The notes under the pieces: model-generated
What the model was told of the DNA's origin: nothing
Databases searched by the model: none
What the model saw: only the letters and a program-made list of their open reading frames with translations
DNA from: Alistipes sp.
GTDB lineage: Bacteria > Bacteroidota > Bacteroidia > Bacteroidales > Rikenellaceae
Reading direction: 5' to 3'
Assembly: GCA_017465055.1 (NCBI GenBank)
Contig: JAFTWZ010000003.1
Coordinates: 1-40,271 of the forward strand
DNA: 40,271 nt
In this document: positions 1 through 40,271 of the stretch, piece after piece
Layout: each line of letters opens with the position of its first letter
How positions within the stretch are numbered: position 1 is the first letter of the stretch
Position numbers and translations under genes: made by a program

Positions 1-567
1 CTGCGACTCAATCTCCGCTACATCGGCTGCGCTCTTGGTGCCGAGCTCCTCCTGTCGGCGTACAAGTTCCAAAGTCTTGCGTGATGCCTCCAACTGCTCA
101 CGGGCAATCGTTACCGCCTCGGTGTAATAGACTACATCCATATATGCCGAGAGGGTCTGCATCGCCACCTCATCACGGGCAATCTCGGTATCGACAGCAC
201 CTTTCTGGCGTGCCACCTTCATTGCTCGCACGGTGTTGATGCCCTGCAAGCCATCAAAGAGGGGCATAGAGCCACTAATGCCATACGCATTATTAAATGT
301 GGTAACGCTGGTGTAGGCGTTGGTTGCAGGGTCGATACCACGACCGAAGTTCATAGCACCACCCACCGAGCCACTAACGGCAGGAAACAAGGAGGCAACA
401 GCCTCGCTGTAGTTGGTCTTGCTATCGTCGTGGGCAAGCTGCTTTTGTCCTACGCTAACGGAGTTCTCAACGGCATAGCGCATACAATCATCTATTGTGA
501 GTGGCTGTGCTACGCACACAAGTGTCAAAAAATTAGACACTGCAACTAATGTTAGTAGTCTTTTCAT
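1..567 (-). CDS. TolC-family outer membrane efflux protein (partial, N-terminal 189 residues)
   Basis: The minus-strand frame is open from an ATG at 567 to the window edge, so the C-terminal part is missing. It starts with a Sec signal peptide (MKRLLTLVAVSNFLTLVCVAQ). The mature start PLTIDDCMRYAVENS is the usual entry of outer membrane efflux proteins. The motif NFGRGIDPATNAYTS matches the conserved GRxxDPxTN of Bacteroidetes TolC homologues, followed by long amphipathic helices (EQLEASRKTLELVRRQEELG). The family forms the trimeric outer-membrane duct for ABC or RND exporters; partner genes would lie to the left, outside the window. It is transcribed divergently from an NtrC-type regulator and preceded by a sigma-54 promoter match, so control by that regulator is inferred. 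The exported substrate cannot be told. Confidence 0.9.
   Translation of the reverse strand, partial: MKRLLTLVAVSNFLTLVCVAQPLTIDDCMRYAVENSVSVGQKQLAHDDSKTNYSEAVASLFPAVSGSVGGAMNFGRGIDPATNAYTSVTTFNNAYGISGSMPLFDGLQGINTVRAMKVARQKGAVDTEIARDEVAMQTLSAYMDVVYYTEAVTIAREQLEASRKTLELVRRQEELGTKSAADVAEIESQ
521..541. promoter_or_regulatory. Palindrome inside tolC start, similar to upstream activator site
   Basis: An inverted repeat with AGTGTC and GACACT arms. Its 17-base core at 523-539 agrees with the perfect palindrome at 667-683 at 14 of 17 positions. It overlaps the signal-peptide codons of tolC, so it could be a secondary binding site or chance. Confidence 0.3.
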
Positions 568-594
568 AATGTTTTTGCGTTTTGCTCAGAGTCG

Positions 595-610
595 TGCCAA
601 AGGTGTGCCA
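595..610 (-). promoter_or_regulatory. Candidate sigma-54 (-24/-12) promoter for the efflux operon
   Basis: On the minus strand TGGCAC is followed by five bases and TGGCA, against the consensus TGGCAC-N5-TTGCA. The invariant GG and GC dinucleotides have the correct spacing. The predicted start site is near 584, about 17 bases before the tolC ATG at 567. The gene on the other side encodes a sigma-54 activator, which raises the likelihood. Confidence 0.6.
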
Positions 611-666
611 AAATATCCAACCACTTGAGCCATAAAGATTTGCATAGCATACCTATAGGATAAATG

Positions 667-683
667 TGTCTAATTATTAGACA
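667..683. promoter_or_regulatory. Perfect 17-bp palindrome, candidate activator binding site
   Basis: TGTCTAATTATTAGACA is a perfect 8+1+8 palindrome. It is centred about 90 bases upstream of the predicted sigma-54 start site for tolC, the usual place for an NtrC-type enhancer. Confidence 0.5.
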
Positions 684-688
684 ATCGG

Positions 689-707
689 TGTGTGATATAT
701 TGACACA
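689..707. promoter_or_regulatory. Second candidate activator site overlapping the regulator's promoter
   Basis: TGTGTGATATATTGACACA is an imperfect palindrome with half-sites like those of the 667-683 site. Its centre lies 23 bases away, about two helical turns, so both sites face the same side of the DNA. It overlaps the -33 box of the regulator's own promoter, which would allow autoregulation. Confidence 0.4.
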
Positions 708-729
708 GCGCGATTTTGTTGTAACTTTG
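700..729 (+). promoter_or_regulatory. Bacteroidetes vegetative promoter for the regulator-kinase operon
   Basis: TTG at 700-702, 19 bases, then TAACTTTG at 722-729 fits the Bacteroidetes -33/-7 pattern. Transcription would start near 736, placing the whole repeat element at 748-940 in the leader of the regulator mRNA. Confidence 0.55.
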
Positions 730-747
730 TGAAAGGAAAAACGAAAA

Positions 748-940
748 AGAAGCTGTTTGAATTTTATTTCGAGATTATTTGAAAGCTATTTTCGAGTAGA
801 TTCGCATTTGGGATATGCAGGTAATAGCGGGCTATTTTCAAATATTACAAATGTGAAGATACCGAAAAGAGCCTCAAAGAATCCGAAACAATCTTGTAGC
901 AGCTACGCAAACATTTTTAATAAAATTTGAAACAGCTTCT
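748..940 (+). mobile_element. 193-bp terminal-inverted-repeat element, copy 1 (MITE-like)
   Basis: Ends are imperfect inverted repeats of about 22 bases (left AGAAGCTGTTTGAATTTTATT, right its near reverse complement). The interior has a second inverted pair (TTCGCATTTG and CAAATGTGAA) around the small palindrome AATAGCGGGCTATT. The same sequence recurs inverted at 5325-5518 and again from 40131. No coding capacity is visible. It is non-autonomous by appearance; the driving transposase is unknown and no target duplication can be made out. It ends three bases before the ATG of the response regulator. Confidence 0.7.
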
Positions 941-943
941 CTT

Positions 944-2284
944 ATGGCAAAGTCTGGCAAACTCTTAATTGTTGATGATAACCGCTCGATACTCTCGGCG
1001 GTGAAGTTGCTCACCGAATCATTTTTTGAGGAGGTGCTGACACTGCCATCTCCTAATACCTTGATTTCCACCTTGCAGAAGGCTGCTCCCGATGTGGTAC
1101 TCCTCGATATGAACTTCCACGCCGGCATAAATACGGGCAACGAGGGGCTCTATTGGCTTAAAGAGGTGCTGGCTAAATTCCCCGAAACCAAAGTTGTGCT
1201 CTTCACTGCATACGCCGATATTGAGTTGGCGGTGCGTGCGATGAAGGAGGGTGCTTTCGATTTTGTCGTAAAGCCGTGGGATAATGCCAAGTTGATTGCC
1301 ACACTCCAAAATGCCTACAAGGCCGCCAAGGGCAAAACTAAGAAGCCAACCAAGCAGCAGACCGCCGAGCCACAAGCGGAGATGTATTGGGGCGAGAGCG
1401 CAGAGATGAAGCGCATAAGGCAGATGGTCGAGCGTGTGGCGATTACCGATGCCAACATTCTCCTCACGGGCGAGAATGGCACGGGTAAGGAGGTGCTTGC
1501 GCGTGAGATTCACCGCCAGTCGGCTCGCTGTCGCCGAGCGATGGTGTCGCTCGATATGGGTGCCATTCCCGATACACTTTTCGAGAGCGAGCTGTTTGGT
1601 CATATCAAAGGGGCGTTTACCGATGCCCGCACCGACCGAGAGGGAAAGTTCGAGACCGCCAACGGCTCTACGCTCTTTATGGATGAGATTGGCAACCTGC
1701 CACTCCACCTGCAAGCCAAGATGCTCGCTGTGTTGCAAAATCGTGCTGTAACACGTCTCGGAGCTAATGAGGCTACGCCCGTAGATATTCGCCTTATCTC
1801 GGCGACGAACCGCGACCTACACGAGGCAGTTGCTAAGGGTGAGTTCCGACAGGATTTGCTCTTCCGCATCAACACCATACACATCCATATTCCGCCCCTG
1901 CGTAACCGTAAGGAGGATATTGTACCCCTTGCCGAGCGATTTATCGAGCGCTATGGGCAGAAGTATGGCAAGGTGGGTTTGATGCTATCGGGAGATGCGG
2001 CAGAGAAACTCAAAAATCACTCGTGGGAGGGTAATATCCGCGAGTTGCAGAATACGATAGAGAAGGCGGTAATTATGTGCGATGGCGATACTATCGCGCC
2101 CGACCACCTCGAACTTCACACCTCGCAACGCCCTCTGAACGAGAGCCAGACACTCGAAGAGATGGAGCGACAGACCATCGCCAACGCCATCGCGCAGTGT
2201 GGCGGCAACCTCTCGCAGGTGGCACAGCAGCTCGGAATTACACGCCAGACACTCTACAACAAGATTAAACGCTACGGCTTGTGA
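944..2284 (+). CDS. Sigma-54-dependent NtrC-family response regulator
   Basis: 446 residues with three classic parts. The receiver domain (about 6-125) has acidic D11/D12, phospho-acceptor D55, T88 and K110. The AAA+ domain (about 148-390) has Walker A GENGTGKE at 176-183, Walker B GSTLFMDEI at 241-249 and the sigma-54 contact loop GAFTDA at 223-228, a variant of GAFTGA. A Fis-type helix-turn-helix is at 420-446. The protein activates sigma-54 RNA polymerase after phosphorylation, presumably by the kinase encoded next, whose start overlaps this stop by four bases. The divergent tolC promoter is the obvious target. No convincing ribosome site precedes the ATG because the repeat element ends there. 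Confidence 0.95.
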   Translation: MAKSGKLLIVDDNRSILSAVKLLTESFFEEVLTLPSPNTLISTLQKAAPDVVLLDMNFHAGINTGNEGLYWLKEVLAKFPETKVVLFTAYADIELAVRAMKEGAFDFVVKPWDNAKLIATLQNAYKAAKGKTKKPTKQQTAEPQAEMYWGESAEMKRIRQMVERVAITDANILLTGENGTGKEVLAREIHRQSARCRRAMVSLDMGAIPDTLFESELFGHIKGAFTDARTDREGKFETANGSTLFMDEIGNLPLHLQAKMLAVLQNRAVTRLGANEATPVDIRLISATNRDLHEAVAKGEFRQDLLFRINTIHIHIPPLRNRKEDIVPLAERFIERYGQKYGKVGLMLSGDAAEKLKNHSWEGNIRELQNTIEKAVIMCDGDTIAPDHLELHTSQRPLNESQTLEEMERQTIANAIAQCGGNLSQVAQQLGITRQTLYNKIKRYGL

Positions 2285-3588
2285 AACGACAGCAGAACAT
2301 ACCATACGGCAGAATAGGAGCTTATATAGCAGTCATTATCGTGATGGCGGCTCTATCGGGCTATGTCTGGGCGACCAACCGCCACGCACACCTCATAGCG
2401 ACCATTCCGATTATCATCTTCTGCCTCTTCCGACTCTTCCGTATCTACAACGAATTGGTCGAGCGACTGATGTTTGTATTCCTCGCCGTGCAGAACGATG
2501 ATTACTCATTCCGCTTTACCGAGAATCCCAATATCACACGCCACGCCCTGGTCAATCAATCGCTCAACCGCATCAAGGAGGTGATGGACAATGCCAAGAT
2601 GCAGATACGTGAAAGGGAGAAGTACTTTGAGCTGATTATGGAGTGCGCGGGTATCGGTATCGTTACAGTGATGGAGAATGGTACGGTGGCGCAAACCAAC
2701 TCGAAGGCACTGCATATCGTGGGTATGGAGCGACTGAACCATATCGACCAGCTGCGCATTCTGAGCGAGGAGCTTTGCGAGGCTATGCACCGTATCGAGC
2801 CGGGCGCACAACTAACCGCACGATTTACCAACGAGATTGGCGATCAAAACTTGGTGCTGAGCTGTTCGGCAATGGAGTTTGAGGGCAAGCAATTGAGGGT
2901 TATCTCTATCGGCAATATCCACGAGGAGCTGGACCGCAAGGAGGTTGAGTCGTGGGAGAAACTTACGCGCATCCTTACGCACGAGATTATGAACTCGCTT
3001 GCGCCTGTAACCTCTATTAGCCATACATTGCTCTCATCGTCGGGCGATTCAGAGACTATGCGTCAGGGCTTGGAGACGATACACGCGACATCAGACCGTC
3101 TGCTCCGCTTTGTCGATTCGTTCCGTGCTGTAACGCGCATCCCCACGCCACAGAAAGCACCGTTCTACCTCTCGGAGTTGGTGGCGGAGTCGCTATCGCT
3201 CATTCCACACGAGGGTATCGAGGTAGAAACGAGCATCGAGCCCGAGGATACAATGCTATATGCCGACCGTGCGCTGATGTCGCAGGTGATGGTCAATCTC
3301 CTGAAAAACGCCACCGAAGCACTCTTGGCGCAGGATTGTGACCGCAAGATAACCATCCGCTCAACGATTGACGCCGAGGAGCGCATCCAAATCGAGATTA
3401 CCAACAACGGAAAGGCTATCCCTGCTGAGGTCGCCGAAAATATCTTCACGCCATTCTTCACCACCAAAACCGACGGTTCGGGAATTGGATTGGCTGTGTC
3501 ACGCCAAATAGTTCGTCTCCACGGCGGCTCCCTGCGCCTAAAACACAACGACGAGGGCAGGGTGACATTTGCTATGGTGATGGAGTAA
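2281..3588 (+). CDS. Sensor histidine kinase partner of the NtrC-type regulator
   Basis: 435 residues, GTG start overlapping the regulator stop (GTGA), a sign of translational coupling. Two membrane helices (about 10-32 and 36-56) are followed by a HAMP/PAS-like region (about 60-215). The HisKA helix carries LTHEIMNSLAP with H234. The HATPase domain has N box NLLKNATEAL (N343), G1 near 373-381 and G2 GSGIGL at 399-404. There is almost no periplasmic loop, so the signal is probably sensed in the membrane or cytoplasm. It should phosphorylate D55 of the adjacent regulator. Its last 13 codons are duplicated at the end of the lipoprotein gene at 4364-5026. Confidence 0.93.
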   Translation: MKRQQNIPYGRIGAYIAVIIVMAALSGYVWATNRHAHLIATIPIIIFCLFRLFRIYNELVERLMFVFLAVQNDDYSFRFTENPNITRHALVNQSLNRIKEVMDNAKMQIREREKYFELIMECAGIGIVTVMENGTVAQTNSKALHIVGMERLNHIDQLRILSEELCEAMHRIEPGAQLTARFTNEIGDQNLVLSCSAMEFEGKQLRVISIGNIHEELDRKEVESWEKLTRILTHEIMNSLAPVTSISHTLLSSSGDSETMRQGLETIHATSDRLLRFVDSFRAVTRIPTPQKAPFYLSELVAESLSLIPHEGIEVETSIEPEDTMLYADRALMSQVMVNLLKNATEALLAQDCDRKITIRSTIDAEERIQIEITNNGKAIPAEVAENIFTPFFTTKTDGSGIGLAVSRQIVRLHGGSLRLKHNDEGRVTFAMVME

Positions 3589-3605
3589 GCTTAACTAAAA
3601 ATATT
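3549..3605 (+). repeat. Direct repeat copy A: 3' end of the kinase gene plus intergenic bases
   Basis: The last 40 bases of the kinase gene and the following AACTAAAAATATT are nearly repeated at 4987-5044. About 37 of the first 40 bases agree, including the reading frame. Confidence 0.75.
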
Positions 3606-3608
3606 CGT

Positions 3609-4265
3609 ATGAGAAACTTGATATTTTGCATCACTGCATTACTTTTAATGGGGTGCGCTACGACAAAATCTACAGATAAACTACTTGCCGAGGTGTGGAA
3701 CGATGACCAACAACCTCGTCATCAATTGGTGGAACTAACAAAGGCTGTTACGGTAGAGGGGCGCACAGAACTTATCGATTCGCTTATACTTGTAAACGAT
3801 ATCGTTGAACGTAATGATGCGAGGAATATCAAGGTCATAGATAAGATTTTGAAGAGTGGCTTGCCTCAAGGATTGTCGGAAGAGTCATACAAGACGATTT
3901 GGATTGTCATTGACCACGCTCCATTGGAAAAACAAGAACAATATTTACCCCTTGTTGAACAGATGGCAACAGAGGGCTATATTGGCGTTGATGAGTATGC
4001 AATTTTATATGACCGTGTGGCGATGGGACAGAATCTCCATCAGCGATATGGAAGCCAACTTGTTCAGTTTGGTGCTGTTGATACCCAGAAACTATATGTA
4101 TGGCCTATCGAGGATGGTGCAAAGGTAGACTCATTGCGCAACACCGTAGGAATGTCACCGTTCTCGGACTATCTCAAAGATATAGAGGAGGTAACAGGGA
4201 TAACTCCGATATATGATTCTACTCTTACAATCGAGGAATTGAATAAGATGCGAGGTAAGGAGTAA
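3609..4265 (+). CDS. Lipoprotein, DUF6624-like
   Basis: 218 residues with a lipoprotein signal (ALLLMGCATT, acylated C16), so probably membrane anchored. The body is helical. The segment LHQRYGSQLVQFGAVDTQKL then VWPIEDGAKVDSLRNTVGMSPFSDYL resembles the conserved tail of DUF6624-type proteins (YGTQ, PIED, VD, R, G, Y). The biochemical function of that family is not known to me. It starts 20 bases after the kinase stop and may be co-transcribed with the two-component genes. The family name is from memory of the motif. Confidence 0.7.
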   Translation: MRNLIFCITALLLMGCATTKSTDKLLAEVWNDDQQPRHQLVELTKAVTVEGRTELIDSLILVNDIVERNDARNIKVIDKILKSGLPQGLSEESYKTIWIVIDHAPLEKQEQYLPLVEQMATEGYIGVDEYAILYDRVAMGQNLHQRYGSQLVQFGAVDTQKLYVWPIEDGAKVDSLRNTVGMSPFSDYLKDIEEVTGITPIYDSTLTIEELNKMRGKE

Positions 4266-4300
4266 TAACAATGGTGTAGATTCACTTTTCTACTCGAAAA

Positions 4301-4333
4301 TTTGGAAAATTCGTGGGGAGGGGGGTAAATTTG
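4301..4333 (+). promoter_or_regulatory. Bacteroidetes promoter for the 4364 lipoprotein
   Basis: TTTG at 4301-4304, 21 bases, then TAAATTTG at 4326-4333, 30 bases before the ATG at 4364. Confidence 0.6.
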
Positions 4334-4363
4334 TAGCGTAAAAATAACTTAGAACGAAACTAT

Positions 4364-5026
4364 ATGAAAATTTCAAATTGCTTAATGAAGATTGCCGTAA
4401 TGTTTTTTGCAGCAACATCATTTACCTCTTGCTTTGAATATTTACTTGACTGGGAGGTTACGCCCCAAAGTGAAATAGTACAGATACCACAACAAGGAGG
4501 AATATACTATTTTTCAGAGTTTGAGTACGAGCAAGTTGGCACAACCAGAGCCTATGACCCGGGTGAAATATTTAAATGTTACCGTTATCGTTTAGTTTTG
4601 GGCGACAACATAGGAGATAGTTTACACTCTGATCAAGGCTATTCGTTAAAGTTTATAGTGCCAGCTAATGAGAGTAATACAGAGCGCGATGTAGTGCTTG
4701 AAATATCCAAAGCGAAAGAGTTCCATCTATCTGATGATGGCAAATATCTTGATTCTGGTGTATGCGACAATGCTGACGCTTCCGAGGAGTATTGGGATGA
4801 GTGGCAGATAGTCTGGCGAGGCAGGCAGGCAGGTAGAACTAATGGTGGCAGTTCTGTTTCATATACAGAGTACACACTTGATACCTGTGATTGGGATTTT
4901 TCTTGGGGTTCTGTAAAAGAGGAGGGCAGTGTCATTGTTGTAAACAGTGATGAGGAGCTGAGCAACCTGATTACACATCTTGTGTGCGACGAGGGCAGGG
5001 TGACATTTGCTGTGGTGCTGGAGTGA
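4364..5026 (+). CDS. Hypothetical lipoprotein ending in a copy of the kinase C-terminus
   Basis: 220 residues. The signal peptide ends in SFTSCFEYLL, a reasonable lipobox with C23. The mature part has beta-rich stretches and aromatic residues, with IPQQGGIYYFSEFEYE near the N-terminus resembling BACON/Ig-like beta-sandwich domains of Bacteroidetes, but I do not recognise a family. The last 12 residues (DEGRVTFAVVLE) match the kinase end (DEGRVTFAMVME) at the DNA level, so the native C-terminus was probably replaced or extended by recombination. It has its own promoter at 4301-4333. Confidence 0.7.
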   Translation: MKISNCLMKIAVMFFAATSFTSCFEYLLDWEVTPQSEIVQIPQQGGIYYFSEFEYEQVGTTRAYDPGEIFKCYRYRLVLGDNIGDSLHSDQGYSLKFIVPANESNTERDVVLEISKAKEFHLSDDGKYLDSGVCDNADASEEYWDEWQIVWRGRQAGRTNGGSSVSYTEYTLDTCDWDFSWGSVKEEGSVIVVNSDEELSNLITHLVCDEGRVTFAVVLE

Positions 5027-5044
5027 TGTTCGAACTAAAATATT
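4987..5044 (+). repeat. Direct repeat copy B of the kinase 3' end
   Basis: Matches 3549-3605 at about 37 of the first 40 bases, then AACTAAAATATT after the stop. The pair brackets the two lipoprotein genes. Confidence 0.75.
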
Positions 5045-5053
5045 GATGCTGTT

Positions 5054-5338
5054 ATGGTAATTTTATTTGTGGCGTGCATTATTGCATTGTGTGCTATATT
5101 GGTGCTATTTCGCCCCGATTTAATCAATGTATTGTCGGAGAACGACCTCAAAAAGATGAATCCTAAGAAGACAGGGCGAGTTGCCTTTTGGGGGCTTATG
5201 ACTACTGCGTTGATAATGGTAGCTCTGTGGCTTTGTGGCATACGCAACGAGCTTGTACCAATGTTTGTCGGCATCCCTGGCGCTATTATAACCGCCGCAT
5301 TGATTCAGATTTCGATTCCTAATAAGAATCTGTTTTGA
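5054..5338 (+). CDS. Small two-helix membrane protein
   Basis: 94 residues. An N-terminal membrane helix (about 1-20, MVILFVACIIALCAILVLF) is followed by a short polar stretch (SENDLKKMNPKKTGRVAFWG) and further hydrophobic segments (about 46-64 and 68-88). The layout resembles DUF3784-type small integral membrane proteins, but this is a weak resemblance. It follows the lipoprotein by 27 bases. Its last five codons and TGA stop lie in the inverted end of repeat copy 2, so the original 3' end may have been altered by insertion. Confidence 0.6.
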   Translation: MVILFVACIIALCAILVLFRPDLINVLSENDLKKMNPKKTGRVAFWGLMTTALIMVALWLCGIRNELVPMFVGIPGAIITAALIQISIPNKNLF

Positions 5339-5518
5339 ATTTTATTAAACAAGTTAATTCGTTATTGCTAAGACTAGTTTCGGCTTCTTTGAGACTCTTT
5401 TCGGCATCTATTCATTTTGGGAATTTGAAAATAGCTCGCTATTCCCTGCATCCCCAAAATGAATATCTGCTCAAAAATAGTTCTCAAATAATCTCGAAAT
5501 AAAATTAAAACAGATTCT
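5325..5518 (-). mobile_element. 194-bp terminal-inverted-repeat element, copy 2 (inverted)
   Basis: Read on the minus strand it follows copy 1 end to end: AGAATCTGTTTTAATTTTATT, the GAGATTATTTG block, the inner CATTTTGGGGATGCAGGGAATAGC hairpin region, then the block matching GCCGAAAAGAGTCTCAAAG. Its length differs from copy 1 by one base. It sits between the small membrane protein and the fimbrillin-like locus and may separate their transcription. Confidence 0.7.
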
Positions 5519-5552
5519 AAGTAAATTTGTCATCTGCTCATACCTCTCTTCG

Positions 5553-5572
5553 CCCTTGATCGATATCGAGGG
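5553..5572. repeat. Short hairpin upstream of the fimbrillin-like locus
   Basis: CCCTTGAT and ATCGAGGG pair around a CGAT loop with one T:G pair. It lies between repeat copy 2 and the promoter at 5683-5713. No other function is visible. Confidence 0.3.
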
Positions 5573-5682
5573 TGCTACAATTATTCTCTTTGATAAAAGG
5601 CTGCCAATCATAAATCACTTCAATAGTGGCGGCCAAACCCCTTATAAATATATCTTTGGGGCGCAATATCCCTCACAGAGTG

Positions 5683-5713
5683 TTGTTCAAGTGAAAAAAA
5701 AATTCTACCTTTG
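5683..5713 (+). promoter_or_regulatory. Bacteroidetes promoter of the fimbrillin-like locus
   Basis: TTG at 5683-5685, 20 bases, then TACCTTTG at 5706-5713. The start site would be near 5720, giving a leader of about 310 bases before the peptide gene at 6029. I looked for inverted repeats that could make this promoter invertible and saw none. A second, weaker TATCTTTG is at 5651-5658. Confidence 0.55.
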
Positions 5714-5719
5714 TGGCGT

Positions 5720-6028
5720 TAGTTGGAGATTATATACCAGCTAATTACATATTGAAAGTGTTTTTCGCTTTTGTCCTTGTATGAAAATGTGGAAGTTTTC
5801 GAATGCAAGAGGACTACGAATGGCACTCATTCCTTGTATATGTTTAGGTGCAAGAACGGAACGCTTGTTGTGTTTTGCCCTATTCTATACGGGTGTGGGG
5901 TATTGCATCGTTTGTTCTTGCATAGGTCTTTCCACAACCTTCATACAGATAAACGAGATGAGCTCCACACTTTCTGTTTATTTACCCCAACCATTCTGGA
6001 GCTGGTGGTTATTTTAACTTCTACATTT
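5720..6028 (+). other. Long leader without convincing coding content
   Basis: Frames here have no good start and amino-acid usage unlike a real protein; the frame entering the peptide gene is open only from a TTG at 5771. A 9-base inverted pair (GTGCAAGAAC near 5850 and GTTCTTGCAT near 5914) is the only structure noted. It is probably untranslated leader. Confidence 0.35.
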
Positions 6029-6157
6029 ATGCGTTTTATAACAAGCAATGAGTACATTGCGCCTGATGTCTATATCGTTGAGACTGTTGTCGAGGCAGGC
6101 TTTGCTGGCTCAACACTAGAGGATATCGAGGAGGAGCGCCCCGAAATCGGCTGGTAA
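6029..6157 (+). CDS. Short 42-residue peptide upstream of fimbrillin-like genes
   Basis: An ATG at 6029 opens MRFITSNEYIAPDVY, continuing IVETVVEAGFAGS and an acidic tail LEDIEEERPEIGW before TAA. There is no signal peptide. The arrangement of an aromatic-x-A-P start, a V/E-rich strand, a G-F-A-G-S turn and an acidic tail ending in W resembles tiny unannotated peptides near surface-protein loci in Bacteroidales, judged from memory. It lies 51 bases before the first fimbrillin-like gene on the same strand and probably shares its transcript. Function unknown; a modified peptide, an assembly factor or a translated leader are all possible. Confidence 0.5.
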   Translation: MRFITSNEYIAPDVYIVETVVEAGFAGSTLEDIEEERPEIGW

Positions 6158-6208
6158 TAGAGATCGCCGACAACACTTTTTTTCGCAAACTAATAACCTT
6201 TTTATACT

Positions 6209-7117
6209 ATGAAAAAGTCTCTTCTTTGTGGGGCACTTTTAGCCCTACTCTATGCTTGTACCACATCGTCAGATGTCGACAGGTCGACTCTGAGCACGGT
6301 CGATGCCCCCGATGTGGTCTATGCCGAGCTCGACGACGCCACGCGTACCTATGCCGACGAGGCTATGTCACTTTACTGGCACGAGGGCGACGAGATTTCG
6401 TTCTTCACCGTAACCTATAACCTACGCTACCGCTTCGATGGTCGCACGGGCGACGATAGTGGCACGTTCTCTAAGACAAGCAACAAGCTCGTCACGGGCA
6501 ATGAGATACCCACGAACTACGCCCTTTACCCCTATCGCGAGGATACTAAGATTATGGAGGATGGCGAGATTACGTTTCAACTTAGCGATGTGCAGTCCTA
6601 CGCTGTCAACTCATTTGGTCGTGGCGATAATGTGATGATTGCTACGACAAAGGATTGCTACGACTCTGTTCTAAGGTTTAAGAACATAGGCGGCTACCTC
6701 AAACTGCAGATTTATAGCGAGGCTATGGATATCGAGCGCATAGAGTTTTGTGGCAACAACAATGAGCCTTTGGCAGGTGAGTGCCATATCCGCGGCTATT
6801 ACGGCCAGATGCCTACTATCGAGCTGTTGGACAATGCCGTTTCGACCCTTACACTCGACTGCTGGCAGAGTAACCGAGGCCGCTATACATCGCTTAGCCA
6901 CGATGCTGAGAATCCTACCATCTTCTGGATTGTTTTGACTCCGATGATCTTCGAGCAAGGTTTTACAGTTACTATCTACGACACCGAGGGTAATGCCTAC
7001 ACAAAGAGCACCTCGAAGAGCATAACCATCTCGCGCAACACCGTGCAGCCTATGGCGGCCTTTGACCCTACGGCTACAGACGATAGCGGCGAGGGTGATA
7101 ACGATGGTAACAATTAG
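6209..7117 (+). CDS. Fimbrillin-like (Mfa-like) lipoprotein 1, scaffold domain only
   Basis: 302 residues with a lipoprotein signal (LLALLYACTTS, C17). The scaffold shares WHEGDEISFF, YRFDGRTGD, LVTGNEIPTNYALYPY, SFGRGDNVM and FKNIGGYLKLQIYS with the next two genes and fits the Mfa-like/fimbrillin family of Bacteroidales surface or pilus subunits. Pilins of this group are lipidated, exported and trimmed after an Arg; ATRTYADE near residue 48 is a candidate site by analogy only. It ends in an acidic, Gly/Asn-rich linker, exactly where the other two genes pass into large C-terminal modules. In-frame coding continues beyond the TAG for 33 codons, suggesting truncation. Confidence 0.8.
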   Translation: MKKSLLCGALLALLYACTTSSDVDRSTLSTVDAPDVVYAELDDATRTYADEAMSLYWHEGDEISFFTVTYNLRYRFDGRTGDDSGTFSKTSNKLVTGNEIPTNYALYPYREDTKIMEDGEITFQLSDVQSYAVNSFGRGDNVMIATTKDCYDSVLRFKNIGGYLKLQIYSEAMDIERIEFCGNNNEPLAGECHIRGYYGQMPTIELLDNAVSTLTLDCWQSNRGRYTSLSHDAENPTIFWIVLTPMIFEQGFTVTIYDTEGNAYTKSTSKSITISRNTVQPMAAFDPTATDDSGEGDNDGNN

Positions 7118-7216
7118 TTTATCGTGGGCAAGAATATACGAGTATTCTGTACTGCGATAGGCGATCCCAATGGTGAGAAACAGGCCTTTAGCACCCACCT
7201 GTTCACTATGCCTTAA
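7118..7216 (+). pseudogene. In-frame remnant of the lost C-terminal module of fimbrillin-like 1
   Basis: Directly after the TAG at 7115-7117 the same frame stays open and reads FIVGKNIRVFCTAIGDPNG, EKQAFSTHLFTMP, then TAA. The amino-acid pattern is that of a terminal beta-sandwich strand pair ending a protein. The best reading is that an internal deletion or nonsense change removed the C-terminal module and left its last strands. Confidence 0.5.
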
Positions 7217-7261
7217 TGATACAGCCGAATAATCAAAACAAACCAATTAATATTTTACACT

Positions 7262-10200
7262 ATGAGAAAGTTTTTATCTTTTGCAGCACTGCTGGCACTG
7301 CTCAGCGGCTGCGCGCAGGCAGATGGCGTAAACGAGAAGCTACCCGTTGCGGTAGATGCGCCCGAGACCCTCTATGCCGAGTTCGACACCGAGAGCGGCG
7401 ATAAGGAGGATGAGACTCGTACCTATGTTGTGGACGAGTGGATGTTACGTTGGCACGAGGGCGACGAGATATCGTTCTTCCCCGTAACCTACAATATGTG
7501 CTATCGTTTCAATGGTGAGACAGGCGATAACGGTGGCTCTTTCTCGAAGCTTACTACCGATCTTGTTACTGGCAACGAGCTACCAACACGTTATGCGCTC
7601 TATCCCTATCAGGATAACACTACCATCAGCGACGAGGGCCGCATCACCTACCACTTCCCCGACCAGCAGGTCTATGGCGAGAAGTCGTTTGGTCGCGGTG
7701 CTAACGTGATGGTTGCCGCAACCGAGAATCACGACGATAACGTGCTTCGCTTTAAGAACGTTGGCGGCTACCTCAAGTTGCAGATATATAGCTCGGAGCA
7801 GCGTTGGCTCGACTATATCGAGCTCGAGGGTAACAACGGCGAGCGCATCACTGGTGAGGCCTATATCGAGACGAGCTATGGCTGGGATCCGTGGGTTGAG
7901 ATGTCGGAGAATGCTGGCACTATGCTAACGCTCGACTGCGTAGATACTGAGCACTGGGTAGATATCGCTATTAGCACCGACCCCGAGAATCCTACTGATT
8001 TCTGGTTCGTATTGCCTCCTACCTACTTCGACAACGGTATCACTGTTCGCATCTACGACACCGAGGGTAATATATGCACCAAGAGCACCTATAACTGGAT
8101 TCCTGTTGAGCGTAACTGCATACAGCCACTCTCTACCTTCGAGTTCGTGGCCGATGGTGGCAACCAGGGCGGCGGCAACGAGGATTTAGAGCTCTCAAGC
8201 TGGGGTGTTTTCGGTAGTATGACCGATTGGTCTAATGATATACCTATGTATATATACGAGAACTACCACGTAGCCTACAATGTATCGATGATTGCTGGCG
8301 ACGAGTTTAAGTTCCGTAAGGATTCTGCGTGGGACTTCAACTACGGTGGCGACTTCATAGGCTTTGGCGAGCGCACCTCAGCTATCAGAGATGGTGGTAA
8401 TATCCAGATCCCTGAGGATGGTATTTACGATATCTACTTCGATTCTTATGCTCTTGTATTCTACATTATGTACGCTGGCGAGGTGCCAAGTGGTGGCGGT
8501 GTTGATGAGCCAGTAGCACCCGAGGGAGAGGTGCCCTACAACCAGATTTGGTATACGACGCTCGACGAGAGCCTTCTCGTGCCCAACAACGACGACTTTG
8601 GTGGTGCTGTTGTTGTATCAAACACCTATGAGAATGGCTTGGGTGTAATCACTTTCGACAGAAATGTATATAAAATCGGTTTCCAAACGTTTTATGGAAA
8701 GACATCCATCAATACCATAAAGTTGCCCAATTGTATAACATATATCGAGGCATATGGCTTTACTGACTGCGTTAATCTAACATATATTAATATTCCTGAA
8801 GATATTCAGTTTATTTGTAGTGGACAATTTACAGGATGTTATTCATTAAAACGCTTGACTGGTAAATATGTTACCGATGATGGCAGATGTGTAATTATGA
8901 ATAATAAACTCGAGACAGTTGCTCCTGCCGAGTTAATATCATATACAATACCAGAGGGCGTTACAACAATCGCTGGTGGAGCATTCCGCGCTTGTAGAGA
9001 TTTAAAGGAAATTATTATTTCAGAAGGCGTAGAGACTATAGATGACACTGAGGCCTTTGCTGGTTGTGATAATTTGGAGATAGTTGTAGTGCCAAGTACT
9101 CTTAAATACCTTGGCGGATCAGCGTTTAAGGGGTGTGCTCGTTTAACTCGTTTTGAGGGTCCTTTAGCCTCTGACGATAATCGTTGCCTTATCATTGATA
9201 ACACTATCGTTGCATTTGCTCGCTACGGGGTTGAAACGTATACTATTCCTGAATATATTACGTCAATAGGTGCTGACGTTTTTAGAGGTTGTGAAGAACT
9301 TACTGCTATAAACATTCACGACAATGTATCATATATTGGTGGTGGAGCTTTTGGGGGATGTAATGGTCTTAGAAGCATCACTATCCCTGATAAGGTCACT
9401 GTAATCGAGCCATATACATTTGAATATTGTCACAATCTATATGATGTAAAACTTGGTAAGTACACTACAACAATTCGTTATATGGCCTTTGTAGGTTGTG
9501 AAAGTCTACGTATGCTATACCTACCTTCAACAATAGAGAGCATCGAATGGGGTAGTCTCCAATGTCCTTCAATGACCGAGTTGTATTGTGCTGCTCCTAC
9601 ACCACCATATTTGGAGGGTGATACGATATATGGTGATGTCCCTGGTCGAACAATATATGTGCCAGTAGATTCAGTAACAGCTTATCAAACTGCTGATGTA
9701 TGGAGCGATTTTGCTGACGAATTTGTTGGTTATGATTTCGAGAATAACGAGACTCCAGCACCTCCGACTACCCCCGTAAATCCCGAGGATTGCGAGTGGG
9801 CAGATGTCTACCTCTCGCTCCCTACGGAGGAGTATGCAGCAAATGGCTTTTATCCATTCAATTGTATCTTTATAAACGTTACAGGTACAAATCTTATCTC
9901 TGGTCGTTATATTATTCTTGATATTGCTCAGGTGGGTACTGAGGTTACTATTGAGAAAGCTTTGGCGTATAGTTCTTCTTTTGATCCATCTTGGATAGAC
10001 TCTATAAATAACAGTGGTAGTATAATACTAAATGCTGGTGCTACTCCATCTACGACGTTTCGTGTTATAATTGAGCTTACTAATGAAAATGGCGATTTAG
10101 TACGCTTCGATAGAGTAATCACAACTACAGAGGCTGTACCCCATACCGATATGGAGAAGTGGGTTGGCACGTGGAGCTTATCGGCAGACCAGGTAGTTAA

Positions 10201-10795
10201 CTGGACATATGTCGATGGAGCGTATAATGGCCCTGCCCTTATCGACAAGTCTGCAACCTATGATATCACTATCGAGGCGGCAACGGATATCGGCTTTAAC
10301 ATAGTGCGAGTGTATGGCTTGACATCGTTGACCACAAGCAATGGTGAGCCTATCAGTGTATTGGCTTATATCCATAACGACGGGTATCTTATACTCGAAG
10401 CAGGTACTGCATCCATTGAGCAGATTAACGAATCTGAGTTTACTTATTGGCTTCCATATGTTCAGACATCAAATGGAGTTGAAGTGATTCCAGCTTATAG
10501 TGATGCCTTGTATTTGACACTTAGCGAGGATGGCTTGACCGCTACTACTGCTTCACGTGGCTCTATAGAATACAATGGTGAGGTTTATGATGTAATTGGT
10601 ATGGATGTTTTTGCATTCGATGGAAATACAGGAGCTATCAGAGAGATGTTCAATCCCGAGACTATGCCCGAGGTAAACTCTCCAGCAGGCAACATCACAT
10701 TGACCCGCACATCGAGCGCCGCAAAGGCAGCGTATGCGCCCACGAAGCGTGCATCGGTAGCCAATGGCACATTCAAAATTGAGATGGTAAAATAA
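7262..10795 (+). CDS. Fimbrillin-like lipoprotein 2 with SusE-like and BspA leucine-rich repeat domains
   Basis: 1177 residues. Lipobox LLSGCAQA (C17). Residues about 20-300 are the Mfa-like scaffold, nearly identical in DNA to the next gene. After a Gly/Asn linker, about 316-412 (GVFGSMTDWSNDIPMY, DEFKFRKDSAWDFNYGG, DGIYDIYFD) resembles SusE/SusF outer-membrane starch-binding domains. Residues about 455-825 are BspA/LRR_5 repeats (xxIxxxAFxGCxxLxxIxIPxxVxxI, about 23 residues each). The remainder holds an Fn3-like segment (about 840-960) and a final beta-barrel-like domain (about 965-1177, KWVGTWSLSADQVVNW). It is probably a surface adhesin or pilus-associated binder. The repeat section is richer in A+T than its flanks. 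Confidence 0.85.
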   Translation: MRKFLSFAALLALLSGCAQADGVNEKLPVAVDAPETLYAEFDTESGDKEDETRTYVVDEWMLRWHEGDEISFFPVTYNMCYRFNGETGDNGGSFSKLTTDLVTGNELPTRYALYPYQDNTTISDEGRITYHFPDQQVYGEKSFGRGANVMVAATENHDDNVLRFKNVGGYLKLQIYSSEQRWLDYIELEGNNGERITGEAYIETSYGWDPWVEMSENAGTMLTLDCVDTEHWVDIAISTDPENPTDFWFVLPPTYFDNGITVRIYDTEGNICTKSTYNWIPVERNCIQPLSTFEFVADGGNQGGGNEDLELSSWGVFGSMTDWSNDIPMYIYENYHVAYNVSMIAGDEFKFRKDSAWDFNYGGDFIGFGERTSAIRDGGNIQIPEDGIYDIYFDSYALVFYIMYAGEVPSGGGVDEPVAPEGEVPYNQIWYTTLDESLLVPNNDDFGGAVVVSNTYENGLGVITFDRNVYKIGFQTFYGKTSINTIKLPNCITYIEAYGFTDCVNLTYINIPEDIQFICSGQFTGCYSLKRLTGKYVTDDGRCVIMNNKLETVAPAELISYTIPEGVTTIAGGAFRACRDLKEIIISEGVETIDDTEAFAGCDNLEIVVVPSTLKYLGGSAFKGCARLTRFEGPLASDDNRCLIIDNTIVAFARYGVETYTIPEYITSIGADVFRGCEELTAINIHDNVSYIGGGAFGGCNGLRSITIPDKVTVIEPYTFEYCHNLYDVKLGKYTTTIRYMAFVGCESLRMLYLPSTIESIEWGSLQCPSMTELYCAAPTPPYLEGDTIYGDVPGRTIYVPVDSVTAYQTADVWSDFADEFVGYDFENNETPAPPTTPVNPEDCEWADVYLSLPTEEYAANGFYPFNCIFINVTGTNLISGRYIILDIAQVGTEVTIEKALAYSSSFDPSWIDSINNSGSIILNAGATPSTTFRVIIELTNENGDLVRFDRVITTTEAVPHTDMEKWVGTWSLSADQVVNWTYVDGAYNGPALIDKSATYDITIEAATDIGFNIVRVYGLTSLTTSNGEPISVLAYIHNDGYLILEAGTASIEQINESEFTYWLPYVQTSNGVEVIPAYSDALYLTLSEDGLTATTASRGSIEYNGEVYDVIGMDVFAFDGNTGAIREMFNPETMPEVNSPAGNITLTRTSSAAKAAYAPTKRASVANGTFKIEMVK

Positions 10796-10823
10796 TTATA
10801 CTAACCTTTAAATACTTCGCATT

Positions 10824-13800
10824 ATGAAGAAGTTATTATCCTTTGCAGCACTGCTGGCACTACTCAGCGGCTGCGCGCAGGCAGATGGCGTAAACGAAAA
10901 TCTACCCGTTGCGGTAGATGCGCCCGAGACCCTCTATGCCGAGTTCGACACCGAGAGCGGCGATAAGGAGGATGAGACCCGTACCTATGTTGTCGAGGAG
11001 CGCAAGTTGCGTTGGCACGAGGGCGACGAGATATCGTTCTTCCCCGTAACCTACAATATGTGCTATCGTTTCAATGGCGCAACTGGCTCAAATGGCGGCT
11101 CTTTCTCGAAAGTAACCACCGACTTGGTAACAGGTAACTCACTCCCCACACGCTACGCTGTGTATCCCTATCAGGGCGATACCAAAATTAACGAGTTTGG
11201 TAACATCACCTATCACTTCCCCGATTGGCAGAGCTATGGCGAGAAGTCGTTTGGTCGTGGTGCTAACGTGATGGTTGCCGCAACCGAGAACCACGACGAT
11301 AACGTGCTGCGCTTTAGAAACGTGGGCGGTTACCTCAAGTTGCAGGTCTATAGCTCGGAGCAGCGTTGGATCGACTATATCGAGCTCGAGGGTAACAACG
11401 GCGAGCGCATCACTGGCGAGGCACGCATCGAGACTGGCTATGGCTGGGATCCGTGGGTTGAGATGACGGAGAACGCTGGCACTCGACTCTCGCTCAACTG
11501 CTATAGCTACGACTCTTGGCAGAATGTTCGCCTCAGCACCGACCCCGAGAATCCTACTGATTTCTGGTTCGTATTGCCCCCTACCTACTTCGAAAATGGT
11601 GTTACGGTGCGCATCCACGACACCGAGGGTAATGTATGTACCAAGAGCACCTACAACTGGATTCCTGTGGATCGCAACTACATCCAGCCACTCTCTACCT
11701 TCGAGTTTGTGACCGATGGTGGCGACCAGGGCGGCGAGGATGAGACTTCGTTGAAGGTCTACGTCGATGTTTCGGCTACAGGCTGGAACGAGTGTTATCT
11801 CTGGGCATGGAATCTCGAGGAGGGGTATAGCTATACTGTAGATGCTTGGCCAGGTGAGTACTTAACAGATACCGAGACTATAAACGGAACTACATACTAT
11901 GTTTGGAACGCTCCTGCAGAGCTTCTAAATCAAACTATTGGTGTTATACCTAATATCTTAACAGAGCAGACTGTCGACCTACGCGCTACACTCACCGAGG
12001 ATGGCACATTCATAGTGCTCACCGAGGAGGAGGATGAGAGTGGCAAGTGGCTTGCAACAGTCTCAAATGGCACACCAGGTGGCAACGTAACAGGTGGATT
12101 CTCGTTTGAGAATATATCTGCAGATATTTTCTCTTTCACTTTGGATATCATTCCCGAAGACAAGGAGGCTCCCTACATCATTATGTCGGCTAATCCTGAA
12201 TACATCAATTTGGGAGGTCTTGAGACTGGTGAGGACTTCTATAACGACGATATGGAATACTTCAACTGGTTGGGTGGATTTTATGGTAAGGATGCTGTAG
12301 GTATTATGCAAGACCGCTCGAGGTTTGGCGACCAGCGAGGCGTAACCATTGGTGAGTGTGTGCCAGGTGTACCTTACGTATTATACTGCTACTACTTCGA
12401 CTGGGAGACTGGCGCACTTATCTCTGACGTAACTATGATTGAGATTACTACTACCGAGCCAGAGAAAAGTCAAATAGCATTTGATGTTCAGTACAATGTT
12501 GAGGGGTCACTTCTAACGGTAGACGTTCTTGCTCAAAACTACGATGGCGCTTACTACTTCGATATAATCCCAATTAACGTTATAGACTCACTCCTACAGG
12601 ATTATAAATTCCTTAACAACAGCCCTGTAGAGGCTGTCGAGTACTTCTGGGCAGATGCTGTACAGGAGATGCATATTAATCAGAGTTTATCTTACGAAGA
12701 GATAGTATCGACCTATAATTGCCAGGGTTACAACGATGATGGCACGCCACGTAGCCACTACGAGTTTGAAATGGAGGATAACAATGAATATTACATCATC
12801 GCATTCGCGATGGAGGAGCACGGCCTTGCTTGCTCTGTACCTCAGATCGTAAAAGTTAATCTCAATGGCGAGGATTCAGACACCCGATCTATTGAGATTA
12901 CAGAAGTAACCTACAACAGCATCACTTTTACAATCAATATCCAGGATAGCTATGTGTTCCAGTGTATCGATAAGGCATTCTTGGAGTATAACGGTCAAAC
13001 ACCTGAGGAGTATATTACTACGGGTGTTGGTATCCCTGCTCAGGGCGTTCAGACGATTGAGTGGATTGATGGTAACAAGTATGGCAATCACGATATGCAC
13101 GTTCGCGAGGATAGCGACTACTACGTGATTGCCGCAATCACCAACGGTGGTGAGATTACGGGCGAAATCATCGTAGCGGAGACACATACACCCAAGATAC
13201 CTGAAACAGAGGCTGGTACCACCGTCGAACTTAAGGACATAACCTCTACTTCGGTAACTGTTGCGACAACCCCAGACGACAATGTTGCAGAGTACTACGT
13301 ATGGGTAGAGACTAAGGCCAATATCGAGTACTACGTCTCTGTCGGTGGCGGCGAGTCTTTCCTCAACTCTCTTATCAAGAATGTTAACTCAGGCTCTTGG
13401 CACCTCACACAGGCCAACGAGCAGACTTGGGAGGGCCTTACATCCGACACCGACTACTACTGCTTGACTCTCACCATCGATAACGATGGTGCTCAGTCAC
13501 TCTCAAAATTAGAGTTTAGGACATTGGGGGTTTCAGAGGGTGAAAATAATCCTACTGACGACTTGGATATGACCTTCGATATCTCGGTTGAGGATATTAC
13601 GGCTACTCACGCCGCTATTAAGATTACACCATCGTCTAACACCGACACTTTCAATTGGATGGTAGGCGAGTGGGATGGCGTTCAGACTGCTGAGGAAGTT
13701 ATGAATGACATAGTTAATTCGTATGCTGAATACTTTAACAACGGTTGGATGCTATATAGCGGCGTTCAAGACTATACAGGTGGCCCAGGTAGCGAATATA

Positions 13801-14693
13801 AGTTTCGGCTCTCTACACCCGATACAGACTACTATGTTATAGCCTTTGGTTATTCTGGTGGTGTGACTACAGCTCCACATATGGTTACATTCCGCTCATT
13901 GCCTGGTGTAGATATCAACGAAGTGGAGTTTACAATGGAGGCATCGGATGTTCAGCCCTATACCGCTATGATAAGCATTTCACCATCTTCGGATACGGTG
14001 TACTACTCTTGGGGTGTAGTGCGAGCAGAAGATTGGGACGAGACCTCAACTATTGAGTCGAGTAATAGTTTTATCGATGAAATGTATAGAAATTGTTTAG
14101 ACATTAACCCAAATATTACGATGGGAGAGATCTTAAATATGTACTCCTTGCGTGGTAATAAGCAGCTTCGTGCAACTAATCTTGATCCTGAAACTACCTA
14201 TATGGGTTATATCTTGATGCACGATACTACGACTGGTCACGTAGTGCGCGTTATTACCATACAAGATGTTGTCACGACTCACGCACTCGGTAGCGTAACT
14301 CCAACGTTGGAGGTTTTTGGTATATTCTCGGGTGACGAGGAGGCAGGACAGATATTTGGCCAGCCAGATGTTACTGCAGGTAAGGCTATCGTTGCTCTTA
14401 AGATAAACAACGTAGAGGAAGCCTCATCATACTATTATGGTGCGAAATCAGGCGACCATCGTGACTATGATTATGGTAGGATTTATAGCGAGGTATCGTT
14501 TAACCAGACCAATTCTGAGTATATGTTTTTCCTGTCTGAATGGGATAGTGGTATGACATATTGGGCAGCAGCCAAGGATGGTAACGGCATTTTTGGCGGT
14601 GTAGCCAATATCTATGTGCAGTGCGACGCGTCTAATACTGATGACATCGACTTACTATTTCATATTGGTGGGAATGGTAGCAATCAGCAATAG
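10824..14693 (+). CDS. Fimbrillin-like lipoprotein 3 with starch-binding-like module and Fn3-like repeats
   Basis: 1289 residues, starting 28 bases after gene 2. The lipobox and scaffold (about 1-300) repeat gene 2 almost exactly. After the linker, about 309-395 (WNECYLWAWNLEEGYSY, DAWPGEYLTD, YYVWNAP) fits the CBM26-type starch-binding fold with its Trp/Tyr platform. From about 425 to the end there are at least six Fn3-like or Ig-like domains with recurring YYVIAF, YYVIAAI and YYCLTL strands. No enzyme motif is visible. It is probably a long surface stalk with a sugar-binding module near the scaffold. The last gene of the unit; a strong hairpin terminator follows. Confidence 0.82.
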   Translation: MKKLLSFAALLALLSGCAQADGVNENLPVAVDAPETLYAEFDTESGDKEDETRTYVVEERKLRWHEGDEISFFPVTYNMCYRFNGATGSNGGSFSKVTTDLVTGNSLPTRYAVYPYQGDTKINEFGNITYHFPDWQSYGEKSFGRGANVMVAATENHDDNVLRFRNVGGYLKLQVYSSEQRWIDYIELEGNNGERITGEARIETGYGWDPWVEMTENAGTRLSLNCYSYDSWQNVRLSTDPENPTDFWFVLPPTYFENGVTVRIHDTEGNVCTKSTYNWIPVDRNYIQPLSTFEFVTDGGDQGGEDETSLKVYVDVSATGWNECYLWAWNLEEGYSYTVDAWPGEYLTDTETINGTTYYVWNAPAELLNQTIGVIPNILTEQTVDLRATLTEDGTFIVLTEEEDESGKWLATVSNGTPGGNVTGGFSFENISADIFSFTLDIIPEDKEAPYIIMSANPEYINLGGLETGEDFYNDDMEYFNWLGGFYGKDAVGIMQDRSRFGDQRGVTIGECVPGVPYVLYCYYFDWETGALISDVTMIEITTTEPEKSQIAFDVQYNVEGSLLTVDVLAQNYDGAYYFDIIPINVIDSLLQDYKFLNNSPVEAVEYFWADAVQEMHINQSLSYEEIVSTYNCQGYNDDGTPRSHYEFEMEDNNEYYIIAFAMEEHGLACSVPQIVKVNLNGEDSDTRSIEITEVTYNSITFTINIQDSYVFQCIDKAFLEYNGQTPEEYITTGVGIPAQGVQTIEWIDGNKYGNHDMHVREDSDYYVIAAITNGGEITGEIIVAETHTPKIPETEAGTTVELKDITSTSVTVATTPDDNVAEYYVWVETKANIEYYVSVGGGESFLNSLIKNVNSGSWHLTQANEQTWEGLTSDTDYYCLTLTIDNDGAQSLSKLEFRTLGVSEGENNPTDDLDMTFDISVEDITATHAAIKITPSSNTDTFNWMVGEWDGVQTAEEVMNDIVNSYAEYFNNGWMLYSGVQDYTGGPGSEYKFRLSTPDTDYYVIAFGYSGGVTTAPHMVTFRSLPGVDINEVEFTMEASDVQPYTAMISISPSSDTVYYSWGVVRAEDWDETSTIESSNSFIDEMYRNCLDINPNITMGEILNMYSLRGNKQLRATNLDPETTYMGYILMHDTTTGHVVRVITIQDVVTTHALGSVTPTLEVFGIFSGDEEAGQIFGQPDVTAGKAIVALKINNVEEASSYYYGAKSGDHRDYDYGRIYSEVSFNQTNSEYMFFLSEWDSGMTYWAAAKDGNGIFGGVANIYVQCDASNTDDIDLLFHIGGNGSNQQ

Positions 14694-14711
14694 ATAACAT
14701 AGTACACTACA

Positions 14712-14770
14712 ACACAAGTGACTCAGTAACAAGGAGAAACACCTATGTTACTGCGTCACTCGTGTTTTTA
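14712..14770 (+). terminator. Rho-independent terminator of the fimbrillin-like operon
   Basis: A 20-base stem (14712-14731 with 14746-14765, about 18 of 20 paired), a 14-base loop and TTTTTA downstream, 18 bases after the stop of gene 3. Confidence 0.75.
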
Positions 14771-14859
14771 TGATATGGTCATCACTATCTCGTTAAGAGA
14801 TAGAATAAAAATATGGAGTTTGCATGATTTTTTTCAATCCCCACTGGAATTTAAAGTGA

Positions 14860-14897
14860 CCCCAAAAGTTTGGACAAAAAACTTTTGGGGTTTCTTT
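14860..14897 (+). repeat. Perfect 12-bp hairpin resembling insertion-sequence ends or a terminator
   Basis: CCCCAAAAGTTT at 14860-14871 pairs with AAACTTTTGGGG at 14879-14890, followed by TTTCTTT. The preceding AAGTGACCCCAAAAGTTTGG looks like the tips of IS3-like elements common in Bacteroidetes, so it may be a residual IS end. It also works as a terminator. Confidence 0.4.
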
Positions 14898-15172
14898 ATG
14901 CGCAAAAAACTGATGAGGTCAAGACATTAGTCCAGAAATTGAAAACAACCATTGAGGATGGCGTTCATAATTTCAAACACCATAGAATAGGCTTTGAAAC
15001 ACAGTTTGTCTGTTGGACTATTGTGATAGAAACAGTTTTGATTTTGGGGCTATTTACTTGGATAATAATATCAGAGAAGCCTAATCAGCGAGAAGAGAAT
15101 AACGACCTCAAATACCGCTACATCAAGATGAATGGCGATGCTTCCGCTAAACAAAATAGCGCATTCAGATAG
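14870..15172 (+). pseudogene. Truncated mobilization-region-like membrane protein fragment
   Basis: The frame starts only at a TTG inside the hairpin above, so the true 5' end is missing. It encodes a coiled N-terminal part (TDEVKTLVQKLKTTIEDG), one membrane helix (WTIVIETVLILGLFTWIII) and EENNDLKYRYIKMNGDAS before a stop. The N-D-L-K-Y-R-Y-I-K-M-x-G-x-A signature is one I associate with small proteins in mobilization regions of Bacteroides conjugative or mobilizable elements, where a longer C-terminus follows. Both ends therefore look lost. The family assignment is from memory. Confidence 0.4.
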
Positions 15173-15225
15173 TTTTATTTATGATTTTTCAGGCTGCTAT
15201 TTAGTTCTGTTTGCAGATTTTTACG

Positions 15226-15233
15226 TAATTTTG
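15226..15233 (+). promoter_or_regulatory. -7 box (TAATTTTG) for the first membrane AraC regulator
   Basis: A TAnnTTTG match 26 bases before the ATG at 15260. No well-spaced -33 box was found. Confidence 0.35.
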
Positions 15234-15259
15234 CGCCAAAGTATAATGGTAATATTCAG

Positions 15260-16381
15260 ATGGGATACAATGATTTTATATTGACAGTCAATTCGTCCAG
15301 CATCATCATATTATTAGGAATGGCCGCTGTACTGCTTGCTGCTACCCGTTTTCGTGGAGAGAGCGGATATGCGGCTGCCATTATTGTACTACCCAATGTC
15401 CCCGTCTATATATACAATATGAGCCGAATGTTGGAATGGCACAACTTGACTCTTTTTATGTTTCCCATCAGTTTCTCGGTCAATACGCTGCTGATGCCAT
15501 TGCTATGGCTCTTTGCCAAGAAGAATTTTGACCTGAACTTCCGCCTCAAACCTATTCATCTCCTGCATCTCCTGCCCGGTCTTCTTTGCCTCGGACTTAG
15601 CCTTGCTATTCCTACTCAGGAGCGTATTGCATCCATTCAGCACGAGATGACAGGTGATGACACTTGGATAGGCGACATCAATACGATCATTGTTTTCATA
15701 CAGATGGTGGCTTACTTCGCGGTCATCTTCCGCTTCCTTCATCGGAAGAAAAAAGCCATCAGAGATACCGCTTCCGATGCAGAATGGGTACAGAAAGAGT
15801 GGATTCCGGTCTTTGAGTATCTCTTCGCCGCACTGTTTGTCATCGTGATGGTATGTTACTTCATTTGGCCTCGTACCGATGCCTGGCTCATTCAAATCCT
15901 GAATGTCGTTGCGATGTTTTATCTGGTCTATAATTCCATTGCCCACCCGGTGGTGCCAATCAAGCAAGTTCCCGAGAATATTCCGGAGCCTACTGAACCC
16001 TATGAACCGGAAACCTCTGCCACTCCTGCTATGGACAATAGGCAGATGAACGAAGTCTGTGAACGTGCTTCCCGATATCTGGAGGAGTCGAAAGCCTACT
16101 TGCGTCCCGATATTTCGTTGGCAATCTTCGCCAAGGAGATAAATATTCCGCAACGCACCCTCTCGCGTTCCATCAACGGGTGTCTGGGCTGTAACTTCTT
16201 TGAATTTATCAATCGGATGCGTGTCGAAGAGGCGAAGCGTCTGTTATTACAACTTGACGTAAAAGATTACAATATCGATAGCATCTATACTGATTGCGGC
16301 TTCCGCTCTCGTTCCACATTCTTTCTGGTTTTTAAGAAAGTGACTGGGAAGAGCCCAGTTGCGTGGCTACGGGAGAGATAA
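15260..16381 (+). CDS. Membrane-anchored AraC-type regulator 1
   Basis: 373 residues. The N-terminal half (about 1-225) is a membrane sensor with six to seven hydrophobic helices. The C-terminal part (about 275-373) is an AraC/HTH_18 domain: LAIFAKEINIPQRTLSRSIN, FFEFINRMRVEEAKRLLL, then the second helix-turn-helix CGFRSRSTFFLVFKKVTGKSP. A variable acidic linker (PEPTEPYEPE) joins the halves. Such proteins are found widely in Bacteroidetes and are presumed to pass a membrane signal directly to DNA; targets are unknown. The start MGYNDFILTVNSSSIIILL is shared with the paralogue at 16797. Confidence 0.85.
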   Translation: MGYNDFILTVNSSSIIILLGMAAVLLAATRFRGESGYAAAIIVLPNVPVYIYNMSRMLEWHNLTLFMFPISFSVNTLLMPLLWLFAKKNFDLNFRLKPIHLLHLLPGLLCLGLSLAIPTQERIASIQHEMTGDDTWIGDINTIIVFIQMVAYFAVIFRFLHRKKKAIRDTASDAEWVQKEWIPVFEYLFAALFVIVMVCYFIWPRTDAWLIQILNVVAMFYLVYNSIAHPVVPIKQVPENIPEPTEPYEPETSATPAMDNRQMNEVCERASRYLEESKAYLRPDISLAIFAKEINIPQRTLSRSINGCLGCNFFEFINRMRVEEAKRLLLQLDVKDYNIDSIYTDCGFRSRSTFFLVFKKVTGKSPVAWLRER

Positions 16382-16527
16382 TCCAGTCCAAACATCCGAT
16401 TTTCGTACTCATTTCGTGGTATAAACACCTCCTATTTTCTTTTTTTTATATTCCTTTGCAGAAGAAAAAAGATAGCAACGGTCTTAAAAAAAGTCGTAAA
16501 CCAACCCTTTATTCTGAATAAAATGCA

Positions 16528-16535
16528 TAACTTTG
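16528..16535 (+). promoter_or_regulatory. -7 box (TAACTTTG) preceding a long leader
   Basis: A TAnnTTTG match. If used, the mRNA leader before the ATG at 16797 is about 255 bases. The -33 region is weak. Confidence 0.35.
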
Positions 16536-16542
16536 CCGATGC

Positions 16543-16796
16543 AAATCGCAAGGTTAGCAATGTTTAGTATTATTGGGAAGTGTGTTGCTTCATTCTCTGA
16601 AAGCGAATCTGGTAAATTTACAGGACGAGAATAAGCCGACTCTTCACGCAGATTGTTATATATCCACCCCTCCCGTGGAGGGTGTGTCGTGTATACCTGA
16701 TGCGTGGGCCGTTGCTTGTTTTAGTCCGAGGGTTTTACCAGAACCTGCTTTCATAAACAAGTGGATGGACCACGCTTTTTTTACAATAGCAGGTAT
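16543..16796 (+). other. Structured leader upstream of the second membrane regulator
   Basis: The region contains the hairpin CACCCCTCC-CGT-GGAGGGTG at 16663-16682 (one bulge) and a small frame (16573-16821, ending ...VLPEPAFINKWMDHAFF) that overlaps the regulator start out of frame. The frame lacks features of a real protein, but its sequence seems familiar from leader regions in related genomes. It is a candidate cis-acting RNA or leader peptide; low certainty. Confidence 0.3.
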
Positions 16797-17972
16797 ATGG
16801 GATACAGTGAGTTCGTTCTGATAGTCAATGTCGCCTCCGTCATCATTCTGTTGGTGATGGCCCTGTTGCTCTGCCTGGCAGCACGCTTTAAGGGAGAAAG
16901 CAGCTATGCCGCAATGATTATCGTGGTCTCCACCGTACCCGTATATATCTATAATGTATGCCGCAGTCTGGAGATGTATGAGGTTGCCATCTACTTCGCT
17001 CCCATAGCCTTTTCGGTCAATCTCACGCTGATGCCCCTGCTATGGCTCTTGGTGCAGCGGGGCTTCAATCCCTATTTTAGATTAACACCCCTGCGGTTAC
17101 TCCATTTTCTGCCTGCCGTGCTGTCACTGATACTCTTCTGTGTGAGCATCTTCTCATTGCCGCAAAGTCAACGCTACGACTTTATGATTAACGAGAATAT
17201 GGGCGATGATACTTGGTTGGGCGATGTGAACTATTCAATGGTGTTGCTTCAGCTCGTCTGCTATTTCTATGCGATATTCCGCCATCTTCGCAGGGTGAAG
17301 CACTTTGTTCGTAGCCACTACTCCGCCGCCGAATTGCAACGCAAGGTGTGGATTCCACGCTTCATAGGGCTGTTTGCCGCTATGTTTGTGGTGGTGATTG
17401 TGTGTTATGCCCTCTGGCCACGCACTGATGCGTGGCTACTCCAGCTGCTTACGGTAATCATTATGGGCTACCTGCTCTATGCGGAACTTGCCATAGCCCT
17501 TGAGCGACACAGCAATGATACGGTTATGACCACCGTTGCAGCCGAGGCGGAAGCGGAGTTCATCGCTACCGAAGTGAAGCCCCAGCCACAGTCCGAAGCC
17601 GACAACGGCAAGGAGGAGATGCAGAAATTGGAGCAATATGCCCGTCAGGTGGAGGAATACTTGCGTACTTCGGAGGTATATGTTAATCCCAACCTATCGC
17701 TTAAAGATGTGGCAACAGCGACGGGAATATCATCCAAGAACTTATCTAAATCTATCAATGCCACATTAGGCAAGAACTTCTTCGACCTTGTGAATGGTTT
17801 CCGTGTGGAGAAGTCAAAGATATTGTTATTGGAGAAGAAAGAAAAAGGTTACACACTCGAAACCATTGCCGAAATGTGTGGATTCAACTCACAAGTTACC
17901 TACTGTAATGTGTTCAAGAAAATAATAGGAATGACTACCAATCAATGGATAAAACTCTTCAAGGATAAGTAA
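16797..17972 (+). CDS. Membrane-anchored AraC-type regulator 2, paralogue of the gene at 15260
   Basis: 391 residues from the ATG at 16797, chosen because MGYSEFVLIVNVASVIILL aligns with the start of regulator 1; an upstream in-frame GTG at 16761 is unlikely. There are six to seven membrane helices in 1-230, a conserved GDDTWLGDVN loop and WPRTDAWLLQ before the last helix. After an acidic linker comes an AraC domain (SLKDVATATGISSKNLSKSIN, FFDLVNGFRVEKSKILLL, CGFNSQVTYCNVFKKIIGM). The two regulators share order and motifs but diverge strongly, so the duplication is old or they were acquired separately. No target promoter is evident. Confidence 0.85.
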   Translation: MGYSEFVLIVNVASVIILLVMALLLCLAARFKGESSYAAMIIVVSTVPVYIYNVCRSLEMYEVAIYFAPIAFSVNLTLMPLLWLLVQRGFNPYFRLTPLRLLHFLPAVLSLILFCVSIFSLPQSQRYDFMINENMGDDTWLGDVNYSMVLLQLVCYFYAIFRHLRRVKHFVRSHYSAAELQRKVWIPRFIGLFAAMFVVVIVCYALWPRTDAWLLQLLTVIIMGYLLYAELAIALERHSNDTVMTTVAAEAEAEFIATEVKPQPQSEADNGKEEMQKLEQYARQVEEYLRTSEVYVNPNLSLKDVATATGISSKNLSKSINATLGKNFFDLVNGFRVEKSKILLLEKKEKGYTLETIAEMCGFNSQVTYCNVFKKIIGMTTNQWIKLFKDK

Positions 17973-18078
17973 ACTATAAGTGTGTGGAAAATGCGAAAGA
18001 ATTAAAACAGCTTATAAGAAAGTTATCCGCCTAAAATCTCAACGGAGTGAAGATTGAAACATCTCAATCCTCTTTTTA

Positions 18079-18115
18079 GGGGATGACAAAAAAGTAAATT
18101 TGTCATCCCCATTTT
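18079..18115 (+). terminator. Rho-independent terminator after regulator 2
   Basis: GGGGATGACAAA pairs perfectly with TTTGTCATCCCC around an 8-base loop, followed by ATTTTAT. Confidence 0.7.
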
Positions 18116-18120
18116 ATCAG

Positions 18121-18240
18121 GAGGTTGAATAAAAAGATGTAGTTTTAGGCTTGCGAAGCCCGAAAAAGCGGAGTTTACTTTGCGTAAATGAGCATTTTGA
18201 GGGCGAGCTTAACGACAAAATACACTTTTTATTCAGCCTC
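18121..18240. mobile_element. 120-bp inverted-repeat element (second MITE-like family)
   Basis: The ends are GAGGTTGAATAAAAAG and the reverse complement of GAGGCTGAATAAAAAG, with imperfect pairing extending to about 26 bases. The interior has GGCTT-GCG-AAGCC and cggagtttactttgcgtaaatgag. It has no coding capacity and is unrelated to the 193-bp family. Similar short elements are scattered through Bacteroides genomes as far as I recall. Confidence 0.5.
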
Positions 18241-18301
18241 TTTGTTTTTTACTCCATATCCATTTTTCACCCTTTCCATCGCAAATTTGCCTTCCCACAA
18301 A

Positions 18302-18366
18302 TTAATGATTCCGTGCCGAAAAATTAATAATTCAGGGTATTTTTTAATGATGCACGGAATCATTAA
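18302..18366. repeat. Perfect 15-bp inverted repeat with 35-base spacer
   Basis: TTAATGATTCCGTGC at 18302-18316 and GCACGGAATCATTAA at 18352-18366. It lies 80 bases before the small membrane protein gene. It could be a stem-loop or paired operator halves. Confidence 0.55.
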
Positions 18367-18445
18367 AAAACATTCTCCCAATTATTTGCCCCTCTGAATC
18401 ATTCCCGGTAACTTCGCTAACGAGAAGTTTAAAAACAGACAGCGT

Positions 18446-18724
18446 ATGTTTAGCAAATGGATTGATGAATCGGAATTTGATGGCAAGAATGACTTCTTCG
18501 ACAACTCGGTGATGAGTGTGCGTCAGTGGTTGGCGGTAATGTCGGTGATGATTATTCCGGTGGTGAATGTCGTGATGATTTTCTGCTGGGCATTTGCCGA
18601 GAAGGAACTCACCAACTCCAATAAGGTGAACTGGGCACGGGCCTCGGTCATCTTGCTTACGGCATTCGTCGTAGTTATTGCACTTGTAGGTGGGTTTCTA
18701 TTGTTCAGTTGGTATTTGGCATAG
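18446..18724 (+). CDS. Small two-helix membrane protein
   Basis: 92 residues. A polar N-terminus (MFSKWIDESEFDGKNDFFDN) is followed by a membrane helix (about 30-50, AVMSVMIIPVVNVVMIFCWAFA), a charged loop (EKELTNSNKVNWARA) and a second helix (about 68-90). The layout suggests both ends in the cytoplasm. I do not recognise a family. It lies 39 bases before the OmpA-family gene and is probably co-transcribed. Confidence 0.65.
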   Translation: MFSKWIDESEFDGKNDFFDNSVMSVRQWLAVMSVMIIPVVNVVMIFCWAFAEKELTNSNKVNWARASVILLTAFVVVIALVGGFLLFSWYLA

Positions 18725-18763
18725 GTATATAATACAATCATTAACCTTAAAAATTGACGAATT

Positions 18764-20116
18764 ATGAAAAGAGTAGTTATTATAGCGTTGATGCTCACTG
18801 CAATCAGCGGGACAACTGCAGTGAACGCTCAGAGCTGGCTTCGAGGCCTTGGACGTGCAGCGGAGAATGCCGCAAAGCGTGCTGTCGAGCGCAATGTGGA
18901 GAGTGCCACAGAGCGCGCCATCGACCGTGCCTTCAGCGAGACCGAAGATGCTGTTGAGGATGCTGTCACAGGGGAGTCGTCGAACAAGGGGAAGAAGAAC
19001 AAAAACAAGAATGAGAACAACGGCAACAACGGCAACAACAATGCCGACGCGGTCTATGACAATGGAAATGGCGATGCTACCGCTCAAAGCGGAAAGCAGA
19101 AAGGCAAGACCGCCGAAATGAGTTGGAATCGTTATGATTTTGTTGCTGGTGATGAAGTCTTTTTTGAAGATTTGCTGACAAATGAACAGCAAGGCGAATT
19201 TCCTTCTCAATGGGATTTGTTAGGAGGTAGTGCTGAAATTGTAAAGGTAAATGGTGAAAATGCAATTCTTCTTACAAATGATGATACAAGAATTTCGCCT
19301 TATATGGAGAATGGGAAATCCTATTTGCCGGAAATCTTCACAATTGAATTTGATTACTATTCATTTGGGCAGATTGGTGATGATGAGGGAGATAAAACAA
19401 GTAATATCTATGTAAGATTACATAAGCCTGATGCTAATGAAGAATATGTTTATTTTAAAATTCCTTGCCATGATACAGGTGGTGATTTTCGTAGCAATTG
19501 TGTAGCAAGGTCGGGAAGCGATTCAAATCTTGATTTGGATTGGAGTATTCAATCTGTACCAGATGAAGGGTGGCATCATATCGCTATTTCATTTAATAAA
19601 CGGGCATTGAAAATTTATCTTGATCAAACTCGTGTAGTCAATGCACCTAATGTGAAACAAGCGGGTTGGATTTCATTACAAAGTTATCGTTCTGCAAGTG
19701 GACGTGATATGCTTTGTTATATTAAGAACATCCGCATCGCCAAGGGAGCCGTACCTCTCTACGACCGTATGATGTCGGATGGCAAGTTCATCACCTACGG
19801 CATCACGTTCGACGTGGGCAAGGCCACTATCAAGCCCGAATCGATGGGTGAAATCAACCGCATCGTTCAGTTGATGACCGAAAACCCCGACTTGAAGTTC
19901 TCGGTAGAAGGTCATACCGACTCTACGGGTAATCCAGCCAGCAACCAAACCCTTAGCGAGCAACGTTCGCAAGCCATCGTTGCCAAGTTGGTGGAACTCG
20001 GCATTGCCCAAGATCGCCTCACCGCTGTGGGCAAGGGTCAGAACAGCCCTATCGCCGACAACAATACCGATGAAGGCCGTGCGAAGAACCGCCGTGTGGA
20101 GTTTGTAAAGATGTAA
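18764..20116 (+). CDS. OmpA-family protein with central LamG-like domain
   Basis: 450 residues. There is a Sec signal peptide (about 1-23, cleavage after VNA), a low-complexity Lys/Asn/Gly stretch (about 80-100) and a beta-sandwich resembling LamG/concanavalin-like domains (about 150-325, with DEGWHHIAISFNKRALKIYLD). A complete OmpA C-terminal peptidoglycan-binding domain is at about 340-450 (ITFDVGKATIKPESM, VEGHTDSTGN, LSEQRSQAI, RAKNRRVEF). It is probably periplasmic or outer-membrane associated and tethered to the cell wall. Bases about 19126-19735 are much richer in A+T and use different codons from both flanks, suggesting a swapped middle domain. Confidence 0.88.
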   Translation: MKRVVIIALMLTAISGTTAVNAQSWLRGLGRAAENAAKRAVERNVESATERAIDRAFSETEDAVEDAVTGESSNKGKKNKNKNENNGNNGNNNADAVYDNGNGDATAQSGKQKGKTAEMSWNRYDFVAGDEVFFEDLLTNEQQGEFPSQWDLLGGSAEIVKVNGENAILLTNDDTRISPYMENGKSYLPEIFTIEFDYYSFGQIGDDEGDKTSNIYVRLHKPDANEEYVYFKIPCHDTGGDFRSNCVARSGSDSNLDLDWSIQSVPDEGWHHIAISFNKRALKIYLDQTRVVNAPNVKQAGWISLQSYRSASGRDMLCYIKNIRIAKGAVPLYDRMMSDGKFITYGITFDVGKATIKPESMGEINRIVQLMTENPDLKFSVEGHTDSTGNPASNQTLSEQRSQAIVAKLVELGIAQDRLTAVGKGQNSPIADNNTDEGRAKNRRVEFVKM

Positions 20117-20133
20117 CAAATAGTTGTTGCCAA

Positions 20134-20208
20134 GAGAGTGTCCGAGTTGATGTTTCTGGTTCAAACTATAGCAAGTAAAAACTTAATAAACGATAATCGG
20201 CCACTCTC
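20134..20208 (+). terminator. Inverted repeat after the OmpA-family gene
   Basis: GAGAGTGTCCGA at 20134-20145 pairs with TCGGCCACTCTC at 20197-20208 (one mismatch). The loop is long and no T-run follows, so this is a possible terminator or processing site. Confidence 0.35.
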
Positions 20209-20285
20209 GGTAACAACGAGTATAGATATCAAAAGCATTTGCGTGATGTTAATAAAATATTTTAACGAGTAAAAAACTGATTATT

Positions 20286-20645
20286 ATGAAGAACTTTTTT
20301 ATTTCACTACTATGTTTCGTAGGGCTCACACTTGTGGCATCTGGCTGTGGGCAGAAGACTAAAGCCGAACTTGTCATCGACGGTTTTGAAGATTTGATCG
20401 TAGAGGTTGAAGATAAGAAGGGTAAGCTCACTGTTGAGGAGTGGGTTGAGTTGGAGAAGAATTTTAACACACGATTTGAGGAGCTCGGCATTGAGGAGAT
20501 TAATGAGGATGAATTCTCAACATTTCAGAAGTTGGAGCTTGCAGCACTTATGATGCGCTGGACTGCAGCTATGGCTGAGTCGGCACCGACACTCCTCGAG
20601 AGTGGCTTTGAACAGGCAGAGAAAGAGCTAAATAAAACGAACTAA
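20286..20645 (+). CDS. Small helical lipoprotein
   Basis: 119 residues. Signal peptide with lipobox VASGCGQK (C21). The mature part is acidic and fully helical (ELVIDGFEDLIVEVEDKKGK, LTVEEWVELEKNFNTRFEEL, FQKLELAALMMRWTAAMAES). It resembles other small helical lipoproteins of Bacteroidales with no assigned role. It lies 20 bases before the zinc-ribbon membrane protein, so both are probably in one transcript. Confidence 0.75.
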   Translation: MKNFFISLLCFVGLTLVASGCGQKTKAELVIDGFEDLIVEVEDKKGKLTVEEWVELEKNFNTRFEELGIEEINEDEFSTFQKLELAALMMRWTAAMAESAPTLLESGFEQAEKELNKTN

Positions 20646-20665
20646 CGATTAAAAAGTAGACGATT

Positions 20666-21121
20666 ATGGCATACTGTGATAAATGTGGCGTACAGGTCGC
20701 CGATGATGTTCGCTTTTGCCCCGCGTGCGGATTTAAATTGATGGAGGCCCGCGAAGATAGCGATAATGCAAAGGATACAACAACAAGTTGTGATGTAGAG
20801 AGTAATAAGGCAATGGCAGTGTTGTCATACCTCAGCATTCTTGTGCTTATTCCTCTCCTTGGAGCAAAGAACTCACCATTTGCCCGCTTCCATACGAATC
20901 AGGGATTGATACTATGTATCGCTACCATATTGTATAGTGTTGCTTGCACAATCATAAACTCAATAGTTCTTGCCATATCGTGGAGGTTGTATTTTATAAC
21001 GACGTTGCTGAGCCTTGTAACTATAGTATTCGGAGTTCTTGCGATAATCGGTATTATAAACGCTGTGAACGGCCGTATGAAAGAGCTTCCCGTAATAGGC
21101 AGATTTAGAATTTTGAAGTAG
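20666..21121 (+). CDS. Zinc-ribbon membrane protein, DUF4870-like
   Basis: 151 residues. The N-terminus is a zinc ribbon (YCDKCGVQVADDVRFCPACG, two CxxC pairs). From about 45 it is membrane embedded with three to four helices, including SYLSILVLIPLL and FARFHTNQGLILCIATILYS, the pattern of DUF4870/Tic20-like proteins (xxxFARFHxNQGLxL). The function of these proteins is not established. It starts 20 bases after the lipoprotein and ends 23 bases before the Big_2 gene. Confidence 0.8.
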   Translation: MAYCDKCGVQVADDVRFCPACGFKLMEAREDSDNAKDTTTSCDVESNKAMAVLSYLSILVLIPLLGAKNSPFARFHTNQGLILCIATILYSVACTIINSIVLAISWRLYFITTLLSLVTIVFGVLAIIGIINAVNGRMKELPVIGRFRILK

Positions 21122-21144
21122 TAAAATATTAAAACATAACATAT

Positions 21145-22734
21145 ATGAAAGCTTTTAGATTTATATTGCTTATTACCGCGATAGCAATCGTAGCGTGCGG
21201 AAAGGGTGATGAAGATGTAAACAAAGTCGTTGCGGTAAATTCGGTGGCTATCAGTCCCAATGGGCCTATAACACTATTCCCAGGCGAGGAGGTGACGCTT
21301 ACGGCAAGTATAGAGCCCGAGAACTCGACAACGCGCAAGGCAGAGTGGAGCAGCGACAACAGCTCGATAGCAACGGTAACTGCGACAGGCAAAGTTAAGG
21401 CCATAGCAGTGGGTACGGCCATTATCACAGCTAAGGCCGAGGATAAGGTGGCAACCTGTCGCATAGATGTGACGGAGGAGATTATCGCGGTCGAAGATAT
21501 TGTGATATCGCCCACCGGACCACAGACACTTCAGCCCGGCGAGGAGTTGCAGCTGACAGCAACCATATCTCCCGAGAATGCGACAAACAAGAGCGTGATA
21601 TGGTCGAGTGACGATCGTGATATAGCAATGGTTGATGCCACGGGTCTTGTAAAGGCAATAGATGAGGGCGTGGCTATCATCACAGCCTCGATAGGTAAGC
21701 TGACAGCAACTTGCAAGTTGACGGTAGCCCGAGAGATTATCGAGGTTACGTCGGTGGAGATTACCCCCGAGGAGCCAATCACTATCACCGAGGGAGAGGA
21801 GTTGCAGCTAACGGCAACTATAGCCCCCGAGAATGCTACAAATAAAGAGGTTACGTGGTCAAGCTCGGACAAGACGATAGCAACGGTAAGCGAAACAGGC
21901 CTTGTGACGGCTATTGCTGCGGGCGAGGCGACAATCATCGCCTCGGCAGGAGAGGCGAGCGATGAGATTGTAATCACCGTTGAGCAACCTTCGACACCCG
22001 TAGTAACAGTTCCCGATGGTTGGATAGTAAATGGTAACACTGCAACCTATAAAGTAAGCACCATTATGGACTTTGATCTGGTGGTTACTTTTGAGAATGA
22101 GGTTTGCAAAACGGTAAGATTTACTACTCTTACACGTGAATCAAGAGCAACAGATATTGAGGCGGTCTTCCCAGAGTCGGTACTTGATGCTTTTGCAATC
22201 ACGGGGCGTGGCACAGTGGCTACAATCGACTTATTGCTTGTAGCAGGGTGTAAGGAGTATTTCGAGAATTTGACTATGGCAGAGATGTTTGCAGCCTTTG
22301 GCGACAATACATCGGCAATCCTCGCCAACTGGACAACATCGTTCAGCGTTACCAATCTTGTTACAGGTAATTGGGAGATGCCCGACATCAATACTCTACG
22401 AGAGAGTGTAAACGGTGGTAAAGGTGACGGTTTTAGCATAATGAGGGTTTTAGTTACATACAATGAAATAACAGGTACAGTTGATTCTACAACTTGGACG
22501 ATTGGTTTTGAAACAGACGAGATTGCTGCTAACTTCTTGCAACTAGTACAAAGACAGAATGAAGTGTTGTTTGACAGATTTGCTGATTATGTCCGCGAAG
22601 TGCAACCTCGTGAGCCTATATTCCAGATAGATGTGACCGATATTTTCCCTGAATCCGATCAATCTGCGATGGAAGATGTATTATCAACTGCAGATGTCTG
22701 TCGCGATCTTCTTAGCTTGGCGGTAGGGTTGTAA
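21145..22734 (+). CDS. Lipoprotein with three Big_2 (bacterial Ig-like) domains
   Basis: 529 residues. Lipobox AIAIVACGKG (C18). Three tandem Big_2 domains occupy about 30-112, 115-195 and 198-278. Each has LxPGEexxLTAtixPENat, WSSdxxxIAxVxatGxVxAIaxGxAxIxA. Big_2 domains usually act as spacers or adhesive units in surface proteins. The C-terminal 250 residues (about 280-529) show no family I know; they include a mixed helical segment (FAAFGDNTSAILANWTTSF, FADYVREVQPREP). Surface exposure is inferred from lipidation and domains. Confidence 0.82.
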   Translation: MKAFRFILLITAIAIVACGKGDEDVNKVVAVNSVAISPNGPITLFPGEEVTLTASIEPENSTTRKAEWSSDNSSIATVTATGKVKAIAVGTAIITAKAEDKVATCRIDVTEEIIAVEDIVISPTGPQTLQPGEELQLTATISPENATNKSVIWSSDDRDIAMVDATGLVKAIDEGVAIITASIGKLTATCKLTVAREIIEVTSVEITPEEPITITEGEELQLTATIAPENATNKEVTWSSSDKTIATVSETGLVTAIAAGEATIIASAGEASDEIVITVEQPSTPVVTVPDGWIVNGNTATYKVSTIMDFDLVVTFENEVCKTVRFTTLTRESRATDIEAVFPESVLDAFAITGRGTVATIDLLLVAGCKEYFENLTMAEMFAAFGDNTSAILANWTTSFSVTNLVTGNWEMPDINTLRESVNGGKGDGFSIMRVLVTYNEITGTVDSTTWTIGFETDEIAANFLQLVQRQNEVLFDRFADYVREVQPREPIFQIDVTDIFPESDQSAMEDVLSTADVCRDLLSLAVGL

Positions 22735-22797
22735 ATAAAAGCCATAATGAAGTAAAACCCAACAAACATCATATAATAACTAAACAAGATTGTGATT

Positions 22798-23352
22798 ATG
22801 AAAAGAATTTTTTCTACTTTGGTAATTTTGGCAGCAGCGCTTATGTTTAGCAACACTGCCTCTGCACAGAAATCTGTGGGTGACCCTGTATTCTACAAAG
22901 GGGACAACATTTTAAGCCTTACAATCGGTTATGGTTGGGGCTTCGGACAGCGCTTGGCTTATGAACACGCAGTAGCAACCTTCCTAGACGACAAAGCATC
23001 TATCGGTGTGGGTGGTGCTATCGGCAACAACTTCCGCAGTCGCAACTATGGCTATGGTGTTAGATACTTTGAGGATCGCATCGGCATCAGCGTGGTAGGC
23101 TCATTCCACTACCAGTTTACCGCAAAACTTGATACCTATGTACAGCTCGGTTTCGGTGGTGGCTACTGGATGTATAAGTGGAAGGATGATCTTTACGATG
23201 ACTACTACAACGCCTATGCTAACCACGCATTCTTTGACTTCACAAGTTCGTTGGGTGTGAGATACTATTTCTCTCCTAAGTGGGCGGTAAATGCAGAACT
23301 TGGTTGGACCGCTGGTAGCTTTATTATGGCAGGTATTACTCACCGTTTCTAA
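22798..23352 (+). CDS. Outer membrane beta-barrel protein
   Basis: 184 residues from the ATG at 22798; a GTG six bases upstream in frame is less likely because MKRIFSTLVILAAALMFSNT is a standard signal peptide start. The mature protein is a series of alternating aromatic strands (LSLTIGYGWGFGQRLAYEHA, GISVVGSFHYQFTAKLDTYV, YYFSPKWAVNAELGWTAGSF) ending in an aromatic residue (ITHRF), as barrel proteins do. It probably makes an eight-strand barrel. It is common in Bacteroidetes, with no assigned substrate. A structured region follows it. Confidence 0.8.
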   Translation: MKRIFSTLVILAAALMFSNTASAQKSVGDPVFYKGDNILSLTIGYGWGFGQRLAYEHAVATFLDDKASIGVGGAIGNNFRSRNYGYGVRYFEDRIGISVVGSFHYQFTAKLDTYVQLGFGGGYWMYKWKDDLYDDYYNAYANHAFFDFTSSLGVRYYFSPKWAVNAELGWTAGSFIMAGITHRF

Positions 23353-23362
23353 TCGTTAAAGT

Positions 23363-23447
23363 ATGAGGGTTTCTAATCACCCATTTTGTGATACTGTATT
23401 CGCAGTAATGATTAGAAATAACTCTGTTTTGTGTTAGAAACCCTCAT
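23363..23447 (+). terminator. Terminator-like structure with a competing stem
   Basis: ATGAGGGTTTCTAA at 23363-23376 pairs perfectly with TTAGAAACCCTCAT at 23434-23447, followed by CTTTTCTC. An alternative 9-bp stem, TTCTAATCA (23371-23379) with TGATTAGAA (23409-23417), reuses part of the same left arm, so the two cannot form together. Confidence 0.5.
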
Positions 23448-23468
23448 CTTTTCTCGATGACGACTATG

Positions 23469-23531
23469 TCGAAGCTCCGAATCCGCACAGATGTTTGGAT
23501 TGGGTGAATTGGGTGGATTCGGAGACTTCGA
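23469..23531. repeat. 16-bp imperfect inverted repeat
   Basis: The left arm TCGAAGCTCCGAATCC (23469-23484) and right arm GGATTCGGAGACTTCGA (23515-23531) pair with one bulged base around a G/T-rich 30-base loop. It lies 36 bases before the next gene. Confidence 0.5.
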
Positions 23532-23567
23532 ACCGTATTGTATTAAACTGATTAAAAACGTAGCATT

Positions 23568-25715
23568 ATGAGAAATTTATATATGACATTGTTAGTCTGT
23601 TTTGCCACTCTGGCAATGTCAGCCTGTAGCAGGTCTGAGCCGACACCAAGTCCAGGCAATACGGTAAAACCAGCAGAACCTCCTACCGCAAATGTAGATG
23701 TGAGAATGAGCAACGCATTTGTTGAGGGTACCGTCAAGAGTAGTTTTGGTGAGCCATTAGAGGGCGTAAACATTACAAGTGGCGAAGCTACAACCACATC
23801 GGATGTAAACGGAAACTTCTCGTTTAGCCGTGTGGCCGATGCTTCGGGTCGTTTTGTATTGAACTTCTCAAAGACAGGTTATTTTAATGTTACTCGTTCG
23901 GGTGTCATAGACGACAATGTTACCATCAATGTCGTTATGCAGTCAAAGGGTGGAGCAAATACAGCATCAGTGCAATTCAATGCTTTCGAATCAGAGATTA
24001 TCGAGACGCGAGGTATGCAGGTTAATATTCCAGCTAAATCATTGGTAACACTCGATGGCAGAGAGTATAGCGGTACGGTACAAGCAGATATGTTCTATCT
24101 TTCACCCGATAATGCCGACTTCACCGAGCTTATGCCAGGTAGCGACCTTGCAGCAGTACGTGAGGACGAAAGCGAGGTGACGCTTATTTCGTATGGTATG
24201 GTGGAGGTGAGCCTTACAGATGATGGGGGAAACACCTTGCAGCTAAAAGAGGGTGAGCGCTCAGAGATGACATTCCCCATTCCCGAGACAATGCGCGACA
24301 ACCCTCCGCCAACAATTCCATTGTGGTACTTCGACGATGAGTCTGGTCTTTGGGTCGAGGAGGGTATAGCAACACTACAAGGAGACGTGTATGTAGGAGA
24401 AGTGGGACACTTCTCGTGGCACAATCTCGACGTTCCCGCAGAGCGAGTATCTATATCGGGAAAGGTGACGGACTCTCGCAACCGCCCTGTGTCACGCGTG
24501 ACAGTAACCGTGGAACAGACAAGCGCTGTGACCAATGCAAATGGAGAATATAGTGTATATGTTCCAGAGAATACACCTGTTACGGTGGTCGTAGAGAGTG
24601 AAGACTACTTCAATTACTCGCCCGTGGCGAGTGTCGATGTGGCAGGGTATCCCGGAGGCTCAGTGGTACGCGATGTAGATTTGCAGTTGCCAAGTGTACC
24701 TGTCATATCGGGTCGCATAACCGATACAAGTGGCAATGCCATTTTGGCAAGCATCTATTGCGAGTATGAAGCAAACGGTATAACACACACTTCGGATGTA
24801 GCATATAGCAGCTCTCTGACAGGCGAGTATGCTCTGCGCCTACCTCTTGATATCAGTGGTAGCGCCACATTCTATATCGAGCCGCTGGGTAGCGACCCCA
24901 TAACTCGAGTAGTAGAACTCACGGGCGAAGATCAGACCCTAAACATAGAGTTTGATGGCACTTTATCGCCCATTGATGGAAGTGTCATTCAGATCAAGGG
25001 GCCTAATGGCAATACGCTATTTGCAGCAACAATCAACCCTGAGACCGCCTATGCCGTCATCGCCGAGGAAGCATTCTCATATTTGGCATCGTTTGCCGAT
25101 AGCCCAGAGAGTATGTTTACCGTAGGCGTAGAGATGTATGACGACTCTATAAACTCTTATAACACAGCGAGCGTTGCACTTCTATGTATGCTCAATGGCG
25201 TGTATCACGTATTTGCAGCTGAGAACTCTCACGTAGAAATCACATCTGTCGATAATGAGAGCATTTCGTTTGTAGTAATTGCTAATGGCGTTTACTACAC
25301 AGATACTGATACAGCCGAGGTGGAGGCTACACTATCTGCGACTATTACCTCGCCGCTCAACAAGATGAATATGGATATGCTCACCAATGTTACCGATTGG
25401 AGTTCACTCAAATGTGCAGAGCTTATTCCTGAACTTTTAACCCCTATTGATCTTGTGGCGTATATCTCTTATATGGGTATTGATGTTGAGGCCCTATACT
25501 ACCACGCTACTGAGGCGGAAGCCGACGAGGTGTGTAGTAGGCTTAGTAGTGCGGGGTGGAGTCCTATTGATGAGCAACGTACCGAGGCGGGATATACGAT
25601 AGCATATATGGATAGTGGCTTTGCTATGGTTATGGTGCAGTATGAGCCAGATGGCATTGAGGCTCCTGATGCAAATAGATATACACTATGTGTGATCCCC
25701 GTAACATTTTTGTAG
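23568..25715 (+). CDS. Lipoprotein with carboxypeptidase-regulatory-like domains
   Basis: 715 residues. Lipobox LAMSACSRSE (C20) and a Pro/Thr linker. Regulatory-like beta-sandwich domains lie at about 45-125 (VEGTVKSSFGEPLEGVNITS, TTTSDVNGNFSFS), 293-375 (ISGKVTDSRNRPVSRVTVTV, TNANGEYSVYVPEN) and 376-455 (ISGRITDTSGNAILASIYCE). Between the first two, about 130-290 resembles a ZU5-like region (GMQVNIPAKSLVTLDGREY, PLWYFDDESGLWVEEG). The C-terminal 240 residues are unassigned. There is no catalytic site; these domains serve as cell-surface scaffolds in Bacteroidetes. The next small lipoprotein follows after 20 bases. Confidence 0.8.
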   Translation: MRNLYMTLLVCFATLAMSACSRSEPTPSPGNTVKPAEPPTANVDVRMSNAFVEGTVKSSFGEPLEGVNITSGEATTTSDVNGNFSFSRVADASGRFVLNFSKTGYFNVTRSGVIDDNVTINVVMQSKGGANTASVQFNAFESEIIETRGMQVNIPAKSLVTLDGREYSGTVQADMFYLSPDNADFTELMPGSDLAAVREDESEVTLISYGMVEVSLTDDGGNTLQLKEGERSEMTFPIPETMRDNPPPTIPLWYFDDESGLWVEEGIATLQGDVYVGEVGHFSWHNLDVPAERVSISGKVTDSRNRPVSRVTVTVEQTSAVTNANGEYSVYVPENTPVTVVVESEDYFNYSPVASVDVAGYPGGSVVRDVDLQLPSVPVISGRITDTSGNAILASIYCEYEANGITHTSDVAYSSSLTGEYALRLPLDISGSATFYIEPLGSDPITRVVELTGEDQTLNIEFDGTLSPIDGSVIQIKGPNGNTLFAATINPETAYAVIAEEAFSYLASFADSPESMFTVGVEMYDDSINSYNTASVALLCMLNGVYHVFAAENSHVEITSVDNESISFVVIANGVYYTDTDTAEVEATLSATITSPLNKMNMDMLTNVTDWSSLKCAELIPELLTPIDLVAYISYMGIDVEALYYHATEAEADEVCSRLSSAGWSPIDEQRTEAGYTIAYMDSGFAMVMVQYEPDGIEAPDANRYTLCVIPVTFL

Positions 25716-25735
25716 AACAAACTATAAATTAAAAT

Positions 25736-26179
25736 ATGATAAATATGAAAAAGTTATATATGTTAATAGTGGCAATGGTATTTGTAGGGCTAAGCCTCGC
25801 CACCGTATCTTGTAGTGAAAAAGATGAGCACGCATTTGATCCCAATGATCCTGGTAGTGCCGGCACTGTGGATGTAGGATGGGAAGAGAGTGGAGACACC
25901 GTAAAGTTTACAGTTGAGCAATCTTGGGGTTATGGTATGGCTTATATCGTTACCTATACCTGCAAATTCAACAGCGATGGATATTGTATCGAGGCTATTG
26001 CGCGCTACGAATTTTCGTCGGCTGAGCTTGCAGAGATATTTTATGAGTCGTATCGTCAGATGTACGACGAAATTAGCAAATCGGGCAGAACTGTAACCGT
26101 CGATGAAACGGAGGATTTCGAAGGTGTGACAAGAGATGAACTCCGTGCACTCTATGAGTCTATGGCGAACGCATACTAG
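25736..26179 (+). CDS. Small hypothetical lipoprotein
   Basis: 147 residues; the ATG at 25745 (MKKLYMLIV) may be the true start. Lipobox SLATVSCSEK gives an acylated Cys. The mature part has an acidic linker (DEHAFDPNDPGSAG), short strands (VKFTVEQSWGYGMAYIVTYT) and a C-terminal helix pair (SAELAEIFYESYRQMYDEIS, VTRDELRALYESMANAY). I do not recognise a family. It probably shares a transcript with the preceding large lipoprotein and is closed by the terminator at 26202. Confidence 0.7.
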   Translation: MINMKKLYMLIVAMVFVGLSLATVSCSEKDEHAFDPNDPGSAGTVDVGWEESGDTVKFTVEQSWGYGMAYIVTYTCKFNSDGYCIEAIARYEFSSAELAEIFYESYRQMYDEISKSGRTVTVDETEDFEGVTRDELRALYESMANAY

Positions 26180-26201
26180 TATATATTTAATGGGTTATGA
26201 T

Positions 26202-26233
26202 ACGGGAGCCCTGTAGTAGGGTTCCCGTCTTTG
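26202..26233 (+). terminator. Rho-independent terminator
   Basis: ACGGGAGCCC at 26202-26211 pairs with GGGTTCCCGT at 26219-26228 (one G:T), followed by CTTTGT. Confidence 0.7.
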
Positions 26234-26332
26234 TAGCAAAACGAAGGTTATAGCCGATTTTGCCGCAGATATCGCATAGAAGTTCTGAATGCCCCTTTAT
26301 GGTCTATACCATATAACCAACAATAGACAATT

Positions 26333-26761
26333 ATGAAAAAGTTTGTTATTTTACTATTTGCTGCGTTGCCGATGTTGGCTGCTGCACAAATGACTCCCGA
26401 AGCGATTATTGCTAATGCTCCGGCATTGCCGACAGCCGAAGAATTGGGAGCGAAAGAAAAACATAGTGATGCGTTCAAGGCAAAGATGAAAGACCTGAAT
26501 GCTAAACTCCCACGCACTTCCCAAATCCCGACACCCGTAGGCAATTACGCTCCCGACTGGGCAATCGCAATGAAAAAGAATGATGTGAAGCACATCTTCT
26601 TCGTAGCCGAGACTAAAGGGTCAATGTCGTCAATGGACTTGTCTGCCATCGAACGAGCCAAAATTGACTGTGCGGAAAAGTTGTTCAACTCCATTTCCAT
26701 AGCCAATGTGAAGTACCATAAAGTGGCTACTTACCAAGACTTGATAAGCGTAATGATATAA
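26333..26761 (+). CDS. Chimeric ORF: secreted-protein N-terminus joined to a type III restriction (Res) C-terminus
   Basis: 142 residues. Residues 1-19 are a clean Sec signal peptide (FAALPMLAAAQ) and 20-60 a helical secreted segment (MTPEAIIANAPALPTAEELG). From about 62 the sequence changes to IPTPVGNYAPDWAI, VKHIFFVAETKGSMSSMDLS, IERAKIDCAEKLFNSIS and YHKVATYQDL. That is the endonuclease-domain tail of type III restriction Res subunits, where the D of PDWA and the E and K of ETKG belong to the PD-(D/E)XK nuclease site. Fusion of an exported N-terminus to a cytoplasmic nuclease tail makes no functional sense, so it is probably a recombination scar. The rest of Res and any Mod gene are absent. 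Confidence 0.65.
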   Translation: MKKFVILLFAALPMLAAAQMTPEAIIANAPALPTAEELGAKEKHSDAFKAKMKDLNAKLPRTSQIPTPVGNYAPDWAIAMKKNDVKHIFFVAETKGSMSSMDLSAIERAKIDCAEKLFNSISIANVKYHKVATYQDLISVMI

Positions 26762-26766
26762 GCGTT

Positions 26767-26889
26767 AATGATGTAATTTGTGAATTTATCAAAATAGGAA
26801 AAGCCCAAACTATAGATGCTTTAATAGATATTCATCCGTTTGAGAAATACATAATTGAATATTTCTATGATGGAATATTATCAAATTGA
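26767..26889 (+). other. Short open remnant frame after the chimeric ORF
   Basis: A frame without a clear start reads NDVICEFIKIGKAQTIDALI and ends HPFEKYIIEYFYDGILSN then TGA. It is A+T-rich and looks coding, but the protein is not recognised; it may be part of a gene cut by the same rearrangement. A TATCTTTG box at 26900-26907 has no plus-strand gene after it. Confidence 0.3.
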
Positions 26890-26971
26890 TGAAAAACACT
26901 ATCTTTGCACTCAGAAAAAGCGTTCTTTTCAATAATGCAGAATAAGACAGATAATGGAACTTCGCTCGTTT

Positions 26972-28105
26972 CTAAATCGTTACCTGTCGTAAATTCAAAT
27001 TCTGTAAATCATTTGTTTTCATCGAGAAAGAAGAAATGCTATGACTCGTAATATGTGTGCTAAGATGCTTCTGGATTCCGCAGACATCGGCTATCTCTTT
27101 TAGGTAGCTGTTCATATTCTGATTGCAAGGAACGGGAAGTAATACGCCACGCTTAATGCAAGTCGGGTTGTTCTCGTATTTCTTGAGAATTGCCATTGGG
27201 ATATCCAGCAACGGGATATTGCACATATTATTTGTCTTTTGGCGCGTCTTGCGAATCCAATAGTGCCCGTTGTTGTCTTGCACGATATGCTCGGCGGCGA
27301 GTTGCTGAACATCTATAAATGCCAATCCCGTAAAGGCTACAAAGATAAATACATCACGCACCAATGCAAGACGAGGCAGCTCAAACTCCTTTTGGTATAT
27401 TATCATCAGTTCATCCATCGTCAGGAACTCACGCACAACCTCCTTTTCGTGGAACTTAATGCCTGCAAACGGATTCTTCTCTATCCACTCGTTGGCAAGT
27501 GCAAGGTTAATAATCTTCTTCAAGCACTTCATATAGCGGATAACGGTATTCTGCTGACAATTTTTCTCGGTCTTCAAATAGAACTCAAAGGCTCGCACAA
27601 GTTCGCCATTTACCTCCGTAATAGGCAAATCCTCTTTGTCGTATTTCAGTTTGATAAGTTCAGCAAGATAGCGGGTGCAACTTTCGTAGCGTCTTACGGT
27701 GATTAGGGCAAAATCTTTACCCACCAAAGCTCGGCATTGCTCGTTGTGTTCACGCATAGTACCGATGATGGTGCGTACTTGCTCCACCTTTTTGTCCACT
27801 CCAAAGAACTTTTCCTGTAATATCCGGGCAGTGATAAGTTCCCCATTCTCTTCGAGTTGCGTGTAAATTCGGTGGAGTTTGATTCGGCTCTCCTCGATGT
27901 AGTTGTTTAGCTCGGTTGATTTACGGCTTTTGCCCCTTGCACACTCCTTGGCCTGATTCCACGATACAGGCTCAATGCTTTTGCGGATGTTTGTTTCTAC
28001 TCTTGCGCCATTGACTGTGATACGCATACATACTGAAGCCTCACCGTTCTTCAGCAGCTTGGTTTTCTTGATAAAGAAAAGCACATTAAATGAATCTCGT
28101 CTCAT
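26972..28105 (-). pseudogene. Decayed tyrosine recombinase (Bacteroidetes integrase type)
   Basis: 377 residues. The N-terminal arm-binding region (VLFFIKKTKLLKNGEASVCM, ITVNGARVETN), the SAM-like core-binding domain (about 110-205) and the start of the catalytic domain are intact: FVAFTGLAFIDVQQL, where the first Arg is absent as in several Bacteroides integrases, and the Lys strand YWIRKTRQKTNN. The HxxR box should read like HTARHTFA, but here it is HITSHSIS, so the Arg is Ser. The normal tail with the second His/Trp and nucleophilic Tyr is replaced by about 25 unrelated residues. It should be catalytically dead. It lies downstream of tRNA-Phe in the usual place for an integrase. Confidence 0.8.
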
Positions 28106-28109
28106 TTTC

Positions 28110-28149
28110 TCCTACTTTTAAGTTAAACATTAGTTCGACAAAAGTAGGA
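28110..28149. promoter_or_regulatory. Inverted repeat around the integrase promoter
   Basis: TCCTACTTTT at 28110-28119 and AAAAGTAGGA at 28140-28149. On the minus strand the distal arm contains a TACTTTTG -7 box (28139-28146), and the proximal arm overlaps the AGGAG before the integrase ATG. It could be an operator. Confidence 0.35.
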
Positions 28150-28299
28150 ATCCGAGTCCGTTTTGATACCATGCAAAATATTGTGAATCAGCGAAAAACG
28201 CTCTTTCAAGATGGAGATGTTTGGAACACCTGTTTGTTCCACCTCCTGCTCCACCAAAGGCGGTCGTGAACCGCACTTTTTTGCGTTTTTAGGGGAAAT

Positions 28300-28335
28300 A
28301 AAAAAATCCCGATTTTCGTTGAAAATCAGGATTTT
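28300..28335 (-). terminator. Terminator of tRNA-Phe
   Basis: On the minus strand AAATCCTGATTTTC, a 3-base loop and GAAAATCGGGATTT (one mismatch) are followed by a T-run. It lies about 25 bases after the tRNA 3' end. Confidence 0.7.
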
Positions 28336-28359
28336 ACGTTGTTTTGCTTTTCTTTGCTG

Positions 28360-28432
28360 TGGTGCCACCGGGATTCGAACCAGGGACACAAGGATTTTCA
28401 GTCCTTTGCTCTACCAACTGAGCTATGGCACC
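28360..28432 (-). tRNA. tRNA-Phe (GAA anticodon)
   Basis: A 73-nt cloverleaf: acceptor GGTGCCA/TGGCACC with discriminator A, D-arm with GCTCAGTTGGTAGAGC, anticodon loop CTGAAAA giving GAA between AAGGA and TCCTT, and T-arm with GGTTCGAATCC. CCA is not encoded. tRNA genes are common integration sites, and a decayed integrase lies downstream. I found no second copy of the 3' end in the window, so no att pair can be given. Confidence 0.95.
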
Positions 28433-28466
28433 ATCGTTATGTCTGCTAACTTTGTTTTAGCGAGTG

Positions 28467-28497
28467 CAAAGATAGCTACTTTTTTTTATTCTGCAAA
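28467..28497 (-). promoter_or_regulatory. Promoter of tRNA-Phe
   Basis: On the minus strand TTTG (28494-28497), 19 bases, then TATCTTTG (28467-28474), ending 34 bases before the tRNA. Confidence 0.7.
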
Positions 28498-28570
28498 TTT
28501 TTATGGCAAAAAAATATCAAAAATATTTACTAAAATTACTCCATATTTATTAATATCTTGTAAATTAGTA

Positions 28571-28606
28571 GGTTATGTTATATGCGCATTGCGCACCTAA
28601 CATACC
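28571..28606 (-). terminator. Hairpin after the FISUMP-type gene
   Basis: GGTTATGTTA and TAACATACC form an outer stem with one bulge, with an inner GCGC-ATT-GCGC hairpin. It lies 78 bases beyond the stop of the minus-strand operon. It has no T-run, so termination is only likely. Confidence 0.4.
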
Positions 28607-28683
28607 TTATCAAGCACTAAGATTTAGTCGTCTCGTTACCCATCTCATTGGAGCGAGGATGTTACTTTGCGCTGGTAGGGTGT

Positions 28684-30141
28684 TTAATCCCTTACGCAGC
28701 GCACTGGCATACCATTAGCGCGATGCATTGGGCGAGCGGTGTCGAGGCCATTCCACGTGCGTGTTGCAGTGTTAAGGTCGAAATAGAGTGCCGTAGCGCT
28801 ACCATCATCATTGGTGGTCGATGTCCAGTAGTATCCTGACCAGGGCACAGGTAGCTCAATATCATCGTTTACAATATCTAAGCGGCAGTCGAGGTAGTTG
28901 CGGCGGCCCTGAGCCGTGAAGAAGTATTCGGCGTTTGTCTCGGTGCTTACGAGCATAAGGCCATACTGCTTTTGTAGCTCCTCCCAGGCCATATTGTCGT
29001 AGCTATATTCGATTGTTAGGTTCTCGAAGAGCGAGGCATCGGGTACGTGCCAGCCTGCAGGGCAGGGGTCGTTGTTGGTCTTAGACTCACTACTCCAGAG
29101 CGCATCATCGTGGCCGTCATAGAGCCAGTCGTAGCCATTCTCCTTATATCCTTTAACAAGGGCACAAGGGTTAGCATTTGCCCAGCTGAGCGCGCCCTGC
29201 TCGGCGGTAGACTCTACGTACTCGAGGTTGAGGTTGCTGCCCGACGCTGTGTAGAGCACGTCGTCGTGGTTACCTGGGAAGTTGTAGCCCTGGGGGCCTA
29301 CGAATGGGTCTTTACGGCCCCACTGGTAGTACATACCGTAGGATTCGTATATCTTGCTGCCTATTGTCGAGCCGTTGCTGTTGTGCTCAGCACCGAGGTT
29401 AATAGTCATCATTGTCTGGCCGTTGAGCGTTGTGGTGTTCTCCGCAGCTGTAGGGTCGTTGTTCGTTACCCATATATGCCAGCTCCACTCGAGCTCGCCG
29501 CCCTCGTCATATGCGCCGATAAGGGCGTTGCCGTAGTGAACATTGCCCGTATCGCTATCGTCGTCATCCTCCTTAGCATCCTCGAGGTAGAAGGTGGCCT
29601 TGCCGTCGCGCATATCGAGATACTTGATAAGACCCTCTTTGGTCTCCCATATTATCTTCACGGTGGTAGTCTGTAGCTCTATATCGCCATTGCCTCCGCG
29701 CATAGGGTTAAAAACGTAGCGCGTATTGGGCTTAGTTGCCACGTAGCAGTTCGCGGGCATATCGTAGAAGCTAATCTCGTCGCTCACTATTGCAACGTAG
29801 ATAGACACGCTCTTGGTTGCTCCCGTAGGCGTATATCCCGTAAGTGTTATTGTGCCGCTGTCGACCTCCTCGTTGTCAAACGACGTGGGTGCTGTAACGG
29901 TAATTGTACCTGCGTACATATCTATATCGTCAACACTCCAGCCTGTGGGTACGCTGGTGGCCGAGATAGAGGTTATGTTGCTACTGTCGAACGACGTCGT
30001 GCCGCTTGCACCGGGCGTAGCCACAAGGATACCCTTAGCTGGGACGGTGAAACTCTTAGTCTCCTCCTTGCTACACGACGTAAGTGATGCTGACAGTAGT
30101 GCCATTGAGGCAAAAAACAATGTATATACTATCTTTCTCAT
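28684..30141 (-). CDS. Lipoprotein with BACON-like and FISUMP-type domains
   Basis: 485 residues. Lipobox SLTSCSKEE (C23). Residues about 30-120 form a BACON/Ig-like beta-sandwich (SFDNEEVDSGTITLTGYTPT). The C-terminal half has the FISUMP/major-paralogous pattern: GMYYQWGRKDPF, NDPCPAGWHVPDASLFENL, GYYWTSTTNDDGSATALYF, and the ending RANGMPVRCVRD. Such proteins are exported and surface-located in Bacteroidetes and Fibrobacteres; no enzymatic role is known to me. It is the last gene of a four-gene minus-strand unit, 40 bases after the SPOR gene. Confidence 0.82.
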   Translation of the reverse strand: MRKIVYTLFFASMALLSASLTSCSKEETKSFTVPAKGILVATPGASGTTSFDSSNITSISATSVPTGWSVDDIDMYAGTITVTAPTSFDNEEVDSGTITLTGYTPTGATKSVSIYVAIVSDEISFYDMPANCYVATKPNTRYVFNPMRGGNGDIELQTTTVKIIWETKEGLIKYLDMRDGKATFYLEDAKEDDDDSDTGNVHYGNALIGAYDEGGELEWSWHIWVTNNDPTAAENTTTLNGQTMMTINLGAEHNSNGSTIGSKIYESYGMYYQWGRKDPFVGPQGYNFPGNHDDVLYTASGSNLNLEYVESTAEQGALSWANANPCALVKGYKENGYDWLYDGHDDALWSSESKTNNDPCPAGWHVPDASLFENLTIEYSYDNMAWEELQKQYGLMLVSTETNAEYFFTAQGRRNYLDCRLDIVNDDIELPVPWSGYYWTSTTNDDGSATALYFDLNTATRTWNGLDTARPMHRANGMPVRCVRD

Positions 30142-30181
30142 ACTTTTATCTTTATCTTTTTATCAATACAAATTAATCCGT

Positions 30182-31786
30182 TTACTGCAGGTCGAGTTCC
30201 ACAATTGCAACCCTGAGGTCGGGATAGTGCTCCGCAAGCGATGACATCAGTAGGTCGGCCTCGGAGCGCTCGGCGAATGTGCCTATGGCAAACTGTTGTC
30301 CGCGACGCGATATCATCTTGTCGGGCGTTGTGGCGCTGATTAGTTGGCGCATATCGTCGCTTATGCTGTCGCACTCGAGCGTTACGATGTATCTATTGTT
30401 TGAGGCTACTGGCTCGTTGGCCTCTTCCTCGTTATCCTTCTCCTGACTTAGGTTTACCATCACACCATCGCACCAACGGCAAATCTCTGGGCGTTTGAAG
30501 CCCTTCTCCTTGAGGAAAAGCTGTGCCTCCTCTGCCTCGGCAAGCGTGGCGAAGCCTCCAGCGTAGTAGCTATACCTGTTCTTCTCCTCCTGGTCGATAA
30601 ATAGTGGCTGCACACCCTTAAACAAGGTCATCGTCTGCTTGCTCTTGAATGTGCCGAGCAGTATGCGGTATATCGTGCCGCGCTCGTAGACCTTGAGCTC
30701 GGGAAGACGGTTTGTCGAGTTGTAGAAGTTGGTGCGGCCGATGATGATAGGAGCGTAGTCGAGGAATAGACGGCGCTCGAGATTGACACTCTGATGGCGG
30801 TACTCTATGTCGTTGAGCTCACTGCGGCGCTGCTGTAGCGAGTCAAGTGCCTCAATAAGGCCAAACTCTTGGGCGGTGAGAATCTCGTAGTCGAGGAGCG
30901 TAGCGCGGCCTACGGCGTAGTGCATAAGGGCATCGGAGGCGTAGCTGCCATCAAGCTCGGAGCACTGCTGCTGCATCTGACTGAAGGCCTCAGATGAGGC
31001 ATCGAGGGCGTCGTAGCGGTTAGCCTTCTCGAGCACGTAGCCGAGAGCGTAGTACTTGGTGTCGATGACGTGGTTCCAGCTGAGGTCGATTTTGTTGCTG
31101 CGAGTCTCGGCCCTATGCTTAAGCTCCAAGTATACGCTAAAGAGCGAGTCGGCAACGTCCTCGCTGTCGGTCGTGCGATACTTGTCTACGGTAGTAAGTA
31201 GGGTATTGTAGTTATCGATATACTCTTTGCACAGCCTCTCTAAAGCCTCATCCTCGGCCTGAGCTACGAGAAGCTCGGCATAGTCTTCAGCTGTGAGAGC
31301 CTCGGTAAAGAGGTCATTCTTGTATAGCGAACGCGAGCGTATGATCTCCCTTACGGGCTCGTTTGTAGCGATACTATCGGCAAGGTTGCTGTCGGTAATC
31401 TCCTCGGCGTGGGAGTCGGAGTACATATGCGCAAGGATATACTCCTGCTCGATGTTGTTAATCTCGGTTATCACATCGCCACGCTGCTGGCGAATCTCGA
31501 AGATCGCCTCCTCGAGGGTGAGGATGTGCGAGGTGTACTTATCTATGTCTACGGGGTTGGCTACCGAGTCGCGGCTGTGGCTAAACTCTTCGCGCAGCTC
31601 GGCGACTAACCTCTGCACAGAGTCCTCGCGCATCATAAGCGAGTCGTTCTTGGCCCTGAGCTCGACGTATCGCGCGTTGGTCATAAGCTCCGGAAATTCG
31701 GGTTGGTCGGCACGTGCTATGGTTATTGCCACGGCTGTGGCTATACAGAGCGTAACAAGTGTATATATTCTCTTTTTCTCTATCAT
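30182..31786 (-). CDS. SPOR-domain periplasmic protein
   Basis: 534 residues. An N-terminal membrane segment or signal (LVTLCIATAVAITIARA) is followed by a long helical and coiled-coil region (about 35-350, many Leu/Glu/Arg heptads). A SPOR-like repeat lies at about 370-445 (YRILLGTFKSKQTMTLFKGV, YYAGGFATLAEAEEAQLFLK), and a second weaker copy is at the C-terminus (QFAIGTFAERSEADLLMSSL). SPOR domains bind denuded peptidoglycan, so a periplasmic envelope role is likely. It lies between trkH and the FISUMP-type gene with short gaps (45 and 40 bases). Confidence 0.8.
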   Translation of the reverse strand: MIEKKRIYTLVTLCIATAVAITIARADQPEFPELMTNARYVELRAKNDSLMMREDSVQRLVAELREEFSHSRDSVANPVDIDKYTSHILTLEEAIFEIRQQRGDVITEINNIEQEYILAHMYSDSHAEEITDSNLADSIATNEPVREIIRSRSLYKNDLFTEALTAEDYAELLVAQAEDEALERLCKEYIDNYNTLLTTVDKYRTTDSEDVADSLFSVYLELKHRAETRSNKIDLSWNHVIDTKYYALGYVLEKANRYDALDASSEAFSQMQQQCSELDGSYASDALMHYAVGRATLLDYEILTAQEFGLIEALDSLQQRRSELNDIEYRHQSVNLERRLFLDYAPIIIGRTNFYNSTNRLPELKVYERGTIYRILLGTFKSKQTMTLFKGVQPLFIDQEEKNRYSYYAGGFATLAEAEEAQLFLKEKGFKRPEICRWCDGVMVNLSQEKDNEEEANEPVASNNRYIVTLECDSISDDMRQLISATTPDKMISRRGQQFAIGTFAERSEADLLMSSLAEHYPDLRVAIVELDLQ

Positions 31787-31831
31787 ATTGTTGTTATAAT
31801 CAATCTAATAAATCATTTTGCGGCAAGCGGT

Positions 31832-33277
31832 CTATCTCCACGAGCGGATGAATAGCAGTTGTATAAGTCCGAAAATCTCGAGTCGGCCTATGAGCATCAG
31901 CATAGTCGACATCAACTTGAGCAGGGCAGGTAATTCCGAGAAGTTCGACATCGAGCCCACCTGACCAAAGCCAGGGCCTACGTTGCTTATGCAGGCTATC
32001 GAGGCGGTAAAGCCTGTGAGTATGTCGCACCCGAAGAGCGTGTATACCACCGTGCCTATGAGTACCAATATTATGTAGGTCACAATAAAGGTCATTACAA
32101 GGCTTATGGTACTGTCCTCCTGTACTATGCCATCTACCTTTGTGCGGATGATGGCATTGGGGTGTAGCTGTATCTTCATACGGTTACGCACCACCTTTGC
32201 GGCAATAAGCACACGGTCGACCTTCATACCTCCCGATGTCGAGCCAGCGCATCCGCAGATTACGGAGCAGACCACCAGCAACACTATGGCTATCGCAGGC
32301 CAGGTGTTGGTGTCGGCGGTGGCAAATCCCGAGGTGGTGGTTATGCTTACCACCTGAAACGAGGCGTGGCGCATAGCCTCGCCGAAGGTTGGATACACCT
32401 CTTCGGCTACCAGGCTGAAGGCAATGATTAGTGCAATGACCACCATCATTCCTATATACGTGCGAACGACCTCCGAGCGGAAAATATTGTTCTTACGGCC
32501 CGTAAGTGTTGCATATAGAATGCCGAAGTGTATGGCAGAGAGTGTCATAGCTGCCATCAGTATGCCTTCGATAAGTGGGCTATCCCAGAAGGCTACCGAG
32601 GCATTCTTGGTGCTAAGTCCGCAGGTTGCGCACGACGACATAGAGTGTGTCAGGGCGTCGAACCAGGTCATACCAGCATACTTTAGCGCTACGGTAGTTA
32701 TAAGCGTAAGCCCAACGTATATAGTCGTGAGAAGACGGAATATCACCTTCGAGCGGTAGTGGAAGTTATCCTTAGCGATACTACTCATCTCGACGCTTGT
32801 GAGCATATGGCGGCTCTTGCCCATCGAGGGGAGGATTACCAGTGCGAACATAACAACTCCTATACCTCCAATCCAGGCCGACGAGGCGCGCCAGAAGAGC
32901 AGGCCGCGCGGCAGGAACTCTATGTCGTTGAGTATTGAGGCTCCCGTGGTTGTAAATCCCGAGACGCTCTCGAACCAGGCGTTTATAATAGAGAACTCGC
33001 CGCCCCAAATTAGGTAGGGGAACATACCGACTATGCAGGCCACAAGCCACGAGCCTACGACGATGGCGTAGCCCTCTTTGGTCTTTATCTCCTCGACGCG
33101 CTCAACGAAAAATAGTGGAAATGTGCCGAGCAGAGCGGTCATAAACGACGACAATAGTAGTGGGTAGTAGGCCGAGTCGTAGCCGTTGAGCATAGATACG
33201 GCTGCAGAGGCGAGCATAAAGGCCGCTATGAACTGCATTACCAATCCGATGTATCGTATTACTACCGTTACTCTCAT
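31832..33277 (-). CDS. trkH: Potassium uptake protein TrkH/KtrB family
   Basis: 481 residues with four M1-P-M2 repeats. The selectivity filter glycines are seen in all four: VSGFTTTGAS, SSCATCGLST, SITTTSGFAT and SNVGPGFGQ. The third repeat is followed by GCAGSTSGGMKVDR, a conserved TrkH stretch. It moves K+ across the inner membrane. A cytoplasmic TrkA/KtrA subunit normally regulates it; none is in the window, so it is encoded elsewhere. It is the second gene of the minus-strand unit. Confidence 0.93.
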   Translation of the reverse strand: MRVTVVIRYIGLVMQFIAAFMLASAAVSMLNGYDSAYYPLLLSSFMTALLGTFPLFFVERVEEIKTKEGYAIVVGSWLVACIVGMFPYLIWGGEFSIINAWFESVSGFTTTGASILNDIEFLPRGLLFWRASSAWIGGIGVVMFALVILPSMGKSRHMLTSVEMSSIAKDNFHYRSKVIFRLLTTIYVGLTLITTVALKYAGMTWFDALTHSMSSCATCGLSTKNASVAFWDSPLIEGILMAAMTLSAIHFGILYATLTGRKNNIFRSEVVRTYIGMMVVIALIIAFSLVAEEVYPTFGEAMRHASFQVVSITTTSGFATADTNTWPAIAIVLLVVCSVICGCAGSTSGGMKVDRVLIAAKVVRNRMKIQLHPNAIIRTKVDGIVQEDSTISLVMTFIVTYIILVLIGTVVYTLFGCDILTGFTASIACISNVGPGFGQVGSMSNFSELPALLKLMSTMLMLIGRLEIFGLIQLLFIRSWR

Positions 33278-33306
33278 CGCTTATCTATAGTTGCTTATGT
33301 GTCGGC

Positions 33307-34131
33307 TTAGCGTAGCTTCTGTATCAGTAACACGATGCGGTCGCGCAGCGAGGCAAGCTCGTCGCGGCACGCAATGTTGTTGTCGAATGGCGTTCTGTAG
33401 CGCAAGTAGTCGCCCAGCTCGTTGTTTATGCGCAGTACGGGCTTAATGAGGTAGTGGTTGAGGAAGAAGTAGAACATCAACACCACCACGATCATCACTA
33501 TGAGCGAGATAAACACGGGCGTTACCGCGCGACGTGCTGTGTGGCTGAGGCGGTTGACATCGGGGCCGAGCGTATTCTCCGAGCCAGTCATATACTTGGT
33601 AATCTGCTTCGATACCTTGACATACTCGGGTTTGTAGCTCTCGGCATACCAGGCTTGTGTGGTGAGGTGTGCGGCAGTGTCGGCAGCGATACGTCTATGT
33701 ACGTCGCCATTGATGTAGCCTCCGACCAGCTGGTTTATGCGGTTTGAGAAGACCACCAGCGAGTCTGCCGTTGCGGCGTTATCCGTACGACTCATACGCT
33801 GCTGAGCCTCTGCGGTAGCCACCTTGAGTCGCTCCATAGACTCCTCGCACATAGCAAAGTGTGGGGCGATATCTCGTACCGAGCCACCGATGACTGCCAT
33901 ATATATCATAGCATCGTTCTGCTCGTTGAGCGCCGATATCATCTCGCTGGCAAGGTCGATGTTATCCTGACTGGCGCGCAGAATCTCCTCTGTGTCGTGG
34001 CTGACCCTCTCAAGCTCGAAGAGCGACATTGCTCCCGAGAAGAATAGCAGGAGTATGATGCTCATAAAGGCCAGCTGCATACGTCGCCTGATGGAGCTTA
34101 CCGTAAATATCTTCTTTAACCAATTATACAT
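33307..34131 (-). CDS. Sensor-like membrane protein with helical periplasmic bundle and no output domain
   Basis: 274 residues. One membrane helix (about 19-39, LAFMSIILLLFFSGAMSL), a periplasmic four-helix-bundle-like part (about 45-205, Glu/Arg/Ala-rich) and a second helix (about 208-228, TPVFISLIVMIVVVLMFYFF) are followed by a HAMP-like tail (NHYLIKPVLRINNELGDYL). This is the input half of a chemoreceptor or histidine kinase, but it stops after HAMP. It leads the operon with trkH 29 bases downstream, and its promoter is at 34220-34250. A role in sensing envelope or osmotic state is only a guess. Confidence 0.7.
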   Translation of the reverse strand: MYNWLKKIFTVSSIRRRMQLAFMSIILLLFFSGAMSLFELERVSHDTEEILRASQDNIDLASEMISALNEQNDAMIYMAVIGGSVRDIAPHFAMCEESMERLKVATAEAQQRMSRTDNAATADSLVVFSNRINQLVGGYINGDVHRRIAADTAAHLTTQAWYAESYKPEYVKVSKQITKYMTGSENTLGPDVNRLSHTARRAVTPVFISLIVMIVVVLMFYFFLNHYLIKPVLRINNELGDYLRYRTPFDNNIACRDELASLRDRIVLLIQKLR

Positions 34132-34219
34132 AGTAGCCTTGTTGGAGTTAATTTGCTGTGTGGCAATGGCCTCCGTAGTCTACGATAGGGTAGTGCGGCG
34201 AGCTATGCCTAAAACTTGA

Positions 34220-34250
34220 CAAAAGTAATACTTTTGTAGCAATTATCCAA
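34220..34250 (-). promoter_or_regulatory. Promoter of the sensor-trkH-SPOR-FISUMP operon
   Basis: On the minus strand TTG (34248-34250), 20 bases, then TACTTTTG (34220-34227). The -7 box lies in the perfect palindrome ACAAAAGT-AAT-ACTTTTGT (34219-34237). The -33 box overlaps the last codons of mtaB. Confidence 0.6.
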
Positions 34251-35541
34251 CTATTTCCGAGCCAATGTTGCCCTCGTCGTCGAGCGATAGGAGGCGCACG
34301 TTGACAATGGTGTTTATCAGCTTGGCGTCGTAGGGGAGCCAGGTGCGCAGGTAGTTGTCCGTATATCCGTACATCTTGCCACTATGGTCGGTACTCTCGA
34401 ATAGCACGCTGCGTGTTGTTCCTAAATACTTCTCTGCGAACGATTTATGTAGCCTTCGACTAAGCTCCTCGAGACGCTCTACGCGCTCGGTAGCTATGCG
34501 CGACTGCACCTTGTGGGGCATAGTCACAGCTGGTGTGCCCGGGCGCTCCGAGAAGGGGAAGATGTGGAGGAACGAGGCTCCTACGCTCTCTAGTAGTTGG
34601 TAGGTCTCCATAAACTCCTCCTCGCCCTCGCCGGGGAAGCCTACGATGACGTCGACGCCGAGGAAGGCATCGGGCATCAGTTCACGAATCTTGGCGATAC
34701 GCTCGCGATACTTCTCGGCGGTGTACCTGCGGCGCATAAGTCCGAGGATACGTGTCGAGCCACTCTGGAGCGGAATGTGGAAGTGAGGAACGAATTTAGT
34801 TGAGGCGGCGCAAAACTCTATAATCTCATCGGTTATGAGGTTCGGCTCAATGCTCGATATGCGGTATCGCTCAATGCCATCAACGCCCTCTAAAGCACGC
34901 AGCAGGTCTATAAATTTCTCGCCCGTGGTGCGGCCAAAATCTCCGGTATTCACGCCCGTAATAACTATCTCTTTCTGTCCTGCTGCAGCAATCTCTTCGG
35001 CCTCGGCAACGATGTCGGCAATGGGTATGTTACGGCTCGAGCCGCGAGCGTAGTGTATGGTGCAGTAGGCACACTTGTAGTCGCAACCATCCTGAACCTT
35101 GAGGAAGGAGCGTGTGCGGTCTGCCGACGAGTAGGCCGCAAAGAAGCGTGTGATATCCTCCGCACCGCAACTATATACCTCCGTCTCGGCTCCTGGTCGG
35201 AGCTGCTCTACGCGCTGAAAAAGGTCGCCCTTGTCGTTGTTGCTGAGCACTATGTCTACACCCTCGATGGCGGCTATGTCGTGGGGCTTGAGCTGTGCGT
35301 AACATCCTGTAACAGCGATTATTGCATTGGGGTTACGGCGATGTATCTTGCGGATTATATTACGGCACTTTTTATCGGCGTGTTCGGTTACCGAGCAGCT
35401 GTTGATTACCGCTACGTCGCACGCCTCCGATGGCTCCACGCGCAGGTAGCCGGCGCGCTCAAACTGGCGCGCTAAGGTCGATGACTCCGAGAAGTTGAGC
35501 TTGCAGCCCAACGTGTGAAAACTTACCCTTTTCTGTCTCAT
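34243..35541 (-). CDS. mtaB: tRNA t6A37 methylthiotransferase MtaB
   Basis: 432 residues. The UPF0004 domain (about 1-125) has cluster cysteines C13, C49 and C80. The radical-SAM domain has C153, C157 and C160 in DGCDYKCAYCTIHYARG, followed by GVNTGDFG, SSIEPNLI and HIPLQSGS. Residues about 370-432 form the TRAM-like tail (VLFESTDHSGKMYGYTDNYL). The enzyme adds a methylthio group to t6A37 in ANN-decoding tRNAs. The start KRVSFHTLGCKLN is typical of MtaB rather than MiaB or RimO. It is divergent from the metal permease gene. Confidence 0.93.
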   Translation of the reverse strand: MRQKRVSFHTLGCKLNFSESSTLARQFERAGYLRVEPSEACDVAVINSCSVTEHADKKCRNIIRKIHRRNPNAIIAVTGCYAQLKPHDIAAIEGVDIVLSNNDKGDLFQRVEQLRPGAETEVYSCGAEDITRFFAAYSSADRTRSFLKVQDGCDYKCAYCTIHYARGSSRNIPIADIVAEAEEIAAAGQKEIVITGVNTGDFGRTTGEKFIDLLRALEGVDGIERYRISSIEPNLITDEIIEFCAASTKFVPHFHIPLQSGSTRILGLMRRRYTAEKYRERIAKIRELMPDAFLGVDVIVGFPGEGEEEFMETYQLLESVGASFLHIFPFSERPGTPAVTMPHKVQSRIATERVERLEELSRRLHKSFAEKYLGTTRSVLFESTDHSGKMYGYTDNYLRTWLPYDAKLINTIVNVRLLSLDDEGNIGSEIVG

Positions 35542-35571
35542 AAACTTCGTTTTGTGGGATAATTCCGACCG

Positions 35572-35579
35572 CGAAGGTA
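35572..35579 (-). promoter_or_regulatory. -7-like box for mtaB
   Basis: TACCTTCG on the minus strand, 31 bases before the mtaB ATG at 35541. It differs from TAnnTTTG at one base. Confidence 0.3.
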
Positions 35580-35631
35580 CAAAAAGTTATATGAAAGTGA
35601 AAAAAGTTTTCGTTGTATGCCAAAAAAAAAG

Positions 35632-35639
35632 TAAATTTG
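35632..35639 (+). promoter_or_regulatory. -7 box (TAAATTTG) for the metal permease operon
   Basis: A TAnnTTTG match 18 bases before the ATG at 35657; the -33 region is only T-rich. Confidence 0.45.
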
Positions 35640-35656
35640 CGCGTTTATAATTGAGT

Positions 35657-36487
35657 ATGATAGCCACTATAGAGAACATATTCGCTTATGACTTCCTCGT
35701 CAATGCCTTCGTTGCCTGCATCTTGTCGGGTATAACGTGTGGCATAGTAGGTAGTTACATCGTTGCGCGACGTATGGTGTTTCTCGCCAGCGGCATCACT
35801 CACGCCTCGTTCGGAGGCCTCGGCATTGCGCTATACGCTGGCCTCAATCCCCTGCTCGGCGCTGTCGCCTTCGCCTCGGTGTCGTCGCTCGGCATAGAGT
35901 ACGCCTCGCGCAAGGGACGTATGCGCGAGGACTCGGCAATAGGTATCATATGGTCCGTTGGTATGGCCATAGGAGCTCTCTTTATGTCGCTGCGCCCAGG
36001 CTATGCCACCGACCTTACGAGCTACCTATTCGGCAACATCCTGCTTGTCGACCGTGGCGATGTGGCTTGGTTAGCGCTGCTCACTGTGGTGATTGTCTTT
36101 GGTGCGGCAATATGGCTACGCCGACTTATGTATATAACATTCGATGAGGAGTATGCACGGAGTCAGGGGCTGCCAGTCGCTGTCGTAGCCTATGTTATGG
36201 CCGTGGTAATAGCCATCACGATAGTCCTATCGATAAAGGTTATGGGTATCATCCTCCTGCTGTCTCTTGTCACGCTTCCTGTGGTTATAGCCAACACCCT
36301 GACGAAGGATTACCGACGCATAACGCTCTTCGCCTCGATTATTGCCGTTGTGGCAAACGTCATAGGCTTCATCTTCAGCTACGAGTACGATCTGCCTACG
36401 GGTAGCTGCATAATATTTATCCTCGTGGTGTTGCTGGCCGTAGTCAAGCTATTAACATCTCTTAAACACCGAGTTACTACGCTATGA
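35657..36487 (+). CDS. Metal ABC transporter permease, ZnuB-like
   Basis: 276 residues from the ATG at 35657; a TTG two codons earlier is a poorer start. Eight or so membrane helices with the family motifs GITCGIVGSYIVARRMVFLASGITHASFGGLG and SIKVMGIILLLSLVTLPVVIA. It is the membrane part of ABC-3 importers for zinc or manganese. No ATPase or binding protein gene is adjacent, so those are encoded elsewhere. The stop overlaps the next ATG by four bases, a sign of coupling with the LptF/LptG gene. Which metal is carried cannot be told. Confidence 0.88.
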   Translation: MIATIENIFAYDFLVNAFVACILSGITCGIVGSYIVARRMVFLASGITHASFGGLGIALYAGLNPLLGAVAFASVSSLGIEYASRKGRMREDSAIGIIWSVGMAIGALFMSLRPGYATDLTSYLFGNILLVDRGDVAWLALLTVVIVFGAAIWLRRLMYITFDEEYARSQGLPVAVVAYVMAVVIAITIVLSIKVMGIILLLSLVTLPVVIANTLTKDYRRITLFASIIAVVANVIGFIFSYEYDLPTGSCIIFILVVLLAVVKLLTSLKHRVTTL

Positions 36488-37971
36488 AAAAGATACACAC
36501 TCTCGTTCTAAAGGCATACTTAGGTCCTCTGTTAGCGGTGTTCTTCATCGTGCAGTTTATCCTTATGCTCAACTTCGTATGGCGATATATCGACGAGCTT
36601 ACGGGTAAGGGCCTTGAGGCATCGACCATTGCCGAGCTATTCATCTGCGGCTCGATAAATATGATTCCGCTCGGACTGCCTCTGGCTATGCTTCTCTCGG
36701 CGATTATGACTATGGGTAACCTCGGCGAGAACTTCGAGCTGCTGGCTATGAAGTCGGCAGGCCTCTCGCTTATGCGTATACTCAAGCCTCTGCTTGTCGT
36801 TGTGGGGTTGATATCTGTAGGTAGCTTCTTTATCCAGAATAACCTTGTGCCCTATGCCAACCAGCGTATGTACGACATACTCTTCGACGTGCGCGAGCAG
36901 CGCCAGGAACTTAAGTTCCAGGATGGAGTCTTCTTCAACGGCCTACCGGATATGAGCATCCGCGTTGGACATCAGGACGAGAAGACGGGACTGCTTACCG
37001 ACGTGCTTATCTACGACACGCGCTCCGACAATGGCGATATGACCACTACGCTTGCCGACTCGGGATACATACATATGTCCAACGATAAGGCGTACCTCTA
37101 CGTCACGCTTTTCAATGGCCGCACCTATGAACATACGCGTAACTCGCAGTGGTACGACCGCAATACTATGCGCGAGCATCAATTCTCGCGTCAGGATGGT
37201 ACCTTCCCAGTGGATAAGGTTGCTAAGCGCGATGGCGATATGTCGCGCGAGTTTAGTGAGTCGCAGACACGTAATATGGTCGAGCTGGAGGAGCTTATGG
37301 ATTCGCTCCAGATACTTATCAATCGCAGCACGATGGCCACATATGAGCCACTCCTGAAGCGTCAGATTTTCGTGCGCGACACGACCATCATCCCTAACGA
37401 CTCTGTCGTGTTCGACCGCTCGCAGTACAAGGCATTCAGCCACTACGACTCTATCACTGAGCTGTCGATGCGTAAGCGAGCTAAGGTATACTCCGTAGCC
37501 TCGAGCACGTCGCGCTCGGCACAGGGTGCCTATAGTTTCGACGAGCAATCCTCGAAGGTAGCACTTACGCAGCTATACCGTGCCGAAACGGAGTGGCACC
37601 GTAAGCTCACTATGCCCGTCTCGATTATCGTGTTCTTTATGATTGGAGCGCCACTCGGAGCCATCATCAAGAAGGGCGGCCTGGGTCTTCCTATTGTCAT
37701 CTCGGTTATCTTCTTCGTTATCTACTACGTCATCAGCGTCTCGGGCGAGAAGATGGCTAAGGAGGGCACGTGGGACTCGGTCTACGGTATGTGGATGCCT
37801 GTCGTGGTGCTTACACCAGTGGCTATATACCTCACCTATAAGGCTACCAACGACTCGTCGCTACTCGATATGGACTGGTACGATGTGCGCATACGTAAGC
37901 TGCGCCGTGCGCTCTCGAAGCGCCTGCCTAAGTGGCTTAAACCTAAGAAGAGTAGGTCTAAGATGAAGTAG
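36484..37971 (+). CDS. LptF/LptG-family permease (YjgP/YjgQ)
   Basis: 495 residues. Three N-terminal membrane helices (about 10-125) carry the family stretch IPLGLPLAMLLSAIMTMGNL and LLAMKSAGLSLMRILKPL. A long periplasmic beta-jellyroll-like part (about 130-370) is enlarged as usual in Bacteroidetes. Three C-terminal helices (about 385-455) contain IVFFMIGAPLGAIIKKGGLGLP. The family moves lipopolysaccharide from the inner membrane to the Lpt bridge with LptB. LptF and LptG cannot be separated from this sequence alone. A basic cytoplasmic tail closes the protein. Confidence 0.88.
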   Translation: MKKIHTLVLKAYLGPLLAVFFIVQFILMLNFVWRYIDELTGKGLEASTIAELFICGSINMIPLGLPLAMLLSAIMTMGNLGENFELLAMKSAGLSLMRILKPLLVVVGLISVGSFFIQNNLVPYANQRMYDILFDVREQRQELKFQDGVFFNGLPDMSIRVGHQDEKTGLLTDVLIYDTRSDNGDMTTTLADSGYIHMSNDKAYLYVTLFNGRTYEHTRNSQWYDRNTMREHQFSRQDGTFPVDKVAKRDGDMSREFSESQTRNMVELEELMDSLQILINRSTMATYEPLLKRQIFVRDTTIIPNDSVVFDRSQYKAFSHYDSITELSMRKRAKVYSVASSTSRSAQGAYSFDEQSSKVALTQLYRAETEWHRKLTMPVSIIVFFMIGAPLGAIIKKGGLGLPIVISVIFFVIYYVISVSGEKMAKEGTWDSVYGMWMPVVVLTPVAIYLTYKATNDSSLLDMDWYDVRIRKLRRALSKRLPKWLKPKKSRSKMK

Positions 37972-38008
37972 TAGGGGTAAAGAATTGCTAACTGAAATAA
38001 ATGAGTAT

Positions 38009-38977
38009 ATGAATGCTAAGAGCCTAAGAATAGTATTTATGGGTACACCCGAGTTTGCCACTACGTCATTGCGTAGATTGGTAGCCGAGGGGTACAACGT
38101 CGTAGCTGTGGTCACTACGCCCGATAAGCCTGCTGGCCGAGGTCAGAAGATGCATAAGAGCGATGTTAAGCTCGCAGCCGAGGAGTTGGGACTTCCTATT
38201 CTCCAACCCGAGAAGCTACGCGATGAGGCGTTCCTCGCTGAGCTCAGAGCCTTAGAGCCCGATCTGGGTGTTGTCATAGCCTTTCGTATGCTCCCCGAGG
38301 TGGTGTGGGCTATGCCTAAGCTCGGTACATTCAACCTCCACGCCTCGCTGCTGCCCCAGTATCGTGGTGCAGCGCCCATCAACTGGGCCATCATCAATGG
38401 CGATAAGCGCACGGGAGTGACCACCTTCCTCCTTAATCACGAGATTGACAAGGGTGCAATCATCGAGCAGCGCGAGGTGGATATCCTCCCCGAGGACAAT
38501 ATCGGCACGCTCTACGATAAGCTTATGACCATAGGTGCAGAGCTTGTCACCGAGACAGTAGATAAGCTCGCCTCGGGGAACTACGCGACCATCGAGCAGA
38601 TGCACATCGATGAGAGCACGCTACGCCCAGCACCTAAGATTTTCAAGGAGGATGGCCGCATAGAGTGGCGCGATAGCATCACGGCGATACACAACAAAGT
38701 GCGTGGTCTCTCGCCCTATCCAGCTGCGTGGACACCCATCTTCAAGGGTGGCGAGGAGTGTGGCTCGGCAAAGATTTTCACTACTCATATAGAATCTCAG
38801 AGTATGTCCGTAGCTCCAGGCTCGTTGCGCAGCGATGGCCGTAGCTACTTAGCCGTGGCGGCCTCGGATGGCTGGGTGTATATCGACGAACTGCAGCTTG
38901 CTGGTAAGCGCCGTATGGCCATCAAGGAGCTGTTGCTCGGCTGGCGCGACTATGCCGAGGTATCGTTCTCGCTCTAA
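38009..38977 (+). CDS. fmt: Methionyl-tRNA formyltransferase
   Basis: 322 residues from the ATG at 38009 (MNAKSLRIVFMGTPEFA); an in-frame TTG 24 bases upstream is unlikely. The formyl-transfer site is N109, H111 and D147 in FNLHASLLPQYRGAAPINWA and NHEIDKGAI. The C-terminal domain (about 210-322) has the tRNA-binding OB-like fold with NKVRGLSPYPAAWT. It formylates initiator Met-tRNA for translation start. It follows the LptF/LptG gene by 37 bases. Confidence 0.95.
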   Translation: MNAKSLRIVFMGTPEFATTSLRRLVAEGYNVVAVVTTPDKPAGRGQKMHKSDVKLAAEELGLPILQPEKLRDEAFLAELRALEPDLGVVIAFRMLPEVVWAMPKLGTFNLHASLLPQYRGAAPINWAIINGDKRTGVTTFLLNHEIDKGAIIEQREVDILPEDNIGTLYDKLMTIGAELVTETVDKLASGNYATIEQMHIDESTLRPAPKIFKEDGRIEWRDSITAIHNKVRGLSPYPAAWTPIFKGGEECGSAKIFTTHIESQSMSVAPGSLRSDGRSYLAVAASDGWVYIDELQLAGKRRMAIKELLLGWRDYAEVSFSL

Positions 38978-38991
38978 CACGCGTGTACGCT

Positions 38992-39675
38992 ATGAGTTGC
39001 CGATTCGTACTATCTGTGTTAGCCGCTTTTATGGCTGTCGTCTCTCCATATACGCTTGTCGCTCAGGAGGATCACTTGGTTGCGCCACGCGATAAGCAGG
39101 CCCAGCAGTGGGAGGAGCTGCGCGGCACAACTACGCTCAAGCTCAACGCAGCCTATGCCCTTGTGGGTGTCATAAACCCGCAGGTGGAGTTTCGCCTCAC
39201 GCCACATTCGGCCTTTCAAACCGAGTTTGTCTACTCGCCCTGGAGGTCGATATTCGACGGACATCCTATGCACTTTGGCATACTACTTAACGAGTATCGC
39301 TACTACCTATCGCCCCGTACACGAGGATTGTACGTAGGTGCTAACTTTGGTATGATGGCGTTTAGAATGTCGAAGCCGCAGCTTGCTGATGGCAGGGTAG
39401 TGCTCCAGAATCGCTACTCTAAGGGCTATGGCTTTATGGGTGGTGTTACGGTTGGCTACCAGTGGCGACTCTCGCGCCGCTGTATGCTCGACCTGTTTGT
39501 CGGCTTTGCCTATATGCACAGCAACTATAATGGCTACTCGATGGATGGCGTTGTCGATATGTATCCCTCGCGTCCCGAGGATAAGCAGCCAGCCTCGCCA
39601 GACCCCTTTAACTCGTCGGCCGAGTGGATGCCAAACAAGGCTGGCCTATCTATAGGTATCCTGCTCTTCGACTAA
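38992..39675 (+). CDS. Outer membrane protein, DUF3575-like
   Basis: 227 residues from the ATG at 38992 (MSCRFVLSVLAAFMAV); a GTG 9 bases upstream is possible. The signal peptide ends near YTLVAQE. The pattern TTLKLNAAYALVGVINPQVEF, FQTEFVYSPWRSIFDGHPMH, LNEYRYYLSPRTRGLYVGAN and YGFMGGVTVGYQWRLS matches DUF3575 barrel proteins of Bacteroidetes. It starts 14 bases after fmt and probably shares its transcript. It ends in LLFD; its stop overlaps the stop of the convergent gene by three bases. Confidence 0.78.
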   Translation: MSCRFVLSVLAAFMAVVSPYTLVAQEDHLVAPRDKQAQQWEELRGTTTLKLNAAYALVGVINPQVEFRLTPHSAFQTEFVYSPWRSIFDGHPMHFGILLNEYRYYLSPRTRGLYVGANFGMMAFRMSKPQLADGRVVLQNRYSKGYGFMGGVTVGYQWRLSRRCMLDLFVGFAYMHSNYNGYSMDGVVDMYPSRPEDKQPASPDPFNSSAEWMPNKAGLSIGILLFD

Positions 39676-40103
39676 GGTTCTCGCGTGGCGTTCGATACAC
39701 TATCTTCGTACATCAGTCGCGTGGTAAACCCCTCGGTTATCTGGCTGCGATCAGTCACCATTTTCGATAGTATCCATACCGATACAATCTTGTCAAACTT
39801 TCTGTCGTCGAGCAGACTACGCTCATATTTTGTCTCTGTCGATACAAGCTCCCAGCCGTATTGAGCCATATGGTTTAGTGCGGCAATCATCGAGCTGAAG
39901 ACTATTCGTTTACCCTGCTGGTCGACTAAATGGCTCTTGTAGAGGCTCTCCTGACCGTAGTTTACACTAATGCTACCCGCGTATGTACTTACGTTGGTTA
40001 CCGACGAGCTGGACGTTATCGTGCAGTAAACCTTTTGTGGCTGTTGGGCAAAGAGCGTAGCAAAGCTAAATAGAGCAATTAATAGTGTAGCAATTCTTCT
40101 CAT
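39672..40103 (-). CDS. Small secreted protein
   Basis: 143 residues with a Sec signal peptide (MRRIATLLIALFSFATLFAQ). The mature part begins QPQKVYCTITSSSSVTNVST, includes MIAALNHMAQYGWELVSTETK, a pattern seen in DUF4177-like small proteins, and ends with RLMYEDSVSNATREP. No function is known. The gene is convergent with the DUF3575-like gene. Repeat copy 3 begins 28 bases upstream of its ATG and would lie at or near its promoter. Confidence 0.7.
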   Translation of the reverse strand: MRRIATLLIALFSFATLFAQQPQKVYCTITSSSSVTNVSTYAGSISVNYGQESLYKSHLVDQQGKRIVFSSMIAALNHMAQYGWELVSTETKYERSLLDDRKFDKIVSVWILSKMVTDRSQITEGFTTRLMYEDSVSNATREP

Positions 40104-40130
40104 AACGTTTGTATTTTAGTTGGATTGTTT

Positions 40131-40271
40131 AGAAGCTGTTTGAATTTTATTTCGAGATTATTTGAGAGCTAATTTCGTGAAAATTTTCATTTGGGGTATG
40201 CAGGTAATAGTGGACTATTTCCAATTATCACAAATGAAAAGTTGCCGAAAAGAGCCTCAAAGAAGCCGAAA
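40131..40271 (+). mobile_element. Terminal-inverted-repeat element, copy 3 (cut by the window edge)
   Basis: The first 141 bases align with copy 1: AGAAGCTGTTTGAATTTTAT, the GAGATTATTTGAGAGCTA block, GGGGTATGCAGGTAATAGTG, and GCCGAAAAGAGCCTCAAAGA. The right end lies outside the window. Confidence 0.7.

Follow-up and report, generated by a model that had tools for sequence, protein, structure and literature searches.

A fused reading frame beside a cut integrase gene in Alistipes, and a family of mobile elements found in integrase genes of Bacteroidales

Introduction

Mobilizable transposons and other integrative and mobilizable elements (IMEs) of the Bacteroidetes, such as Tn4555, NBU1, cLV25 and MTnPi, carry tyrosine integrases, MobP-type relaxases and NikA/MobC-type proteins, as do relatives of the element described here. 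The targets given for them in the accessible part of one source are tRNA genes, housekeeping genes, AT-rich or preferred sites, and oriT (PMC5704250). As far as that text goes the elements studied here differ in their target, which is the HxxRH codons of integrase genes. In the same part of that source IME_oriT of Streptococcus agalactiae integrates at the oriT nic site of other elements (PMC5704250). It thus also uses a conserved site of other mobile elements, but that target is the nic site, whereas here an integrase gene is interrupted. Insertion into an integrase gene has one near precedent in print, in a source accessible in part. One copy of a conjugative transposon of Prevotella intermedia, CTnPi2-a, lies inside an integrase gene, while CTnPi2-b lies in a tRNA gene; the accessible text treats this as a single case, with no box, motif or family-wide habit described (PMC4755523). 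In one Streptomyces element the integrase gene is interrupted by a transposon (PMC9513070).

A second comparison is with type III restriction enzymes of the EcoP15I type (Pfam PF19778). The DNA analysed here resembles their endonuclease domain in sequence and in its PD..ExK residues. It differs in holding the last ~78 residues only, with no helicase part and no Mod, and with a signal-like peptide ahead of them. We refer to the whole stretch of 40,271 nucleotides, one contig of a draft Alistipes genome (G000) that is estimated to be 84% complete, as the window.

Results

The locus

The features of the window discussed below are as follows.
15175..26440, + strand: left flank shared in blocks with contig G102:C5, ending in the secreted-gene fragment
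26333-26761, + strand: fused open reading frame of 142 aa, with no internal stop
26333..26508, + strand: 5′ part of a gene for a secreted protein, which supplies residues 1-59 of the fusion
26499..26508, + strand: junction 1, a microhomology; the window reads ATGCTAAACT, and both L081 and L029 read ATGCCAAACT
26499..26745, + strand: 3′ part of a res gene (type III restriction), coding for the endonuclease domain and its PD..ExK residues
26746..26898, + strand: junction 2 and a piece with no known parent, one frame of which is open for 43 aa to a stop
26899..27052, − strand: left end of an integrase-targeting mobile element, from alignment with L027-L029 and L048; its border with the integrase is approximate
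26959..26984, − strand: conserved element-end motif GGTAACGATTTAGAAACGAGCGAAGT, 0 mismatches
27053..28105, − strand: N-terminal part of a tyrosine integrase, broken off at the HxxRH box, whose first His codon is 27055-27053
28359..28432, − strand: tRNA-Phe (ARAGORN), the likely integration site of an outer element

A reading frame with two parents

Residues 1-59 of the fused reading frame come from the start of a secreted protein, and the C-terminal ~78 residues of a type III Res follow in frame. A preliminary description of this DNA had proposed just such a chimera, of a signal peptide and a Res nuclease tail, with an in-frame junction near residue 60. At the DNA level the halves have different parents (L081-like for the first, L026-L029- and L048-like for the second) and no single Pfam model spans them; the junction falls at residues 57-59, where the sequence AKL is common to both. 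The fragment of the secreted-protein gene is 91.5% identical in DNA to G102 over 26230-26440 and 89% identical to L081 over 26332-26508. The gene is intact in both relatives, encoding 322 and 321 aa respectively, and residues 1-60 of the fusion resemble the start of the G102 protein while residues 1-71 resemble that of L081. The signal peptide was called by eye only. The first half has no Pfam family at E 1, and the full L081 protein none at E 0.01.

Residues 55-132 of the fusion match PF19778 (RE_endonuc) at E 3.4e-23, passing the cut-off, so that the second half does match Res. The tail also matches the last positions of the NCBIfam type III Res model PRK15483, below the model cut-off, and the Res part aligns with EcoP15I Res (phmmer, E 6e-4) with retention of the PD and ExK residues, which we take to be the catalytic ones. 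From 26499 on, the DNA is 88-89% identical to L026-L029 and L048. No helicase family (ResIII/DEAD) is found in the 142-aa protein, while the relative L048 has one. No methyltransferase was found among the five reading frames scanned over 23568-30141, nor by eye in the list of reading frames of the window; a Mod gene is present in the Res relatives L026 and L048.

None of the 80 loci kept for the fusion query matches both halves. L081 matches the first half only, and most of the others match from residue 57, with a few from residues 55, 58 or 39; the one matching from residue 39 (L041) is an ordinary Res. Among the 180 genus genomes searched, the Res tail has matches at E 1e-5 or better in seven, and the N-terminal half has matches at E 1 or better in 70, with seven places reaching E 1e-4. 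The genome of the window is the sole one in both short lists of strong matches. Searched with the fusion protein at E 10, it yields the fusion itself and nothing else, so no intact copy of either parent is seen there.

Could the fusion be a working secreted nuclease under selection? The frame is open, and the signal-like start and the PD..ExK residues are retained. Six of the bases private to the window in the Res part are synonymous and two non-synonymous, against 2-15 and 0-2 in six relatives; there is thus no excess of amino-acid change, and no sign of decay, in the Res part. However, these counts are too few to show selection, and they fit a recent origin. The helicase part of Res is missing, no other genus genome is strong for both halves, and no kept locus joins them. 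We therefore regard a working nuclease as very unlikely. We regard the fused gene as an ordinary scar. If the 142-aa protein is made at all, it would be an orphan nuclease domain that is exported, most likely without function.

Three junctions rather than one deletion

At junction 1 the parentage of the DNA switches, being L081-like up to 26508 and Res-like from 26499. The ten-base sequence ATGCCAAACT is exact between L081 and L029, the nearest parents found for the secreted gene and for Res. Five other Res relatives compared are one or two positions off this 10-mer, and G102 lacks it, though it is nearer to the window over the first ~100 bp of the gene; L081 and L029 are therefore the nearest parents found, and may not be the exact ones. 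The ten common bases would fit a microhomology-mediated deletion. A second Res gene, in L028 (~1590-1870), is cut within about 25 bp of the window breakpoint, with the same element end adjoining.

The other end of the Res fragment is also altered. In the closest relatives Res ends in YQDLIDGMNAIS or a near variant, while the window reads YQDLISVMI; the last Res codons have been swapped at ~26746 (DGMNAIS to SVMI). The piece that follows has no convincing parent among the loci compared and no Pfam family above cut-off. Between the res match and the element end lie 4.0-4.1 kb in L027-L029 and L048, compared with ~150 bp in the window, so this ~4 kb was either lost from the window or never present. 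In L029 it holds the PD-Lambda-5 A and B genes (PADLOC), near res, and the same gene order was read in the lists of reading frames of L027, L028 and L048. PD-Lambda-5 is absent from the window, deleted or never present. No PD-Lambda-5_A relative was confirmed in the viral_contigs collection.

The order of res, element end and integrase is common to the window and L027-L029. Beside the same type of end, res is whole in L027, where the contig stops within mod; in L029 the contig stops within res, and in L028 res is truncated. Beside a diverged end in L048, res is whole and mod, again cut by the contig edge, is present in part. The preliminary description read the fusion as the deletion of a type III locus whose two borders lie inside Res and inside a secreted-protein gene. 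Both borders are supported, but a single deletion is insufficient, because the Res end has been replaced, ~4 kb is absent and the neighbouring integrase is a second hybrid. Of the relatives with an intact mod-res at this place, which it suggested seeking, none was found beside the secreted gene; other genes follow that gene in G102 and L081.

A second hybrid at tRNA-Phe

The integrase reading frame of the window (26972-28105) is a second hybrid, beside the Res tail. It is 96.7% identical in amino acids, over 359 residues, to an intact integrase of 410 aa (L141:16409-17641, genome G034), where the same order of tRNA-Phe and then integrase is found. The box reads HITSH in the window, at −71 from the motif. 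From there the frame runs into SISSFSMKTNDLQNLNLRQVTI, the last 13 residues of which are also the terminus of three different integrases, those of L027, L028 and L029. All four integrases are cut at HxxRH or a remnant of it; in L048 the copy of the end is diverged and no integrase adjoins it. We considered that the tail might be the integrase's own C-terminus, and rejected this because the intact G034 integrase runs on to LGH..Y. The left end itself (26899-27047) is 93% identical to L029 over 151 aligned bp, upstream of the PD-Lambda-5 genes there. Searching for the direct repeat of tRNA-Phe that would mark a second att site of the outer element gave chance-like short copies only, the longest exact one being 13 bp.

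A short frame on the opposite strand of the element end (window 26935-27050, +, and in L027-L029 and L048) starts ATGCAGAATAAG and sits behind a promoter-like TATCTTTGC motif. In L048, in which the integrase frame is broken, this short frame is open. These features were read by eye.

The window thus has the end motif and an integrase N-terminal part cut at the box. An integrase belonging to the inserted element, and the C-terminal part of the host integrase at the other end, were not found in it. In the incomplete draft genome G000 an own-type integrase search at E 1e-70 gave a single match, of 34% identity. Nothing close to the missing half of the host integrase was found there either, C-part matches reaching at most 64% over part of the query. 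The window is therefore a relic and not a working member.

Flanks and integrity of the contig

The left flank aligns with G102:C5 in blocks, those over 400 bp being 93-98% identical and shorter ones 77-92%, with unaligned gaps between. This tract was probably shared recently, by transfer. Its genes include regulators and OmpA-like, surface and secreted proteins. In the right flank, coding blocks have 65-77% identity to G102, and the G102 region 3′ of the secreted gene is 72% identical to G000:C35. No empty or intact version of the exact window locus was found.

This disparity between the flanks, in a draft genome, is what would be expected if several gut genomes had been joined in one contig. 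Yet junction 1 has just 10 bp in common, shorter than the word lengths usual in assembly; the box position and the element end recur in other genomes, including single-contig G471; and the remainders of the parents are not found in G000. An assembly artefact is, in our judgement, unlikely.

Window positions 748-940 and 5323-5520 are inverted copies, 80% alike, of a ~195-bp repeat that occurs on many other G000 contigs at up to 99% identity, and so forms an interspersed repeat family. A 152-bp sequence (window 18089-18240, L114:773-924) lies directly upstream of the secreted gene in G102 and G055, in opposite orientation; the window lacks it at that position.

The element end in Bacteroidales

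The element end is widespread in Bacteroidales. With up to 3 mismatches, the motif GGTAACGATTTRGAAACGAGCGAAGT occurs at 25 places in 19 of 393 genomes of the order, the window included, while the reversed motif, as a control, occurs at none in the 393. Three viral contigs also hold it, and two of them look identical over the stretch inspected. A longer end pattern had no match in viral_contigs, matched the window alone in the 393 genomes, and gave three matches, none new, in the 14 genomes behind the loci. Left-end DNA had no match among phages and one among plasmids.

An upstream integrase was sought at 33 loci (the window, L027-L029, L048, L145, L149-L159 and L161-L176), of which L048 has no motif at 4 substitutions, leaving 32 places. 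The integrase flag was raised for 18; L156 was discounted, having element-end residues only. An integrase cut at the box thus adjoins the motif at 17 of 32 places, which are partly dependent (L150 and L151 look alike, and L152 and L172 have one host integrase in common), and in 17 of 17 the box or a variant lies 71 or 72 bp before the motif. The remaining 15 places have no integrase N-terminal part, and we rejected the proposition that every element with the end motif sits in an integrase. Box-like residues are nevertheless present at −71 in five of these 15 (L156, L165, L167, L175 and L176). Since they occur without an integrase, the box at the left end is partly carried by the element and its position alone is no independent proof. 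The decisive evidence for integrase targeting is the other element end.

L149, L158, L159, L164, L170 and L173 have sister ends (GAAATGAGCGRAGT) with no adjoining integrase. In this group, the contigs G368:C4 and G238:C18 also encode an own-type integrase, of 50-51% identity.

The interrupted integrase resumes at the far end

Of 20 stretches retrieved, 11 were extended contiguously and searched for the other end. In six of these sites the cut integrase gene takes up again at the same box, 21-29 kb further on and next to the integrase of the element itself. For four of them a pattern search recovered the C-terminal part, which begins at the box and is on the same strand; the left and right box codons are 26,523 bp (G471a), 20,956 bp (G471b), 25,405 bp (G468b) and 29,016 bp (G284) apart. 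In G471c and G345 the C-part was recognized by eye at about 21 kb, with LTH instead of LGH, and by tblastn at E 3e-9. The remaining five sites gave no C-part by pattern search, although one of them, G468a, has a frameshifted piece. The left and right borders have in common either TTCCA or a short sequence that surrounds the first His codon.

As an alternative, the tail that the integrases share could stem from gene conversion among them, with no element inserted. The left end does read integrase-like after the box (SFSLKTNDLQ, by eye), a region in which integrases resemble one another. Gene conversion does not account for the resumption of the integrase at the same box 21-29 kb off in the four contiguous cases found by pattern, nor for L178 and L180, where one element (99.5% identical over 4,143 bp from −74 on) lies in two different integrase genes. 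Gene conversion is largely refuted in the relatives and we give it very little credence overall, the window itself retaining the left end only.

The element's own integrase

The own integrase starts near the right border. It is a tyrosine integrase of 409 aa, found in seven of the extended stretches; its matches to recombinase models lie below their cut-off. Searched with a single copy, 39 of the 393 genomes of the order have a match at E 1e-70. Eighteen of the 19 own-type matches of at least 50% identity were examined, G238:C18 being left out. A strict pattern placed an integrase C-part 267-301 bp before the own-integrase start in 12 of the 18, and tblastn with the C-parts of three uninterrupted integrases placed it at the same distance in 15 of 18, at E 3e-9 or better. 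The three without a tblastn match are L212 (box residues only), G468a (frameshifted) and L224 (50% identity, none). Among 15 distant integrases (32-38% identity) used as controls, one of which had only 378 bp of upstream DNA, 14 had no C-part match; the other, L237, has a match at 619 bp, which over the sequence inspected belongs to a neighbouring integrase that is not interrupted.

Named phage and plasmid records gave 13 own-integrase hits, and of six tested, five have the C-part (L245-L247, L249 and L250) and L248 (55% identity) does not. That of L249 lies at 73 bp, a distance to a merely estimated own-integrase start. For own integrases of about 60% identity or more (17 + 5 loci, with identity taken against two different queries) the C-part adjoins 20 of 22, with remnants in the other two. 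We rejected targeting by all own-type integrases, L224 and L248, near 50-55% identity, having no integrase C-part. We also rejected the idea that the circular record L245 is an excised form, as it has no end motif at 6 substitutions. In L250 (1-540) the element border lies inside a gene of the element's own integrase type, 86% identical over 63 residues, a case of kin targeting.

Cargo and mobilization genes

The defence genes differ between the three G471 elements. Ten of their proteins were compared with PADLOC, and the best matches include GajA and GajB (Gabija), type IIG restriction enzymes, NsnA/PD-T4-2_A, PbeA and SspC; one of the ten has no PADLOC family at E 1e-20. G471a encodes a relaxase (PF03432, E 4e-33) and a NikA-like/MobC protein, together with a second integrase and a DUF3408 protein, and reading frames resembling relaxase and mobilization genes are also listed in L178-L180. 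An own integrase, a relaxase and a mobilization protein, as expected of an IME, are thus present in relatives.

Discussion

The reading that we prefer, with a probability of roughly 0.8, is that the fused frame is a scar and the window the relic of a defence-carrying element that lay in the integrase of an outer element and was collapsed by deletions. The two parents, the junctions, the element end and the targeting by relatives are observed; the order of events given here, the way the deletions came about and the absence of function are inferred. The outer element would have entered tRNA-Phe. A second, defence-carrying integrative element, whose cargo would have included a type III restriction system, may then have inserted at the HxxRH codons of the outer integrase by site-specific recombination, as its relatives suggest. 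Later deletions would have stripped the two elements of most of their DNA, the own integrase of the inner one with it, and one of these deletions may have joined res to the secreted-protein gene across the 10-bp microhomology, keeping the frame by chance. Most of the nested pair seems to be gone, and the Res tail seems to be a remnant of the cargo.

Tyrosine recombinases require a catalytic tyrosine in their C-terminal part. Insertion at the box separates this part from the rest, so the rival integrase is switched off. It is likely, if less firmly so than our reading of the window, that Bacteroidales harbour defence-carrying mobilizable elements whose integrase is aimed at the HxxRH codons, the most conserved catalytic ones, across tyrosine integrase genes generally, and which switch off rival (sometimes kin) integrases and hold the rival element in its place until excision; the inner element's departure would then make the switch reversible. 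The window would be a fossil of one such nesting.

In the openly accessible literature we found no account of an element family that uses the catalytic box of integrase genes as its target. One integrase-gene insertion is already in print, and within the open literature searched, parts of which were accessible in extract, it is the family-wide habit that appears new. If true, integrase-docking elements would be brakes on horizontal transfer, and defence systems would gain a target that nearly every mobile element brings. Such elements could also account for some of the truncated integrases in Bacteroidales genomes.
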